Shown here piece by piece: positions 1 to 64,000 of a DNA stretch of 64,000 nucleotides (the first letter of the stretch is position 1; every line of letters begins with the position of its first letter). Below the pieces are notes generated by a model that searched no databases, had not been told where the DNA came from, and worked only from the letters and a program-made list of their open reading frames with translations. The position numbers and the translations under genes were made by a program. The stretch is from Lacimicrobium alkaliphilum. Its GTDB lineage: Bacteria > Pseudomonadota > Gammaproteobacteria > Enterobacterales > Alteromonadaceae. The stretch spans positions 2,790,001 through 2,854,000 of the forward strand of contig NZ_CP013650.1 in assembly GCF_001466725.1 (NCBI RefSeq). The letters run 5' to 3'.

Positions 1-1000
1 CAGATTCAAGCGGCGGCTGATTGGTCAGGGCACCGGGAATACCTGCAGAGATACCACCAACGGTATTGTCTTCCACCGTCATTTCACTGCGCACTGCCGG
101 TAAATCGGGGTTGTAACGTTTCTGTGTCTGTTCCACGGAGGTAAAGTCCATGCTCACATCCACCTGGGCGGTATAATTTCCCAGCCCCAGTACCGGGATC
201 AGAATCGAATCGATCTTGGACAGGGTTTCTGCTTCCCGGCGCTGTTCCAGCTCATAATTTTTGCGGCTACGGGCAGATTCTGCATCCTGAGAACCCGAAT
301 TCAGTAACCGGCCATTGCTGTCGGTCACTGTCACCCGGTTAGGCTCCATCCCCTGTACTGCGGAGGCGACGATGTCCACCAGTGCATCCACTTCCTGGCC
401 CGATAGCACCGAACCGCGCGTTAAGGTCACCACAACAGTGGCGCTGGGCTTTTTCTCTACCCGGGCAAATACACTTTCCTTGGGCATCGCCAAAAGCACA
501 TTGGCGCGGCTGACGGCGCTGATGCTTTCAATAGTGCGGGCAATCTGTTGTTCCCGGGCATGTTTAAGCCGTTCTTTTTCCACCCGCTGACTGACACCAA
601 AGCCCATGTCCTGCATGATAATATCGGTGCCGGCTGAAGGCTCCTGAGAGATACCCTGGCGTGCCATGCCCAGCTTGATATCCTGATATTGTGTTTCATT
701 GACATAAATAACATTGCCGTCCAGGCGATATTCCACCTGGTTCAAATCCAGATAATCCAGCGTCTCGATCAGCTCTTCGGTAGGCATTTTTGCCAACGGT
801 CTGAAGTCAGGTTCTTTGGCCCAGATTACGATAAACACGGCAATGGCAACGCAAATTACCAGCGCCACAATCAGGGTAATCTGACGCAGCAAATCCAGCC
901 CGCCCAGACCATCGACAAAACCGGATTTCTGCTCCTGAGTATCATCATCCAGGTTGTTGTCACCGGATACCGCTAACTCAGTACTTGTTGCTTCAGCCAC
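1..1000 (-). CDS. fliF: Flagellar MS-ring protein FliF (N-terminal part, cut by window edge)
   Basis: FliF forms the inner-membrane MS ring of the flagellar basal body. About 333 codons are present; the gene runs off the left end. Translation of the minus strand gives an acidic N-terminus, then a hydrophobic segment (about residues 36-56), then the FliF/YscJ ring-building region with the motif KMPTEELIETLDYL and, further on, LLAMPKESVF. I place the start at the GTG at 1000-998: it follows GGGGAGATAACAG, which carries both a Shine-Dalgarno sequence and an in-frame TAA, so no longer start is possible. It lies 78 bp downstream of fliE and should share its sigma-54 promoter. Confidence 0.93.
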   Translation of the reverse strand, partial: MAEATSTELAVSGDNNLDDDTQEQKSGFVDGLGGLDLLRQITLIVALVICVAIAVFIVIWAKEPDFRPLAKMPTEELIETLDYLDLNQVEYRLDGNVIYVNETQYQDIKLGMARQGISQEPSAGTDIIMQDMGFGVSQRVEKERLKHAREQQIARTIESISAVSRANVLLAMPKESVFARVEKKPSATVVVTLTRGSVLSGQEVDALVDIVASAVQGMEPNRVTVTDSNGRLLNSGSQDAESARSRKNYELEQRREAETLSKIDSILIPVLGLGNYTAQVDVSMDFTSVEQTQKRYNPDLPAVRSEMTVEDNTVGGISAGIPGALTNQPPLES

Positions 1001-1078
1001 CTGTTATCTCCCCGATATGCCATCGCTGTAAAAGCGGTGCTGATAGTTGTACATTGATTTCTGGTACGACATGGACGC

Positions 1079-1405
1079 TTATACCGGCATATTCATAATA
1101 GTTTTATAAGCTTCCAGAACCTTGTTACGTACCTGCACGGTCGCCTCAAAAGCAATACCGGCTTTTTCCTTGGTGATCATCACATCAGCCATGCTCAGAT
1201 TAGGATCGCCCATTTCAAAGGCCCGTTGGGCATCACGGGATTCCCAGCCCATACTATTGACGGTATCCAGGGCTTCCTTGAGCATATCTCCAAAATTCTG
1301 CGAGCTGGGGTTGGTTACCAGGGGCTGGCTCTGCCCGATACCACCATTGGCTTCACTGGCCAGTGCCTGTAATTGGCTGTAAAGAGAATCGGCTTTTATT
1401 TCCAT
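1079..1405 (-). CDS. fliE: Flagellar hook-basal body protein FliE
   Basis: FliE is the small rod/MS-ring junction protein exported early by the flagellar type III apparatus. The 108-residue product has family length, with the typical FGDMLKEALDTVN segment near residue 38 and the C-terminal MITKEKAGIAFEATVQVRNK region followed by YKTIMNMPV. It is the first gene of the operon that continues with fliF. A sigma-54 type promoter is visible about 60 bp upstream (1463-1479, minus strand). In related organisms fliE usually follows flrC directly; here they are separated by about 17 kb of other genes. Confidence 0.95.
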   Translation of the reverse strand: MEIKADSLYSQLQALASEANGGIGQSQPLVTNPSSQNFGDMLKEALDTVNSMGWESRDAQRAFEMGDPNLSMADVMITKEKAGIAFEATVQVRNKVLEAYKTIMNMPV

Positions 1406-1462
1406 GGGTTAGCTCCAAAGAGTACTGTTTTTTGACAGTCGAACACGCTTTGGAGTTAAGTT

Positions 1463-1479
1463 AGCAATACCAATGCCAG
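1463..1479 (-). promoter_or_regulatory. Sigma-54 promoter of fliE operon
   Basis: On the minus strand the sequence reads TGGCATTGGTATTGCT: a -24 element TGGCAT (5 of 6 to TGGCAC) and a perfect -12 TTGCT, with exactly 10 bases between the invariant GG and GC. It sits about 60 bp upstream of the fliE start. Flagellar class III promoters in vibrio-like systems use sigma-54 with FlrC, which is encoded in this window. An AT-rich perfect palindrome (1480-1499) abuts its upstream side. Confidence 0.7.
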
Positions 1480-1499
1480 TTTTATAAGTTATTATAAAA
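1480..1499. promoter_or_regulatory. AT-rich palindrome beside the fliE promoter
   Basis: TTTTATAA (1480-1487), four bases, then TTATAAAA (1492-1499): a perfect 8-bp inverted repeat immediately upstream of the -24 element of the fliE promoter on the minus strand. The position would suit an upstream regulatory or bending site. It could equally be chance in AT-rich DNA. Confidence 0.25.
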
Positions 1500-1572
1500 C
1501 ATGAAGTTAGGCTAAATCGGTACTAGAGATGAGAAAGATGACGGGAAATTGACAACCAGCACAACGAACGCA

Positions 1573-1700
1573 GAAGCTCATTCTTCAATTCTCAGCGCCT
1601 TGGCGTCTCTGCGAGATCCCTGGCTTCTTTTTGTTTGATCTCGCAGAGACGCAGAGATCGCAACTGAGTACAGAGCTAATAAACCTCTGTGCACTGCGTG
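1573..1700. repeat. Dispersed hairpin repeat, copy 1 (in the 1406-1750 gap)
   Basis: This non-coding gap holds a member of a repeat family also seen at 17640-17700, 18060-18140 and 21170-21240. The core is a perfect 14-bp inverted repeat, GTCTCTGCGAGATC (1605-1618) and GATCTCGCAGAGAC (1637-1650), with an 18-base loop. It is followed by CAGAG-rich sequence (1642-1660) typical of the flanks of the other copies. No ORF with coding character lies here. Confidence 0.75.
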
Positions 1701-1750
1701 TAAATAACTTTCTTTCTTTTGGCTTAGATTGCTTTGGCTCACGTCAGGTA

Positions 1751-2773
1751 TCAGACATTCAGCACATACCAGGGCATAGTAAGGCTGATTCCCTCGAAAA
1801 TACGAAACTGTGGATCGTAACCAAGCAGTGACTGCCCTTTGCTGATATCGGCCTGTGAGTGGCGCACATCGCCGGGTCTGAAATCCCTATAAACCGGCTG
1901 CTTATCGTAACTTACACCTTGTTCAGCCAATGCTTCTTTGATGGCCTGGAACAGTTGATTAAGGGTGGTTCTGTCACCCAGGGCAACATTAAAAACTTCA
2001 CTCTTATCCAGTGTCGTCATGGCTGCCAGCAGGTTCATCTGTACCACGTTGTCGATGTAGCAAAAATCCCGGCTGGTCTCACCATCGCCATTGATAAACA
2101 CCTCTTCGCCATGATTCATGGCTGCAGTCCATTTCGGGATCACCGCTGCATAAGCACCATCGGGGTCCTGACGGCGCCCAAAGACGTTGAAATAACGCAG
2201 GCCGGTGCTTTTGAATTGATAAGCCCGGTCAAACACATCCGCATAAAGCTCATTCACATATTTGGTCACCGCATAAGGAGATAACGGCTTCCCTATGTTC
2301 TCTTCCACTTTCGGCAATGCGGGATGATCGCCATAAGTGGAACTCGAGGCGGCATAAACAAAAGCTTTAACCCCTTCATCTTTGGCGGCGCAGAGCATAT
2401 TCAGAAAACCACTGATATTCACTTCGTTGGAGGTAACAGGATCATTCAGTGAACGGGGAACCGAGCCTAAAGCGGCCTGATGTAATACCCGATCCACACC
2501 TTTTACGGCACTGGCACAGGTTTCTTTATTGCGGATATCCCCTTCAATAAAACGAAATTTCTGCCAGCGTTTCTCCCCCACCAGCGCTTTGACCTCATCA
2601 AGGTTTCTCTGATGCCCGGTGGCAAAATTATCTAATCCCACTACCTGCTGATCGGCTTTGAGCAGGGCCTCAACCAGATTAGAGCCGATAAATCCCGCAG
2701 CGCCTGTTACCAGCCAGACCTGGGGTTGTTGCTTAAGTTGCTCTATTACCTGTTGATAACGCTCCATGGTCAT
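1751..2773 (-). CDS. tviC: UDP-GlcNAc/GalNAc 4-epimerase (TviC/WbpP type)
   Basis: An extended short-chain dehydrogenase that would interconvert UDP-GlcNAc and UDP-GalNAc or their uronic acids for surface polysaccharide. The 340-residue product has the N-terminal NAD motif [11 protein letters not shown] (about residues 23-33), the SSSTYG segment near 144 and the catalytic YxxxK as YAVTK. The N-terminal leader of about 20 residues before the Rossmann fold is typical of WbpP/TviC rather than GalE. A GGAGGTT ribosome site precedes the ATG, which overlaps the stop of the upstream dehydrogenase by one base (TAATG). The pair matches the tviB-tviC arrangement. Exact substrate is not provable from sequence. 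Confidence 0.88.
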
Positions 2774-4047
2774 TACAACCTCCTGTCAGTGAGTGATTTA
2801 TCCAGTGCATACTTAAGGTCGTAAATAACCCGCTTCTGCTTACATAACCTGTCAAACGTGGCGCGGTCATACTGCCTGAATTCATTATGCGCCACGGCCA
2901 GCACCACCGCATCATAAGCCTGCTCTGCCGGTCGTTCGACCAGTTCCAGACCATACTCATGCATGGCTTCATCAGCACTGGCCCAGGGGTCGTAAATGTC
3001 CACGCGGGCCCCGTATTCACTGATTTCACTGACAATATCCACCACCCTGGTATTACGCAGGTCCGGGCAATTTTCTTTAAAGGTCAGTCCCAACAGCAAT
3101 ACCCTTGCCTGTTGCACCTGTATGCCCTTTTGGATCATGCTCTTGACCAGCTCAGACACCACATATTTGCCCATGCCGTCATTCAGACGACGGCCGGCCA
3201 GAATCATTTCAGGATGATAACCAATGGCCTGTGCCTTATGTGTCAGGTAGTAGGGATCCACACCGATACAATGACCACCCACCAGCCCCGGTCTGAAGGG
3301 CAGGAAATTCCACTTGGTGCCGGCCGCTTCGAGTACTTCAAGGGTGTCGATACCGAGCTGATTGAAAATAATGGCGAGCTCGTTAATCAGGGCAATGTTG
3401 ACATCCCGCTGCGTATTTTCGATGACCTTCGCCGCTTCTGCCACTTTGATAGAGCTGGCTTTATGGGTACCGGCAATGATGATTTCACCGTACAGTGCAT
3501 CCACCAGATCCGCGATCTCCGGCGTTGAACCTGAAGTGACTTTCTTTATGGTGGAGACCCGATGTTCTTTGTCACCGGGATTGATCCGCTCCGGGCTGTA
3601 ACCGGCATAGAAATCCTGATTAAATTTAAGCCCGGACACCCGCTCAAGTACGGGTACACAATCTTCTTCTGTGGCACCGGGATATACGGTGCTCTCATAG
3701 ATAACAATATCGCCCGGCTTTAATGCCTTGCCGATAGTCTCACTGGCCTTAATCAGAGGGGTCAGATCGGGTCGTTTAAAACTGTCAATCGGCGTGGGAA
3801 CCGTCACGATAAAAACATTGGCTTGCGCTAAGTCCTGCAACTGATCAGTAAAACTCAGGCCTTTAGACTGCTGCAGTTCCTCAGTTGTCACCTCAAGGGT
3901 TGTATCCAGCCCTTTTTTCAACTCAGCGATACGCCTGGCATTAATATCAAATCCGATAACGCTGCGCTTTTTACCAAACTCAGCCGCCAGTGGCAGGCCT
4001 ACGTACCCCAGCCCGATTACCGCAACCCTTAATTCTTTCAGCTCCAT
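2773..4047 (-). CDS. tviB: UDP-N-acetylhexosamine 6-dehydrogenase (TviB/WbpA/WbpO type)
   Basis: Oxidises the C6 hydroxyl of UDP-GlcNAc or UDP-GalNAc to the uronic acid using two NAD+. The NAD-binding motif [10 protein letters not shown] is at the N-terminus; the catalytic cysteine lies in [11 protein letters not shown] around residue 265; a C-terminal NAD-sugar domain ([16 protein letters not shown]) completes the fold. A longer reading from 4065 is open, but the ATG at 4047 is preceded by CAGGACG with proper spacing while the upstream ATG has no ribosome site, so I chose 4047 (424 residues). It could supply UDP-GlcNAcA to the wbpB-E-D-I genes at 25449-29161, which lack a local 6-dehydrogenase, or UDP-GalNAcA with the adjacent epimerase. 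Confidence 0.9.
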
Positions 4048-4191
4048 AATGCGTCCTGATTCCATCTGTTATTTTTAGTTATGACTGATTCCGCGCCGCT
4101 ATCTAAGTTCCAGTGCCACTGAGACCCACAGATTCAGCTTATCCGGATAGTGTGAGGCATTTACCCGACAAGTCAATGCCACAAAAAAGTA

Positions 4192-5010
4192 TCACAGGCT
4201 GTCCAGGTAAGCATCTATATCCTCTTCAAGCTCAGCTTCCTGTTCAGATTTTTCCACCTCACCATCCTTGATCCTGTATTCAAGGTTCTGCAGATAAATA
4301 TTCCTGACCATGGCATAGGGGTCAACAGCATTATTGATCAGCTGTTCCTGTTGAATCAGTGATACCCGGGTTTCCAGCGCTTTGATAAATCGTCTGGCCA
4401 GACTCAGTTGCCAGGCCAGGTCATCCAGCGGGAAATAGGCTGAATCGACATACATACTCACTCCGCCTCTGACATCTCTGGGCCCCAATGCCGGTAGCAT
4501 CAGATAAGGCCCGGCGCCAACACCCCAGACACCTAACACTTCCTCAAACTCTTCCTCTTCGCGGGTCAGGCCCATTTCACTGGCCACATCAATAGTTCCC
4601 AAAAGACCAATAGTGGAGTTAACCAGAAAACGTCCCATGCTGACCATGGAGTCACCAACTTTGCCCTGCAGCAGGTTATTCACAGTATTCACCGGCTCTT
4701 CCAGATTAACCGCCGCATTAAGCAGGCCAGTGCGGGCAAATCCCGGCATATAGTCTGCGTAGGCCACCGCCATCGGACGCAAAATATAGGGGTCGAGCAC
4801 TTCCCAGTTAAAAGTCCACATCGCGCGGTTAAATCCCTCGAAGGGATCATTCACATCTTTGCTCTCAACAGGTCCGGATGCCTGGCTTTGCTGCAACCCT
4901 TCCGCGTCCTGCAGACTCTCTACCTCTGATGGCTGTCCCCGCTCTGGTGCAGAGGCACAGCCGCCCAACAAAACCAGTAGCAATGGCCATATAAAAACTG
5001 CTCTCATCAT
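4192..5010 (-). CDS. mlaA: MlaA (VacJ) outer-membrane lipoprotein
   Basis: MlaA removes mislocalised phospholipids from the outer leaflet of the outer membrane and passes them to the Mla transport system. The product (272 residues) starts with a lipoprotein signal peptide and lipobox LLGGC (Cys18), followed by a low-complexity Q/E/S linker. The family core then begins with DPFEGFNRAMWTFNW and includes EPVNTVNNLLQG, GVGAGPYLMLPALGPRD and the C-terminal region, ending in an acidic tail. Its ATG overlaps the ccmI stop (ATGA), so it is probably the distal gene of the ccm operon, although the functions are unrelated. Confidence 0.93.
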   Translation of the reverse strand: MMRAVFIWPLLLVLLGGCASAPERGQPSEVESLQDAEGLQQSQASGPVESKDVNDPFEGFNRAMWTFNWEVLDPYILRPMAVAYADYMPGFARTGLLNAAVNLEEPVNTVNNLLQGKVGDSMVSMGRFLVNSTIGLLGTIDVASEMGLTREEEEFEEVLGVWGVGAGPYLMLPALGPRDVRGGVSMYVDSAYFPLDDLAWQLSLARRFIKALETRVSLIQQEQLINNAVDPYAMVRNIYLQNLEYRIKDGEVEKSEQEAELEEDIDAYLDSL

Positions 5011-6227
5011 TTAATTTCCCTGTTTATAACGATACGTTGCTGCATGTTAGTCCCTGCCTCGATAGTAATGCTGGCCTCACCTTCCAGTTCACCAGCACGG
5101 ACCGATACATCAGCATCTTCTGATATACGTGCGATCAACTGCGCCTGGTTCAGATCTGACAACCGATAATCCGTCAGCATGGCATCGGCATCTGTCAGCA
5201 TCAGCGTCAACGGCATATCCTGCAACGGCTGCTTTTTTACCGCAGCGGGCATATTACCTTTGTCGGGATCACGGGCAAAGACAATCAGATAGCCCGTCTC
5301 CGGTAGTCTTGAGATAAGCTCCGGGGCCACACTGATCTCAAGTTGCAGCCTGGTGATATCAGCATCTTCACCACCCAGTGCTTCAATACGCTGTGCAACG
5401 GAGGCGTACATGGGATCGTCTTTTGGTAGCTGCTGCTGCAACTGGCGCCAACTATCCAGAGCAAGGTTATTCTGACCAAGCTGAGTAGCAGCAATTGCCA
5501 GCAAGCCGATGGCACTATGGTTGTTTTTATCTTTTTCAGTCAGGCTGCGAAGAATAGCCAATGCCCGTTGCAGATTGTCCTCGGTGGCGGTCATCACCAG
5601 TGCCTGGGCCAGGCTCATCCTGGCACTGTCCTTATCCGGATCGAGTCTTATGGACTTATCGTAAGCTTCAATGGCAGAGTCCAGCCGGTTAAGACTTGCA
5701 TGCAAACGCCCCAGCAACAGCCACCCTTCCGGTGCATCAGGCTGATGCCAGAGCCGGGTTCTCAGGGCCAGCGCAAAGCGCTGCAGCTCTTCGGCTGTGA
5801 CGCTGGGGTCGGCCTCTACTACCACCCTTTTGCCTAAGTCCGCCAGCTCCGCATTGGCTTGCTGCCAATGCTTCAGCTCGCCGATTTCATTGGCTTTCCA
5901 GTAACTGCCCCCGCCCACCGCCAACGCCAGCAACAGGCCCATAATCAGCACCGAAACAGAGAATGACCTGGCGGTGGGCTGCTCAGCGCCTTGCTCCTGC
6001 GCCAGGGCCAGTTTGAGTTCCTGTTCTGCTGATTTTAAATCCTGCTCATCAATCAGGCCTTCATGCACTTCCCGTTGCAGCTCTTCAAGGCGCTGCCGGG
6101 TAAGACGGATATTGAGCTTCTGGCTGTCCGCAGTCCCTCTGACCAGACGTTTCCCCAGCCATGGCCAGCATACCAGCAACAATGCCAGTAAGGTTAACGC
6201 ACCTGCACCGCTCCAGAATAAGGTCAC
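5007..6227 (-). CDS. ccmI: Cytochrome c biogenesis protein CcmI (TPR apocytochrome chaperone)
   Basis: CcmI binds the C-terminus of apocytochrome c and presents it to the CcmF/CcmH heme-ligation module. Two N-terminal membrane segments (near residues 3-20 and 90-110) are separated by a region matching the CcmI N-terminal domain (LTRQRLEELQREVHEGLIDEQDLKSAE begins about residue 41). A periplasmic TPR region follows (LDSAIEAYDKSIRLDPD) and then a beta-rich C-terminal domain. I chose the GTG at 6227 rather than the ATG at 6245 because GGAGGAGGACAA lies directly before it and it overlaps the ccmH stop as GTGA. Confidence 0.9.
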   Translation of the reverse strand: MTLFWSGAGALTLLALLLVCWPWLGKRLVRGTADSQKLNIRLTRQRLEELQREVHEGLIDEQDLKSAEQELKLALAQEQGAEQPTARSFSVSVLIMGLLLALAVGGGSYWKANEIGELKHWQQANAELADLGKRVVVEADPSVTAEELQRFALALRTRLWHQPDAPEGWLLLGRLHASLNRLDSAIEAYDKSIRLDPDKDSARMSLAQALVMTATEDNLQRALAILRSLTEKDKNNHSAIGLLAIAATQLGQNNLALDSWRQLQQQLPKDDPMYASVAQRIEALGGEDADITRLQLEISVAPELISRLPETGYLIVFARDPDKGNMPAAVKKQPLQDMPLTLMLTDADAMLTDYRLSDLNQAQLIARISEDADVSVRAGELEGEASITIEAGTNMQQRIVINREIK

Positions 6228-6661
6228 TTGTCCTCCTCCAGCCATTTGTCAGCTTTAGCCAGCATATCCGTATCGGCCTCTGCAGCCGGTCTGTTTCTTC
6301 GTCTTATCAGCATCACTACAACCAGCAACACGAACAGCAGCGGCCCCATCCACAGAAACAGGGTCAGTGGGTTTAATGGCGGCTGATAATAGACAAAATC
6401 ACCGTAGCGCTGTTTCATGTAATCAATCACTTCGCGCTCTGTGTATCCCTGTTGCAACAGTTGATAGACTTTGCGCTTCATATCCTGGGATACCAGTGCA
6501 TTGGAATCAGCAATATTCTGATTCTGACATTTAGGGCAACGCAGGTTTTCTGAGAGCTTCTGGAATAACTCGCGCTGGGCCGGGTAATCAAATACATAGA
6601 CCTCATCGGCAGCGCGTACACCAAAACTCAGTATCAGTAACAACGACAAAAACCACCTCAC
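6224..6661 (-). CDS. ccmH: Cytochrome c maturation thiol oxidoreductase CcmH
   Basis: CcmH keeps the apocytochrome CXXCH cysteines reduced or holds them as a mixed disulfide before heme attachment. The 145-residue product has a signal peptide (residues 1-17), the RCPKCQNQNI motif with Cys42 and Cys45, and one membrane helix near residues 103-122, the usual short CcmH form in which the CcmI part is a separate gene. It overlaps ccmI and ccmG by four bases each, in an operon with translational coupling. Confidence 0.95.
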   Translation of the reverse strand: MRWFLSLLLILSFGVRAADEVYVFDYPAQRELFQKLSENLRCPKCQNQNIADSNALVSQDMKRKVYQLLQQGYTEREVIDYMKQRYGDFVYYQPPLNPLTLFLWMGPLLFVLLVVVMLIRRRNRPAAEADTDMLAKADKWLEEDK

Positions 6662-7257
6662 AAGCCTGACTCCTGAACATTAAGCTCCTGATCACTGAGC
6701 TTGTGATAAAGAGGCAGAAATTTTTGCTGCCAGACCCGCTCGTTCACATCGCCAATATGGTGCAGCCGCACTCTGCCCTGGGCGTCAATCAGAAAGGTTT
6801 CCGGTGCACCGGTCACACCTAAGTCCAGTGACAGGCTGCGCTGCTGATCAAAAATATTAAATGCGTAAGGATTGCCTAACTGACTGAGTTTTTTGTCGAT
6901 ATCCCGGCGGATCTGCGCCAGTGACTTAGCCCCGAAATCCGGATCCAGATCCTGCTCATAATACAAACCAAGTATGCGCACGCCCTGCTGGCGCAACTCG
7001 GTTAAAAAGGGTAATTCGTAAGCGCAGGTGACACACCAGGTTCCCCACACATTCAGGAGGGTTACTTCGCCTTTAAACACCTGTGGCCCGTAGATAGTGC
7101 TTTCATCCATCACATCGGGCAGGGAAAATTCCGGCACGGGTCTGTCGAGAAGGCTGGATTGCCGTTCCCTGGGATCGGAAAACAACCCTTGCAGCAAAAA
7201 CACACTAATCAGCAAAAACAGTAACAATGGCAGCAGAAACAGAGTCAGTTTTTTCAT
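6658..7257 (-). CDS. ccmG: Thiol:disulfide interchange protein CcmG/DsbE
   Basis: Membrane-anchored periplasmic thioredoxin that reduces apocytochrome c or CcmH. One N-terminal hydrophobic anchor (residues 3-24) precedes a thioredoxin fold with active site WCVTC (Cys75, Cys78); the family GTWC context is intact, though the two residues between the cysteines, VT, differ from the commoner PS/PT. The cis-proline region appears as GVTGAPETFLID, a family signature. It overlaps ccmF and ccmH by four bases. Confidence 0.95.
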   Translation of the reverse strand: MKKLTLFLLPLLLFLLISVFLLQGLFSDPRERQSSLLDRPVPEFSLPDVMDESTIYGPQVFKGEVTLLNVWGTWCVTCAYELPFLTELRQQGVRILGLYYEQDLDPDFGAKSLAQIRRDIDKKLSQLGNPYAFNIFDQQRSLSLDLGVTGAPETFLIDAQGRVRLHHIGDVNERVWQQKFLPLYHKLSDQELNVQESGL

Positions 7258-9239
7258 GCCTGCGCCTCCGACAAACTCTGTGCCGGTATTTGCTCTTTGC
7301 CAGGTGCCAGCTTTGCCATGCGGTAACGTTTATCGGATAACGACAGACATCCACCTATTGCCATCAACAGGGCTCCTGCCCAGATCCAGCGAATAAAGGG
7401 TTTCACATACACCCGTAACGCCCAGGCGCCGTTATTCAGCTGTTCACCCAGCGCCACATACAGATCACGGGTCAGGCCCACATCGATAGCGGCTTCGGTC
7501 ATCACCGATCGCTGTACCGTGTAAAAGCGTTTTTCCGCTTCCAGATGATTCAGTTTTTTACCATTGGCATAAATATCCATGATCGCCACCTGTCCGGTGT
7601 AATTAGGCCCGCGTAAGGGCTCCACCCCCTGCAGCCGGAATGTATAACCGGCCAGCTCGATACTGTCTCCGGGTGACATGCGCACATCCCGCTCCTGACT
7701 GTAACTGGTCACCATAGCAATACCGATAATCATCACCGCAAAGCCAAGATGCCCCAGCACCATACCCCAGTGACTGGGTGTGAGTTTTTTAAGATCCGCT
7801 AAAAGTTCACCTTTATCGGCGATACGCTGACGTACTTCCTGCACTGTTGACACCATGATCCAGAAGCTCAGCAGCAGCCCCAGTGTCGCCATATAGGAAA
7901 AGCCATCGGTACCCAACCCTGCTAACAATGCCGAACTGATACTGATGACAAAGGCCTGTAACAAGTGGCTGCCAAGGGCCGATGCACTTTGTCGCTTCCA
8001 GCGACTCAACGGCCCCATGGCCAGCAAAAATACAAATGGCACCGTCAGATAGACAAACATCTGATCGAAAAATGGCGCGCCGACACTGATAGAGCCCAGC
8101 CCCAGCTCTTTATGCACCAGAGGCAACAAGGTACCCAGCAGCACCACTATGGTGGCGGCACTGAGCAGGATATTGTTGCCGATTAACATCATTTCTCTGG
8201 AAATCAGCTGATAGCGGCCAATGCTTCTGAGCTGCGGGGCCCGCAAGGCGTACAACAGCAGGGAGCCACCGATCACCAGCATCAGCAGTGCCAGTATAAA
8301 CAGCCCGCGGGTCGGGTCTGAGGCAAAGGAATGCACCGACACCAGGATCCCCGAACGTACCAGAAAGGTGCCCAATAAACTCAGGCAGAAAGCCGAAATT
8401 GCCAGTAACACCGTCCAGGACTTAAAGACCTTACGTTTCTCGGTAACCGCCAGCGAGTGCAGCAAGGCAGTGCCCACCAGCCAGGGCATAAAGGAGGCAT
8501 TTTCCACCGGATCCCAGAACCACCAGCCGCCCCAGCCCAGTTCTTTGTATGCCCACCAGCTTCCCAGGGCGATGCCCAGAGTCAGAAATATCCAGGCCGC
8601 CAGCGTCCAGGGGCGCGACCAGCGTGCCCAGGTAGAGTCCAGTCGCCCGGCAATCAGTGCCGCAATCGCAAAGGCAAAAACCACAGAGAAACCCACATAG
8701 CCCATATATAGCAGCGGCGGGTGGATAATCATGCCAAAATCCTGCAGCAGCGGATTAAGGTCTCTGCCATCCACAGGGAAAAAGGGCAACAGGCGCTCAA
8801 AGGGATTGGAGGCCAGCAGCATATAGAGGTAAAAGCCTACGCCCACCAGACCAAGAATACCCAGCACTCTGGCCAGAAACTCACGGGGGATACTTTGGCT
8901 GAACAGAGCCACGGCGACAGTCCATACAGAAAAAATCAGTACCCACAATAAAAACGAGCCCTCATGGCCACCCCATACGGCTGTCAACCGGTAGTACCAG
9001 GGCAGCAGCGTATTAGAATTATGGGCCACATAAGCGACGGTAAAATCATTCTCAAAAAAGGCCCAGCTCAGACAAAAATAAGCAAAGGCGGTAAATAAAA
9101 ATACTCCTATGGCCAGCGGCCGGGCCGTTGCCATCAGAGTATCGCTGCCTCGCTGTGCGCCCCACAAGGGATAAACAGCCAGCAGAATAGCCATCAACAG
9201 GGCCAGTACCAGCGAAAAGTGTCCGAGTTCGGCTAACAT
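7254..9239 (-). CDS. ccmF: Heme lyase CcmF
   Basis: Large polytopic inner-membrane protein that, with CcmH and CcmI, ligates heme to apocytochrome c. It has 661 residues (family about 640-660), many predicted membrane helices, and the tryptophan-rich WWD heme-handling motif WGGWWFWDPVENAS at residues 236-249. Conserved histidines occur in AHNSNTLLPWYYR (residue 72) and IIHPPLLYMGY (173). The C-terminal third contains a periplasmic loop before the final helix. Start ATG lies seven bases after the ccmE stop. Confidence 0.97.
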   Translation of the reverse strand: MLAELGHFSLVLALLMAILLAVYPLWGAQRGSDTLMATARPLAIGVFLFTAFAYFCLSWAFFENDFTVAYVAHNSNTLLPWYYRLTAVWGGHEGSFLLWVLIFSVWTVAVALFSQSIPREFLARVLGILGLVGVGFYLYMLLASNPFERLLPFFPVDGRDLNPLLQDFGMIIHPPLLYMGYVGFSVVFAFAIAALIAGRLDSTWARWSRPWTLAAWIFLTLGIALGSWWAYKELGWGGWWFWDPVENASFMPWLVGTALLHSLAVTEKRKVFKSWTVLLAISAFCLSLLGTFLVRSGILVSVHSFASDPTRGLFILALLMLVIGGSLLLYALRAPQLRSIGRYQLISREMMLIGNNILLSAATIVVLLGTLLPLVHKELGLGSISVGAPFFDQMFVYLTVPFVFLLAMGPLSRWKRQSASALGSHLLQAFVISISSALLAGLGTDGFSYMATLGLLLSFWIMVSTVQEVRQRIADKGELLADLKKLTPSHWGMVLGHLGFAVMIIGIAMVTSYSQERDVRMSPGDSIELAGYTFRLQGVEPLRGPNYTGQVAIMDIYANGKKLNHLEAEKRFYTVQRSVMTEAAIDVGLTRDLYVALGEQLNNGAWALRVYVKPFIRWIWAGALLMAIGGCLSLSDKRYRMAKLAPGKEQIPAQSLSEAQA

Positions 9240-9246
9240 CTGTGTA

Positions 9247-9717
9247 TTACTCCTGGTAGGACGCTTCTGATGGCTTTACGTGCTTGATACCTTTCATGGC
9301 CTCGGCAAGTTCCGGTGGCATATACTCTTCATCATGCTTGGCCAGCACCTCTTCGGCCTGAATATGATTGGCCTCGGTCAGATAGCCTGTGGCAACAATG
9401 CCCTGCCCCTCGCGAAACAAATCGGGCAGAATGCCCTGATAACTGACGGTAATTACCGGCCCGGTATCCACCAGATCAAAACTCACCGCCAGGCTGTCCT
9501 CGTCACGACGCACGGAACCTTCCACCACCATGCCGCCAACGCGAAGACGCTGACCCACCTTTGGTTTGACGCCTTCTTTACCCTGCACGATTTCTGAAGG
9601 GGTATAGAACAGATCAATATTCTGTCCCAGGGCATACAGCATCAGGCCGATAGCACCTGCTACCACTAATACCACAGCAGAAACTGCCATTAACCGTTGT
9701 TTACGTCTTGGATTCAT
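9247..9717 (-). CDS. ccmE: Periplasmic heme chaperone CcmE
   Basis: CcmE binds heme covalently through a histidine and passes it to CcmF. The 156-residue product has a single N-terminal membrane anchor (residues 9-30), an OB-fold beta-barrel, and the heme-attachment motif LAKHDEEY with His128 followed by MPPE. The tail is flexible and charged. It overlaps ccmD by four bases. Confidence 0.96.
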
Positions 9718-9929
9718 TGTTGATTGCCTTGTTGCTGCTTGTGACGACTGGCCTGGATCCTGGCCTGACGCTGCTGTTCTTCGCGTAGAGCTTTTAGCAC
9801 CTGCTTACGTGCCACGCGGCTTTGCAGGATCAACCCTGCCAACGCCAAAAAGCTCACCCCAAAGGCCAGCCAGACAAAAAAACCATACCCGCCCATGTCC
9901 CAAAACACTGGCCAGCTCTCAAACTGCAT
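9714..9929 (-). CDS. ccmD: Heme exporter accessory protein CcmD
   Basis: Small membrane protein that stabilises the CcmABC-CcmE complex. The open frame extends to 10043, but the product with family character begins at the ATG at 9929 ([18 protein letters not shown]), giving 71 residues: one membrane helix followed by a basic, glutamine-rich tail. The start overlaps the ccmC stop by 11 bases, common in this operon. Confidence 0.9.
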
Positions 9930-10680
9930 GAGTGTGCTCCTGTTCTGCCAATGCTTTGACCCATGGCCGGTGCATTTCCCGGCGCATAAGTTCACTCTGA
10001 AAACGGTACAAACTGATGGCAGCCGATGCCAGTGCCAGGCCAAGGATGCACAATAACAGTGGCCACAGCATCTCTGGCGCTATCGAGGGTTTACCAAACT
10101 TGGTAATGGTCGCCCCCTGGTGCAGGGTATTCCACCACTCCACGGAATAATGAATGATGGGAAGGTTAACCACACCTACCAATGCCATCACACCGGCGGC
10201 CTTACCACCTTGTTGTTTATCGTCAAAAGACTGATATAAGGCCATCACCCCCAGATACAGGAATAACAGGATCAGTTCGGAGGTCAGGCGGGCATCCCAC
10301 ACCCACCAGGTTCCCCACATGGGCTTACCCCAGGCTGCACCGGTAAACAGGGCAATAAAGGTCAGCACCGCCCCGACCGGTGCAATCGCCGCCACCGCCA
10401 TGGTCGCGGTGCGAATTTGCCAGACCAGACCAATAAATGCCGCGATGGCCATGGCGCTGTAGACGCCCATGGACAATATTGCCGAGGGCACATGAATATA
10501 AATAATGCGGAACGAATCGCCCTGCTGATAATCGGAGGGCGCAAAAGCCAGCCCCCAGACAGTGCCGGCTCCCAAAATCAGCACTGCGCTGATGCTCAGC
10601 CAGGGCAGTAATCTGCCGCAAAGCCTGAAAGCCTGCTCAGACTTCGCATAGGGATGTAACCATTTCCACATATAAGACAC
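9919..10680 (-). CDS. ccmC: Heme transporter subunit CcmC
   Basis: Inner-membrane component that loads heme on CcmE together with CcmAB. It has 253 residues, about six membrane helices, the WWD-type motif WGTWWVWDARLTSE (residues 122-135), and conserved histidines in YIHVPSA (His63) and in the IIHYSVEWWNTLHQG segment. It is followed by ccmD with an 11-base overlap. Confidence 0.96.
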   Translation of the reverse strand: MSYMWKWLHPYAKSEQAFRLCGRLLPWLSISAVLILGAGTVWGLAFAPSDYQQGDSFRIIYIHVPSAILSMGVYSAMAIAAFIGLVWQIRTATMAVAAIAPVGAVLTFIALFTGAAWGKPMWGTWWVWDARLTSELILLFLYLGVMALYQSFDDKQQGGKAAGVMALVGVVNLPIIHYSVEWWNTLHQGATITKFGKPSIAPEMLWPLLLCILGLALASAAISLYRFQSELMRREMHRPWVKALAEQEHTHAV

Positions 10681-10707
10681 TACCTTCTTGATTTGTCTTA
10701 GGTTTAT

Positions 10708-11376
10708 TCAGCCCTGGGTGACCTTCAGGGCATAAGCCGTGGCAAAAGGAGTCAATCCCAACGCCAGTAGTAACAACGCGCCGATAATAGCAAGCTGACC
10801 ATTATAAGAAAGTTGCAACGCCGCTGCATCCACTGCCGAGGTGGCAAAGATAAGTAGCGGAATAAATAAGGGCAACAGCAGCAGCGACAATAACACCCCG
10901 CCCCGCTGCAGCCCGGTGGTCAGTGCAACCCCTGTGGCTCCCACCAGGCTCAGCAATGGTGTTCCCAGCAGCAGCGTGATCAATAAAGCCTGATACATAT
11001 CTGCAGTGAGATTAAGAAACAGGGCCAGCAACGGTGAAATAATTAGTAAGGGTAAGACACAGGTCAGCCAGTGAGACAACACCTTGATCAGAACCACCAG
11101 GCTCAGCGGCACCGGCGATAAGGTCATTTGCTCAAGCCAGCCGTCATTAAAATCCTCTCTGAACAGCCGCTCCATCCCCAGCAAAGAAGAAAGCAATACC
11201 GCAACCCAGATCACACCGGGGCCAATTTTCTGAAGCATTTGCGGCCCTGGCCCCACGCCAAGGGGGAACAGGCTGATCACCAACACAAAAAAGATCAGTG
11301 GCTGTAGTAACTCACTCTTTTGCCGGAACGCCAGTGCCAGTTCTCTGGACAATAACGCCTGCCATGGTCTGCTCAT
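10708..11376 (-). CDS. ccmB: Heme exporter permease CcmB
   Basis: Permease partner of the CcmA ATPase, required for release of holo-CcmE. The 222-residue product is almost entirely hydrophobic with about six helices and family motifs near the N-terminus (REDFNDGWLEQMTLSP, about residue 72) preceded by LLGMERLF. The start overlaps the ccmA stop (ATGA). Confidence 0.95.
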   Translation of the reverse strand: MSRPWQALLSRELALAFRQKSELLQPLIFFVLVISLFPLGVGPGPQMLQKIGPGVIWVAVLLSSLLGMERLFREDFNDGWLEQMTLSPVPLSLVVLIKVLSHWLTCVLPLLIISPLLALFLNLTADMYQALLITLLLGTPLLSLVGATGVALTTGLQRGGVLLSLLLLPLFIPLLIFATSAVDAAALQLSYNGQLAIIGALLLLALGLTPFATAYALKVTQG

Positions 11377-11996
11377 AACCGGTACTCCAGTTGCAGGGAA
11401 CGCACTGGGTGGTTTAATTCAAGCGACTGGTGTGACGTCAGCACTATCATGCCATGATAGGCCAGATGCTGTTCCATTTTGCGACTGAGCAGTTCAATGG
11501 CACTGGTGTCCAGGGCTGTAAAGGGCTCATCTAACACCCACAACTTCGCCGGTTTCAGCCACAACCTGGCCAGACCGATACGCCGCTGCTGCCCTGCAGA
11601 CAACTGCCCGGCAGGTAAATGCTCAAGTCCCACCAGGCCCAGTTCATCCAGTACCGCGAAAATATCCTTGTGAGTACCAAGGTTTTGCATACGACACCAG
11701 AAACTGAGATTTTCGGCCGCACTTAAGCTGTGATTGACCGCATATTTATGGCCGCAATATACCAGTTGAGAAGAAAAGTCCCGGGTGCTCTCACTGATTT
11801 TCTGTTGTTGCCATAACACCTCGCCGCTATCGGCCTGCGCCAGTCCCACCAGAATTCTCAGCAGACTGGTCTTGCCAGCACCGTTAGGGCCCTGAACATG
11901 CAGCGCCTGTTGCTCCTGAAGCCTGAAATTCAGACGTTCGAAAAGCACGCGGTCACGCTTTATGCAACACAGATTATTGACAGATAGACAACTCAA
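11373..11996 (-). CDS. ccmA: Heme exporter ATP-binding protein CcmA
   Basis: ABC ATPase of the CcmAB complex. Walker A is GPNGAGKT (residues 36-43 from the chosen start), the signature is LSAGQQRR and Walker B is LWVLDEPF. The frame is open back to an ATG at 12137, but that would overlap the divergent fliK-like gene and add 47 residues without family character. A TTG at 11996 gives 207 residues, matching the usual length. The ribosome site there is weak, so the start is uncertain; the identity is not. Confidence 0.88.
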   Translation of the reverse strand: MSCLSVNNLCCIKRDRVLFERLNFRLQEQQALHVQGPNGAGKTSLLRILVGLAQADSGEVLWQQQKISESTRDFSSQLVYCGHKYAVNHSLSAAENLSFWCRMQNLGTHKDIFAVLDELGLVGLEHLPAGQLSAGQQRRIGLARLWLKPAKLWVLDEPFTALDTSAIELLSRKMEQHLAYHGMIVLTSHQSLELNHPVRSLQLEYRL

Positions 11997-12112
11997 ATCA
12001 GGCTCTGGTGGTGGTGAAAAATTCGGGCGCGATAATAACACAATAGGTGACGAGCATTCTATTCTGTGTGTCTTAGGTTTATGCTTAGTCAGCCAACAGC
12101 CGATAACAGAGC

Positions 12113-14098
12113 ATGTCAGATATATTACTCTCATCACAGCAGCAGTTAGCCAGTGCCCTGCAGCAGTTACAGTCTGCTGGCAGCTCCCTGCCCTCAGGAT
12201 TATCGCAACAAGCCAGTCAGGCCATAGTCAGGCACCTTTCCGGCAACCAGCTGCTATTGCAGACACAAAAAGGCGAGTTACAACTGCCGGGCAGAACACT
12301 TCAGGGCGAACTCAGCAGCGGGCAAAGTTATACGCTGTCGCTGGATCCTAAAAACAGCAGCAGACTGATTTTCTCCAGCCCGCCCGCGCTGGTACCAGCT
12401 GGGCGGACTGATACGGGCACCATTACCCTCACTCAGCTTATCCCTAAAGCCCTGGCAGAGCTGCTGTTAGCGCAAACGCTGACGGACAGCGGCACAGCCC
12501 TGAGTGATAAATTGCTGGCGTCGGTAAAAACCCAAAACGGGGGGCTGACAATGCCTGCCAGCGTTCTCTCCTCACAGGCTAACAGGCTGATCCTGCAAAT
12601 GGCTGATACTCAGGTTCAGGTGCAGTTGCCCAAACCACCGCCGGAATTCAGCAAAGGTCAGATAGTGCAGCTCCAGTATCAAAAAAGCGGCGAGTGGACG
12701 TTAAATGCCGCACCTAAATCCACTAATGCACCGCCTTCGCAAAGTGCCATTAAAGTGACATTACCGGCAAATCAGCCCAGTCCACTGGCTCTGATACTCC
12801 CTAAAAACAATCCCATCACGCTGACGCAAGGAAGCGCAGAACTATTGCAGCGCACACCTGCTCCGGCATTACAGCCACTTATGCCGTTGATCAATCAGCT
12901 CAGGACCACTGCCGATGCCGCGACGCTGGTGGTAAAAGATTCCGGTAAGGTCAGCCTTAACCTGACCCTGTCTAATCCGGCGATAAAGGCCAGCATCGAT
13001 TTATCCTCTGCTAATAAACAACAGCTGCAGCAGTTGCTGCCGCCCCTGACCGGCCACAAGTCCTCACCGGCGGCAGAAAATATCCTTACCCGGGCAGAGA
13101 GTACGGCTCAGTCGCTGCCGTTACCCCAACAAAGCGCTGGCATAGTGAGCTCTGCCGTGCCAAAAGCCCCGGCCGAAGGCATCTCTTATCAGTCCCTGCA
13201 AGTGTTATTGCGCCGTCTTCACAGTATCCAGGAATCTCCGGCCCAGAGCCTTGGCCGGATTGAGCAGGCTCTCAAAGACAGCACTATCGGGCAGTCTGAA
13301 TCTGCCAAAGTTATCCAGCAAATTACACAGCAACTTGGCCAGAGCCTGCCTAAAGGCTCAGAGCAGGATGCCACCCAACTGCGAGCCCTGCTCAGCCAGC
13401 CAGCGATGGCACTGACACCCTTAAGCCTGACCACCAACACCAATCAGCAGGGATTTCTCGGTGGCCTGATCACCCTTTTGCAATTGTCATTGGCTGCCAG
13501 GCAAACAAGAAACCAGCCCTCACAGGGCGAACGACTGGCAGAGCGTTTAAGTGGCATGCTCGAAAATCTCACAGGCGGCAACCGTGTCTCCCCCCGAGGG
13601 CTGGCTGATTTTGCTCAGGCAGAGCAGCGACATCAGTTGATTCGTAATCTTAACCTGCTGTTGGCCAGCCATACTGCCCACAAGGCCGGCAGCGCTGAGA
13701 GCCTGCTTCAGGGCCAGGACAGCTTTTATTACAGCCTGCCCATCGGGCCGGATTCCAACCGCAAGGATATTGAACTGTTAATCCGCCGCGAACCGCCCCC
13801 CGAAGAGAAAAACAAACAACAACAAGGCCCGAACAAGCAATGGCACCTGACCATGAAGCTGGAGATCGGCGAACAGGGCGGCCTGCTGGCCAAGGCGCGA
13901 CTCTATGAAACCCAACTGGAGCTGGATTTCTACGCCGCCAATGACAGGCTTAAGGATCAGGTTATCGCCTTTTTGCCGCTGCTGAAAAAGCGCTTTCAGG
14001 AGCTGGGCATTGATATCAGCCATAGTCAGTGTCAGTTGGGTAAAATTCCACAGCACCTTAAACAACGGCCCTATCAGGTATTTGAGACGCAGGCATGA
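12113..14098 (+). CDS. FliK-like hook-length control domain protein
   Basis: A 661-residue protein rich in Q, L, S and P in its first 550 residues and with a compact C-terminal domain (about residues 570-650; WHLTMKLEIGEQGGLLAKARL) that resembles the FliK C-terminal domain, which switches export specificity by contacting FlhB. The low-complexity N-terminus would suit the FliK ruler region. It is followed by a gene for a free-standing FlhB C-terminal domain with an ATGA overlap, which supports a joint role in flagellar export. It is transcribed divergently from ccmA. A canonical fliK may exist elsewhere in the genome. Confidence 0.7.
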   Translation: MSDILLSSQQQLASALQQLQSAGSSLPSGLSQQASQAIVRHLSGNQLLLQTQKGELQLPGRTLQGELSSGQSYTLSLDPKNSSRLIFSSPPALVPAGRTDTGTITLTQLIPKALAELLLAQTLTDSGTALSDKLLASVKTQNGGLTMPASVLSSQANRLILQMADTQVQVQLPKPPPEFSKGQIVQLQYQKSGEWTLNAAPKSTNAPPSQSAIKVTLPANQPSPLALILPKNNPITLTQGSAELLQRTPAPALQPLMPLINQLRTTADAATLVVKDSGKVSLNLTLSNPAIKASIDLSSANKQQLQQLLPPLTGHKSSPAAENILTRAESTAQSLPLPQQSAGIVSSAVPKAPAEGISYQSLQVLLRRLHSIQESPAQSLGRIEQALKDSTIGQSESAKVIQQITQQLGQSLPKGSEQDATQLRALLSQPAMALTPLSLTTNTNQQGFLGGLITLLQLSLAARQTRNQPSQGERLAERLSGMLENLTGGNRVSPRGLADFAQAEQRHQLIRNLNLLLASHTAHKAGSAESLLQGQDSFYYSLPIGPDSNRKDIELLIRREPPPEEKNKQQQGPNKQWHLTMKLEIGEQGGLLAKARLYETQLELDFYAANDRLKDQVIAFLPLLKKRFQELGIDISHSQCQLGKIPQHLKQRPYQVFETQA

Positions 14099-14418
14099 AT
14101 AAGCACAAAGACAGCAAACCTCGCAGTGCGGTGGGGATTAAATACCAGGCCGAGAATAAACAACAGGCGCCAAAGGTTGTCGCCAAGGGCTTCGGCGATC
14201 TGGCCGATGAGATTATTGAGCTTGCCCGTCAGTCAGGGGTACTGATACATGAGGATGAACATCTGGCCGGATTTCTTAATCAGCTGGATCTGGGCCAGGA
14301 AATTCCCCGGGAGCTGTACCTGGTCATTGCCGAGCTGATCGCCTTTTCCTATGTTCTGCAAGGAAAATTCCCCGAATCCTGGACCAATATGCATGGCCGC
14401 ATCAGCCAGAAGATCTGA
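14095..14418 (+). CDS. FlhB C-terminal-domain protein (FlhX-like)
   Basis: A 107-residue protein corresponding to the cytoplasmic C-terminal domain of the export gate protein FlhB. It shows the AVGIKY strand and APKVVAKG, then the helical region ending in ELIAFSYVLQGKFP. The membrane part and the NPTH self-cleavage site are absent: the protein begins just where the cleaved fragment of FlhB would start. Free-standing FlhB-C paralogs (FlhX in Helicobacter) can replace the cleaved fragment, so a role in substrate switching is plausible. It overlaps the fliK-like gene. Confidence 0.8.
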   Translation: MNKHKDSKPRSAVGIKYQAENKQQAPKVVAKGFGDLADEIIELARQSGVLIHEDEHLAGFLNQLDLGQEIPRELYLVIAELIAFSYVLQGKFPESWTNMHGRISQKI

Positions 14419-14585
14419 CTACACAAGCCTCTGTCACCAGACTTTGGGAGCTTGCATTTCGCCAGTCTGAACTGTATAACCGAGCCCACGCTATTGCAGC
14501 TTTGGCCTGATAGCAGAGCTGATAATCAGTCAGCCTAATCATGGCCGGAGCGCCTGTTTGCGCATATTCTAAAAGGTTAATAATA

Positions 14586-16136
14586 ATGACAACGAAAACG
14601 TTTATGAAAAACGACACAGGATTTTGGGGCCACCCTGGTGGCCTGCAGACACTCTTTTTTACTGAAATGTGGGAGCGCATGAGCTACTACGGCATGCGCG
14701 CCCTGCTGGTGCTGTATATGACGGCCAGCATGCAGGAAAACGGCCTGGCCATTACGGTGGCCTCGGCAACAGCCATTTATGGTCTTTATACTGGTGCGGT
14801 GTATTTTATGGGTCTGCCAGGTGGCTGGATAGCTGACCGCTTAATAGGCGGGCAGCGGGCGGTATGGTATGGCGGCATCGTTATCATGTGCGGCCATATT
14901 GTGCTGGCCATTCCCGGCGATCACACCTTTTTTATCGGTCTGATCCTGGTGGTACTGGGCACGGGTCTGCTCAAACCCAATATCGGTGCCATGGTGGGTC
15001 AGCTTTACAGCAGTGAAGATGAACGCCGTGACAGCGGCTATACCCTGTATTACATGGGTATCAATATCGGCTCCATTATCGGCTATTTTGTCTGCGGCTA
15101 CCTGCAGACCAATATGGGCTGGCACTGGGCCTTTGGGGCCGCCGCAGTGGGTATGGGTCTGGGTCTGATTCAGTACAGGATCACCCTGCCTAAGCTGGAA
15201 AGCGTCGGACAGCTGGCTCCCCAGCCTTTATCACCACAAGCCACCAGGATTAGCTGGGGTGTTATTGTGGCGTTTCTGGCTGCACTGGCGCTGGTTTCCT
15301 TTTCCATGATGACCGGGCTGTTAACCATCAATCCGGTCAGCATCGCGCAATATGTTGCTATGGGCATCACAGCCATCTTCTGTTTTTATTACGCGGCCAT
15401 TTTCTTCTTCTCCAACCTAAATGGAGATGAGAAAAAGCGGTTGCTGGCACTGCTACTGGTGTGTATTGCCTCCATCTGCTTCTGGGCGGGCTTTGAGCAG
15501 GCAGGCTCATCACTGAACCTGTTTGGCCGGGATCTGACCGATCGTATGATTGGTACCTTTGAAATTCCCGCAGCCTGGTTTCTGTCTGCAAATTCTATCT
15601 TTCTGGTGATCTTGTCACCCTTCTTTGCGGCACTATGGATTAACCTCAGCAAACGGATGATCAATCCCTCTTATGGTTTTAAAAGTGCCCTGGGCCTGAT
15701 TATCATGGCAACAGGTTTTATTGTAATGTTCTTCGCCGCACAATTTGCCGCCAGTGGTCTGAAGGTGGCACCCTACTGGCTGATTGCCACCTACTTCCTG
15801 CATACAGTGGGTGAGCTTTGCTTAAGCCCTGTGGCCTTAAGTGCAGTAAGTAAACTGTCGCCCAAGCGTATGGCCGGTCAGATGATGGGGGTATTTGTAC
15901 TGACCTATTCTATCGGTAATGTGGTTGCCGGTTTGCTGGCAGGTAATTTTGATCCGGAAAAACCGGCTGAAATGCCTGCTCTGTATATGCAGATCACTCT
16001 GTTCAGTATTGCCATCGGCATTGTTATCTTCCTGCTGGCGCTGAAAACCCGCCACTGGGAAAAACTGGCCGAGAAACCGGAAGATGAACACCCTGGTGCA
16101 GTAATCGACGCCAACGAGCCGATCAAACAAGGCTGA
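14586..16136 (+). CDS. Proton-dependent oligopeptide transporter (POT/PTR family)
   Basis: Proton-coupled di- and tripeptide importer of the major facilitator superfamily. It has 516 residues, about 12-14 helices, and the POT signature ExxER as EMWERMSYYG (Glu27, Glu30, Arg31), followed by PGGWIADRLIG and LGTGLLKPNIG, typical of the family. An upstream ATG at 14541 is open, but AAGGTTAATAATA precedes the ATG at 14586, which also starts in family register. It stands alone with a terminator after it. Substrate preference cannot be read from sequence. Confidence 0.92.
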   Translation: MTTKTFMKNDTGFWGHPGGLQTLFFTEMWERMSYYGMRALLVLYMTASMQENGLAITVASATAIYGLYTGAVYFMGLPGGWIADRLIGGQRAVWYGGIVIMCGHIVLAIPGDHTFFIGLILVVLGTGLLKPNIGAMVGQLYSSEDERRDSGYTLYYMGINIGSIIGYFVCGYLQTNMGWHWAFGAAAVGMGLGLIQYRITLPKLESVGQLAPQPLSPQATRISWGVIVAFLAALALVSFSMMTGLLTINPVSIAQYVAMGITAIFCFYYAAIFFFSNLNGDEKKRLLALLLVCIASICFWAGFEQAGSSLNLFGRDLTDRMIGTFEIPAAWFLSANSIFLVILSPFFAALWINLSKRMINPSYGFKSALGLIIMATGFIVMFFAAQFAASGLKVAPYWLIATYFLHTVGELCLSPVALSAVSKLSPKRMAGQMMGVFVLTYSIGNVVAGLLAGNFDPEKPAEMPALYMQITLFSIAIGIVIFLLALKTRHWEKLAEKPEDEHPGAVIDANEPIKQG

Positions 16137-16155
16137 TTAACATCTAAAAATAATC

Positions 16156-16196
16156 AAAGCCCCTTTTTACATCAGTAAAAAAGGGGCTTTTTTATT
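16156..16196 (+). terminator. Rho-independent terminator of the POT transporter gene
   Basis: AAAGCCCCTTTTTAC (16156-16170) pairs with GTAAAAAAGGGGCTTT (16175-16190) with a four-base loop and one bulged A. A T-rich run (TTTTTTATTT) follows. It begins about 20 bp after the transporter stop. Confidence 0.9.
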
Positions 16197-16263
16197 TCCT
16201 GCCCTTATCCCAGGCTGATTGTTAAGATAAGCTTCACTCCACGCAAAGCAAATCAATGATGTT

Positions 16264-16575
16264 ATGAAGCTGTATTTTTCAACCCGTCATATTTCCGCCC
16301 TGCGGGAACTGCCATTGACTCAGAGACTGGCGTTACTGAGCCAGGCCAGCGCCAAGCTGAGTGCACCGGAAAAGCTGCTGTTAAATGTACTCAAGCTGAT
16401 TATTCTGGTTCCGGCCTTTGTACTGATACTCTATGCACCCAAAGACTGGCTGAATCTGCTCTGGGCCGCTCTGGTGTTAGCCACTTACCCGCTGATCCTG
16501 AAACCCGTACAATATGGCCTGAGTGAAAAATATCTGCCCGACAACTTAACTCAAGGAGACAAGGACCATGTCTGA
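16264..16575 (+). CDS. Small membrane protein of unknown function
   Basis: A 103-residue protein with a basic N-terminal region (ARELPL-like helix, about 40 residues) and two hydrophobic segments, near residues 44-60 and 65-82, ending in a short polar tail. I do not recognise a named family with certainty; it resembles small conserved proteins of Alteromonadales. It overlaps the galE start by eight bases (16568-16575) and so may be co-translated with it. A GATGTT stretch precedes the ATG, and the ribosome site is weak. Confidence 0.65.
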
Positions 16576-17584
16576 TATTCTGGTCACCGGCGGCGCCGGT
16601 TATATTGGCAGCCATACTACGTTGCAACTGCTTGAGCAGGGCCACAATGTGTGGGTGATCGACAACCTCAGCAATGCCTCGCCCGAATCTCTGCACCGGG
16701 TGCAAACACTGACAGGTAAATCACTGCAGTTTATTCCGGGCGATATTCTTGACCGTGCCCTGCTGGATAAACTGTTCAGCGAACAGCATATCGATGCAGT
16801 GATCCATTTTGCCGGCCTCAAGGCCGTAGGCGAGTCGGTGCAACAGCCGCTGCGTTATTATCAGAATAATGTGGCCGGCACCCTGACCCTGTGCCAGGCG
16901 ATGCAGGATCACGATGTCACCAATCTGGTATTCAGCTCCTCGGCGACCGTATATGGCGATCCCACTGCCTTGCCGTTAACTGAAGCCATGCCCACGGGGC
17001 AGCCGACTAACCCTTATGGTCAGTCCAAGCTGATGGTGGAACTGCTTTTAAAAGATCTCTACCGCGCCGACAGCAACTGGAATATCACTCTGTTACGCTA
17101 TTTTAACCCTGTGGGTGCACACCCTTCGGGCGAAATAGGCGAAGATCCCAATGGTATCCCTAATAATCTGATGCCCTTTATTGCTCAGGTAGCCTGCGGC
17201 AAAAGAGCCTTTCTGAGCGTATTTGGTGATGATTATGACACCCCCGATGGCACCGGCGTCAGGGACTATATTCATGTTGAAGATCTGGCCGCCGGCCATT
17301 TAAAAGCACTGGACAAATTGCCCGGCTCTGGTCTTAAAACCTACAACCTGGGTACAGGACAGGGTTACTCCGTGCTGGAGATGGTCAGGGCCTTTGAAAA
17401 GGCCAGCGACAAGCCCGTGCCTTTTGAGATTGCCCCGAGGCGTCCCGGTGATGTGGCCAGTTGTTATGCCGATGCTTCATTGGCTGAGAAGGAACTGGGC
17501 TGGCGCGCCGGGAAAGGTATTCAACAGATGTGTACGGATACCTGGCGCTGGCAGTCGCAGAATCCGGATGGTTACCGCAGTTAG
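16568..17584 (+). CDS. galE: UDP-glucose 4-epimerase GalE
   Basis: Interconverts UDP-glucose and UDP-galactose for galactose metabolism and polysaccharide synthesis. It has 338 residues, exactly the usual length, with NAD motif [11 protein letters not shown] (residues 7-17), [10 protein letters not shown], and catalytic PYGQSK (Tyr and Lys of YxxxK). [12 protein letters not shown] near the C-terminus is a GalE hallmark. A clear ribosome site, CAAGGAGACAAGGACC, precedes the ATG. Its stop is followed by a long repeat island. Confidence 0.96.
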
Positions 17585-17599
17585 ACCGGCTTCACCACG

Positions 17600-18360
17600 A
17601 AGAACATGAAGGTAAGATATAAACAGTGATTCCCCTCAGCGTTTCTTCGAGATCAAACAAAGAAGAGCCCGGGATCTCGCAGAGGCGCTGAGATCGCAAA
17701 GAAAAGCATCAATTTGCCCTATCTCCCCTGTTCGTGCTTTTAGTGTTTTTCGTGGTTACAGCTTTTCAAACACGAAAGGAGATAAAGCCTTTAACCATTC
17801 AAACCTCTGTGTTCTCTGTGCCTCAGTGGTTATTTTTGTCTTTATTAAAGGCGCTGGATGCCCGATAACAACACTCGGGCATGACAGACCGTCACTCCCG
17901 TGCGTTTTTGGCGGGAAGGTAGGGCCCAATTTATTGGGCTGCCTCACAATATTTGTCGAATAAATTCGACACTACAATCTCAAAATCCACAGGTCGCAAA
18001 GGGGCATAGGAAATTAAACCTTTAGTACCTCTGTGTTCTCTGTGCCTCTGTGGTGAATATCTTCTTAAACCTCAGCGCCTTTGCGCCTCGGCGAGATCAA
18101 ACAAACAAAAGGCCTGGATCTCGCTGAGATCGCAAAGAAAAGCATCAATTTGCCCTATCTCCCCTGTTCGTGCTTTTAGTGTTTTTCGTGGTCAAAGCTT
18201 TTCAACCACTAAAGGCACAAAAATCACGAACTATTCTCTTACACAGCGCCTTAGCGTCCCTGCAAGCTCCAAAAAATCCTCCCGGAACAGAGATATTAAT
18301 TCTCTTTGTCCTTCGTGACTCTGTGGTGAATATTGCTTTTTTCGTAGTGAAAACCTTTCA
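17600..18360. repeat. Repeat island A (galE-flrC gap)
   Basis: About 760 bp without a credible gene. It contains two identical 66-bp direct copies (17691-17756 and 18127-18192) of a unit running from AGATCGCAAAG to TTTTCGTGGT. Each is preceded by a hairpin of the GAGATC...GATCTCGC type. It also holds CTCTGTG/CACAGAG-type stretches (17800-17830, 18025-18055) and a GGATGCCCGATAACA...CTCGGGCATGAC palindrome near 17850-17885, then a GCGGGAA stretch. The island has an inverted counterpart at 20985-21660. Confidence 0.85.
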
Positions 18361-18361
18361 G

Positions 18362-19702
18362 TCAGGCTGGCAGATCGATACCTACATCACGCATCTTCGC
18401 CAGTTTATAACGAAGCGTACGGGGGCTGATACCCAGTTTATCGGCCACCGCCTTGCGGCTGCCATTACAGGACTTGAGGGTGTCCAGAATAATCTGATGC
18501 TCCTGCTGTTGTAATTCATTACCCAGCTTGCTGCCCTCAGGCTCCTGAAGCTCTGATGGCTCCAGATCGGTTGGCATATCCTGCTCCAGCATCAAATCTG
18601 TGGCATCAATCTGGTCATCGCTGACCAGAATCAGCGCCCGCTGGATCACGTTTTCCAGTTCCCGCACATTACCCGGCCAGCTATATTGCTCGAGTTTGTT
18701 GCGCGCCGCAGCACTTAAGCCAGGAATGGCATTGCCGCCCTTCTGACTATGGCGCTCAATCAGATGCTGCGCCAGTGGAATAATGTCCCCTTTACGCTGA
18801 GCCAGAGGCGACCAGGTCAGCGGGAACACATTCAGACGATAGTAAAGATCTTCGCGGAAACGACCATCCTGAACCGCCTGGCGCAGATCGCGGTTACTGG
18901 TTGCCAGCACTCTGACATCCAGATCGATGGTCTTGCGACTGCCGAGACGCTCCACTTCTTTTTCCTGCAACACACGCAATAACTTAGCCTGAAGCGACAG
19001 ATCCATTTCGGTGATCTCATCCAGCAATATGGTGCCGCCCTGAGCCTGCTCGAACTTGCCCGGGCACGCCTGTAAGGCACCGGTAAAGGCCCCTTTGTCA
19101 TAACCAAACAGTGTGGCTTCGAGCATATTCTCCGGAATAGCCGCACAGTTAATGGCAACAAAAGGTGCGTCGGCGCGCTCAGACTGATCGTGAATATAAC
19201 GGGCCAGCACTTCTTTACCGGAGCCACTGGGGCCCAGTACCATGACGGTGGCATCGGCGCGGGCGACTTTTTTCGCCAGTTCCAGTAATTTTCGACTGGC
19301 CGGATCGCCAACCACAGGCTGACGTGATTCGACTTTGTTTGCCGGTGCGTAGCGCCCCACCAGATTCAGCAAGACCTGGGGTGCAAAGGGTTTGGCCAGA
19401 TAATCTGTGGCGCCGTCGCGCATGGCCTGCACGGCATCATCGATGGTGGCATAGGCAGTCATCAACAGCACAGGTAAATTCGGGTATTTCTGCTTAATAC
19501 TGCGCAGCAAAGTCAGGCCCGACATCTGCCCCATCTGGATATCGCTGACCACCAGATCGACACTATGCTGGCCCAGCAGTGACATAGCGGTTTCGGCACA
19601 ATCGGCTTCGACCAGTTCATAGCCACCCAACAACAAGGTGTCTACCAGCGCTTCTCTTAAGCCGGCATCATCTTCAACAATCAGTATTTTGCTCAGACTC
19701 AT
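18362..19702 (-). CDS. flrC: Flagellar sigma-54 response regulator FlrC (FleR)
   Basis: Activates class III flagellar genes after phosphorylation by FlrB. The 446-residue protein has a receiver domain (phospho-acceptor Asp54 in VVSDIQMG) and an AAA+ domain with Walker A GPSGSGKE (157-164), the sigma-54 contact loop GAFTGA (204-209) and Walker B GGTILLDE. A C-terminal Fis-type helix-turn-helix follows (NGSRKAVADKLGISPRTLRYKL). The start overlaps the flrB stop by four bases. It would act at the sigma-54 promoter in front of fliE. Confidence 0.95.
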   Translation of the reverse strand: MSLSKILIVEDDAGLREALVDTLLLGGYELVEADCAETAMSLLGQHSVDLVVSDIQMGQMSGLTLLRSIKQKYPNLPVLLMTAYATIDDAVQAMRDGATDYLAKPFAPQVLLNLVGRYAPANKVESRQPVVGDPASRKLLELAKKVARADATVMVLGPSGSGKEVLARYIHDQSERADAPFVAINCAAIPENMLEATLFGYDKGAFTGALQACPGKFEQAQGGTILLDEITEMDLSLQAKLLRVLQEKEVERLGSRKTIDLDVRVLATSNRDLRQAVQDGRFREDLYYRLNVFPLTWSPLAQRKGDIIPLAQHLIERHSQKGGNAIPGLSAAARNKLEQYSWPGNVRELENVIQRALILVSDDQIDATDLMLEQDMPTDLEPSELQEPEGSKLGNELQQQEHQIILDTLKSCNGSRKAVADKLGISPRTLRYKLAKMRDVGIDLPA

Positions 19703-20829
19703 AAGTTGCCTCCCCCAGCACTTAGCAAGGAATAGTTTTGTTCTTCACGATAAATAGGTAACAGCATCTCGACTCTGGCCCCACCCTGAGGATTATTGAG
19801 TGCCCGGACGCTGCCCTGATGAGACTGGGCCACGGATTTGACTACTGCCAGCCCCAGTCCGGTACCCTGGCTTTTGGTGGTAAAGAAGGGATCGAAGATA
19901 CTCTGACTCTTATTGTCGGGGATCCCCGGCCCATTATCACTGACCGACAGCACAACCTGTTCGGGATTAACGTCATCCCGCCTGGCGGCGATTTCAATCT
20001 GACAGCCCTGAGGGTTAGCCTGCAGGCTGTTATGAATAAGATTCTGCAGCGCGCTGGCCAGCGCCGTTTTATTGCCCATCACCAGAATATCCGGCTCGGG
20101 CAGATCCAGAGTCAGGCTCGCCTGGCGCTGTAACAACATCGCCTCACTGCCCGCTTCCACTTCCAGCATCAGGTTTTGTAATGACAGTTCCGCCACGACT
20201 TGTTGCTCACCGCTTTTAGCGAACAGCAACATATCGTTGACCTGCTGTTCAAGATCTTTGAGCCTGGCCATCAGCTTATCGGCAAACTGATTACGTGAAT
20301 CCGGATTCAGGGTGGGGTTTTGTAAATTGGCGCCATAGAGCATGGCCGATGACAGTGGCGTTCTGATCTGGTGAGCCAGAGAGGCCACCATACGTCCCAG
20401 TGACGACAGGTTGCGCATATGGCTGATTTGCTGTTGTAACCTGCGGGTATGAGTCAGGTCAGTGATCACAATCAGCTGCCCGGGCTCTAGCTCTAAAGGA
20501 GAAATAGAGAACTGAACCTTACGGCCATCCTGTAATGACACCTCATGACCATCATCGGCCTGTGGTTTGAAGGCCCGGGCAATAATGGTGCGCCAGCTCT
20601 GACCTTCCAGAGGCTCACCCAGCAGCTCCACTGCAACCTGATTAGCCTGTTTCACCACGCCGCTGCCGTCAATCACAATGACACCGGCAGGCATCACCTC
20701 AAGCAAATGTTCAAGACGGGAAGATTGCTGGCGCAGACGCAGTACTTCCTGCGGGCCTACTTGCGAACCTTTGGACTGACTATTGTCAGAGGACTTTGCG
20801 GATTCAGAAAACGGCAACTCGGTTGTCAT
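19699..20829 (-). CDS. flrB: Flagellar sensor histidine kinase FlrB (FleS)
   Basis: Cytoplasmic sensor kinase that phosphorylates FlrC. It has 376 residues, no membrane segment, a PAS-like domain (about residues 40-128), the HisKA box with His153 in SLAHQIRTPLSS, and HATPase motifs (NLIHNSLQA, DNGPGIP, GTGLGLAVV). This matches FlrB/FleS. A sigma-54 promoter sits about 50 bp upstream (20878-20893), as expected for FlrA-activated class II genes. Confidence 0.94.
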   Translation of the reverse strand: MTTELPFSESAKSSDNSQSKGSQVGPQEVLRLRQQSSRLEHLLEVMPAGVIVIDGSGVVKQANQVAVELLGEPLEGQSWRTIIARAFKPQADDGHEVSLQDGRKVQFSISPLELEPGQLIVITDLTHTRRLQQQISHMRNLSSLGRMVASLAHQIRTPLSSAMLYGANLQNPTLNPDSRNQFADKLMARLKDLEQQVNDMLLFAKSGEQQVVAELSLQNLMLEVEAGSEAMLLQRQASLTLDLPEPDILVMGNKTALASALQNLIHNSLQANPQGCQIEIAARRDDVNPEQVVLSVSDNGPGIPDNKSQSIFDPFFTTKSQGTGLGLAVVKSVAQSHQGSVRALNNPQGGARVEMLLPIYREEQNYSLLSAGGGNL

Positions 20830-20877
20830 AATTACCCCATGTCAAAACTTGGACACCGAAATGGACATAAGGGTTAA

Positions 20878-20893
20878 AGCAGAGAACGTGCCA
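20878..20893 (-). promoter_or_regulatory. Sigma-54 promoter of flrBC
   Basis: The minus strand reads TGGCACGTTCTCTGCT: perfect -24 TGGCACG and a -12 CTGCT (one mismatch to TTGCT), with the required 10 bases between GG and GC. It is about 50 bp before the flrB ATG. In vibrio-type hierarchies flrBC is transcribed by sigma-54 with FlrA. Confidence 0.75.
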
Positions 20894-20984
20894 GCTTTAT
20901 TGTTTTTATTTATCAAAAGGTTAAGGCGGAATCCGGTTGTCATAAAACCGGCATGGCGGCCCCGACATACAAAAAAAGGATATT

Positions 20985-21660
20985 AACCGCTGAGATACTG
21001 AGGTTTAAGAAGATATTAACCACAGAGGCACAGAGAACACAGAGATTTGAATGGTTAAACGCTTTAACCCTTTTCGTGTTTTTCGTGCCTTTCGTGGTTG
21101 AAAAGCTCTAACCACGAAAAACACTAAAGGCACGAACAGGGGAGATAGGGCAAATTGATGCTTTTCTTTGCGATCTCAGCGTCTCTGCGAGATCCAGGCC
21201 TCTTATTTGTTTGATCTCGCAGAGGCGCAAAGACGCTGAGATATAAAGACCTTCTATATTGTGGTGAAAGCGTTTTTGTCCTGTGGTACCTGTTAGTAGC
21301 AAAGGCGCTGGGTTCCCGCCAAAAGCGAGCGGGAACGACTAACAGTCATGCCCGAGTGCCGTTATCGGGCATCCAGCGCCTTTAATAAAGGCAAAAATAA
21401 CCACAGAAGCGCCGAGAACACAGAGGTATTAACGTTTTAACCAATTGTTCTTCTCCGTGAACTCTGTGGCTCAGCGGTAAAATCTTTTATTTATGGATCA
21501 GCACACCGCCAGCATCCCGGATTCCGCTTCGCTCCATCCAGGCTACAAGCTAACGGTCATGCCCGAGAGCCATTATAAAAAGCGTGAATAACGACAGAGG
21601 CACAGAGAAGTAAAGTGGCGAAACTGAAAAAACCTTTGTGTCCTCCGTGGCTCTGTGGTT
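20985..21660. repeat. Repeat island B (flrB-flrA gap)
   Basis: About 675 bp of non-coding repeats. An inverted copy of the 66-bp unit of island A lies at 21111-21176 with one mismatch. A hairpin GTCTCTGCGAGATC (21181-21194) / GATCTCGCAGAGGC (21213-21226) follows, then a GCCCGAG...ATCGGGCATCC palindrome and AAAGGCGCTGG stretches that mirror island A. ACCACAGAGGCACAGAGAAC-type motifs occur at both ends. With island A it brackets flrC-flrB in inverted orientation. Confidence 0.85.
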
Positions 21661-21667
21661 AAAGCTT

Positions 21668-23104
21668 TTAGTCTTTAGACAACCCGTACTTACGCATTTT
21701 TTCCACCAGGGTGGTACGGCGCATACCCAATACTTCAGCGGCTCTGGCCACCACCCATTCCTGTTGTTCCAGTGCCTGGGTGATAAGGTTCACTTCCAGA
21801 TCCGCCAGATACTCTTTCAGGTTCAGGCCATCCTGTGGCAAGGCATAACCATCGCCGTTGGAGGGCTGAAACTCATCGGTCGCCGTTACATCATTGTCAT
21901 CGTTACCGAACAGCGCATTAATGGCTTCTCTTTCCAGCAATTCTTCCGGATACTCCGGCTCGTAGATTTCGGCATCCAGATGCTGATACTTAGGCGGCAG
22001 ATCACCGACATCCACAACTTTGTTCGGAAACAGAATCAGCAGCCGTTCCACCAGATTAGAAAGCTCCCGAACATTGCCGGCCCATGGATGTTCCATCAGA
22101 GACTGCAGGGAAGCCTGAGTAAATTTGACCGTATTGCCGAGTTCACTCTCTGCCCGGCTTACCAACTCCTGCAGCAACAGGGGGATATCGTCTTTACGCT
22201 CGCGCAGTGGCGGGCTGTCGATGGGAAACACATTCAACCGATAGTAAAGATCCTCTCGGAAGTTGCCTTCAGTGATCATCGACTCAAGATCGCGATGAGT
22301 GGCAGCAATGACGCGCACATTGCAGGGTATCGGTTTTATCCCGCCCACTCGCTCATAGGTGCGCTCCTGCAACACCCGCAGCAGTTTAACCTGCATTTGC
22401 AGGGGCATATCGCCGATTTCATCAAGAAATAGTGTACCGCCTTCAGCCAGCTCAAAACGCCCTTTGCGGGAGTTGACTGCACCGGTAAAGGCCCCCTTTT
22501 CATGACCGAAAAGTTCGCTTTCAAGCAGCTCGCCGGGGATCGCGCCACAGTTAACCGGAATAAAAGGCCCTGATTTGCGGTTTGACAGATAATGGACGTT
22601 CCTCGCCACCACTTCTTTACCTGTACCAGACTCGCCCAGGATCAGCACATTGGCGTCGGTAGGAGCAACCTGCTCAATCATATGACGAACAGCCTGTATC
22701 TCGGCACTTTTACCAATCAGACTGCGAAACAACTTGGTCTTATTATGCGCAGAGATGCTAATGCCCGGCCGGCGACTCAAATATGCCTGGCAACGATGCA
22801 ACATCTGCGTCAGCTGCGGGTAGGTTACCGGTTCATTGACAACGCCCACCAGATTACCACTGCACTGGTGAGTGCTCTGCCCAACCAGCACAAAGGGCAT
22901 ATAAGGATAATCCTTTGCCAGGGTCTCAATCATGGCAGTCGCTTCAGCATCTATTAATATGCCGCTATAGTCATGATTCGCCTGCAGATGTTCTACTGCC
23001 TGAACAGGCATTACATCCTCAGGTTTTTCGCCCATAAAGGTAAGTATGGTCTGAAGGCTGATCCTGCGAGCCTCAGGCTCACTGATAATCAGGATGTTAC
23101 TCAT
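21668..23104 (-). CDS. flrA: Flagellar master regulator FlrA (FleQ)
   Basis: Top regulator of polar flagellar genes; activates flrBC and early flagellar operons with sigma-54. The 478-residue protein has a FleQ-type N-terminal domain (a degenerate receiver, about residues 1-115), an AAA+ domain with GESGTGKE (157-164), GAFTGA (204-209) and [11 protein letters not shown], and a C-terminal Fis-type helix-turn-helix ([17 protein letters not shown]). Encoded upstream of flrBC on the same strand but separated from it by repeat island B. Confidence 0.95.
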
Positions 23105-23414
23105 ACTCTGGCGACCTCAAAGTTGTCATCACAACCTACGCTAAAAAGAAAGTAAGGCAGAAGGTGTTGCCTCCGATTGAAAAAACGAATTGCTGATTAT
23201 TGTTTTTGTTTAATTGCTACCTAAGATTTTAACCATTAACAAAGCATACGCAACCAGAGCATTCAGGTTTATGATCAATAGCTTAGATATTGCGTAAAAA
23301 AACATCAAAAGTGTCCCGGAACCCTCCGGGCTGGTAAAGGCTTATGAGTATATTCGACAACCCGGAGGGTTTTCAGTCAGAATACAGCATAAACCAAAAA
23401 AAACAGAGCGGTAG
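23105..23414. other. flrA-kpsF divergent intergenic region
   Basis: 310 bp between divergent flrA and kpsF with no gene. The flrA-proximal part is AT-rich. The kpsF-proximal part holds three complementary segments, described separately at 23315-23375. I found no sigma-54 or sigma-28 motif convincing enough to list. Confidence 0.6.
23315..23375 (+). promoter_or_regulatory. Candidate attenuator-like alternating hairpins before kpsF
   Basis: CCCGGA (23315-23320) can pair with TCCGGG (23325-23330). Alternatively AACCCTCCGGG (23320-23330) can pair with CCCGGAGGGTT (23361-23371), an 11-bp perfect stem followed by TTTCAG. The two structures share the middle segment and exclude each other. The second is terminator-like but has a short T run. 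The kpsF ATG is about 45 bp further on. Confidence 0.35.
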
Positions 23415-24341
23415 ATGAATTACCAGCATATTGCCAGACAGGTATTTGAGATCGAGGCACAGGCGGTGGCTAAATTAGCCCAGCGACTGGATAAGCAATT
23501 TGATCAGGCTGTGGAAAAAATTCTGCGCACTAAAGGGCGGGTGATTGTGTGTGGCATGGGCAAATCTGGCCAGATTGGCCGCAAAATTGCGGCAACCCTG
23601 GCCAGCACAGGTACACCAAGCTTTTTTATGCATCCTGGTGAGGCCTATCATGGCGATCTGGGCATGATTGCCAGAGAAGACGTGTTCGTTGCCATTTCCA
23701 ATTCCGGTGAAACCGAAGAGGTGCTGAAGCTGCTGTCTTTCCTTAAAGATAACGGTAACTATCTGATTGGACTGACCGGTAAACAGGACTCCACTTTAGG
23801 CCGGGCCGCTGACGTTATACTCAATGTAGCCGTTGACAAAGAAGCCTGCCCTTTGCAACTTGCGCCGACATCCTCAACCACCGCGACCCTGGCCATGGGT
23901 GATGCACTGGCGGTCACCCTGATGCAAGCGAGAGACTTTCAGCCTGAGGAGTTTGCCCGTTTTCATCCCGGCGGTAATCTTGGCCGGCGACTGCTCTCCC
24001 TTGTCAAAGATGAAATGATCAGCACCAACCTGCCATTGCTGAAACCCGATGCCAGTTTTGCCGAAGTGGTGGACTCTATATCAGGGGGTAAACTGGGGAT
24101 TGCTATTGTCGAGTCAGACCAGGGCTATGGCATTATCACAGACGGCGACATTCGCCGCGGATTTAACAAATACTCAAAAGATGTGTTTGACTTAAACGCC
24201 GAAAAGATGATGAGCCTGAACCCTAAGACTATCAATATCGGCGCCAGGATGAATGAAGCCTTTGGGTTGATGGAAAAGCACCAGATCACGTCACTGCTGG
24301 TTATGGATGCAGATAAGCTGGTTGGTATTGTGAAGAAATAA
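23415..24341 (+). CDS. kpsF: KpsF/GutQ-type sugar-phosphate isomerase (SIS + CBS)
   Basis: Arabinose-5-phosphate isomerase family, which makes the precursor of Kdo or related ulosonic acids. The 308-residue product has an N-terminal SIS domain (VCGMGKSGQIGRKIA, SNSGETEEVLKLL, PTSSTTATLAMGDALA) and two CBS segments (residues about 210-308). It stops at GIVKK, a little before the usual C-terminal end of KpsF (commonly 320-330), so the last CBS strand is short. A housekeeping kdsD may be elsewhere. Its place beside flagellin and sugar genes suggests a role in the glycan region, but this is inference. Confidence 0.85.
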   Translation: MNYQHIARQVFEIEAQAVAKLAQRLDKQFDQAVEKILRTKGRVIVCGMGKSGQIGRKIAATLASTGTPSFFMHPGEAYHGDLGMIAREDVFVAISNSGETEEVLKLLSFLKDNGNYLIGLTGKQDSTLGRAADVILNVAVDKEACPLQLAPTSSTTATLAMGDALAVTLMQARDFQPEEFARFHPGGNLGRRLLSLVKDEMISTNLPLLKPDASFAEVVDSISGGKLGIAIVESDQGYGIITDGDIRRGFNKYSKDVFDLNAEKMMSLNPKTINIGARMNEAFGLMEKHQITSLLVMDADKLVGIVKK

Positions 24342-24400
24342 GTGTTTCCCGGACAGCTCCGTCTGACCTTCAATGGGGGAATCTCATGGATCAGACGAAA

Positions 24401-24422
24401 AAAGGCCGCAGTTGCGGCCTTT
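24401..24422 (-). terminator. Terminator between kpsF and the divergent flagellin (convergent)
   Basis: AAAGGCCGCA (24401-24410) pairs with TGCGGCCTTT (24413-24422). Read on the minus strand the stem is followed by TTTTTTCG, a good rho-independent terminator for the flagellin gene ending at 24443. On the plus strand a shorter T run follows, so it may also serve kpsF. An outer pair CGTCTGA/TCAGACG (24360-24366, 24391-24397) lies beside it. Confidence 0.85.
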
Positions 24423-24442
24423 AACTTATTGGTTTACTGAAA

Positions 24443-25243
24443 TTAGCTAAGCAGCGCCAGCACCTGGCCTCGTTGCTGATTAGCCTGCGCCTGAACCGAC
24501 AATGAAGCCTGACCCAGCACATCATTGGCCGCCTGCTCAGAAGTCGCCTGCGCATAATCTGTATCCTGAATACGACCTTTCGCTGCCGCCACATTCACTT
24601 CTGTATTGGCCAGATTACGGGCCGCACTTTCAAATTGATTCTGAGTAGCACCGAGATCGGCTCGGGCCTGACCCACGGTTTCAACGGCGTTGTCGGCCAC
24701 TTCAAGTGCATCGGATGCACCCTGAGCGGTGCTGATATCCACATTCAGAATATCGTTCAGACTGCTGGCGACATCGCTGGTGGCCACACTGATATTCTGC
24801 CCGGCATTAGCACCCACCTGGAAATTAATCTCGCCTTCTGCGCTCAGCAGGGGTTTACCGGCAAATTCGGTACGATCAATGGTATCGGTGATTTCCTGCT
24901 GGATTTGCGACACTTCTTTTTGCAGTGCCTGGCGATCTGAATCAGAAAGAATACCGTTACCTGCCTGAATCGACAGTTCACGGATACGATTTACGCCATC
25001 GGAAATACCCGACAACCCACCTTCAGCCACCTGCGCCAAAGACACGCCGTCGTAGGCATTGTTGTATGCCTGACGTAACCCTGTAGTCTGGGAAGTAAGC
25101 CTGTCAATAATCTGCTGGGCAGCAGAATCATCGGCGGCGCTGTTAACACGCTTTCCCGAGGCCAGCTTTTCAAACAGGCTCTCCTGCTTGTTCTGAACCT
25201 GCTGCAACAAAGATGCGTTGGACTTGGTATTGATTTCTAACAT
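24443..25243 (-). CDS. Divergent short flagellin
   Basis: A 266-residue flagellin: conserved N-terminal helical domain (about 1-140, with LASGKRVNSAADDSAAQQI and DGVSLAQVAEGGLSGI) and C-terminal domain (about 185-266, RIQDTDYAQATSEQAANDVLGQA), with almost no central domain. It differs clearly from the two flagellins at 61140 and 62830: it begins MLEINTKSNASL rather than [12 protein letters not shown], and its C-terminus ends QVLALLS. It stands alone with its own terminator and a possible sigma-28 -10 element upstream, so it may be a minor or specialised filament subunit. Confidence 0.9.
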   Translation of the reverse strand: MLEINTKSNASLLQQVQNKQESLFEKLASGKRVNSAADDSAAQQIIDRLTSQTTGLRQAYNNAYDGVSLAQVAEGGLSGISDGVNRIRELSIQAGNGILSDSDRQALQKEVSQIQQEITDTIDRTEFAGKPLLSAEGEINFQVGANAGQNISVATSDVASSLNDILNVDISTAQGASDALEVADNAVETVGQARADLGATQNQFESAARNLANTEVNVAAAKGRIQDTDYAQATSEQAANDVLGQASLSVQAQANQQRGQVLALLS

Positions 25244-25367
25244 AATCTACCCCCTCTACCTATGGCCATAAGAATAGCAGAATGGTGGTTATAAAGTAAG
25301 CAGTGAAATACGCCTAGAGTATAGGTTTTAATAACAACGTATAAGGGCAACCAACAGTAACACTAGC

Positions 25368-25375
25368 TTATCGGT
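25368..25375 (-). promoter_or_regulatory. Possible sigma-28 -10 element for the divergent flagellin
   Basis: On the minus strand ACCGATAA (7 of 8 to GCCGATAA) occurs about 125 bp upstream of the flagellin ATG. No good TAAA-like -35 lies 15 bases upstream, so the call is weak. Its location in a 205-bp gap between a flagellin and a divergent operon supports it. Confidence 0.35.
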
Positions 25376-25386
25376 ACAAGGCTTAA

Positions 25387-25413
25387 TCAAGCATAGTCAA
25401 AATCGGCCGATAA
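25387..25413 (+). promoter_or_regulatory. Sigma-28 (FliA) promoter candidate for the wbpB operon
   Basis: Plus strand: TCAA (25387-25390), 15 bases, then a perfect GCCGATAA (25406-25413). The spacing equals the FliA arrangement TAAA-N15-GCCGATAA; the -35 has one mismatch to TAAA but fits the TCAA form seen in pseudomonad-type FliA promoters. It ends 36 bp before the wbpB ATG. If functional, nucleotide-sugar synthesis would be tied to late flagellar expression. Confidence 0.5.
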
Positions 25414-25424
25414 CTCTTGTGTAA

Positions 25425-26390
<966 letters not shown>

Positions 26391-26391
26391 A

Positions 26392-26973
26392 ATGAAAGAT
26401 GTTTTTATACACTCATCGGCAATTGTAGATGACGGTGCAACAATTGGCTCTGAAACGCGAGTCTGGCACTGGGTTCATGTGTGCGGCTCAGCCACTATTG
26501 GCCGTGGCTGTTCTTTAGGCCAGAACGTCTTTGTTGGTAATAAGGTAAAGATTGGTAATAACGTCAAAATACAGAATAACGTGTCGGTGTATGAAGGCGT
26601 TGAGCTGGAGAATGATGTCTTTTGTGGCCCATCAATGGTCTTCACCAATGTCTATAATCCTCGCTCCGCCATTGAGCGCAAAGACCAATACCGCAAAACA
26701 TTGGTACAACAAGGTGCGACTCTTGGCGCCAACTGCACCATTGTATGTGGCGTGTCGATCGGGCGATACGCTTTTGTCGGAGCCGGGGCTGTTGTTAACA
26801 AAGACGTGCCAGACTATGCCCTGATGGTGGGTGTGCCAGCCAGACACATTGGCTGGATCAGTGAATTCGGTGAGCAGCTCAACCTTCCGCTCAAAGGTGA
26901 CGCAGAAACCACCTGCCCTCACTCCGGCAACACCTATGAACTTAAAAACAATACAGTAACCAGGAAGGATTGA
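26392..26973 (+). CDS. wbpD: UDP-GlcNAc3NA N-acetyltransferase (WbpD/WlbB)
   Basis: Hexapeptide-repeat acetyltransferase that acetylates the 3-amino group to give UDP-GlcNAc3NAcA. The 193-residue protein is mostly left-handed beta-helix repeats ([25 protein letters not shown]), with the family stretch [17 protein letters not shown] near residue 76. It starts one base after the wbpB stop and overlaps wbpE, consistent with one operon. Confidence 0.92.
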
Positions 26974-28079
26974 TGGAGTTTATCGATCTACAGGCGCAGC
27001 TGGCAACAATGCGCGAGAACATCGACCGGCGAATCGCCAAGGTGCTCGATCATGGCCAGTTTATTATGGGTCCTGAAGTGTCTGAGCTGGAAGAACGTCT
27101 GGCAGACTATGTTGGCGTTGAACACTGTATAAGCTGTGCCAATGGAACGGACGCGTTACAACTCTCCCTCATGGCATTAGGGGTTGGTGCCAACGATATT
27201 GTATTTACCACTGCGTTTTCCTTTTTCGCCACCGCTGAAGTCATACCTCTGGTCGGAGCCACACCCTACTTTGTAGATATTAACGAAGAAACCTACAACA
27301 TTTGCCCAATTAGCCTGGAGCAAGCCATTATCGCCTGCAAAGCTGCAGGAAAAGGAATACCCCGCGCCGTTATTGCCGTGGATCTGTTTGGCATGCCCGC
27401 CAATTATCCCGAACTGCGATTAATATGTGATAAATACGATCTTCATCTTATTGAAGATGGTGCGCAAAGCTTTGGTGGCAGCATTTCAGGAAAGAAATGT
27501 GGTAGCTTTGGCGATATAGCCACAACCAGCTTTTTTCCAGCTAAGCCTCTGGGGTGCTATGGTGATGGAGGTGCGATATTTACCAACAATCAGGATCTGG
27601 CTGAACAATGCCGTTCAATGCGGGTACACGGTAAAGGCGATCACAAATATCAAAACATCAGGATTGGCCTGAATAGCAGATTGGACACGATTCAGGCGGC
27701 TATCCTGCTGGAGAAACTTCAGCAATTCCCCACGGAGCTTGAAAGAAGAAACTATATTTCCAAGAAATATGCATCAGCCCTGAGAGCTGATCTAGTTCAC
27801 CAGAAAGCGAGCGCTGGATTTACCAGTGCATGGGCCCTTTACACAGTTTCAGGAATATCTGAGTCACGTCAGTCCTATCTTGACAGACTGAGTGCACAAG
27901 GTATTCCCTCGGGTATCTACTACCCCGTTTGCCTGCACCGGCAACCCGCGATGCAAGACGCGTTGGCAGAGCCCTGCAAAAAAGCTGAGGCAGCCAGTCA
28001 AAAAGCTTTCAGTATTCCAATGCATCCTTATATGTCTGACCAGGACATTGATCACGTCATAAATGGGCTGAGCCAATGA
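26973..28079 (+). CDS. wbpE: 3-aminotransferase for UDP-3-keto-GlcNAcA (WbpE/WlbC, DegT family)
   Basis: PLP enzyme that aminates C3 of the keto sugar made by WbpB. The 368-residue DegT/DnrJ/EryC1 fold contains the substrate/PLP signature EDGAQSFGG and the Schiff-base lysine in FFPAKPLGCYGDGG. I use the ATG at 26973, which overlaps the wbpD stop (TGATG), after AAGGAT. The sequence closely resembles WbpE in its N-terminus (FIDLQAQ). Confidence 0.9.
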   Translation: MEFIDLQAQLATMRENIDRRIAKVLDHGQFIMGPEVSELEERLADYVGVEHCISCANGTDALQLSLMALGVGANDIVFTTAFSFFATAEVIPLVGATPYFVDINEETYNICPISLEQAIIACKAAGKGIPRAVIAVDLFGMPANYPELRLICDKYDLHLIEDGAQSFGGSISGKKCGSFGDIATTSFFPAKPLGCYGDGGAIFTNNQDLAEQCRSMRVHGKGDHKYQNIRIGLNSRLDTIQAAILLEKLQQFPTELERRNYISKKYASALRADLVHQKASAGFTSAWALYTVSGISESRQSYLDRLSAQGIPSGIYYPVCLHRQPAMQDALAEPCKKAEAASQKAFSIPMHPYMSDQDIDHVINGLSQ

Positions 28080-29161
28080 AGATACTGACCGTTATCGGCG
28101 CTCGCCCGCAGTTTGTAAAAGCCTCAGTCGTCTCCAGAGCTATCCTTGAATTGACGCAAGATCAGCCCGGACAAGTTACGGAGACGATACTTCATACTGG
28201 CCAGCATTTTGACAGCAATATGTCGCAGCTATTCTTCGATCAATTGGGAATTCCTACGCCCAAGATCAACCTCAACATCCATAGCAGCAGCCATGGTCAG
28301 ATGACAGGTCAAATGCTAATTGAAATAGAAAAACACTTATTACAGGAAAAACCTGATTGGGTATTGGTATATGGTGATACCAATTCGACGCTGGCAGGTG
28401 CTCTGGCTGCAGCCAAGCTACACATACCCATTGCGCATGTAGAGGCGGGCTTGCGCTCTTTCAATAAGAGTATGCCGGAAGAGATCAATCGCGTCATGAC
28501 AGACCATGTGGCCAGCAGCTTACTTTGCCCGACAGAGGCGGCAATGAAAAACCTTGAGCGAGAAGCCTTGAGTAACAAAAGCTTACTAGTCGGTGATGTC
28601 ATGTATGACGCATTCTTATATGCCAAAAAAAAGTCAGAACAACACAGCTCGGTCGAGATCGAGGGCCTGGATGCTGGTTTTATACTAGCGACCCTGCATA
28701 GAGCTGAAAATACAGATTCACTTGAGCGTCTGAAAGATATTTTGATGGGCCTGAATCAAATAAATCTCAAAAAGCGAGTTCTGTTGCCTTTGCACCCAAG
28801 AACAAAAAAACAAATTAGTCATTTTGGGTTAGAGGATTTACTCAAGGATATTCTGGTATCTCCTCCACTAGGGTATATAGAGATGGTTCAACTGCTGTCA
28901 CTTTGCGAATGCGTCATCACCGACTCTGGAGGACTGCAAAAGGAAGCTTATTTCGCCAAGAAGCCTTGTTTGACGGTGAGAGATGAAACTGAATGGATTG
29001 AAACCGTTGATGCTGGATGGAATCATCTGGTTAGCGCTTCATCACACCAAATTATTAGCCAATATGATGCTTTAGATACGCCTAATGAATGGAAGCCTCT
29101 ATATGGTCATGGTGACGCAGGAGCGACTATTGTCCGGCATCTGTTAGATGGACAAAAATGA
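28076..29161 (+). CDS. wbpI: Non-hydrolysing UDP-sugar 2-epimerase (WbpI/WecB family)
   Basis: Would epimerise UDP-GlcNAc3NAcA to UDP-ManNAc3NAcA (WbpI), or UDP-GlcNAc to UDP-ManNAc (WecB). The context right after wbpB-D-E favours WbpI. The 361-residue protein has the family start VIGARPQFVKA, HVEAGLRSF, EEINRVMTDH and the sugar-binding TDSGGLQKEA segment. Starts with an ATGA overlap and itself overlaps rfbB. Confidence 0.88.
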   Translation: MKILTVIGARPQFVKASVVSRAILELTQDQPGQVTETILHTGQHFDSNMSQLFFDQLGIPTPKINLNIHSSSHGQMTGQMLIEIEKHLLQEKPDWVLVYGDTNSTLAGALAAAKLHIPIAHVEAGLRSFNKSMPEEINRVMTDHVASSLLCPTEAAMKNLEREALSNKSLLVGDVMYDAFLYAKKKSEQHSSVEIEGLDAGFILATLHRAENTDSLERLKDILMGLNQINLKKRVLLPLHPRTKKQISHFGLEDLLKDILVSPPLGYIEMVQLLSLCECVITDSGGLQKEAYFAKKPCLTVRDETEWIETVDAGWNHLVSASSHQIISQYDALDTPNEWKPLYGHGDAGATIVRHLLDGQK

Positions 29162-30237
29162 TGGACATACCAGGCATTAAACGCATTCTAATCACCGGTG
29201 GATGTGGCTTTATCGGGTCTGCCTTAGTCCGACATCTTATGCACAGTACAGCCTGCCATGTACTGAATATCGATAAGCTCACATATGCGGCTAATCCAGA
29301 GGCAGTCAAAGACGCTGCAGACTCCGCCCGTTATCAACATGCTGTCGCCGATATTTGCGATAGAAGTAAAATCAAAACATTGATATCCAGATTTCAACCT
29401 GATGCCATCCTTCATCTCGCAGCAGAGTCCCATGTAGACCGCTCTATCTCCTCGCCAGCCGTGTTCATGCAGACCAATATCATCGGAACATACTCATTGC
29501 TTGAGGAGGCTCTGGCCTATTGGCAAGAGCTATCCGAGAGTCGTCAGTCTAGATTTAAATTTATTCATATCTCCACTGATGAAGTTTTTGGTGATTTGGA
29601 AACTGATGATTCGGCTTTTGATGAATCAAGCCCTTACCTGCCCAGCTCACCTTACTCTGCCAGCAAAGCAAGTTCGGACCATCTTGCCAGAGCATGGCAT
29701 CGAACTTATCGGCTCCCTGTCATAGTGACCAATTGTTCAAATAACTATGGGCCCTATCAGCATCACGAAAAACTGATACCTCATATGACCATGTGCGCCC
29801 TCAAAGAGCAGCCATTACCCATCTATGGAAATGGTAAAAACATTCGTGACTGGCTGTTTGTCGATGATTATGTTGATGCTTTGACATCAGTACTTCGAGA
29901 TGGCGTAGCTGGCGAGACGTATTGCATTGGCGGAAATAACGAGCTGACGAATCTCGAGTTGGTTAATACGCTCTGTGCTGAATTAGATATCCTCAGACCA
30001 AGAGTAAAAGGACGCTACATCGATCTACTGGAATTTGTCGAAGATCGCGCCGGGCATGACAAGCGCTATGCCATCAATAGTCAAAAAATTACTTCACAGC
30101 TAGGCTGGCGCCCTTCTCACAATTTCAGAGAAGGTCTGAATAAAACGCTGTGCTGGTTACTCGAACAATATTCTGAACCGTTTAATCGCGCTAACAGTCA
30201 TTTCTGCACCTCAGGTGAAGGGAGCGAAGTAAAGTGA
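29158..30237 (+). CDS. rfbB: dTDP-glucose 4,6-dehydratase RfbB
   Basis: Makes dTDP-4-keto-6-deoxyglucose from dTDP-glucose. 359 residues; NAD motif [24 protein letters not shown], the catalytic STDEVFGDL and PYSASK (YxxxK). It comes before rfbA in the same operon and would feed the vioA-like aminotransferase two genes on. Either of two successive ATG codons (29158, 29161) could serve as start. Confidence 0.96.
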
Positions 30238-31115
30238 AAGGTATCATCCTAGCGGGAGGCACCGGAACCCGACTATACCCAACCACCAAGGGAACCTCGA
30301 AACAGCTCATCCCAGTGTATGATAAACCCATGATTTATTATCCACTTTCCGTACTTATGCTGGCAGGTATTAGGGAAGTGTTGGTCATTACTACCTCTGA
30401 GGATCAACTTAACTTCCAACGCTTGCTAGGCGATGGAAGCAGCTTTGGACTGAATCTGGAGTATGCGATTCAGGATCAGCCCAACGGGATCGCAGAAGCT
30501 TTCATTATTGGTGAGAAATTCGTAGGTAACGATAGCGTCTGTCTGGTGCTGGGCGATAATATTTTTTACGGTGAAGGCTTTACACCAAAATTATTACGGG
30601 CGGCTAAGCGCAGAGAAGGCGCGACTATCTTTGCTTATAAAGTAAGAGATCCCCGTCGCTTCGGTATCGTTGAAGTTGATGAAAATTACAACGCCCTATC
30701 CATTGAAGAAAAACCTCACAAACCAAAATCTGAGCTAGCCGTAACCGGTATCTATTTTTACGACAATCAAGTTATCGACATTGCCAAAGCAGTCCGCCCA
30801 TCGGCCCGGGGAGAGCTAGAAATTACCAGCATTAATCAGGCCTACCTGAGTCAGCAGCGGCTTTTTGTTGAGCCATTGGGACGAGGCTTTGCCTGGCTTG
30901 ATACTGGCACACAGGAAAGCCTGTTCGAGGCCAGCGTTTTTGTCCAAACCATTGAAAAACGTCAAGGCTATAAAATTGCGTGTCTTGAAGAGATTGCATT
31001 CAATCAGGGTTGGTTAGACGAAAATGCTTTGTTGACACAGGCTAATAACCTCGGTACCAGTGCCTATGGAGCGTATTTGCGGGAGCTTCTGGCGGAACAT
31101 CATGATAAAGCTTAA
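30234..31115 (+). CDS. rfbA: Glucose-1-phosphate thymidylyltransferase RfbA
   Basis: Couples glucose-1-phosphate to dTTP to give dTDP-glucose. 293 residues; nucleotide-binding [11 protein letters not shown] at residues 8-18, [11 protein letters not shown], the catalytic region LGDNIFYG and EEKPHKPKS. It starts at a GTG (30234) overlapping the rfbB stop as GTGA. No rfbC/rfbD follow, so the product is not routed to dTDP-rhamnose here. Confidence 0.96.
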
Positions 31116-32184
31116 TCTCCCTCTAAAGCCCGATACAGATAAACTGTTTGAATACCTAAATGGTATCAATGACCGTCAATGGTACACCAATTTCGGCCCA
31201 TTACATCAGGAGCTGACATATGCACTGGAGCAACAGTTGCAGGTGGAAAATCTGCTTCTGGTCACCAATGCAACACTCGGTCTTCAAATCGCCGCTGCGG
31301 TGCTAGGCCTCAAACATGTCATTACTACGCCATTTAGCTTCGTTGCGACCACCGCTGCGATGGCGTGGCGAAATGTTGGTTTCACATTTGCTGACATAGA
31401 TAGTCAAACACTGAACCTGGATCCGGAAAAAGCAGCTGCAGCACTTCATCAAGTGCCAGAAGCCGATGCCGTCCTCGCGACACATGTTTATGGTAATCCG
31501 TGTGATCTTGAGAGCTTTGCCGAACTCACAGCAAGTCAGGGTAAAAAGCTACTTTATGACGCCGCCCACGGATTTGGAGTCACCGTCAAGGGTAAATCGT
31601 TGCTCAGCTTCGGAGATGCAAGCGTTGTGTCATTTCATGCCACTAAAGTCTTCAGCACTATCGAGGGCGGAGCAATCATCTTCAAACGCAAGTCTGATTA
31701 TGACCGCGCAAAAAGAATGATCAGTTTTGGTATGGATGCCAATGGCGAGATCCACGATTTAGGGATCAACGCCAAAATGGGCGAGTATCATGCAGCGGTT
31801 GGCCTGTGCAACCTTAGCCAGATTGAAACGGTTTTAGAGCATAGAAGAGAGTGCTTCGCCCATTACCAGAAGTTGCTTGTCCCAAGAGTTAAACTCCCAC
31901 TCTGGCATCCTGATGCAATATTAAATGGGGCTTATATGCCAGTTATCTTCGAGAGCAGTGAAGATAGAATAAAGTGTGAAAAGGTGCTTACTTCTCGGAA
32001 CATTGGTCACAGAAGATACTTCTCTCCGTCTCTGGATACCCTTTATCCATCAGTTCACTCCCGCAACCGCTTAGACAACAGTCATCGCATCGCTTCACGG
32101 GTTTTGTGCTTGCCCATGCATGCTTACCTCACTCAATCTGATGTCAGTCAAGTGTGCCACAGCATCACTGAGGCTCTCCCATGA
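31102..32184 (+). CDS. vioA: dTDP-4-amino-4,6-dideoxyhexose transaminase (VioA-like)
   Basis: DegT-family aminotransferase that would aminate dTDP-4-keto-6-deoxyglucose to dTDP-Qui4N. The 360-residue protein has VioA-like features: [10 protein letters not shown] near the start, [20 protein letters not shown] and the PLP lysine in [14 protein letters not shown]. An open frame extends to 31060 but the ATG at 31102 matches the family start; it overlaps rfbA by 14 bases. A 4-epimeric product (Fuc4N) cannot be excluded from sequence. Confidence 0.82.
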
Positions 32185-32894
32185 AAGTAGCCATAATGCA
32201 ACCTTACCTTTTCCCCTATTCGGGCTATTTTAAATTAGTAAAAGCAGTCGATACCTTTGTTTTTTTTGATGATGTGGCTTTTATAAAGCGGGGCTTTATC
32301 AACAGAAACAACATTCTTGTCAATGGACAGGCACATCGATTCAGTTTACCTGTAGAGAAAGCATCTCAGAACAGAAACATTAATGAGCACTATTACCTAG
32401 CGCATCAACACAACTTTTTAAAGACATTAAATCACGCGTATAAATGTGCTCCAGCTTACACTGAAACACGCGCTATAGTAGAAAATGTTGTAAACCATTC
32501 GGATAACAATGTTGCCACAATCAATCGGTTGTCAGTGATGCAAACGGCAGAATACTTGGGAGTCAATAGAAGTTGGCTAAATGCATCTGAGTTTGCTGGA
32601 ACCCAACATTTGAAAGGACAAGACAGAATCATTGCAATATGTAAAGAATTAGATGCTGAAATCTACATAAACCCAATAGGTGGACGCCAGCTTTACGATG
32701 AAGATGAGTTTTCCAAAAATAACCTCAAGCTGAGATTCCTACATAGCCAAGTCAGACCTTACCCGCAATTGGCTGACACTTTCATTCCTAACTTGTCCAT
32801 TATCGATCACTTAATGATGCAAGCGCCGAAAAAGATAGAGTCTTACCTGGATGATTATCAACTTATCAGAGGAAAAGAAGCCTTATGCCTGTGA
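32181..32894 (+). CDS. WbqC-like family protein
   Basis: A 237-residue member of the WbqC-like family, often found beside vioA or fdtB-like aminotransferases in polysaccharide loci. Its biochemical role is not established to my knowledge. The N-terminal signature MQPYLFPYSGYF and DDVAFIKRGFINRN are clear. From this gene on, base composition becomes visibly AT-rich compared with the genes upstream. ATGA overlap with vioA. Confidence 0.85.
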   Translation: MKVAIMQPYLFPYSGYFKLVKAVDTFVFFDDVAFIKRGFINRNNILVNGQAHRFSLPVEKASQNRNINEHYYLAHQHNFLKTLNHAYKCAPAYTETRAIVENVVNHSDNNVATINRLSVMQTAEYLGVNRSWLNASEFAGTQHLKGQDRIIAICKELDAEIYINPIGGRQLYDEDEFSKNNLKLRFLHSQVRPYPQLADTFIPNLSIIDHLMMQAPKKIESYLDDYQLIRGKEALCL

Positions 32895-33646
32895 AAGAAG
32901 TCACTTTATCTAGTCAGTCACCTTGTGAAGATGACATTACTAATCTAATACAAACCTTAGCAGAAAGTGAGTTTCCCATTGTATTAAGAAGTGGACTCTC
33001 TCGTTTCTCTATGCCTCAGTGGCATAGCTTCTTATCAGAAAACTGCTCTCTAAAAGAGGATAAAAGGCACTATAGTACTGACCAACAGTTAGTAGAGTCA
33101 GATTGGTGGGAAATTTCATACAATCCCGCAAAAGCATCCACTTATGCTCACAGTAATACACGACAGCCTATGCACACCGACAATGCCTGGTTTGCCGATC
33201 CTGCTGAAATTAACTTCTTTGTGATGCAGAAACAGGCAGAGTCCGGTGGTGAACAAACTATCTATCCACTGTCGCGGTTGCAGGAAGACCTGCTCGCAGA
33301 GAATCGTAGCCTCTATGAGGATTTAATCAGCATTCCCGTTACCATCCAAAAAGGTGATGATGAATACCAAAATCACACCCCAATCATTGTTGAGCATACT
33401 CAGCCCAGAATATTCTGGAACTACTACCGAACCCTACGAGACAACAAAGACATTGATAATATGTGTGAACAGTTTTTTCGGTTTCTAGAAAAAAAGGAAT
33501 CTTCCAGTTCAGTTATAAAATTACGCGCTGAATCTGGAGACTGCTTTGCTTTTAATGACAGTCGACTTTTACATGGACGTCTGGCATTTAATGCCCAAAA
33601 GCCTCGGGATAGGGTCTTATATCAGTCGATGTGGAAACTTAAATGA
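32885..33646 (+). CDS. TauD/TfdA-like Fe(II)/2-oxoglutarate dioxygenase
   Basis: A 253-residue oxygenase of the TauD/gamma-butyrobetaine hydroxylase type. The iron-binding motif HxD appears as MHTDNAW (about residue 98), the distal His in RLLHGR and the 2-oxoglutarate Arg in KPRDRVLYQS. It may hydroxylate a sugar, lipid or small-molecule substituent; the substrate is unknown. It overlaps the WbqC-like gene by 10 bases and belongs to the same operon. Confidence 0.8.
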   Translation: MPVKEVTLSSQSPCEDDITNLIQTLAESEFPIVLRSGLSRFSMPQWHSFLSENCSLKEDKRHYSTDQQLVESDWWEISYNPAKASTYAHSNTRQPMHTDNAWFADPAEINFFVMQKQAESGGEQTIYPLSRLQEDLLAENRSLYEDLISIPVTIQKGDDEYQNHTPIIVEHTQPRIFWNYYRTLRDNKDIDNMCEQFFRFLEKKESSSSVIKLRAESGDCFAFNDSRLLHGRLAFNAQKPRDRVLYQSMWKLK

Positions 33647-33707
33647 CAGCGAACCTGTAAAATCATATGCAACCCTTCCCCCCAAAATTATAAAGCAGAG
33701 TTTTAAA

Positions 33708-34745
33708 ATGACAGATGAAAATCTAATCAGAAAACTAAAAAGCGATGAAATAAAAATACATATCTTCATTAGTAAAACCACAAATAAGTTTAATAACTTT
33801 CTTGACGGAGCAGGATTAAACCCAAAATCAGACAAATTTACTTGGCACTGCAACAATAAATTTGAATATCATAAAATCATTAACGTTAAACATGAAAAAC
33901 CACCCTTACTAATCTTTGACAGGATTTCTTCAGCGCAGAGCATAACTGAAGTCATTTCAGAATTTTGTGAATATGAAAAACTTTTCTTCAATGGAAAAAA
34001 ATTAATCACGCCTCACGAAGGAAATACCCTTAGAAATAAACGTGTTGGATTGATAGCTATGCCCAAAAGCGGTAGCTCCTGGTTAAAAGCTGCATTTGAG
34101 AACGCCTTACTTAGCGATGACTATAGGTGTTTTGGTGGCTCCTGGGCGCATGGAGAAGGACAACAATTATCTATTCCTGTATTTTCAAGCTTTATCAATC
34201 GTGGGGGGCTAATGAAATCGCATATTTCACCAACCAAATTTAACCAGAAAGTACTGGAAGATGGCTTAAGTCGATGCCCTGATTTTAAATTAATCCTACA
34301 TCTTCGCGATCCAAGACAAGCCCTGGTGTCATGGATTAAATTTGAAGATAAAATGAAGGGACCATTGAAAACATACCTTCACTCAAAGAAAGAGTATAAT
34401 GTTCAAGACAAATTTGAATATTTTTACCAGGTATTCTATCTCACCATGGTTGACTTCATTCAAGGGTGGTCTGAATTACTTGACTCCAGTCAGCTAATTT
34501 CAAACACTCTAATTACAACTCAAGAGGAACTAAAAAACCATCCACAAAGTCTTAACGAAAAGCTATCAAATTGGATTGGCTTGTCGCCTGGTAACCTGGC
34601 GATAGATGAAAAACCAGTGGAAGGTGAGCTTCACTTCAGAAAAGGCCGTACAGATGAGTGGAAAGGATTCTTTAGTAAAGAACAAATAAACAAACTGAAC
34701 CAAGTACTCCCCGTCGCAATAAGAGAAAAATTCTTATGGGAATAG
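33708..34745 (+). CDS. Sulfotransferase-domain protein
   Basis: Contains the 5'-phosphosulfate loop MPKSGSSWLKAAFENAL (about residue 118) and the 3'-phosphate motif LHLRDPRQALVSW (about 200) of PAPS-dependent sulfotransferases. The frame is open back to 33546, inside the dioxygenase gene. I choose the ATG at 33708 (345 residues) since the upstream part overlaps a real gene. The first about 110 residues are of unknown type. It is the last gene of the plus-strand operon and is AT-rich. Confidence 0.8.
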   Translation: MTDENLIRKLKSDEIKIHIFISKTTNKFNNFLDGAGLNPKSDKFTWHCNNKFEYHKIINVKHEKPPLLIFDRISSAQSITEVISEFCEYEKLFFNGKKLITPHEGNTLRNKRVGLIAMPKSGSSWLKAAFENALLSDDYRCFGGSWAHGEGQQLSIPVFSSFINRGGLMKSHISPTKFNQKVLEDGLSRCPDFKLILHLRDPRQALVSWIKFEDKMKGPLKTYLHSKKEYNVQDKFEYFYQVFYLTMVDFIQGWSELLDSSQLISNTLITTQEELKNHPQSLNEKLSNWIGLSPGNLAIDEKPVEGELHFRKGRTDEWKGFFSKEQINKLNQVLPVAIREKFLWE

Positions 34746-35046
34746 TTTTAATCATAAACATACTAAATAAAAACATAAATTTTATTACATTTAGCTCTAA
34801 GTCTAGGTTAAGGCGTCGTTATTTTTGTGAAAGAATATTTTTTTAATATGGGAAGTATATTTCCCTTTATCAAACAAGAATTATGCCTTATAAAGAAGGT
34901 CATACCGAATGATGAAAGCTATTGAAGCCATATTGGCGAATTGAATGCACAGAGGTTATAAAAAGCGGGTTCAAATAAGCTAAAAAATAGATAAAAATTA
35001 CGAAAAGAACTTCTCTCTAGTCGTCGTTATAATTCTAGGGAGAAAG
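34746..35046. other. AT-rich gap before the second sulfotransferase gene
   Basis: About 300 bp of strongly AT-rich sequence with no recognisable gene. A ribosome site AGGGAGAAAG lies at its right edge before the next ATG. No convincing promoter, terminator or repeat was seen. Confidence 0.5.
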
Positions 35047-35820
35047 ATGTCTGAGGTAGAGGAAAATAATATGAAAAGAAAGAGCTTTCTTCTCTGTGTA
35101 GGCAGCCAGAAAAGTGGTACCACTTGGTTACATAAACAGCTATCTATGCATAATGAAGTCAACTTCGGATATGCTAAAGAGTATCATTACTTTGATTATC
35201 TATACCTAGACAGCCACAAAAAGAAACTTGGCGGACTTTTAAGTAAAAATAAAAAATACTCGGACAATGATAAAAACTGGCACCCTGAATTCTTCATCAG
35301 GAAAGATTATTATTTTGAGTACTTCATTAAACTACTAGAATCCCGCAAAGAGACGACTTTAACTGGCGACTTTACTCCAGAGTATGCGTTACTTTCCTTA
35401 GATAATTGGCGGGAAGTATTCAATGCATTCTCAAAACTTGATCTAAACATTAAAGTTTTGTTCATCATGCGAGATCCATTGGAGAGAATTTGGTCGGCTT
35501 GTAGGATGCATCGAAAATTAAAGCCTGAATTATTCTGCTTAAATGATGAAGTTATCTCAGATGACCAGTATATCAACCTCAATTACAACAGAAAAGACAT
35601 AGAAGAACGAACAAGATACGAGAAAACCATTTCCACTTTAGATGCCGCATTGGAAAAATCACAGATGATGTATGCGCTGTACGAAGAGCTACATACGGAA
35701 CAGTTTAGAAAAGATCTTGGTAAATTTCTGGAACTCGAAAACGTAAGTCTGGACACAAAGAAAAGATACAATAACCAGGAAAAAGTGCAAACTATAAGTG
35801 AAAAACATCAAGGGCAGTAG
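35047..35820 (+). CDS. Sulfotransferase family protein, C-terminus frameshifted
   Basis: The N-terminal PAPS-binding loop GSQKSGTTWLHKQL (about residue 19) and the 3'-phosphate motif FIMRDPLERIWSACRM (about 140) identify a sulfotransferase. The frame stops at 35820, but one frame over, the sequence continues without a stop from 35814 to 35918, encoding AVVSYYSETYKFMIERFPE and more, the expected family C-terminus. Adding one G to the GGG at 35812-35814 joins them. The intact gene would be 35047-35918 (about 290 residues). It may be a recent mutation or a sequence error. Confidence 0.8.
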   Translation: MSEVEENNMKRKSFLLCVGSQKSGTTWLHKQLSMHNEVNFGYAKEYHYFDYLYLDSHKKKLGGLLSKNKKYSDNDKNWHPEFFIRKDYYFEYFIKLLESRKETTLTGDFTPEYALLSLDNWREVFNAFSKLDLNIKVLFIMRDPLERIWSACRMHRKLKPELFCLNDEVISDDQYINLNYNRKDIEERTRYEKTISTLDAALEKSQMMYALYEELHTEQFRKDLGKFLELENVSLDTKKRYNNQEKVQTISEKHQGQ

Positions 35821-35918
35821 TATCTTATTATAGCGAAACATATAAATTTATGATTGAAAGATTTCCTGAAAAAAATATTAACAAACTATGGAAGTCATTG
35901 GATTACTTAAATTTGTGA

Positions 35919-36147
35919 CTTCTTTTACCTATAAACGGGTCAGCAGAAGAAAGCAGGTACTATCGAATTGGTGCGTACGTAAACGGCAGACGACAACTTA
36001 ATCTCACTAAGCTGAGAAGATAAAAAATCCATTGACCACCGCAGTACTGGAACTATTGGCTATCGGTTTATAACTGTTTGGTCATGTGTCTTTCCTGATT
36101 TTTATACAACTGAAATGCCACATATTTCTAAACGCTATGCATCAAAA
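35919..36147. other. Convergent gap between the plus- and minus-strand glycan genes
   Basis: About 230 bp with no gene I can support; AT-rich, no clear terminator hairpin. It separates the last plus-strand gene from the methyltransferase-like gene on the minus strand. Confidence 0.4.
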
Positions 36148-37272
36148 CTAAATAGATTTCGTTAGGCCATGACTGAACCTATACTCATCCAAAGCATGAT
36201 TTAGCCTCTTGATATCTATATTGTCCTCATAGAGCATATATGTATTTATCAATGTATTGACGTTGGAATACATGATTTCGCATAACTGTTGAAAAATCTC
36301 AGATTTACGTTGACTGGCAATTAATACTATTTCGACACCAGAGCCAATAAGATCTTTGGGCGCATGAACTACTTGTCCATCAATTACTTCCCCCCATTTA
36401 TTTTTGTCATTATCAATAAATCCCCACATATTTTTTTCGAGATCACTATCTCTTAGGATTGAACGATAATGCTTTTCATAATGTATGGATGTCCCCCACA
36501 CTGCAAATTTTTTGCTGTTGATATGAGAACTCATTTTCTTTAGTTTTTCGTTGTACCTTGCCGTTTGGCTATAACCATGTTCAATTATATTAGATGAAAC
36601 TTCTACATCTTCTAGTTTTCTACAGGCAAAAACTAGACAATACTTTTCTTTTGAATCAAGGATGATAGGGCCGTTTAAATCACCATGAAACTTGAAAAAA
36701 GTATTTGAATGAGCGCGATTGCAAACATATAACTGGAATTCTCCAAAGCCGTTTTTCAAATAGAATTGTGCGAGTGACTGAGGATTGTATGAAGAAAAAT
36801 GTGGCTTAAGAGGATCTATCATAAACGTATGAATAGCTAGACCGCCTATAGTAAGCAGATTGACAACATTTTTTAAAGATTGAGCTCTATCGAATACGTG
36901 ATATCCCGTTGTACCATCCAGTAAAAGAGAGGCCGTAGCATACATCTGCTTAGGAACAGGATCAGACAAATCATGAATATATGCATATGGAGTATTCTTT
37001 AAGAGGTCAAGGTTGATAATCTGTTTAAATCCAAGCATTTTAAATAAAACATTACATTCTAGATCCTTATCAAACCCCCTATTACTTTCACTATATAGGT
37101 CCTCTTCAGATATATCATTTAAATGTAAGCCATTTTTAACGCTGAACGCAACAACATCGCTTAATGAGCCACGAATAGTTTGTGTTCCATAAGTGATAAC
37201 GCAATTATTATCATAATTTGTATTACCTAAAATATGTAATACAGCCTGTAAGTCCGACACAAACATTCCCAT
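36148..37272 (-). CDS. Methyltransferase-like protein with C-terminal Rossmann domain
   Basis: A 374-residue protein with two parts. Residues about 70-190 look like a degenerate SAM methyltransferase (YATASLLLDGTTGYHVFDRAQ and NVVNLLTIGGLAIHTF resemble the post-I and motif III regions). Residues 254-340 form a Rossmann-like domain with AVWGTSIHY, GFIDNDKNKWG and VVHAPKDL, of the same type found in four other proteins of this island. Function unknown; sugar or peptide modification is likely from context. AT-rich. It is separated from the main minus-strand block by an IS66 remnant. Confidence 0.6.
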   Translation of the reverse strand: MGMFVSDLQAVLHILGNTNYDNNCVITYGTQTIRGSLSDVVAFSVKNGLHLNDISEEDLYSESNRGFDKDLECNVLFKMLGFKQIINLDLLKNTPYAYIHDLSDPVPKQMYATASLLLDGTTGYHVFDRAQSLKNVVNLLTIGGLAIHTFMIDPLKPHFSSYNPQSLAQFYLKNGFGEFQLYVCNRAHSNTFFKFHGDLNGPIILDSKEKYCLVFACRKLEDVEVSSNIIEHGYSQTARYNEKLKKMSSHINSKKFAVWGTSIHYEKHYRSILRDSDLEKNMWGFIDNDKNKWGEVIDGQVVHAPKDLIGSGVEIVLIASQRKSEIFQQLCEIMYSNVNTLINTYMLYEDNIDIKRLNHALDEYRFSHGLTKSI

Positions 37273-37439
37273 AGAGGTTCCTTGTTTAATTACTAGTCAT
37301 ATATCAGGTAATAGTGCTATTGACATATTGCCGAGGTCAAGGGATATCATCCATTTATTTATTGCATCTTCGAAATTGCTAAACCTGAACCACCAAACTG
37401 GCATCTTCTGATAATCACAGGAATTGCCAGTGCGTGTCC

Positions 37440-37689
37440 GATATCCAGTCAGCTTAAAGTCGCGCTGGTGGGTGGCTCTAACGATATGCGCAAAGCCACT
37501 GATGGCCTGAACAATATTGTTGCCTATGACCTGGAACAGGAAGCCAGTTTGGAGCAACTCTTTGTGTTCTTTGACCGCAGCCGTGATGAAGATAAAATTC
37601 TGCAGTGTGTCAATAACGGCTTCAGGCTGTACTACCATCGTTTAGAAAAGGCCCCTTTCAATGGCCCTGCATTAAGGATTACAAACTGA
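37440..37689 (+). pseudogene. IS66-family TnpB (Orf2) remnant
   Basis: Plus-strand translation from about 37450 gives VALVGGSNDMRKATDGLN, LFVFFDRSRDEDKILQCV and NGFRLYYHRLEKAPFNGP, the conserved pattern of the IS66 TnpB/Orf2 protein (DMRK...GL..., FVF.NR.RDK.KIL...NGF.L...RLEK). The usual upstream tnpA is missing, and the N-terminus has no good start. It belongs to a decayed element with the fragment at 37711-37848. Confidence 0.75.
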
Positions 37690-37710
37690 CGCTGACCATT
37701 ATCCAAGGCC

Positions 37711-37848
37711 ATGTCTAAAAGCAAAACAGAAAAAGCCGACGACTTCACGGCCTTCGATTATCTGACTTACCTTTGTAAAGAACTGCCCAGCCTCTAACCA
37801 AGTGATGTTTCCGACCATCTCTTGCCGTGGAACTTCGTTAAAAGCTAG
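37711..37848 (+). pseudogene. IS66-family TnpC transposase remnant (internally deleted)
   Basis: From the ATG at 37711 the frame reads MSKSKTEKADDFTAFDYL and TYLCKELPSL, stop (TAA at 37795-37797), then continues in frame as DVSDHLLPWNFVKS to TAG at 37846-37848. The last part is the conserved IS66 transposase C-terminus (…YLxxxLxxLP…, LLPWNF). Several hundred residues of the middle are deleted. GGACGCTTGC at 37860-37869 resembles an IS66 terminal repeat and may mark the right end. Confidence 0.65.
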
Positions 37849-38141
37849 ACAGTTATCATCGGACGCTTGCATTGATACGAGTAATCGTAGGGCGCACTGC
37901 CCGACCAAGCCTTCTGGGTAATCTCTCCCACTCAAGCATTGCCTTGCCCGCAAAAAAACCAAAAAAAACAGCTGATTGTGTTATTGATACTTGGTAAGCA
38001 GTATTTGGAGATTTATTCCTGGGTCGGTGTTGAAATCCAACTTTACTGCTATTTCAGTCTTTTCTTTGCGTTCCAATGCACGATACCAATACAACAAATA
38101 CTTACGGTAACAAGCCCGGTTGTCAGGCAGACCTTACAACA

Positions 38142-39608
38142 TTAGATACGTTCTACTGAATCAAAAATATTTTGCCACTTGTCACTGATCCAGTTCAGGT
38201 CAAAAAGCTTTGCCGCCTCTTTGCGATTGTGCTGCTTCTGGTTTTCAGACAATAACCTGACATCCTGTCCTTCAAGCAGTTCATTGGAGTCTAAAACAAT
38301 CAGATTAAACTTTTCGCTAATATGAGACCACAAGCTTTGATTGGACTTATTCAGATATACCGTTGCCCCCGTGTATAGCAGCGCATAGATGGTTGATAAG
38401 GCGATCTGTGTATGGGTATGCATGATGGCCACATCAATACTACTGAGCCATCTGGCAAATGGTCCCGGAGCCATATACTCAGAGAGCACCTCATTTCTAG
38501 GGAAATGTTGCCTGACCATTGCTGCAACGTTTTTTGCATATGCCCTATCGCCGTATGAAATTGGCAGCACTAACTCAATTTGTTGCTTCTGATCCTTGAG
38601 TGCCTTGAGGACCAGTGTGTGGTTTAGCTCTGCCACGGCACTTTGGCCCACCATAACGCGCCAGATCTCCTTGGGCTGACACTCATGCAAATCGTTTGCG
38701 GGTAACGGATTAGGATAAAAGCCATTGAAGCACCGACCATGAAAACCATATCGCTTTTGTGCGCTTTCTCTATCATACCCCATAAAGGTTACCAGGTTGG
38801 CAAACCCTACTTTACTCTGAACAATCATATCGTCGATAAAACTCCCTTTAGGGGAGATACTGTGGATATCGCGTCCCCAGGCAACCCAGGTTGCGCGCTT
38901 TAGCAGGGCCGGATCCATCAGAAAGGGAAATCTGGCAAGATTAAAATATCCATGTACCATCACATGCTGACTTTGAGCGACTGCTTTAGCGGTCTTTCTG
39001 ACATCAGATAAGAATGCGGGATACCAGTTGCCGTTTTCATAACGTACTTCTGGCGCGTCCATACTAAACCCTTCTTGCATAGGGGTTTCGGGAAAGGTTT
39101 TACGGACTAAAAAATGATGTTTTCTGCGCCTGTCCTTAGTCAAAAGATCTTTAAAGGCAGTGGCAAAAACTCCTTTGGGAACAATGTGCAGGTAGTCATA
39201 GCGGCTTCTGCCGGTTACCAAATAGTAATATTTAAACACTTGGTATAAAGCTTGGTAAGCGTTCAACCGCAATCGCTGTAACAATCGGTTTTCGTGCTTT
39301 TTCAGCAGTTCGCTGCAATGTATGAACGGGATCCCAGTCGACACTAACTGCTGGCTAATTGCTTCAAAGTACTGGCTGGTCACTATGATTAATTCAGGTG
39401 AGAGGATCGGGCATTTAGTTGGTGAGTAAACGGGTATGCCATGAAAGTAATTGCCATGTTTAGTTTTATCATTGTCGATAAAGCCGATGATGTTTAGCCT
39501 GCTCTCAAATGCCTCTATAAATTCAGCACCTAGCTGAGAAGCGCCAAATAATACAATGCGCTTTTCAGATAATTCGCTAAGCCGGTGCTTTTCGTGTTTA
39601 GCCATCAT
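38142..39608 (-). CDS. WecF-like (GT56) 4-acetamido-sugar transferase with N-terminal Rossmann domain
   Basis: Residues 16-95 form a Rossmann domain (RIVLFGASQLG, GFIDNDKTKHG, GIPVYSP). Residues about 205-440 resemble WecF, the TDP-Fuc4NAc transferase of enterobacterial common antigen: MVHGYFNLARFPFL, WVAWGRDIHSIS, VMVGQSAVAELNH, LVLPISYGDRAYAKNV, and IALSTIYALLYTGATVYLNK align with WecF motifs. A dTDP-4-amino-4,6-dideoxyhexose donor would fit the rfbAB-vioA genes on the other operon. It is the last gene of the long minus-strand block; its start overlaps the upstream gene. Confidence 0.75.
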   Translation of the reverse strand: MMAKHEKHRLSELSEKRIVLFGASQLGAEFIEAFESRLNIIGFIDNDKTKHGNYFHGIPVYSPTKCPILSPELIIVTSQYFEAISQQLVSTGIPFIHCSELLKKHENRLLQRLRLNAYQALYQVFKYYYLVTGRSRYDYLHIVPKGVFATAFKDLLTKDRRRKHHFLVRKTFPETPMQEGFSMDAPEVRYENGNWYPAFLSDVRKTAKAVAQSQHVMVHGYFNLARFPFLMDPALLKRATWVAWGRDIHSISPKGSFIDDMIVQSKVGFANLVTFMGYDRESAQKRYGFHGRCFNGFYPNPLPANDLHECQPKEIWRVMVGQSAVAELNHTLVLKALKDQKQQIELVLPISYGDRAYAKNVAAMVRQHFPRNEVLSEYMAPGPFARWLSSIDVAIMHTHTQIALSTIYALLYTGATVYLNKSNQSLWSHISEKFNLIVLDSNELLEGQDVRLLSENQKQHNRKEAAKLFDLNWISDKWQNIFDSVERI

Positions 39609-40116
39609 CTTTCAAGCACCGTGCACAGTCAGAATAAAGTGCCTTGAGATTTTGTGTGTCGGCTCTGCGCGCAAACTCATCCCATACTTCAGCGCTGTCA
39701 GGAAACTCAAAAAGCAATTCCGTTAACAGTGTCTCATCATCTTGAGATAACGCATCAGCCAGCTTAGCCCCGACAATCTCAGACTGGGACAACCGAAAGA
39801 CCAACCCAATCAGCGATGGATAACGTTCGGAAATTATGTCAAAGATTTTTCTTTCAAAAGCAATGCTGGCAATAACTATAAGATCGGGTTTTTCTTCACC
39901 CTCAAGAAAAGAAACAGGATATACCTCTCTGCCATCAACACTCTTTCTTTCATTAATAGAGGAATCTACAATTCCTCGGAGCTCTATGTCAGGAAATTGC
40001 TGCTCAATCAGTGTGGCTAGCTGATCACCAACCTGACCTGCTCCCCATATTACTGCGCTTTTTATATCGGGACGTGATGTCAGGAACCTTGATACTCTCT
40101 GTGTAAGTAGGCTCAT
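39598..40116 (-). CDS. Free-standing Rossmann-domain protein of the glycan island
   Basis: A 172-residue protein. Residues about 17-105 carry AVIWGAGQVGDQLATL, RGIVDSS, REVYPVSFLEG and DLIVIASIAFE, a nucleotide-binding fold like the N-terminal domain of PglD-type acetyltransferases, here without the catalytic domain. The C-terminal part is helical and acidic. The ATG at 40116 overlaps the asparagine-synthase-like stop as ATGA; the longer frame from 40164 is inside that gene. Function unknown. Confidence 0.7.
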   Translation of the reverse strand: MSLLTQRVSRFLTSRPDIKSAVIWGAGQVGDQLATLIEQQFPDIELRGIVDSSINERKSVDGREVYPVSFLEGEEKPDLIVIASIAFERKIFDIISERYPSLIGLVFRLSQSEIVGAKLADALSQDDETLLTELLFEFPDSAEVWDEFARRADTQNLKALYSDCARCLKDDG

Positions 40117-41990
40117 AATAGACCGGTTCCTTTGTCCAGGATCGCCAGATTGATCAATGGCCAAAACATCCCCATCTGCTCAAATTCTTTACTCTCATGG
40201 CAATGATTTACGGCTCTCTGCAATGCCTTGCCATCGAACAGCGAAGAGTCCCTGACGATTGAGTCATTGGCGAAAGAAACGACCCATTCACCTAGTCCCT
40301 GTTTTAGCCACCGATAAAAAGGAGGAGAAAAACCCGACTTATCAGTTCGCTTTCGAATACCCTCAGGGATAAATGGAAAGTGATCTCGCAGCAAAGATTT
40401 AGTTCTTCCTCCTGAAAGCTTTAACTGGCTATCTGCTTTAAATGCAGCCAATACAAAACGATAATCTAAAAAAGGGGAACGGACTTCAACGGAATGGCTC
40501 ATGGATAAGCGATCATAGTTTCTGAGGATATAGGGCAAGGTAAAGTAATGAAAATCCTCATACAGCTTTTGAAACAACATGGTTTCCTGTTTGTAGGTTT
40601 CTGAATTCCGTTCGTTTACAATGTCATTACTGAAATGACTTGTCCCTCGAAGCAAGCTTCTGAGGTATAACTTCTTGCTACCCAGTTTATGATGTAAATC
40701 CTCCGAAGACATGGGAGCCTGTAAAAGACTGCTCCTGACAAAAGCACTGCCAGCTCCCGGGCGCATGTCACCTAATGCTTTTATCAAGGTTGCCATGATT
40801 TCAGGCGAAGCCCGGTTTCTCATCACATCGCCCAGGTATACCGTCAGGTGTCGGTGATAACCTGCTAAAAGTTCATCACCACCGTGCCCCTCCAGCGAGA
40901 CTTTGTAACCATCCTCATGCATGGCCTGGTACACTTTCCATTGACCGACAATGGGGAGGTCATTGACATCCTCTAAAGCAAGACAGCTCTTTTCAACATG
41001 TTCCAATACATCGTCTTCTGAAACACTCACCCGTCTATAATCAAGCTGATGAGTATCAACCACTAATTTCGCCCAGTGATATTCATCCATATCACTATCA
41101 ACGAAGGAGCCGATAAAAGACCTTAGCTGTTTTGCTTCTTTAATACCGGGTAGGGTTGCCAACCTGGACGTCACAGCAGAGGAATCCAACCCCCCGCTCA
41201 ATGCTGTTGCAATTTTAACATCTGTACGTGTTCTGATTTCACAGGCCTGACTAAACAGGTACTGCAAATCTTCCGCTGTTGATGGAAGGTCCTGCAGCTC
41301 TGTCAACTGGTCATAAGTATTCCACCAACGCTTATGTTCCGGCCCTTTCTGAGTGACGATCAAATACTCACCCGGAAGTAACTTATCAACATCTTTGTAT
41401 AACGTCTTTCGTTCAGACTCCACGGCCTCTGGATACAACATCAGAAAACTGGCCTGCTCCGCACAAACCTCCAAGCCTTGAGGGTGGCAACGAAATGCTT
41501 TTTGTTCAGAGGCAAAAGCAAAGTGTTCACCATCATATCGATAATAAACTGGCTTCACGCCAAAACGGTCACGGGCAAGAAATAGCTGTCTTTTACGCTG
41601 GTCCCAAATCGCGAAGGCCCACATACCGTTTAATCTGCTGAGACAATCTATCCCCCAATGTTGATAGGCTCTCAGAAGTACCTCAGTGTCAGAAGTCGTT
41701 CTGAATACATAGCCAAAAGACTGCAATTCATGTCTTAGCTCGGGGTAGTTATAAATTTCTCCATTAAACGTCAGTATTAAACTTTTATCCTCAGAAACAA
41801 ACGGCTGATTAGCCGCTCGTGATGTATCGACAATAGAAAGACGGCAATGACCTAATCCGAGGTGGCGGTGATCTGAAAAATACACGGACTGGGCATCCGG
41901 CCCCCGGTGGCTAAGTGACTGATTAAATCTCTCCAGCACGTTATCAGGGATAGGGGTTTGATACTGAAGAATCCCGCTTATACCACACAT
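40113..41990 (-). CDS. Asparagine synthase-like glutamine amidotransferase
   Basis: A 625-residue AsnB-type enzyme: class II glutaminase starting with catalytic Cys2 in MCGISGIL, then HRGPDAQ and FNGEIYNY, and an AMP-forming synthase domain with the PP-loop SGGLDSSAV (265-273). In polysaccharide loci such enzymes (for example WbpS) convert uronic acid carboxyls to amides, which would suit the GlcNAc3NAcA or GalNAcA sugars predicted here. A housekeeping asparagine synthetase is the alternative, but its place inside the glycan operon argues against that. Confidence 0.88.
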   Translation of the reverse strand: MCGISGILQYQTPIPDNVLERFNQSLSHRGPDAQSVYFSDHRHLGLGHCRLSIVDTSRAANQPFVSEDKSLILTFNGEIYNYPELRHELQSFGYVFRTTSDTEVLLRAYQHWGIDCLSRLNGMWAFAIWDQRKRQLFLARDRFGVKPVYYRYDGEHFAFASEQKAFRCHPQGLEVCAEQASFLMLYPEAVESERKTLYKDVDKLLPGEYLIVTQKGPEHKRWWNTYDQLTELQDLPSTAEDLQYLFSQACEIRTRTDVKIATALSGGLDSSAVTSRLATLPGIKEAKQLRSFIGSFVDSDMDEYHWAKLVVDTHQLDYRRVSVSEDDVLEHVEKSCLALEDVNDLPIVGQWKVYQAMHEDGYKVSLEGHGGDELLAGYHRHLTVYLGDVMRNRASPEIMATLIKALGDMRPGAGSAFVRSSLLQAPMSSEDLHHKLGSKKLYLRSLLRGTSHFSNDIVNERNSETYKQETMLFQKLYEDFHYFTLPYILRNYDRLSMSHSVEVRSPFLDYRFVLAAFKADSQLKLSGGRTKSLLRDHFPFIPEGIRKRTDKSGFSPPFYRWLKQGLGEWVVSFANDSIVRDSSLFDGKALQRAVNHCHESKEFEQMGMFWPLINLAILDKGTGLL

Positions 41991-41993
41991 ACA

Positions 41994-43139
41994 TCAATCG
42001 CTTTTATTATCTAACAGTTCAGGAAAATTCGTCTTGATATTATTCGTCACATTTAATGACACCACGTGCTTTTTGATAGCATCACGATATTGCTGTAATT
42101 TAATTGGAGTTAATTGGCGCACCTGCTCTGCAATCTGCTTTACAGACTCCTGGCCAAAGCTCATTCCAACACCGTATTTATCGGTAAAGTAACGCATATC
42201 TTCAGAAAAGCTGGTGATCACTGGTAGCCCCGCATACAAAAATTCAAAATATTTATTGGGTAAGCAGTACCGGTTCTGGCTATCGTTAACCTCCATTAAG
42301 TAAAGTCCAACATCATACTCACTGCAGGTTTCAATAATTTCATCTGGATGCACTGGAGGGATGATACGCACATTTTTCATACCTTTTATCCGGTGCTTTA
42401 ACTCCTCAAAATACTTATTCCCGGGAGTGGTAACCAACATCATATCCAGCGAATAGCCTTCACCTAATTCAGCCATCAGTTCAATCATTTTTTCCAGACC
42501 GCGGTTTCTAAACGCATTGCCGTGGTGAATTAACCGAACCGGTCGCCCCTCGATAGACCGCTCTTGTGGGGAGATGTAAAGGTCTTCTCTTGGATAGCTC
42601 GGAAACAAGCCTATTGGACAACCAATCAGTGCCTCATAAAGTTTTACAATCGATGGTGAAACCGTTACGCAACGATAGACCTTGGGCATATGCCGCAGGC
42701 AAATATGTCTGGCTAGCTTACCAACAGTTTTTGCCCACGCTTTGTTATCAGAAAACTCCATCGGATAGTATTCTCTGGCATCAAATATCACGCGCGTTTT
42801 ATGAAAATTGCTGAAGTGTGGAAGTAAATACAAGTCATGAACGAAAATGTAATCAAACTGCCCATCGACCACCGTCGGCATGATGAAACGTTTAGCTTCA
42901 ACGTGTGCTGCAATGTGACACCATCCAGACTCTGTCGCAACTCGCCCTAACCACCTTAAAAAAGGCGAACCTGGAGAGCGCCTAAGATAGCCAAAACGCT
43001 GCGGGTCATTATCTTCATCGAGCGCTGGAGGGCACAAATACTGGCAGTCATGGATTTTGCTAAGCGTTAACATTAATCGCCTAGCTCTGGGACACTTCAA
43101 TAGTGGCGTTTTAAAAACAAACAGGATTCGTTTGCTCAT
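41994..43139 (-). CDS. Glycosyltransferase (GT4-like)
   Basis: A GT-B fold transferase of about 381 residues. The C-terminal nucleotide-sugar domain is recognisable: PVRLIHHGNAFRNRGLEKMIE, NVRIIPPVHPDEII, and LPNKYFEFLYAGLPVITS. The N-terminal half shows FDYIFVHDLYLLPHF and RVIFDAREYYP. Donor and acceptor unknown. I use the ATG at 43139, which overlaps the preceding stop (ATGA), rather than 43145. Confidence 0.85.
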   Translation of the reverse strand: MSKRILFVFKTPLLKCPRARRLMLTLSKIHDCQYLCPPALDEDNDPQRFGYLRRSPGSPFLRWLGRVATESGWCHIAAHVEAKRFIMPTVVDGQFDYIFVHDLYLLPHFSNFHKTRVIFDAREYYPMEFSDNKAWAKTVGKLARHICLRHMPKVYRCVTVSPSIVKLYEALIGCPIGLFPSYPREDLYISPQERSIEGRPVRLIHHGNAFRNRGLEKMIELMAELGEGYSLDMMLVTTPGNKYFEELKHRIKGMKNVRIIPPVHPDEIIETCSEYDVGLYLMEVNDSQNRYCLPNKYFEFLYAGLPVITSFSEDMRYFTDKYGVGMSFGQESVKQIAEQVRQLTPIKLQQYRDAIKKHVVSLNVTNNIKTNFPELLDNKSD

Positions 43140-43495
43140 AGCCACGTCTCTAAACTTATGAAGCGCCCTTCAAAGCCCCTATTCCGGCATTGCTGCATAA
43201 TCTCTTCGGCATACGCCTCACTCGCAATAATCAGGAAAGCTGCTGAATCCATGTTTACCACCTCAGATGCTGGTTTGATTGGCTTACCTAAGAGTCGGTG
43301 CTCACCTTCTGGTATCGAAGAATCAAACCATGAGGAAATCCTGATTTGCGCTTCATCAAGACGCTGAACAATGGCCAGTCCGAGGTCTCCGCAGCCAAAC
43401 ACAGCAACCTCCTTAAGGTTCAGGGACATTGCTTCATTAACCAAAATCTTATCTGGTGGGCTGAAAAAACGGAGCACCTTATTCAACCACATCAT
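43136..43495 (-). CDS. Small Rossmann-domain protein of the glycan island
   Basis: A 119-residue protein that is almost only a nucleotide-binding domain: AVFGCGDLGLAIVQRL (about 31-46), SSWFDSSIPEGE, LLGKPIKPAS, AAFLIIASEAYAEEI. It resembles the Rossmann domains at 36148-37272, 38142-39608, 39598-40116 and 44462-45916. No catalytic module is attached. It overlaps both neighbours by short stretches, so it is made from the operon transcript. Function unknown. Confidence 0.7.
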   Translation of the reverse strand: MMWLNKVLRFFSPPDKILVNEAMSLNLKEVAVFGCGDLGLAIVQRLDEAQIRISSWFDSSIPEGEHRLLGKPIKPASEVVNMDSAAFLIIASEAYAEEIMQQCRNRGFEGRFISLETWL

Positions 43496-44465
43496 TTAGT
43501 CCTTTCTCGGAAAGTAATGGGGTAGGAAACAGTTCATACAGACGCGTTTTTACCTCAGGCATCCTTTTAGTCAGAGACTGATATTCATTCAAGCAAAACA
43601 TTTTTCTCTCACCGTGCGCGATCAGATCGAACAAAAAAGCAATTTTTTCCTTAGAACCCTCTCTGCACAGTTGGAAACTGAAATGCACCATTGATCCGGT
43701 ATCCTGGCGCCTCCCAAGCTGATTTTTAACGCAGAAGTGATTAAATAATGACTCCAGGATAAATTGCGACTCATGTCGGAAACGGTGCTGTAGATTATTT
43801 TCAAAAGATTCAGAGAACTGTGTTTCCAACGTCTGAACCAGCGTCTTGTCAAAAGGTAAGAAACCATGGCTTGGTACCAGAATTTCTGAATGGCTATAGT
43901 TCATCATCTTTGCCCCATTGATAATCCCCCTCTGCCAGAGGGTTTCCCCATAAGGACTTTTCATGGCTGTCCAGTCTGCATAAATCACAGGTCGTCCACC
44001 ATCATCAAAGAAGAAATCACGTTGAACAGGGGCTCCGAACATAATGTCGTCATTACCAAGGAGGTAGTACCGGCTCAGTTCCGGAATATGATGAACCCGC
44101 GTGGCCAGAGCTCTGGAGTTAAAGGTGGGTAGGTAATGTGCCTTTCCTCGAAAGAGCTTCTTATGATCAACGATGACAATGCGATCCAGCGCAAGCTTGT
44201 CTTCATCCAGAAACGCTGGCACTTGCTCGTCGGTAACAAGGTGAATTTTCCTATACCAGGGGGAAAACTGCTTGATTGACCTCAGACAAAACCGCAGCTC
44301 ATCATGTTGGACAAAGCGTTTATCATCGGTTGATTGCTCAGCGTTATGGGCAGATTCCAGACTAAAATCAGACAGATATTGAGACCGCTTCTGGCGATGA
44401 GCAGGATCGTTGCCGTCAACCCAAAAGATCACAAAATCAATGTCTGAGGGAGTATTACCAGTCAT
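43479..44465 (-). CDS. Stealth-family sugar-phosphate transferase
   Basis: Stealth proteins transfer hexose-1-phosphate units to make phosphodiester-linked capsule polymers. The 328-residue product has the four conserved regions: CR1 DIDFVIFWVDGNDP (residues 8-21), CR2 HDELRFCLRSIKQFSPWYRKI with HLVTDEQVP (54-83), CR3 around SRYYLLGNDDIMFG (131-144), and CR4 in HRFRHESQFILE. In this island it would add a sugar phosphate to the flagellin glycan or another acceptor; donor unknown. ATGA overlap with the TagF-like gene. Confidence 0.88.
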   Translation of the reverse strand: MTGNTPSDIDFVIFWVDGNDPAHRQKRSQYLSDFSLESAHNAEQSTDDKRFVQHDELRFCLRSIKQFSPWYRKIHLVTDEQVPAFLDEDKLALDRIVIVDHKKLFRGKAHYLPTFNSRALATRVHHIPELSRYYLLGNDDIMFGAPVQRDFFFDDGGRPVIYADWTAMKSPYGETLWQRGIINGAKMMNYSHSEILVPSHGFLPFDKTLVQTLETQFSESFENNLQHRFRHESQFILESLFNHFCVKNQLGRRQDTGSMVHFSFQLCREGSKEKIAFLFDLIAHGERKMFCLNEYQSLTKRMPEVKTRLYELFPTPLLSEKGLNDVVE

Positions 44466-45916
44466 GCTACGGCTCTTATATAAGCAGTAATATCAGGCAG
44501 CGATGGCTGACGACGGATAGCGAACTTTTCAATCAGTGCATCACGTTCATACTTGAAGGCATCTTTTCCCTCTGTCAGTTCACGTAATGTTGCAATCAGC
44601 GCGGTCTCAGTTGTAACCAGCGGCCCGGCAATAAAGTCACTATCTTTAATCATCGGCTCGCCCCGCACATGACGATAGGCTTCTTTATCATATTGGTAAT
44701 AGACAATTGGCTTGTCCAACACCAAAAAGTCGAGTGCAACAGACGAGTAATCTGTAATCAGCACTTCCGCATCAGCTAACCAGGGATAGATATTGCGGGC
44801 ACTGGGAAAAAGAAACAAACGGGTATAGCCGGGAATGGCTTGTAATGTATCAGCATCACCTTTTAACCCCATAGCATCCCTGAACTTTCTGGAAATAAAA
44901 GGATGAAATTTAAAGATCAGTGTTTTGTCATATTGTTGACATAGGCTTTCCAACGCATCGAAGTTCAGGAGGTAGCTGTTGTCACCACTATCTCGATAGG
45001 TAGGCATATAAACCCATATACCCTGGCTATTTTTTGTGAAGGAGTCAAATACCTCTTCGGAAATGGAATTTAACCAATTACGTTGATGTTTTGGCTGTAA
45101 AAGAGCATCGCATCGCGGATAGCCATAATCCAGATACTCCTCAGCCCTGAATATATGTGGAAACCTGTGCTCATTAAACCATCGCGAACTGGATACAAAA
45201 GCGGTGTCACAAATGTTGGGAAAATGCGCGTTACCAGCGAGCGATTTGTAGGGTAATCCATGCCAGAGCTGTACAACAGGTTTATGCAGACGCACCTCTG
45301 AGAAAAGTAAGCTGGTGTATTCGTGATCGATAACAATCACCCTTGCGCGCAGCAGCACCCAATATGCCCGCCAACCCGATTGGATTCTTACAGCAAGATC
45401 ACCATCCATGGCTTGCCCTTTCAGATTTATCCCTAAAAGTTCGGCATCATCAGGGTGCATGCCAGCGTAATAATGCCAGGCCAACAACAGGTTCGTGTCG
45501 ACAAATTCTTCAGCATAAAAAACCGCTTTTTTGGCCGGCAGAATGCGACAAAGCGTGCGAATAGAAAAACGCAGGGCTTGCTCAGCCATGTCTTTGATGA
45601 GGTCAGCCAGTGATAGTCTGAAAGGCGTTAGCTTCTGATTACCACGGTGACAGAGAATGGCCTCTTTTCTGAATCCTTTTTTGACTAAGCCACGGCAGAT
45701 CTCAGCCTGAAAAGGCCCTTCAGCCACGATGACCTGAATATCTCCGTTAGCCTGTTCCGCATGGTTGATAATGTCGCGCCCTTGCTTGAGGTTATCTACC
45801 ATTGCGACAACCTTCACATTGTCTTCACGCAGGTGCTGTGCAAGAGCCCTGCCCGCCGGATTAGCGGGAGCGACATACACCGACTTGCCTGAAAACTGGG
45901 AAAACCGTTCGCTCAT
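44462..45916 (-). CDS. TagF/TagB-like CDP-polyol phosphotransferase with N-terminal Rossmann domain
   Basis: The C-terminal 300 residues match CDP-glycerol glycerophosphotransferases of teichoic acid synthesis: KPVVQLWHGLPYKSL (His219), VYMPTYRDSG, FKFHPF and VLITDYSSVALDFLVLDKP. The first about 90 residues are a Rossmann-type domain (VYVAPANPAGRALAQ, VVAMVDNLKQG), as in other island genes. No CDP-glycerol or CDP-ribitol synthesis gene is in the window, so the donor is unknown or made elsewhere. No membrane helices are seen. Confidence 0.85.
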   Translation of the reverse strand: MSERFSQFSGKSVYVAPANPAGRALAQHLREDNVKVVAMVDNLKQGRDIINHAEQANGDIQVIVAEGPFQAEICRGLVKKGFRKEAILCHRGNQKLTPFRLSLADLIKDMAEQALRFSIRTLCRILPAKKAVFYAEEFVDTNLLLAWHYYAGMHPDDAELLGINLKGQAMDGDLAVRIQSGWRAYWVLLRARVIVIDHEYTSLLFSEVRLHKPVVQLWHGLPYKSLAGNAHFPNICDTAFVSSSRWFNEHRFPHIFRAEEYLDYGYPRCDALLQPKHQRNWLNSISEEVFDSFTKNSQGIWVYMPTYRDSGDNSYLLNFDALESLCQQYDKTLIFKFHPFISRKFRDAMGLKGDADTLQAIPGYTRLFLFPSARNIYPWLADAEVLITDYSSVALDFLVLDKPIVYYQYDKEAYRHVRGEPMIKDSDFIAGPLVTTETALIATLRELTEGKDAFKYERDALIEKFAIRRQPSLPDITAYIRAVA

Positions 45917-45954
45917 TAACCTCTATCCATTACCACCGCACAAAACCATACAGC

Positions 45955-46680
45955 TTATGCGGTGCTACCAGCATCTACCGTCATTACCGTACCGGTAATG
46001 GCGCCAGCCTGCTCACTAAGTAAATAAACCACCATGGCTGCGGCATCATCTGGTGTAGCCAGTTTTCCTAACGCGCTGCGACGCTCAATCTTCTTCAGAT
46101 TCTCATCGCTCAGATTCTGAGTCATATTAGTTTGCATATACCCGGGCGCAACAGAGTTAACCGTAATACCTGCTTTTCCAACTTCTCTTGCCAATGAGCG
46201 GGAAAATCCCTCTAATCCAGCTTTAGTCGCCGCATACACACTTAACCCATTAAATCCGGTTTGAGCAATAATCGAAGAGATATTCACAATCCGGCCTACC
46301 CGATTCAACAGCATGGACCGCAACAAATACTTACTCATTAGTATCGGCGCCTGCAAATTAAGGTTGAGTAATTCAGTAATCTGACTGTTATGCAGGGTGG
46401 CTAATACTCCATCATGACCAACCGCAGCATTATTAATCAGTGCATAAGGACGGCCGTGTTTCTTTAGCAATGACTGACACAGTGCAGGGATAGCATTAAG
46501 GTCGCTTAAATCAGCACTGGCAAAAGTCAGCTTATCAGACTGCATTTTCAGCAATTCACTTAATGGCTCAGAACAGTGTCGCGACAACGCCACGACTCTA
46601 TAGTCCTGCTCCAGCAAGGCTCTTACAATGGCCAGCCCCAATCCCTGACTCGCACCTGTGACGATAACCACATTACTCAC
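45955..46680 (-). CDS. Short-chain dehydrogenase/reductase (FabG-like)
   Basis: A 241-residue SDR: TGASQGLGLAI (about 8-18), NNAAVGHDG, catalytic Ser in NISSIIAQTG and YAATKAG (YxxxK), closest in feel to 3-oxoacyl-ACP reductases. The longer frame to 46713 lies within the ligase gene; the GTG at 46680 is preceded by AGGAGACAACC, so I use it. With the adjacent ligase and ACP it could reduce an ACP-bound 3-keto acyl group used to acylate a sugar. Confidence 0.85.
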   Translation of the reverse strand: MSNVVIVTGASQGLGLAIVRALLEQDYRVVALSRHCSEPLSELLKMQSDKLTFASADLSDLNAIPALCQSLLKKHGRPYALINNAAVGHDGVLATLHNSQITELLNLNLQAPILMSKYLLRSMLLNRVGRIVNISSIIAQTGFNGLSVYAATKAGLEGFSRSLAREVGKAGITVNSVAPGYMQTNMTQNLSDENLKKIERRSALGKLATPDDAAAMVVYLLSEQAGAITGTVMTVDAGSTA

Positions 46681-48016
46681 TCGGTTGTCTCCTATCGATC
46701 TTGCCTGTCTCATTGGTTTTTATCTGTTTGACGAAATCAATCCGCATCGGAACCTGGTAGCGCGCCAGGCGCTGCATACATTGCAAGATGATTTTCTTTT
46801 TCAATGCTGTCAGCTCAGTGTCGGCTTCTGCCACCACTTCAGCACTGACTAAGCTACCCATCACACTGCTCTTTGATCCGTAGACTCTGGCACTCAAAAC
46901 CCCTTCAATAGACAATATAACCTGCTCTACCTGCTGAGGATGCACTTTATTACCCCCAACATTGATCACACCACCTGCACGCCCCAAAAAGTACACACGC
47001 CCATCAATAATCTCGACCATATCCTCGCTGTCAATGTATCCCTGCGCATCCATGCGATTTTTAACACCTGATTTGGGGAGCTGAAGAGGTTTTATGCATA
47101 AGTGGTGGTGAGCATTTATCTTAAGCTTTACACCGTAATACCCATCTTTGAGCCAGGCTTCAGGAAATCCAGCCTTTCCATCACTCACAGAGAATCCCAC
47201 CCCGGCCTCAGTGGAAGCATATATATGGATGATCCTCGCCTCGCTAAAGCGAGCACGCAGCATATTCAGCAGCCCCTGATCGGCAATTTCACCTCCTAGT
47301 GTCAACTGGCTCAGAGGCAGAGTTTCCAGCTCTCCACTCAGCAATAACTGACGCCACATACTTGGTGTAGCGGAGAGTGCTGTTGTTGTTGCAGCCCTTA
47401 ATAGCTTGATTCTACGGGAAATATCACCATCGCTGGCGTCGACTATAGATGCACCACTTAACAACCCCTGTAGCAACACCTGTAAACCAGCAAAGCGAAA
47501 GGGTTGATATAGCAATCCCCATCTCAAAGGCATTTGCTCAAGGTTCACACGAACAGAGGCAGTGAGACCAGCTAGTTGATGAGCTATCCATTTTGGTTTA
47601 CTGGTGGTGCCTGATGTTGCGATATACCAGTGTGTAACGACGTGCTGTCCCTCAGGCAAGGAAGTGTCCCGTTTTACATCACTCTGTAGTCCAGCCCAAA
47701 ACTGACAATCATCAGGTAACTGTGGAGCATCATCCTCTGGAAGCAAATACAAAGCCGCAGACCAACCATCAAAGGCAAGCAGTAATCTGACAAAATCATT
47801 CAATCCCTGATAGCGGATAGCCACGGTCGCCCCTCGCAAATGAGGCTCCTTAGCGCGAATCAGCTCTGCTTCAGCAATAATCCTGGGCAGGGATATAGTA
47901 TTAAGGTTGGGGTCACTAACCGAATCAACAGGCTTTGAGCTGGCTTCTAACAACTCTCCATTGACGCTATCATCAGCGCTTTCATAAAGCTCCTTGAGTC
48001 TGTGCAGTAGCTGCAT
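46673..48016 (-). CDS. AMP-forming acyl-ACP/CoA ligase (ANL superfamily)
   Basis: A 447-residue adenylating enzyme: P-loop-like YIATSGTTSKPKW (131-143), IYASTEAGVGF, and the C-terminal lysine in TNETGKIDR. Shorter than usual acyl-CoA synthetases (about 500-550), mainly in the N-terminal region. It lies directly after a dedicated ACP gene and before an SDR, suggesting it charges that ACP with an acyl group. Substrate unknown. Confidence 0.85.
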   Translation of the reverse strand: MQLLHRLKELYESADDSVNGELLEASSKPVDSVSDPNLNTISLPRIIAEAELIRAKEPHLRGATVAIRYQGLNDFVRLLLAFDGWSAALYLLPEDDAPQLPDDCQFWAGLQSDVKRDTSLPEGQHVVTHWYIATSGTTSKPKWIAHQLAGLTASVRVNLEQMPLRWGLLYQPFRFAGLQVLLQGLLSGASIVDASDGDISRRIKLLRAATTTALSATPSMWRQLLLSGELETLPLSQLTLGGEIADQGLLNMLRARFSEARIIHIYASTEAGVGFSVSDGKAGFPEAWLKDGYYGVKLKINAHHHLCIKPLQLPKSGVKNRMDAQGYIDSEDMVEIIDGRVYFLGRAGGVINVGGNKVHPQQVEQVILSIEGVLSARVYGSKSSVMGSLVSAEVVAEADTELTALKKKIILQCMQRLARYQVPMRIDFVKQIKTNETGKIDRRQPSE

Positions 48017-48018
48017 CG

Positions 48019-48279
48019 CTACTCCCTGTTTTTTTCAGAATACTGACGATAAATCGAGACAAACTCACCAAATGTGCTCGGATAAACCGGAATGGCCATT
48101 TGAGTAAAGGGATCAAAACCGAGCTCTTCATCTAACTGGGCAACCAGCATTGCAAAACCGAGAGAATCCAGGCCACTTTGCAACAGAACAGTATCGTCAT
48201 CAATCTCACTGACCAACTGACACTGGCTCAACTCTGCAACCTGCTCCATGGTATGGCGTATTTTCTGTTCAATGTTCAC
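48019..48279 (-). CDS. Acyl carrier protein
   Basis: An 86-residue carrier protein with the phosphopantetheine attachment serine at 39 in SGLDSLGFAML. Acidic and helical. Unlike AcpP it is not near fabF or fabD; it lies between pseH and the acyl-ligase and overlaps pseH by four bases, so it is likely dedicated to glycan acylation. Confidence 0.9.
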   Translation of the reverse strand: MNIEQKIRHTMEQVAELSQCQLVSEIDDDTVLLQSGLDSLGFAMLVAQLDEELGFDPFTQMAIPVYPSTFGEFVSIYRQYSEKNRE

Positions 48280-48875
48280 AATAGCTCCTGTTCAAAATCA
48301 ATGAGTTGGGATGCTTCCCGAATTTGTGCCGGTAATTTTTTTAATATGCTTTGTCGCCGCTGCCGCCAGTCAGTTAATGGGTAACGAAAGCGATGTACCT
48401 CAAACGCTTTTCCTTCGCGCACACCACCATCCCGGCTTTCCAACGACTGATACTCAAACAACCTGTGCAATTTAATCACCGCCTGATTGAAACTCAGTAC
48501 CTCTGCATACAGAGCTTCGGCCTTTGTATAATCTGCGACATAATCCAAAGCCGCCACCTCTAACAGCAATCCACTACCGGGCCAGATATCCGCTTCACCA
48601 AGATAACACCCCCACTCTGGCTCCTCTGTACCCAGACCACTGAAATTAAGCACGCCAATCGGACGGTCGTTTTGGTAAAAAACAAAGAACTGCCTGGTAG
48701 GATCCTGTTTTAAGGATTCAAACCAGCTCAGGTGCTCATGCCAAGGGATAGTTTTATCATTATGCATGTTGATGCGAATATGCGCCTGATTACGCCATTT
48801 CCACACCCTTTCCAGGTGGTGTTCATCAAACACCCTAAAAACTGACTTCGGATACGTTCGGCTCAACTTAACCAC
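48276..48875 (-). CDS. pseH: PseH-like N-acetyltransferase (pseudaminic acid pathway)
   Basis: GNAT-type acetyltransferase that acetylates the 4-amino group of UDP-4-amino-4,6-dideoxy-AltNAc, the third Pse pathway step. VWKWRNQAHIR, HLSWFESLKQDPTRQFFVFYQNDRPIGVLNF and EVLSFNQAVIKLHRLFEYQ match PseH. The frame is open to 48953 within pseG; I use the GTG at 48875 overlapping the pseG stop, where homology begins, but 48896 (GTG) is possible. The C-terminal extension of about 40 residues beyond the GNAT core is unusual. Confidence 0.85.
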   Translation of the reverse strand: MVKLSRTYPKSVFRVFDEHHLERVWKWRNQAHIRINMHNDKTIPWHEHLSWFESLKQDPTRQFFVFYQNDRPIGVLNFSGLGTEEPEWGCYLGEADIWPGSGLLLEVAALDYVADYTKAEALYAEVLSFNQAVIKLHRLFEYQSLESRDGGVREGKAFEVHRFRYPLTDWRQRRQSILKKLPAQIREASQLIDFEQELL

Positions 48876-49920
48876 CTTTAAATCGCTTTCCGTCACTGCC
48901 AAGCATTGCCGACATAGATTCAAAAACTCTGCTACTCCCCATAGTATCGGCAAATTGCCCGGCTTTTTGATGCATGGTGGCCAGTTTGGAGGATTGCGAC
49001 CACAGCATGACGGCGGTTTCAGCGAGCGCTTTGACAGACTCTCCCTGAGTCATATCAAAAACCTCACACCAGCCCTGCTGCTCAGCCTGAGCTGTCGCCA
49101 GCCGCTGATTCTCTGCGACCACTGCCAAAATAGAAGGAGTGCAACACGCAGCAAGCTCAAACTGACTCCCCCCCGCTGCGGATATGGCAAGTCGGGCTCT
49201 GGAAAAACAATCCGCCATTTGCTGATGATTGGGCAAGTGCTGAACGATCAGCCCTGTTCTCTTCAAAAAGTCATCCAACGCCATTCCGTCGCGATACGCT
49301 GCCCCGGTAATCACGCGCACAGACATACTGGCGCTAAGGCTTTCAAGTGCTTGCAGTAAAGAGAGTGTCATGCCTGATGGATCGCTACCACCAAAGCATA
49401 TCACCAGATGGCTTCGCTCAGAAAAGGGCATTGGTTCTGTGATTCGGAACTCATGGCGAAGCACACGATAGGGTTCACCTATGCAGCGTTGCGCCGTGGC
49501 TGCGGTCTGATCGTAATTCAGCAGTGGCGCATGACTGGAACCATTGATCAGTAGGTCTGCGTAAAGCTGTCCTGAGTCATTATTGTCATCAAACAACGCA
49601 AACAATTTGCCCGTATTTTTGATAGCGAACCGATACGCCTGATCAAACTGGTAGCCATCCAACACAATCCAGTCTGCCTGGTCAAATTCGGGGAGTTGCT
49701 GCATCCACTGAATCTCTGCGTCCACTGAACAGTCTGGTACCGGTATAACCTTACCCACCCAGTCATGTCGGCTACGGCAAAAGGCCAGTGAAGACTCACT
49801 GACCAAAAAAGTGACTTTCACCTGGTTGAGATCAAGTTCTTGTGCCAGGGCAAGACAGCGCATCAAATGTCCCAGCCCCATTTCTGAATTACCGTCAGTA
49901 CGAAATATAACTGAATCCAT
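48868..49920 (-). CDS. pseG: UDP-2,4-diacetamido-trideoxy-altropyranose hydrolase PseG
   Basis: Removes UDP from UDP-2,4-diNAc-6-deoxy-AltNAc in pseudaminic acid synthesis. 350 residues; N-terminal FRTDGNSEMGLGHLMRC with the catalytic His18, LVICFGGSDPSGMT and AISAAGGSQFELAACCTPSI in the MurG-like nucleotide domain. Family length is normal. Confidence 0.93.
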   Translation of the reverse strand: MDSVIFRTDGNSEMGLGHLMRCLALAQELDLNQVKVTFLVSESSLAFCRSRHDWVGKVIPVPDCSVDAEIQWMQQLPEFDQADWIVLDGYQFDQAYRFAIKNTGKLFALFDDNNDSGQLYADLLINGSSHAPLLNYDQTAATAQRCIGEPYRVLRHEFRITEPMPFSERSHLVICFGGSDPSGMTLSLLQALESLSASMSVRVITGAAYRDGMALDDFLKRTGLIVQHLPNHQQMADCFSRARLAISAAGGSQFELAACCTPSILAVVAENQRLATAQAEQQGWCEVFDMTQGESVKALAETAVMLWSQSSKLATMHQKAGQFADTMGSSRVFESMSAMLGSDGKRFKGG

Positions 49921-49970
49921 CTGACTCCCCGAAGGCTACTAATCAAAACCCATTGATCTATCTGTCAGGC

Positions 49971-51014
49971 TTAGGCAATTACGTCCCAGCTTAGTGGTGT
50001 TCCCTTACTCAAAGCGCATTTGGCAACTTTTCCCTGTACGCCATCCCAATACTTTGGAGCCAAACCAAAAGCCGGGCGTACGATACGTAAGTTTTCCGGT
50101 GAGAAGGGCTCTCCAGGTTGAATATCCCTGCATACGTAGATAGATCTTCTATATTGTCTGGCTTTTTCTTCAGCCTCAGTACCGCCATATCGGACTGCCC
50201 CCAAAGCTTGCCAGGCCCTTCGCGTCTCCGTCACCAAGGCCCTCAGTTCCGCAGGCTCCAGAGAAAACGCAGCATCCACACCTCCTGCGGCCCTATCCAG
50301 TACAAAGTGTTTTTCTATCACCTGAGCGCCTAGCGCAACGGCGGCAACGGCAGCCCCTATTCCGGCAGTATGATCACTCAACCCAACCTGTACCCCAAAG
50401 GTTTCCCGTAAGTTTGGAATAGTGCGCAAATTCGTATTGCCGGGCTCAGCAGGATAGGTACTTGTACACTTAAGCAAGATGATATCCTCACAACCTGCAG
50501 CTTTGGCGGTAGTCACTGCCTCCTCTATTTCAGCCAGTGTGGCCATGCCCGTAGACATGATCAGCGGCTTGCCCTTGCTGGCTGCAGCTTTTATCAGAGG
50601 CAGGTCCGTCAGTTCAAAAGAGGCAATCTTAAAACAGGGCACGTTCAGCCCGGCAAGAAAATCCACGGCCTGTTCGTCAAATGGAGAACTAAATGCTTCC
50701 ATTCCCAGTTCCTTTGCTCTCTCAAACAAGGTCTGATGCCAGTCATAGGGAGTCGCTGCCTGAGCATACAAATCGTGTAACTTTCTGCCTGCCCAGAGGC
50801 TATCTTGCTCTTCAATGACGAATCCCGGTTCACTCACATCCAGCGTCATGCTATCGGCAGTAAAGGTTTGCAGCTTGATGGCATCGGCGCCGGCATCGGC
50901 TGCAGCGTCGATCATTTTCAGCGCCAAATCGAGTTGCTGGTTATGGTTGCCGCTTAATTCAGCAATGATAAAAGGCGGGTGTTCAGGCCCGATCTCTCTG
51001 TCACCGATTTGCAT
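49971..51014 (-). CDS. pseI: Pseudaminic acid synthase PseI (NeuB family)
   Basis: Condenses 2,4-diacetamido-2,4,6-trideoxy-altrose with phosphoenolpyruvate. 347 residues from the ATG at 51014: an N-terminal TIM barrel (FIIAELSGNHNQ, IKLQTFTADSMTLD, SSPFDEQAVDFL, GLSDHTAG, VIEKHFVLDR) and a C-terminal antifreeze-like SAF domain (RRSIYVCRDIQPGE). The GNHNQ form and TADSMTLD are typical of PseI rather than NeuB. The frame is open to 51110 but that lies in the upstream gene. Confidence 0.94.
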   Translation of the reverse strand: MQIGDREIGPEHPPFIIAELSGNHNQQLDLALKMIDAAADAGADAIKLQTFTADSMTLDVSEPGFVIEEQDSLWAGRKLHDLYAQAATPYDWHQTLFERAKELGMEAFSSPFDEQAVDFLAGLNVPCFKIASFELTDLPLIKAAASKGKPLIMSTGMATLAEIEEAVTTAKAAGCEDIILLKCTSTYPAEPGNTNLRTIPNLRETFGVQVGLSDHTAGIGAAVAAVALGAQVIEKHFVLDRAAGGVDAAFSLEPAELRALVTETRRAWQALGAVRYGGTEAEEKARQYRRSIYVCRDIQPGEPFSPENLRIVRPAFGLAPKYWDGVQGKVAKCALSKGTPLSWDVIA

Positions 51015-51579
51015 CTTCAGTCTCTTGTTCGAAAATAGAAACAATACTCTGTGCCAGTTCTTCAGCGGGCATGGGTTCAGGGTTCTCGGGGCTAACAGGA
51101 TCGGTGGCATAGTCCGGCATCAGCATGCGTGGGTCCACCTCACCACAAATCACCAGACTGGGACAATCCACCGTTGCCGCGAGCCATTGCCCGTCCCCCG
51201 GCACAGTCACCAGCAGATCCGACGCCTTCAGCTTCATTAACTGATTGTGCAGGTTATGTGTCGTGTCCAGCGTCCAGGTGTGAAAACCCTGGTCAGCCAG
51301 ACGATGTTGCAGCTCTTCAGCAAAAGGATAGGTCAGTCTTGCCTCCGCCCCCTCACACATCAGTGCAATCACTTTGGTGGATCTAGCCTGGTTTTTCAGG
51401 GCCTTATCTGCTGGCACTTCAATATTCATCTGCATCTGCAGGGCGTCAAAGCCACAGCAACTGCGCAGATAAAATTCCGGATAACCATTATCAGGCAACC
51501 ACTCTCCCTGCCACCATGGACTATGCCAACGGGCCATGGAAAGAAAGGTGCTGCTCATATAATTTTCAGGCTGATTCAC
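51001..51579 (-). CDS. GT9-like protein, C-terminal half (probably split by a frameshift)
   Basis: A 192-residue product starting at a GTG that overlaps the stop of the preceding ORF (GTGA). It resembles the C-terminal, nucleotide-binding half of a heptosyltransferase-like glycosyltransferase (KVIALMCEGAEARLTYPFAEEL, LMKLKASDLLVTVPGDGQWLAA, SLVICGEVDPRML). Insertion of one C at CCC (minus strand; 51587-51589) would fuse it to the upstream ORF through SPEYVNQPENYM. So it is more likely half of one protein than a separate gene. Confidence 0.65.
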   Translation of the reverse strand: MNQPENYMSSTFLSMARWHSPWWQGEWLPDNGYPEFYLRSCCGFDALQMQMNIEVPADKALKNQARSTKVIALMCEGAEARLTYPFAEELQHRLADQGFHTWTLDTTHNLHNQLMKLKASDLLVTVPGDGQWLAATVDCPSLVICGEVDPRMLMPDYATDPVSPENPEPMPAEELAQSIVSIFEQETEDANR

Positions 51580-51998
51580 GTACTCAGGGACAATGTCTGC
51601 TGCTGGAACTGCTCCAGCAGTTCCTGCACCGAGATACTCATGTAGTTGCCAACGACCGGCTCACCGGCATCTTTTAGAAAGCGCGCCAAGAAGCAGGGCA
51701 TAAACCCTGTATCCAAATTAATGATTTGATCATAACCCTCAGAAACAATTTGCTCCGCTAATCCTAAAAAGGTTTCCATCGCCGGAATGATGTTATCGGG
51801 CCACTCCTGCTGCTCCAGACCAAACACCCTGACATCGGGCTGCGCCAGTTTAAGTAGCGTTTTGCCCTGGGCAAAGCTAAGCGCTTCAATGTTAGCCTCG
51901 CTGAGACGCGAACGAAAATAGCGAAGTGCGGGAATGCCGATAGCCGCCACATCACCCAAGGGCTGCATACGAATAAGCAGGACTTTCTCCTGACTCAT
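51576..51998 (-). CDS. GT9-like protein, N-terminal half
   Basis: A 140-residue product from an ATG preceded by AAAGGAGAACTC (51998) and overlapping the pseF stop. VLLIRMQPLGDVAAIGIPALRYFR and GYDQIINLDTGFMPCFLARFL are typical of the N-terminal half of family 9 glycosyltransferases. It stops at TLSLST, and the frame one base over continues into the next ORF. Role in the Pse region unknown; transferring a sugar to or with pseudaminic acid is possible. Confidence 0.65.
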   Translation of the reverse strand: MSQEKVLLIRMQPLGDVAAIGIPALRYFRSRLSEANIEALSFAQGKTLLKLAQPDVRVFGLEQQEWPDNIIPAMETFLGLAEQIVSEGYDQIINLDTGFMPCFLARFLKDAGEPVVGNYMSISVQELLEQFQQQTLSLST

Positions 51999-52705
51999 GA
52001 GTTCTCCTTTAACGCGTGCTGACAAAACGCCCGATATAATAGTTCGGCCCGCTGCCAGTCGTCGGGTGTATCAATATCCTGTACCAGGTAATGAGGCAGC
52101 AGGATCGGAAGACTGTGAGGCGCGAAAACCCGTTTGTTATCCAAAAAGGCCTGGGCTCTGCCCCAATAAAACTGCCCCGCATCATGTAAGGCCGCAGGTA
52201 AATCCTGAGAGCGGTTGGCAATAAACTCGGGAAACATCGGCTCGACACCGCCGTTATCACTTTTTATCAGCGCCCGCTGAACCGGAAAAGCAAACTCGGT
52301 AACAGAAAACGCATAGTGCTTATCAGACTGCTTGCTAAGGGCCTCAAATCCCTCTTGCAGATAGCGCTGCTGTAATAGCGGAGCAGTCGCATATATACAG
52401 CATACCAGCTCAGGATTGATACCCAGCTTACGGCATTCCTGAATGGCATTCACTACCACCGCACTGGTGCCGGTGAAATCATCAGCCAGTTCCTGCGGCC
52501 GCATAAAAGGCACATCGCCTCCCCACTCCCTGGCCACATTCGCGACTTTTTCACTGTCAGTCGACACCACCACCTTTTCAAACAAGCCACTGGCTCTGGC
52601 TGCCTCGATAGAGTAGGCGATCAGAGGCTTACCACAAAAGTGTTTAATGTTTTTATCAGGAATTCGCTTACTGCCACCACGGGCAGGGATAATGGCCAGA
52701 TTCAA
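51995..52705 (-). CDS. pseF: Pseudaminic acid cytidylyltransferase PseF
   Basis: Activates pseudaminic acid to CMP-Pse. 236 residues; nucleotide-binding IIPARGGSKRIPDKNIK (residues 5-21), IAYSIEAARASGLFEKVVVSTD, and QDIDTPDDWQRAELLY. It overlaps pseC by four bases. Confidence 0.94.
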   Translation of the reverse strand: MNLAIIPARGGSKRIPDKNIKHFCGKPLIAYSIEAARASGLFEKVVVSTDSEKVANVAREWGGDVPFMRPQELADDFTGTSAVVVNAIQECRKLGINPELVCCIYATAPLLQQRYLQEGFEALSKQSDKHYAFSVTEFAFPVQRALIKSDNGGVEPMFPEFIANRSQDLPAALHDAGQFYWGRAQAFLDNKRVFAPHSLPILLPHYLVQDIDTPDDWQRAELLYRAFCQHALKENS

Positions 52706-53847
52706 CTCAGACTCTCAATTACTGCATCAATTACCTGTTGTTGGTTATCGGCAGACAGGTCGGGATATAAAGGCAGAGTTAAGGCCTGTTGATAAAACGC
52801 TTCGGCATTGGGAAATTGCCCGGGTTCGAACCCCAGCGCCCGATAGTAAGGCTGCAGGTGAATCGGTATGTAGTGCACATTTACGCCGATGCCAGCTTGC
52901 TGCAATCGCACAAAAATTTCTTTTCTGTCATGCTGCTTCAGGGCAATAGCAAAAACGTGCCAGGCACTGCTTGCGCTTTGCGTCTCAACAGGGAGATCTA
53001 ACGGGAGCTGTCTGAATGCGTCCAGATAACGGCGGGCTTTTTCTGTGCGGGCCTGCACAAAACCACTGAGTTTTGTAATTTGTGACAGTCCCAATGCAGC
53101 ATGCAAGTCGCTGAGCCGGTAATTGTACCCCAGGGCAATTTGCTGATAGTACCAGGGACCATCCGGCTGCCCCAGCATTTGCTGTGGATCACGGGTGATG
53201 CCATGGCTCGCAAATAGCCGAAGCTGGTTTTGCAACTCGGCGTTGTTCGTCAGCACCGCCCCACCCTCTGCACTGGTTATAGATTTGACCGGGTGGAAAC
53301 TCATTACGCAGGCATCGGAGTATTCACAACTGCCCACCGGTTTACCTTGATACATCCCACCCAGCGCATGACTGGCATCTTCGATCAGTGCAATCCCCAG
53401 TGGCGATGTCAGCTCGCGTATGGCCTGCATGTCGCAGCTTAATCCGGCGTAATGGACCACCACGATCACTTTAGGCAAGGTGTTGGTTTTTTTCGCCTGT
53501 TCCAGTTTCTTTGCCAACGCCGTTGTACAGATATTGCGGGTTTGCGGACCGATGTCGACAAAATCAACCTGTGCGCCACAATAACGCGCACAGTTTGCCG
53601 AGGCGACAAAAGATAAGGGAGAGGTCCACACGCTGTCACCAGCACTGACACCCAGTGCCAGACAGGCTATATGCAAAGCCGACGTGCCACTGTTAACGGC
53701 TGCGGCATAACGGGCATTACAATTGTCCGCCAATGCCTGTTCAAACGCCGGCACCTGTTGTCCCTGGGTCAGAAACTGATTTTCCAGTACATCGATAACC
53801 GCCTGGATATCAGCGCTGTCAATATGATGCTTACCATAAGGGATCAC
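52702..53847 (-). CDS. pseC: UDP-4-amino-4,6-dideoxy-AltNAc transaminase PseC
   Basis: PLP enzyme that aminates the 4-keto product of PseB. 381 residues; YGKHHIDSADIQAV near the start is a PseC hallmark, then AAVNSGTSALHIACLAL, EDASHALGG, and the PLP lysine in MSFHPVKSITSAEGG. Overlaps pseB by four bases. Confidence 0.95.
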   Translation of the reverse strand: MIPYGKHHIDSADIQAVIDVLENQFLTQGQQVPAFEQALADNCNARYAAAVNSGTSALHIACLALGVSAGDSVWTSPLSFVASANCARYCGAQVDFVDIGPQTRNICTTALAKKLEQAKKTNTLPKVIVVVHYAGLSCDMQAIRELTSPLGIALIEDASHALGGMYQGKPVGSCEYSDACVMSFHPVKSITSAEGGAVLTNNAELQNQLRLFASHGITRDPQQMLGQPDGPWYYQQIALGYNYRLSDLHAALGLSQITKLSGFVQARTEKARRYLDAFRQLPLDLPVETQSASSAWHVFAIALKQHDRKEIFVRLQQAGIGVNVHYIPIHLQPYYRALGFEPGQFPNAEAFYQQALTLPLYPDLSADNQQQVIDAVIESLS

Positions 53848-54842
53848 AGAATGGACTCATTCAACTGACGCAATTCCTCCACTGTCAGAAACTGTGGATT
53901 GGTGCCTGAGTTATATTCAAAACGATCCGACACATCCCTTCCCTTTTCACCGAGCTTGTTCTGATGGTAATTAATATTCTTCTCAAAAAAGGTAATGGGC
54001 GGAGTAATCACATAGTGATCATCAAACTCCAGGCTATGGTGGGCCACTTCCTCCGGCACCATAATTTCATGAATTTTCTCGCCGGGTCGAATACCTACTA
54101 CTTCATAATCTCGTTTACCGCTTATGGCTTCAACCAGGTCCAGAATGCGAACTGAGGGGATCTTGGGCACAAATATTTCACCGCCCTGCATGCGCTGAAA
54201 GTTTTTCAGCACAAAATCTACTCCCTTATCCAGGGTGATCCAGAAACGGGTCATCTGCTCATGGGTTACCGGCAGGATGTTCTTACCCTGAGCAATAAGG
54301 TTCTGATAAAAGGGCACCACTGAGCCGCGGGAGCCCACTACATTGCCATAGCGCACAACGGCAAAACGGGTACTGTTAGCGCCGGAGATATTATTACCGG
54401 CCACAAACAACTTATCTGAGGCCAGCTTGGTGGCACCATAGAGATTAACCGGGTTTGCTGCTTTATCGGTGGACAGGGCAATCACCCGGCTCACTTCTGA
54501 TTCAATGGCCGCTTCAATGACGTTCTGGGCACCCATAATATTGGTTTTGATGCATTCCATGGGATTGTATTCAGCGGCTGGCACCTGCTTAAGGGCCGCC
54601 GCATGCACCACAAAATCCACACCCCGCATCGCCGTTTTCAGACGGTGTTTATCCCTGACATCACCCAAGAAATAGCGCATACAAGGCGCATCAAACTTTT
54701 GCTGCATCTCAAACTGCTTTAGCTCATCCCTGGAGTAAACAATCAGCTTCTTCGGCGAATAGACCTTGAGTATATTGGCAATAAAACGTTGCCCAAAGGA
54801 CCCGGTTCCGCCTGTAATCAGGATTATTTTATTATTGAACAT
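53844..54842 (-). CDS. pseB: UDP-GlcNAc 4,6-dehydratase/5-epimerase PseB
   Basis: First enzyme of pseudaminic acid synthesis. 332 residues from the ATG at 54842; TGGTGSFGQRFI (residues 9-20), DVRDKHRLK, HAAALKQVPAAEYNP, and VRYGNVVGSRGSVVPF. The upstream GTG at 54848 is less likely. Overlaps the end of the maf C-terminal fragment by a few bases. Confidence 0.96.
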   Translation of the reverse strand: MFNNKIILITGGTGSFGQRFIANILKVYSPKKLIVYSRDELKQFEMQQKFDAPCMRYFLGDVRDKHRLKTAMRGVDFVVHAAALKQVPAAEYNPMECIKTNIMGAQNVIEAAIESEVSRVIALSTDKAANPVNLYGATKLASDKLFVAGNNISGANSTRFAVVRYGNVVGSRGSVVPFYQNLIAQGKNILPVTHEQMTRFWITLDKGVDFVLKNFQRMQGGEIFVPKIPSVRILDLVEAISGKRDYEVVGIRPGEKIHEIMVPEEVAHHSLEFDDHYVITPPITFFEKNINYHQNKLGEKGRDVSDRFEYNSGTNPQFLTVEELRQLNESIL

Positions 54843-55062
54843 AAACACGGTCTTCCTGGTTAAGAAAAGGGTAACGAGAAATAACTTGCTCTTTGAGTTG
54901 CAAAGCTTCCTTCTGGTTTAGCGGTAATGCAGCAAAGAGTTTGTTATAGGCAATATCCCGGCCAACATATGCACCTCTGTTGCCAGAGGCGATGATATTC
55001 TCGGCATTGGTTAGCATTCTTTCTGTTACCCCAAGGTATCTTTGAATAAGTAACAATGCCAT
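54832..55062 (-). CDS. Maf C-terminal fragment (frameshifted from the main maf ORF)
   Basis: A 76-residue frame that reads VTERMLTNAENIIASGNRG and AYVGRDIAYNKLFAALPL. It is best seen as the true C-terminus of Maf: the main ORF ends at TLG-stop, and one extra G in GGGG (plus-strand CCCC 55029-55032) would run on in this frame as TLGVTERMLTN. No independent ribosome site supports it as a separate gene. Confidence 0.65.
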   Translation of the reverse strand: MALLLIQRYLGVTERMLTNAENIIASGNRGAYVGRDIAYNKLFAALPLNQKEALQLKEQVISRYPFLNQEDRVYVQ

Positions 55063-58000
55063 CGACTGGTATTGAGCACATCCTCAGGAACCCAGTCATC
55101 AGCCTTTTCCGAGATCTTTATTACTGGCAAGATCAAGCGAAATCGCTGTAACTGATTAAAGTATCGCACAAGGATATTAAATCGCTTAAGGTCATGGCTT
55201 TGCGGATAATGCTCAGACTCCGCCAAATCCCCGGGCACATAAATAACAGTAACAGGAACCTTCAGTTGCGAAACTTCCCTCAGTTCCTTCTTATTGTTCA
55301 CGTAAACAACAAGATGGCTGTTTGCCGAAACCTGTATCGCATTTTCCTTCAGCCAGCTAAAGACATTGTCTCCCAGACAGCTGTTTTGTTTGACCACCAC
55401 ATATCGGCTATCGACGGGGTTATGGGAAGCATTCTCGGGTGTGTTGAATACGAGGGAAACTCCTAATTCTTGCTGCTCATTCACGTAGTTACAGGCCTCA
55501 ACAAACTTTTCTGAGTTTGTTATCAGGGTCACCTCGGCGCCATGGGTTTGCTTTCTAATCCAGTAAGGGTAACGTTGGTTTGGAAAAGTTGTGGTCGTAT
55601 CGTACGCCAGATCAGGCAATTCACTCTGTTTTAATACGTCTTTTAATGCACCTTTCCAGTGCTCAAGGACAACATTAAACTGTTGCACTACTTTCTCTTC
55701 ATTTGCAGATGAGTACAAAATCTTACTCAAAACAGAATTGGCATAATTGGTAGTACCATACAGAAGATAAAATAACAGGGAGCTCCCCTGCTGATAGGAA
55801 AGAAACAGCAGTTTTTTCTGTGACTCGATGAATTCTTCTGCTTCCGTCAGGGTCTTAACCTCCCTTTCTGCATTGTTGCAAAAGACCTCAAGCTCTCTTT
55901 GCAGAACATCGTAAGAGAATTTAGCGGCGTATCGTTGTTCAAATTCTTTGGACTGTTCACTGACAAAGCCGTTTTCCTTCAACAGGCTTAAACAACGGGA
56001 CTTATCGTCTTTATTGCTGGCCACCAGAATATCGTCAACCCGTAAAGCCGTTGCACCTCTTATCTGCGCCCCGTCAGCGCAGTTATAGCAATCCATCTTA
56101 CCGGCAGCTAATGACTGCTCCAGCAGCATCTTAGCGACTTTAAACTCGTGTTTTGTATAGACGGTCTTACGAAAATTGCCCGGTACGACGATGGCGGTAT
56201 TATTTTTCTCCGAATAATCGTAGAGCTCTTCTCCGTCCTCTTTATAATAACCAGACTGTTTTGAGTGATGATGATGTTTCTCAGCAAAACCTAAATCGAC
56301 ACCCAGAAGATATACCTGTTTCATGCCCAATCCAGCAAAAAAGTTCATCGCAAAATTGGTCACAGTTGGAAAGGCAAATTTAAGGATTTGATAGTGCTCT
56401 TCCCCCAGCACCTGCAAGGTAGAAACCGTTGAGGACTCGCCCTCTTTAAAGGCCAGAAAAACGTCTTTGTAAAGATCGCAGGTATCCGGATGAATGCCGT
56501 TACAGGAGATTAGAGAGATTTTCTTTAAGTAATCAAAATCACCGACTCTGCTTGCCCAGTCAAAGGTAGAACGATTCTGTTCAATCTCGGCATGAAAATC
56601 CGGCACGATGCCGTTGCGGTGCAGCACCTGCAATGAGGTACCGCAGGAGACAATAATGGCCTTATTCTGCCACTCTTTGATGGCATCAATAGAAAAATCC
56701 AGTGACGGCCCGTTCCCCACCAGAAATACCGGCACTTCCTGATGCTCAGCAGCAATGTGTTTTGCCGCATGCTTTTTCATAAAGGGGTATTCCCGACGCA
56801 GTGCCTCCTTAGTGTGAGCGATACCATAGTAAGCATGGTCGAAGTACTCACCCATGGAGATCACCACCTGCAACTGCTCTCTTAACTGGGCAATGGCCTG
56901 ATTGAGGGCGCCATTGTAATAGCCCTGATAAAAATAGGTGCTGTTGAGCATATAAGGGCCGATGGCGTAAAACTGATTCAATAAATCACGAAACAGATTA
57001 GTACCGTCATCACCGATATTCAGATACAGGCGGCCATCGGATTCATCGACAGTTTTCAGTATCAATGCCCAGTCGATGGCAAACAGCGAAGCGTAGAAAA
57101 AGTCCCGATTAGGCTCACAGATAAACAGCTTTTCAACCTGATGTTGTTCAAACAGCCGCTCAAGCTGATAACCACAGCCCATACCGAATAAGATCATGGA
57201 TTTGATGGTGTCCGGCAGACTGCCCTGCTCTTCTTCAAGCTGCTCCAGAATGGCTTCGGTTTTTTCTACAAACTGATAATGCAGATAATGTTTTAACTTG
57301 GTTCCGTTGTACCCCAGCACCAATCCATCTTTGTGGGGATGCTCAGAAAACCCTTTAAGGTTTATCTCGCTCTCGGTAACCGGACTGTCACCATACCAAG
57401 GCACCAATCGGCTTTTATCAACGACATTCACCTCTCCATTGTGCTGTTGCACCGGCAACCAACGTTTAGGCTGATAAGCCTTAAAGGTGTCGTACACATC
57501 AGGAAAATACTTTTTAAATGCTGTGATGTTCTGCTGAAATCGCGAGGATGCAGTATCCACATCTTCCCAGGTTTGTGGTTTGGATGCCGCCGTCCAGCCC
57601 GGTAAGTATTCATCGGCCCCTTGTGTAAAACGAAAGCTTAAACCCTTTTCAACCAACTTATTCCATGGCTGAGTCGTCAACTGTTTATAAAGCGCATCGA
57701 AAACAGGGTGGTTATAATGCTGATACAAATATGCACCACTCACCTCAACATTCTCTCGCAACTCCAGAATGTTATTAGTAAAATCCCGGCCATCTTTTTC
57801 AATCTGCAGATACAGCGCCGTACCTTTGTCTTTTGCCAGTTGCAAAATATGCTGCCAGTCAATCAGCATGGTGGAGGCTTTAAAATACTGCGGCTCTGGC
57901 TCATAAATCAGCAAATGAGAGATCTGGTACTTCTCTATAAGCTCCTGAATATGAAAGCCAAGGCCCATACCGAATACCACCACCAGCTCAGGTGATTCAG

Positions 58001-58085
58001 GTAACAACGACGCACTTTGGTATCGTAGGTACTCTGGCAGTTCCGTCAGTTGATTGATCTCAGCAATATCCGGAGGCTCTGCCAT
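55026..58085 (-). CDS. maf: Motility accessory factor Maf (flagellin glycosyltransferase), main part
   Basis: Maf proteins attach nonulosonic acids to flagellin in the cytoplasm. The 1019-residue ORF contains the MptE-like core (VFLVGNGPSLDFSIDA at 453-468, IVSCGTSLQVLHRNGIVPDFH, YLLGVDLGFAE). It also has two copies of a preceding module: VVVFGMGLGFHIQEL (35-49) and MILFGMGCGYQLERL (297-311), each followed by a similar YEP/CEP...IDW segment. The frame is disrupted at both ends by apparent one-base deletions, so the intact gene would be 54832-58408 (about 1190 residues). It lies between fliT-like and pseB, as expected for a Pse transferase. Confidence 0.88.
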   Translation of the reverse strand: MAEPPDIAEINQLTELPEYLRYQSASLLPESPELVVVFGMGLGFHIQELIEKYQISHLLIYEPEPQYFKASTMLIDWQHILQLAKDKGTALYLQIEKDGRDFTNNILELRENVEVSGAYLYQHYNHPVFDALYKQLTTQPWNKLVEKGLSFRFTQGADEYLPGWTAASKPQTWEDVDTASSRFQQNITAFKKYFPDVYDTFKAYQPKRWLPVQQHNGEVNVVDKSRLVPWYGDSPVTESEINLKGFSEHPHKDGLVLGYNGTKLKHYLHYQFVEKTEAILEQLEEEQGSLPDTIKSMILFGMGCGYQLERLFEQHQVEKLFICEPNRDFFYASLFAIDWALILKTVDESDGRLYLNIGDDGTNLFRDLLNQFYAIGPYMLNSTYFYQGYYNGALNQAIAQLREQLQVVISMGEYFDHAYYGIAHTKEALRREYPFMKKHAAKHIAAEHQEVPVFLVGNGPSLDFSIDAIKEWQNKAIIVSCGTSLQVLHRNGIVPDFHAEIEQNRSTFDWASRVGDFDYLKKISLISCNGIHPDTCDLYKDVFLAFKEGESSTVSTLQVLGEEHYQILKFAFPTVTNFAMNFFAGLGMKQVYLLGVDLGFAEKHHHHSKQSGYYKEDGEELYDYSEKNNTAIVVPGNFRKTVYTKHEFKVAKMLLEQSLAAGKMDCYNCADGAQIRGATALRVDDILVASNKDDKSRCLSLLKENGFVSEQSKEFEQRYAAKFSYDVLQRELEVFCNNAEREVKTLTEAEEFIESQKKLLFLSYQQGSSLLFYLLYGTTNYANSVLSKILYSSANEEKVVQQFNVVLEHWKGALKDVLKQSELPDLAYDTTTTFPNQRYPYWIRKQTHGAEVTLITNSEKFVEACNYVNEQQELGVSLVFNTPENASHNPVDSRYVVVKQNSCLGDNVFSWLKENAIQVSANSHLVVYVNNKKELREVSQLKVPVTVIYVPGDLAESEHYPQSHDLKRFNILVRYFNQLQRFRLILPVIKISEKADDWVPEDVLNTSRWHCYLFKDTLG

Positions 58086-58408
58086 CTGAGTTGAATCCGG
58101 ATCGAAGGAGATATAGGGAGCCTGTTCGGTAAAGCTTTGCAGATGCGCCTGGATTTCCTGCTGAGGATGCAGTCCGTAAATGTTCTGCCGGTGCCATAAT
58201 CCACCAGATTGTAATCGCCGTATTTATTACAAAATACCGAGATATTCTGGCTTTGTTGTTTGATATAAGTTAACAGCGAGGGAATATGGCGTTGAAAGGC
58301 GTTAATATTCTGATGGCTGATGCGGGCGATATGCGCCGCCAACTGCTCTTCCTGTTGCTTCTGTTGTTCTTCGTCTTGCTGCAAATGGAGGCGAATATTT
58401 TTTAGCAT
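58046..58408 (-). CDS. Maf N-terminal fragment (frameshifted)
   Basis: The frame begins MLKNIRLHLQQDEEQQKQ and reads ISVFCNKYGDYNLVDYGTGRTF, then goes off family at 58178-58180. One base over, the sequence continues as YGLHPQQEIQAHLQSF through DPDSTQM into the main Maf ORF. Restoring one T in TTT (plus AAA 58178-58180) would join them. The C-terminal 40 residues of this frame are therefore out of frame and not meaningful. It starts two bases after the fliT-like stop. Confidence 0.75.
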   Translation of the reverse strand: MLKNIRLHLQQDEEQQKQQEEQLAAHIARISHQNINAFQRHIPSLLTYIKQQSQNISVFCNKYGDYNLVDYGTGRTFTDCILSRKSRRICKALPNRLPISPSIRIQLRWQSLRILLRSIN

Positions 58409-58410
58409 AG

Positions 58411-58722
58411 TTACTTCTGATAATTGCGAATCGCTTTTCTGCTACGCAGAAAACTGGTCAGCGAGGCTTCCGTCTCATCAAACATGGGTTGAATTAACTC
58501 CAGAAGCTGCTTATTGCATGCCAACTCTGCTTCTGCGAAGGCTTTTTTCTCCGGCTCGCTGAGCGTATCAAGGTGGGAGAGTATTAGTTGATCTCTTTCA
58601 ACCACAAGCGCCTGAAGCTGCTCTGAGTTAGGCTCCTGATCGCAAAGAAGCCCATAAAGGGCTTCATTGTTGGCATCAAGCTCTGGAAAGGTCAGGGAAT
58701 GATGAAGTGTCAGTTTTTTCAC
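58411..58722 (-). CDS. FliT-like flagellar chaperone
   Basis: A 103-residue, all-helical, acidic protein located between fliS and maf, the position of FliT-type chaperones for FliD. It has a central leucine-rich region (VVERDQLILSHLDTLSEPEKKAF) and a basic C-terminus. Sequence similarity to FliT is weak by eye, so the call rests mainly on context. ATGA overlap with fliS. Confidence 0.6.
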   Translation of the reverse strand: MKKLTLHHSLTFPELDANNEALYGLLCDQEPNSEQLQALVVERDQLILSHLDTLSEPEKKAFAEAELACNKQLLELIQPMFDETEASLTSFLRSRKAIRNYQK

Positions 58723-59150
58723 ACGACCGCTTGTTGTTTTTGTCGCCTGGCTTCATAGGCTTCCTGTTTGGCTTGTTCAGGAATCTCCGCCCAGGCTGAC
58801 TTTATGGGTAACATCAGACTAATGATTTCATCCATAATCTTCAAGCTATTCTGAACGTTAGCATCCACTAATCGTTCCAGCATGTAGTCATACAGAGCAT
58901 ACAGGTTGTCGCCTACCTCTGTTTTAAGCGACATATCCAGGCTATCACGCAGGTTCATTATAATGGAACTGGCACGAGACAGGTGTTCAGATTTTGCCTC
59001 ATACTCCTTGCGCTCAATACAACCCTTGGCAAAAGCCATGCGATCCAGCGCCCCCTGCATCAACATCAGAGTAAGCTTGTGCGGGTCAGCATGAGTAATA
59101 TCCTGCTTCAGGTTACCCTTTTTGTAAGCGTTAATACCTTTAAGAGACAT
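58719..59150 (-). CDS. fliS: Flagellin export chaperone FliS
   Basis: Binds flagellin C-termini before export. 143 residues; the family pattern GINAYKKGNLKQDITHADPHKLTLMLMQGAL, followed by IMNLRDSLDMSLKTEVGDNLYALYDYMLERL, is clear. It lies eight bases downstream of fliD. Confidence 0.95.
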   Translation of the reverse strand: MSLKGINAYKKGNLKQDITHADPHKLTLMLMQGALDRMAFAKGCIERKEYEAKSEHLSRASSIIMNLRDSLDMSLKTEVGDNLYALYDYMLERLVDANVQNSLKIMDEIISLMLPIKSAWAEIPEQAKQEAYEARRQKQQAVV

Positions 59151-59159
59151 AACTACTCC

Positions 59160-60629
59160 TTAAAATCCGGTGGAGCTCAACGCTGCCATTAATGCACTGC
59201 CTGTACGATTAAGCTGAGAAACGGTCTGATCCAGGGCCAGATATTTCTTGCGCTGAATATCTTCAAAATTAAGCATTTGTAACTCGAAACGTTCTCGTTC
59301 TTTACCTAATTGATCTTTTTCATCTTTTACTGACTGCTCCCGGGTGCGCAACAAGCCATCAAAAGTTGTGTATTCCCGCAGATAATCATACATGCGGGTA
59401 GCAATACCCTCATTATCATCAGTAAAGAGGTTGGCAATCTGATCAAAGTTCTCGTCAAGTGCCTTGTTCAGACGATCTTCACCACTGCCAAAACCAAACT
59501 CATCAAAGTCAGAAATTTCCAGCTTACCATCTTCGTCGAAGGCAATACCAATCTGGAACAAACTACCCAGCTCTGAGGTACTGACCGTACCAGAAGCTAT
59601 ATTTGCTAACCCGGATGATATGCCTCTGGCCATAAAGTCGCCTGCCAATGCACCATCATCTTCCAGCTCCGATTGACCGTATTTTGTCAGTGTACCAATC
59701 TCAGAAATCAGGGAATTATAATCATCCACAAAATCGCGAATTTTCTTTTCCGTTCCTTCTTTGTCAAAGCCTATATTTAACGTTGACTCCTGGAAGTCAC
59801 CCACTGCATCTTTTGTGGACAACTCTGTGGCCGTAAAAGCCACATTATCAATCACATTTTCAAACCTGTTGGTTTCACTTTCTACCAGAATACCGTCAAT
59901 GGTTGCCTGAGCATTGGTAGCATTTTTAACCGGAGTCAGATAAGTGGCAGTCTCTGTAGAATCAGTGGTTGATACACGATTAAGATCAGCAATATTGTCA
60001 TTGTTAACAATTTGCAGATCATTGCCGGCACCTGTTTTGTCTGAACTGAATACCAGTTTAGCACCGCCGTCAACAGTGCCTGTACTGATAATACTGGCCG
60101 TTACACCAAAGTTATCCGCATTGGCATTAATCTTGTTACGTAATTGCTCCATGGTCATGCCTGCGGTCACATTCACATCGAAGCTCTCAGAGCCAACTTT
60201 AAAAGTCAGCGAGCCCGCAGTACCGCTCACAGAGTCCGTCTTGCTGGAAAAGCCGCCATCGACCGCGTCTGCAGTTTCAATACGACTACCTTCAGCCAGT
60301 TGTGTTATAGCAATTTTGTAAGAGCCGGTAACAGCACTATTGGAGGCCTCGGCCGTAAATGGGCCTGCCCCCTCTTCACTGGTTATGCCAGGGTGCGTTG
60401 CCACCGCGGAGCGACTTTGAAGCTGACTATCACGGCGGAGCGCATCAACGGAGTCTTTAAAGGCATCCATTTTGGATTTGAGCTGACCAATACCTGAAAT
60501 GACCGCGTCGAGTGACTCTTCGCGTTTATCCAACCTGTCCTGTTTGGGTTTACGTTCGGCTTCAATTAACTGCCTGACCAAATCGTCAAGCGCTAATCCA
60601 GAACCGACCCCTAGTGATTGAATTGCCAT
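59160..60629 (-). CDS. fliD: Flagellar filament cap protein FliD
   Basis: Caps the growing filament. 489 residues: N-terminal SLGVGSGLALDDLVRQLIEAER (D0, residues 5-26) and KMDAFKDSVDALR, central variable domain, and C-terminal coiled coil ending in QTVSQLNRTGSALMAAL. Family features are clear. It is the gene just downstream of flaG. Confidence 0.95.
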   Translation of the reverse strand: MAIQSLGVGSGLALDDLVRQLIEAERKPKQDRLDKREESLDAVISGIGQLKSKMDAFKDSVDALRRDSQLQSRSAVATHPGITSEEGAGPFTAEASNSAVTGSYKIAITQLAEGSRIETADAVDGGFSSKTDSVSGTAGSLTFKVGSESFDVNVTAGMTMEQLRNKINANADNFGVTASIISTGTVDGGAKLVFSSDKTGAGNDLQIVNNDNIADLNRVSTTDSTETATYLTPVKNATNAQATIDGILVESETNRFENVIDNVAFTATELSTKDAVGDFQESTLNIGFDKEGTEKKIRDFVDDYNSLISEIGTLTKYGQSELEDDGALAGDFMARGISSGLANIASGTVSTSELGSLFQIGIAFDEDGKLEISDFDEFGFGSGEDRLNKALDENFDQIANLFTDDNEGIATRMYDYLREYTTFDGLLRTREQSVKDEKDQLGKERERFELQMLNFEDIQRKKYLALDQTVSQLNRTGSALMAALSSTGF

Positions 60630-60655
60630 TTTATACCTCTATAAAGCCTTGTGAA

Positions 60656-61078
60656 TTACACGGCTTTGTTAAAAAATACCCCCACTGCAGCACCGACCTC
60701 AGTCTGTAGCTCCTTGATTCTCTCTGCAAGTTTCAGCACTTCATCAGATGGAATCTGACGAATCACATCGCCGGTTTCTGCATCCAACACCCTGATAACA
60801 CGGCGCTGACTGTCTTCATCAACACTGAAATCAAGCTGGCGGTTCTGGAGATTCGCAAATTCCCGAATCTCTTCAATCGCATCCTCGATTCCTGTATCAC
60901 TGTTCTCTTTATCGGCACTTTGTTGCTGAGCTTTAATATCCTGAACCTTGGTGGGCTCTTCAGATTTATCAGCATTCTCTTCCGCCGACTGAGTCACAGA
61001 CTGCAATTTTTGTTCCTCAGTGCGTTCAGGGAATACCCTGCGCGAACTCTGAATACTTTGTGAAAAATCAACGTCCAT
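60656..61078 (-). CDS. flaG: FlaG family protein
   Basis: FlaG proteins influence filament length and are encoded beside fliD. 140 residues; disordered, charged N-terminal 80 residues, then the conserved C-terminal part LDFSVDEDSQRRVIRVLDAETGDVIRQIP and DEVLKLAERI. A good AGGAGGTG site precedes the ATG. Confidence 0.93.
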   Translation of the reverse strand: MDVDFSQSIQSSRRVFPERTEEQKLQSVTQSAEENADKSEEPTKVQDIKAQQQSADKENSDTGIEDAIEEIREFANLQNRQLDFSVDEDSQRRVIRVLDAETGDVIRQIPSDEVLKLAERIKELQTEVGAAVGVFFNKAV

Positions 61079-61105
61079 TTTTCACCTCCTGATAAGGAAA
61101 AGCGC

Positions 61106-61131
61106 GGGCCACCACAACATTATAGTGGCCC
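61106..61131 (-). terminator. Weak terminator/attenuator between flagellin and flaG
   Basis: GGGCCAC (61106-61112) pairs with GTGGCCC (61125-61131). On the minus strand it is followed by GCGCTTTTCC, a short T run. It may end most flagellin transcripts while letting some read into flaG-fliD. Confidence 0.5.
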
Positions 61132-61139
61132 TGGCTGGT

Positions 61140-61964
61140 TTATCCCAACAGAGTCAGTGCGGACTGAGGGCGCTGATTGGCCTGGCTCAGCACAGACAAA
61201 GATGCCTGTTGCACGATCTGATTACGGGTCAGTTCAGCCGTCTCCGTCGCAAAGTCCGTGTCACGGATACGTGAACGGGCACCGGAGACGTTCTCAACGA
61301 TATTACTCAGGTTACGGATAGTTGACTGGAAGCGGTTTTGCAACGCACCCAGATCAGCCCTCGCACCACCAATGGTGGAGATGGCGTTATCGATTGCTGT
61401 CAGTGCCGCGGAAGCTTCTGTTGCCGTGGCCACAGTAGTATCAGCAATACTTAGCCCGGACGCTCCGTAGCCACCAGTATTCTTCAACGTCACATCAATG
61501 TTCTGACCGCCGTTAGCTCCCACCAGAAAAGAAGCTGAATAGTCTCCTTTGAGCAAGTCCACACCAGCAAACTGAGTGTTAGCGCCGATACGGCTGATTT
61601 CGGACTTCAGTGCGGATACCTCTTTCTGCAGTGCCGCACGGTCAGCAGATGAGTTGATGCCATTCTGTGACTGCACTGCCAGTTGACGGATACGTTGCAG
61701 AGATGTCGTGATCTCGCCAAGCGCCCCTTCAGCGGTTTGAGTCAATGAAATCGCATCATTGGCATTTCTTACGGCCTGGTTCAGACCCTGGATTTGCGAT
61801 GTCATGCGGTCAGTAATCTGCAGGCCTGCTGCATCATCGGCCGCACGGTTAATACGGAAACCTGAAGACAGCCTTTCAAAGGATGTAGACAGTGCATTTC
61901 CGGAATTAAACAACTGACGCTGAGCATTCAGCGACGATACGTTAGTGTTTACATATAAACTCAT
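61140..61964 (-). CDS. fliC: Flagellin (short, two-domain)
   Basis: Filament subunit of 274 residues: D0/D1 N-terminal part ([18 protein letters not shown] to about 140, with [19 protein letters not shown]) and C-terminal part (about 190-274, [18 protein letters not shown]), with a very short central region. These serine/threonine-containing short flagellins are plausible targets of the Pse/Maf glycosylation system next door. A sigma-28 promoter is visible upstream (62106-62132). Confidence 0.96.
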   Translation of the reverse strand: MSLYVNTNVSSLNAQRQLFNSGNALSTSFERLSSGFRINRAADDAAGLQITDRMTSQIQGLNQAVRNANDAISLTQTAEGALGEITTSLQRIRQLAVQSQNGINSSADRAALQKEVSALKSEISRIGANTQFAGVDLLKGDYSASFLVGANGGQNIDVTLKNTGGYGASGLSIADTTVATATEASAALTAIDNAISTIGGARADLGALQNRFQSTIRNLSNIVENVSGARSRIRDTDFATETAELTRNQIVQQASLSVLSQANQRPQSALTLLG

Positions 61965-62105
61965 AAGAGTTACCTCCTGAAAGCCTTCCCTGATACCCTC
62001 ATATCAACGTCGGCTTGCCTCATTTCAACTCATTACTGAGTTGCCTCATAATTGGAATCCGGCTACAAGCCAAAATCCAAAACTTAAATTACCCCTCGAC
62101 TAACG

Positions 62106-62132
62106 GTATCGACCACAGATTAAGTCTCTTTA
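62106..62132 (-). promoter_or_regulatory. Sigma-28 (FliA) promoter of the 61140-61964 flagellin
   Basis: Minus strand: TAAA (62129-62132), exactly 15 bases, then GTCGATAC (62106-62113), 6 of 8 to GCCGATAA. It lies about 140 bp before the flagellin ATG, which implies a long leader. Its spacing is exact, and late flagellin genes are commonly FliA-dependent. Confidence 0.55.
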
Positions 62133-62264
62133 GGTTTTTTTTAATATATTTCTAAAAAAATATTTAAGGCGTTGTTTATTATGCTTTTTATTCCCTTCCA
62201 CAAGGCAATGCCTAAGCCTGTCAGGAGCACGCCAGAGACTTAAACAGATAGTTTTTCGTCACAG

Positions 62265-62380
62265 AGGTATTACCACAAACAACTCTCATTCGAAGAGGCG
62301 CCAGGACACAGAGGATTAAAAGAGGTTTAAAGACCAAATCTCTGCGGCCTCCGCGTCTTTGCGGTGAAGCGTCTTTTCAT
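62265..62380. repeat. Partial member of the CAGAG/GCGTCT repeat family
   Basis: Sequence such as GACACAGAGGATT and CTCTGCGGCCTCCGCGTCTTTGCGG resembles the flanks of repeat islands A and B, without the 14-bp perfect stem. No gene is seen in this part of the 865-bp gap between the two flagellin genes. Confidence 0.45.
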
Positions 62381-62470
62381 GAGGATTTAGTACGATTATT
62401 GACCACTGATAGCTGAGGACGGATAACTTATCTGATGTAACTTTGAGAAGGTTCTGGCAATGATGGTTTT

Positions 62471-62487
62471 TTGGCACGCCCTTTGCT
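62471..62487 (+). promoter_or_regulatory. Consensus sigma-54 promoter on the plus strand between flagellins
   Basis: TTGGCACGCCCTTTGCT matches the sigma-54 consensus TTGGCACGNNNNTTGCW at every specified position, with 10 bases between GG and GC. It points right, away from the flagellin at 61140 and antisense to the one at 62830. A start near 62498 is expected. Confidence 0.65.
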
Positions 62488-62501
62488 TTTTATTTGCCAT
62501 A

Positions 62502-62529
62502 TTGACATGGGCAGTGCTATCAATATAAA
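62502..62529 (+). promoter_or_regulatory. Sigma-70-like promoter on the plus strand
   Basis: TTGACA (62502-62507), 16 bases, TATAAA (62524-62529): perfect -35 and 5 of 6 -10. It lies directly after the sigma-54 site in the same orientation. Its A-rich end also forms the T-tract of the minus-strand flagellin terminator, so it could be fortuitous. Confidence 0.4.
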
Positions 62530-62531
62530 AA

Positions 62532-62553
62532 GGCCGGGTCAAATGACCCGGCC
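62532..62553 (-). terminator. Terminator of the 62830-63660 flagellin gene
   Basis: GGCCGGGTC (62532-62540) and GACCCGGCC (62545-62553) form a 9-bp GC-rich perfect stem with a four-base loop. On the minus strand it is followed by TTTTTATATT. It ends about 280 bp after the flagellin stop, leaving a long 3' region. Confidence 0.85.
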
Positions 62554-62765
62554 AACTTGCTCACGTTAGGAGAACGAGCAAATAAGGTTTCTGTCCGGCT
62601 TGCAGGTTTTGAGAATGAAACTGGCCTCTCAACCACTTCTACACTCTCAGTCCTGCCGGTCGGCGTTTTATCCCTTAGCCACCCGGAACATTTCCGGGTG
62701 GCTTATACCACACTCAACCTTGCCGAGTGCAGTATTTCCCTGATGCCATGGTGTCAACATGGCAG
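62532..62765 (+). ncRNA. Candidate structured RNA between the two flagellin genes
   Basis: Four hairpins occur in series: 62532-62553; TTGCT..CGTT/AACG..AGCAA (62557-62581), exposing AGGAG in its loop; AGCCACCCGGAA/TTCCGGGTGGCT (62677-62703), a 12-bp perfect stem; and CCATG/CATGG (near 62749-62764). They lie right after the plus-strand sigma-54 and sigma-70-like motifs. Alternatively this is the 3' untranslated region of the minus-strand flagellin. No coding potential is convincing. Confidence 0.35.
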
Positions 62766-62829
62766 GCGGCCTCTCACTTCCACCCTCTCTGATTTACTGA
62801 CTGTTTAAGCAGCAATTTACCGCTTATTA

Positions 62830-63660
62830 TTAACCTCCAAGCAACTGCAGCGCTGCCTGCGGTCTCTGATTCGCCTGGCCCAGCACGGTTACGCTGGCCT
62901 GCTGGATGATCTGCCAGCGGGTCAGTTCTGCCGTTTCCACGGCAAAGTCTGTATCCCGAATGCGGGATCTTGCCGCCGAGACATTCTCTGAAATATTGCT
63001 CAGGTTACGAATGGTAGACTGGAACCTGTTCTGAATCGCACCCAGGTCCGCTCTGGCCCCACCAATAATGGAAATGGCCGTATCCACCGCTGCCATAGCG
63101 GCTGACGCATTGGCTGCCGTGGCTACCGATAAATCAGCACCGTTGAACAGACCCGACGAGCCAAAGCCTCCCAGGCGGGAAATATTCACACTGATGGTCT
63201 GGCCCGCATTAGCTCCCACCAGAAAAGTAGCTGAATAGGTGCCGTCCAATATATTTACTCCGCCAAACTGAGAAGTAGATGCAATACGGCTCATCTCCAG
63301 TTTCAATGCTGAGACTTCTTTTTGCAGCGCCAGCCTGTCCGCAGAGCTGTTAATGCCGTTTTGTGATTGTACCGCCAGCACCCGGATGCGCTGTAATGCG
63401 GTCGTTATTTCCTGCATCGCGCCTTCGGCGGTCTGCGCCAGGGAAATACCGTCGTTTGCATTGCGCACAGCCATATTCAGGCCCTGGATCTGCGAGGTCA
63501 TACGATCAGATATCTGCAGACCCGCTGCATCATCGCTGGCACCATTGATCCGAAATCCAGAAGAAAGTCGCTCAAAAGCGGTACTCAGGTTGGTATTTGA
63601 AGTAAATAACTGTCTTGTGGCATTTAACGATGACACATTAGTATTGACAAACAAGCTCAT
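62830..63660 (-). CDS. fliC: Flagellin (short, two-domain), second copy
   Basis: A 276-residue flagellin about as long as its neighbour and closely similar to it ([55 protein letters not shown]); notable difference [15 protein letters not shown] near the C-terminus where the other copy has RNQIVQQASLSVLSQ. Good ribosome site TTAGGAGAGAATC before the ATG. Tandem duplication of flagellin genes is common in polar flagellar loci. Confidence 0.96.
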
Positions 63661-64000
63661 GATTCTCTCCTAACCCAATGATGACATTATTATTTTTATG
63701 GCGTCATCACCTTTTCGGGTAACGTTAAATTAAATGTTGGCACATTAAGTGCTTTGCTTTGTTTGCCTGTCAGTTTTCTGATGGGCGCTTTACCGGTTAC
63801 CTAGCCTGTAAAGATAAATGCAAAAAAGTGAGCGAAAGCTCTGGTCGCACTGACGGGTTTGATGGCCAAACCTCAAACCTCTACTACCTCCTGGCGTCAT
63901 TCCTGTCAGTCGGCCGCTTACAACAAAGGCCCTGCCTTTAACTGTGAGTCGGCATGTTATTTTTTATGGCTGTAATCTGGTAAAGTTTCTCTGTCTTCAG
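63661..64000. other. Upstream region of the flagellin at 62830
   Basis: 340 bp to the window end without a supportable gene. I found no clear minus-strand sigma-54 or sigma-28 motif for the flagellin. On the plus strand TTGGCACATTAAGTGCT (63737-63753) resembles a sigma-54 promoter (perfect -24, imperfect -12) but also forms a GCAC/GTGC palindrome; it may be an operator or chance. Confidence 0.4.

Follow-up and report, generated by a model that had tools for sequence, protein, structure and literature searches.

A TagB/TagF-like phosphotransferase and a predicted Stealth-family sugar-phosphate transferase, encoded next to each other in a flagellin locus of Lacimicrobium alkaliphilum, probably act in the cytosol to decorate a pseudaminic acid (Pse)-containing flagellin glycan, the former using a CDP-polyol and the latter a UDP-HexNAc donor. 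The window analysed is the whole stretch of 64,000 nucleotides from contig NZ_CP013650.1. In the route that we infer, including its donors and acceptors, the order of transfers, the number of units and the phosphodiester nature of the linkage, Maf would place a pseudaminic acid derivative on flagellin in the cytosol, and glycosyltransferases may lengthen the flagellin-bound glycan. The TagB/TagF-like enzyme would use a CDP-activated donor to add a polyol phosphate to the glycan, glycerol phosphate being the likeliest group, and the Stealth enzyme would transfer HexNAc-1-phosphate from a UDP-sugar. Completed flagellin would exit via the flagellar export gate, so that a lipid carrier, a flippase and an ABC exporter would be unneeded.

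Phosphate on flagellin glycans is known from mass spectrometry in a few bacteria, and few of the enzymes have been identified. The islands described here supply candidate enzymes, with CDP-glycerol as a predicted donor, in the environmental genera Lacimicrobium, Alteromonas and Rheinheimera. If the proposal is true, a Stealth enzyme acting on flagellin would connect flagellar glycosylation with a family of capsule enzymes and with human GlcNAc-1-phosphotransferase, which tags lysosomal enzymes and of which this Stealth branch would be a bacterial counterpart.

Layout of the flagellin island

The flagellin, Maf and pse genes and both phosphotransferase-type genes were found in one minus-strand run, in which the TagB/TagF-like and Stealth ORFs overlap by 4 bp and the Pse, Maf, FliS, FliD, FlaG and two flagellin genes lie upstream.

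58719..63660, minus strand: FliS, FliD, FlaG and two flagellin genes
55026..58085, minus strand: Maf flagellin glycosyltransferase
53844..54848, minus strand: PseB, above its NCBIfam cut-off
52702..53847, minus strand: PseC, above its NCBIfam cut-off
51995..52705, minus strand: PseF-like cytidylyltransferase
49971..51110, minus strand: PseI, above the TIGR03586 cut-off; the match to the profile starts at residue 45, so that the true start is probably internal
48868..49920, minus strand: PseG, above the TIGR03590 cut-off
48276..48953, minus strand: GNAT acetyltransferase, probable PseH
48019..48279, minus strand: acyl-carrier-like protein (PP-binding)
46673..48016, minus strand: AMP-forming ligase
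45955..46713, minus strand: FabG-like short-chain reductase
44462..45916, minus strand: TagB/TagF-like phosphotransferase (PF04464); its N-terminal domain is separate and looks Rossmann-like
43479..44465, minus strand: predicted Stealth-family sugar-phosphate transferase (Stealth CR1, CR2)
43136..43495, minus strand: small ORF with an apparent Rossmann-type domain, no Pfam match over cut-off
41994..43145, minus strand: group-1-like glycosyltransferase, weak, below Pfam cut-offs
40113..41990, minus strand: asparagine-synthase-like amidotransferase
39598..40164, minus strand: small ORF, apparently Rossmann-like, no Pfam match over cut-off
38142..39608, minus strand: WecF-like glycosyltransferase (below cut-off) with a weakly PglD_N-like N-terminus
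24443..25243, minus strand: a further flagellin gene, beyond the glycan genes

The original prediction of adjacent, overlapping TagF/TagB-like and Stealth genes was confirmed by their positions, Pfam matches and overlap, and the pse, Maf and flagellin genes on the same strand bear out its description of a pseudaminic acid locus with flagellin-modifying neighbours. Membership of both genes in a flagellin glycosylation island is the best explanation of this placement.

The TagB/TagF-like protein and its donor

The TagB/TagF-like protein (484 aa) matched PF04464 with E 7.6e-39, scoring 134.1 bits where the cut-off is 22.1. With the NCBIfam TarF, TarB and TarL equivalogs it scored 47.6-65.2 bits, missing the cut-offs of 500-1000 widely, and is therefore filed as none of them. 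Alignment placed the catalytic H444 and H584 of TagF on H219 and H338, positions that are invariant in 13 aligned sequences. For the structure model (pLDDT 87), TarL and TagF were the best PDB matches, the top Foldseek entries being 8va1 (7.2e-15) and 3l7j (1.2e-14) with a TM by query of 0.56-0.58; UDP-GlcNAc 2-epimerases and GT-B glycosyltransferases matched less strongly.

The subfamily was present in 27 of 395 family genomes, and Pse or Maf/flagellar genes were found on the fetched stretch in 26 of these. Among the named gammaproteobacterial loci with at least 38% identity (n = 11), Pse genes lay within 10 kb in eight, the remaining three being L017, L018 and L021. More distant relatives (25-31% identity), taken from the best 80 of 554, belong to pse loci in Campylobacterota and in Hydrogenovibrio; in one relatives search the scored candidates were the 7999 sequences sharing most words.

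No TagD-like gene was found in the window. A search of the rest of the genome for tagD-like cytidylyltransferases, as the original prediction had proposed, revealed a single one at 4.21 Mb, next to a different TagF-like gene close to coaD; it scores 130-131 bits, under the cut-off of 165.4. A genome devoid of TagD-like genes was accordingly rejected. Adjacency is frequent in the relatives: 14 of the 27 genomes have a TagD-like gene no more than 115 bp from TagB, above the TIGR01518 cut-off in 11 of the 14, and two genomes that lack TagB have one no more than 40 bp from Stealth. Matches to TIGR01518 were obtained in 27/27 TagB-positive versus 25/40 TagB-negative genomes, the latter set not being randomly drawn.

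The adjoining TagD-like genes of relatives point to glycerol phosphate as the donor group. They thereby speak against a CDP donor that delivers a phospho-amino acid or another group that is not a polyol, a route proposed for the TagF-like CD0244 of Clostridioides difficile, which is required for a GlcNAc-P-N-methylthreonine flagellin glycan (PMC10714395). Among the Pfam-scanned ORFs at 36-58 kb, neither a phosphatase-like nor a PF00483-type nucleotidyltransferase gene of the CD0241/CD0242 type was matched; a PF00483 gene at 30234-31115 belongs to a different cluster. We regard a non-polyol donor group as very improbable.

The Stealth protein, its clade and the absence of exporters

The Stealth protein (328 aa) matched CR2 (1.6e-32, 112.3 bits against a cut-off of 39.4) and CR1 (1.1e-10, 41.5 bits against 27.2), with CR1-CR4 defined according to Pfam and PMC10668966. 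The CR3 match (5.7e-05) fell slightly below its cut-off, at 23.4 versus 24.2 bits, and CR4 was not detected by Pfam; in 94 of 97 relatives, too, the precomputed domains lack the CR4 model. The structure model (pLDDT 93) best matched human GlcNAc-1-phosphotransferase and CpsY. The donor-site residues N322, D324 and R419 of CpsY align with N138, D140 and R230, so that most of the active-site residues tested in the two proteins are retained. The exception is E305, whose replacement by alanine reduces CpsY activity (PMC10668966); it aligns with A121, and the position is A, T, V or L across the 12 close-clade rows of the alignment and E in five of the eight more distant rows.

This altered position in the flagellar clade would suit a reading in which both folds are ordinary glycosyltransferases, or use an unusual donor, and the flagellin glycan is real and free of phosphodiesters. 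The weaker matches of the TagB-like model to 2-epimerases and GT-B enzymes, the unmet Tar equivalog cut-offs and the lack of a TagD gene beside TagB in this genome point the same way. Set against these are both retained TagF histidines, the donor-site N, D and R of Stealth and the TagD-like genes adjoining TagB in relatives, mostly above the equivalog cut-off, and this reading is considered unlikely. The E305 change, the missed Tar cut-offs and the window without TagD, together with the weak CR3 and CR4 matches and the rarity with which the two genes occur together, also count against phosphotransferase action on the flagellin glycan.

The close Stealth clade comprises 12 of 395 family genomes, the window included. 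All 12 have flagellar genes as well as Maf on the stretch, with Maf or Pse no more than 10 kb from Stealth; such neighbours are absent from 12 distant Stealth loci of the order. In a midpoint-rooted FastTree, the common-ancestor node of the close set held 39 tips with a support of 0.64. Strict monophyly was rejected, as a 212-aa fragment (P0159) grouped inside the set in this quick tree. The idea that the TagB-like and Stealth genes travel as a pair was likewise dropped: among 12 Stealth and 27 TagB-like genomes only five hold both (G000, G426, G720, G740 and G662, in the last on separate contigs), and in seven of the 12 Stealth genomes the Stealth stretch carries a LicD-like gene instead. The row G720x_T, a 6.7-kb side piece, was left out because its genome had been counted already. 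A Stealth clade associated with flagellin islands seems to be new; one narrow search, of literature available in part, returned no account that combines Stealth with flagellin.

When the non-overlapping ORFs of at least 80 aa were put through a simple hydropathy scan, none beyond 16.2 kb in the window had more than one hydrophobic stretch. The ORFs with at least six such stretches (7.2-16.1 kb) are CcmF, a CcmC-like protein, CcmB and a POT-family transporter, and the prediction that the window lacks a polysaccharide exporter is therefore right. ORFs of at least 150 aa with at least four hydrophobic spans were absent from 11/11 close-Stealth stretches. Multi-span membrane ORFs were present in 11/12 distant-Stealth controls, and 10/10 of those scanned matched ABC2_membrane or Polysacc_synt, nine over the cut-off and one under; a caveat is that the control stretches are shorter (8-20 kb versus about 40 kb for most Stealth stretches).

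It is quite unlikely that the genes make a phosphate-linked LPS, capsule or exopolysaccharide exported from elsewhere, with flagellin nearby by chance. The two families are known chiefly for their part in capsules and teichoic acids, and other Stealth genes of the order adjoin ABC-2 or Wzx-like exporters. The search for capsule exporters in the rest of the genome, also proposed originally, gave matches to the Wza family at three places and a single match to Wzy_C, but none to the KpsC/S family. Capsule or LPS use, tested through exporters, was judged less likely given the flagellin/Maf context of the close Stealth and TagB-like genomes, the unmatched KpsC/S and the consistent lack of multi-span ORFs.

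The conserved, exporter-free placement among flagellin, pse and Maf genes and the TagD genes adjoining TagB or Stealth thus favour a flagellin glycan that is made in the cytosol and bears phosphodiester groups, as first proposed. Rather tentatively, we suggest that the Stealth branch has been recruited to protein glycosylation, adds HexNAc-1-phosphate to this glycan in the cytosol and, with a CDP-glycerol-using TagB-like enzyme, might build a short teichoic-acid-like phosphoglycan that leaves through the export gate without a lipid carrier.

Comparison with known systems

The bacterial Stealth proteins known so far serve capsules or exopolysaccharides, and GNPTAB works on protein-bound glycans in animals. 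The Stealth protein of the window shares with CpsY and GNPTAB the fold, CR1-CR2 and the donor-site N/D/R, and differs from CpsY in the loss of E305.

The further claim that no described system matches did not hold, since flag-2 TagB/TagD, C. difficile type A flagellin and Aeromonas flagellin glycans had already been published. TagB and TagD of enterobacterial flag-2 loci have been proposed to add teichoic-acid-like material to the flagellin glycan (PMC6993521). Variable region 1 of flag-2 resembles the present locus in having TagB-family and TagD genes within a flagellar locus; it differs in that flag-2 is a secondary flagellar system, whereas the window locus lacks TagD. The word "Stealth" is absent from the main text of that paper.

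C. difficile type A (CD0240-CD0244) likewise combines a TagF-like protein, CD0244, with a flagellar locus and a phosphodiester-linked flagellin group for which it is required. The group differs, consisting of a GlcNAc core with phospho-N-methylthreonine, and the five-gene cluster as described in PMC10714395 includes neither pseudaminic acid nor Maf nor Stealth.

Flagellin glycans of Aeromonas are phosphorylated, and the group II islands combine pse genes with ACP, 3-oxoacyl-ACP reductase and AMP-dependent synthetase genes, all found in the window, and with variable transferases including phosphotransferases (PMC7874193). The Pse-linked heptasaccharide bears an extra phosphate, of which the available part of that paper specifies neither the bridging or terminal position nor the responsible gene. 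The Aeromonas set includes luxE/luxC, whereas the chosen window ORFs at 36-58 kb gave no Pfam match to LuxE/LuxC; both are present in 6/11 other close-Stealth stretches.

Gram-negative TagF-like capsule polymerases likewise have a TagF-like domain with the two conserved histidines, by which they transfer glycerol or hexose phosphate, and are long, multidomain proteins of group 2 capsule loci (PMC5974469). Unlike these, the TagB-like protein of the window has 484 aa, in which a short N-terminal domain precedes the single transferase domain.

Organisation of the flagellin island

The genome of the window, from the genus Lacimicrobium, is a single contig of 4.38 Mb, and the TagB-like protein of Lacimicrobium sp. 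SS2-24 shares 97% identity with that of the window. The island genes on the minus strand mostly overlap or are separated by small gaps. The island starts with two flagellins, FlaG, FliD and FliS, then Maf, followed by PseB, PseC, a PseF-like gene, PseI, PseG and a GNAT enzyme, then by an acyl-carrier-like protein, an AMP ligase and a FabG-like reductase and, directly after these, the TagB-like and Stealth genes. Behind them are a small ORF, a group-1-like glycosyltransferase, an asparagine-synthase-like protein, a second small ORF and a WecF-like protein. The features referred to below are:

24443-25243, third flagellin
25449-35820, plus strand, sugar gene cluster between flagellin genes
43479-44465, minus strand, Stealth gene (328 aa)
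44462-45916, minus strand, TagB/TagF-like gene (484 aa)
51001-52025, two ORFs of 149 and 192 aa in two different frames

With the third flagellin, flagellins bracket the glycan genes. The plus-strand cluster comprises sugar aminotransferases, UDP-GlcNAc 2-epimerase, NDP-sugar dehydratase, nucleotidyltransferase, a WbqC-like protein, a TauD-like protein and two sulfotransferase-family proteins, by which the flagellin glycans of this organism may also be sulfated. In the Alteromonadaceae genome G172, a weak sulfotransferase match below the cut-off lies near the Stealth gene. The two ORFs at 51001-52025 correspond to a single unbroken ORF of 328-341 aa in the related loci L014 and L112 and in the genus genome G426 (L151:6488-7513); this split gene looks like a GT9-type transferase, albeit one without a Pfam match, and reflects either a broken gene or a sequence error. 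Several proteins between 36148 and 45916 (those at 36148, 38142, 39598 and 43136, and the TagB-like N-terminus) carry or appear to carry a PglD_N/Rossmann-like domain, with Pfam scores at best below cut-off.

The two putative transferases

The 484-aa protein matched PF04464 with 134 bits, and its model (pLDDT 87) was nearest to the structures of TarL and TagF. H444 and H584 of TagF, given as catalytic in PMC5974469, correspond by counting on the alignment to H219 and H338, which are invariant in 13 relatives. Since the protein was far from the cut-offs of the TarF, TarB and TarL NCBIfam equivalogs, it was classed only as TagF/TagB-like.

The 328-aa protein matched Stealth CR2 and CR1 above the cut-off and CR3 just below it, with no match to CR4; its model (pLDDT 93) was nearest to human GlcNAc-1-phosphotransferase and CpsY. 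CpsY N322, D324 and R419 correspond to N138, D140 and R230, as counted on the alignment. According to PMC10668966, activity of CpsY was lowered in E305A, N322A and D324A and abolished in R419K and R419Q. The equivalent of E305 is A121, which counts against a phosphotransferase reading; in the Stealth alignment, the 12 rows of the close clade have A, T, V or L at this position, and five of the eight more distant rows have E. In a quick tree that combined the window protein with 97 relatives and the distant controls, a single node (39 tips, support 0.64) united the window with P0121-P0157 and the fragment P0159.

Distribution, export and possible donor supply in relatives

Among 395 Alteromonadaceae genomes taken from a larger group, 12 have a close Stealth gene (E at most 1e-50) and 27 a TagB-like gene (E at most 1e-80). 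All 12 Stealth genomes, the window counted, carry Maf and flagellar genes on the same stretch, and in each the distance from Stealth to a Maf or Pse gene is at most 10 kb. Pse genes (E 1e-10; identity 45% for PseI or 55% for PseB) or Maf/flagellar genes were found on 23 of the 27 TagB-like stretches as first retrieved, and on 26 once those of G432, G644 and G691 were extended; the remaining genome, G496, offers an 8.4-kb contig, on which the ACP, AMP-ligase and reductase genes are present. Pse genes lie within 10 kb of 8 of the 11 gammaproteobacterial TagB-like loci from named genomes (at least 38% identity), namely those of Lacimicrobium alkaliphilum, Alkalimonas, Alteromonas confluentis, Motilimonas, three Rheinheimera and a Shewanella; the other three are the short stretches L017 and L021 (G496 and G691, also counted in the family sample) and L018 (Aliidiomarina). 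The best 80 of 554 loci also include distant relatives (25-31% identity) that are part of pse loci, in Hydrogenovibrio and several Campylobacterota. In Bacillota, TagF-like genes with 27-28% identity lie within 10 kb of flagellin-like genes at five loci (L044, L058, L061, L072 and L093), with FliS nearby at four of them and FliD at three, which suggests that TagF-like enzymes in flagellin islands extend beyond Proteobacteria.

The original observation that the window contains no exporter was borne out: a simple hydropathy scan gave at most one hydrophobic stretch for every ORF beyond 16.2 kb, and those with at least six, which lie between 7.2 and 16.1 kb, encode proteins of cytochrome c maturation or a POT transporter. 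No ORF with at least four hydrophobic spans was detected on the 11 fetched close-Stealth stretches, and only 2 of 23 further TagB stretches had a candidate multi-span ORF, of four spans. For comparison, 12 of the 14 genomes with Stealth matches (E up to 1e-20) among 394 Enterobacterales genomes, being outside the close clade, were used as controls. The control stretches measure 8-20 kb, and most Stealth stretches about 40 kb. Pse, Maf or flagellar matches were absent from all 12 controls, and 11 had an ORF with at least four hydrophobic spans; the twelfth stretch is 8.2 kb long. For the ten of these 11 controls other than L124, a scan of one such ORF each gave eight matches to ABC2_membrane and one to Polysacc_synt_3, all over cut-off, and one to Polysacc_synt under cut-off.

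In 14 of the 27 TagB-like genomes, TagB has a TagD-like gene no more than 115 bp away, and 11 of these 14 genes pass the glycerol-3-phosphate cytidylyltransferase cut-off. In G172 and G674, which have Stealth without a TagB-like gene, TagD is flanked by Stealth, no more than 40 bp away, and on the opposite side by a LicD-like gene (Pfam-based for G172 only); a LicD-like gene is on the Stealth stretch of 7 of the 12 Stealth genomes. In the flagellin island of G172 (L112:15832-19470), LuxE, LuxC, LicD-like and TagD-like genes directly precede Stealth. TIGR01518 matches occurred in 27/27 TagB-positive genomes (weak, 95-100 bits, in G693 and G713) versus 25/40 TagB-negative ones (Fisher p 1.6e-4, for a set of 40 that is neither random nor independent, since it combines 7 Stealth-only genomes, of which 6 matched, with 33 that headed previous genome lists, of which 19 matched). 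In the genome of the window the sole match is at 4.21 Mb and below cut-off; CDP-glycerol, if it is the donor here, must come from this gene. Beside this TagD-like gene is a second, distant TagF-like gene, and both are next to coaD (L007:8750-10170; 4.209 Mb); as a guess, the pair possibly serves a glycerol phosphate group on the LPS core.

Proposed scheme and relation to published systems

Most likely, a pseudaminic acid derivative would be attached in a Maf-dependent manner, then extended and decorated by the two phosphotransferases, all in the cytosol; we infer the donors, acceptors and number of units of this glycan. By its title, PMC4065374 places Maf-dependent glycosylation ahead of chaperone binding and of export through the flagellum. 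An acyl group destined for the glycan is probably the product of the acyl-carrier, ligase and reductase genes, and PMC4875605 suggests a liposugar component where islands carry genes of this kind.

It had been claimed that no described system matches, which fails in view of four papers. Flag-2 variable regions contain TagB in 65 and TagD in 235 strains, with a proposed flagellin glycan bearing teichoic-acid-like glycopolymers (PMC6993521). The C. difficile type A phosphodiester glycan requires the TagF-like CD0244, and P. aeruginosa PAO1 has a similar glycan (PMC10714395). Aeromonas islands, like that of the window, combine pse, ACP, reductase and AMP-synthetase/ligase genes, and a Pse-linked heptasaccharide with an extra phosphate is described (PMC7874193). 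In Geobacillus, tagD in the island of one strain was interpreted as phospholipid-like (PMC5109656).

A link between Stealth and flagellin was not found in the mostly open-access literature searched, and the main texts of PMC7874193, PMC4875605 and PMC6993521 do not contain the word Stealth. The TagB-like and Stealth genes are a real, conserved flagellin-island module and a variant of known systems; what appears new is the linkage of one Stealth clade to flagellin, together with the TagB-TagD or LicD-TagD-Stealth neighbourhoods that recur in Alteromonadaceae.
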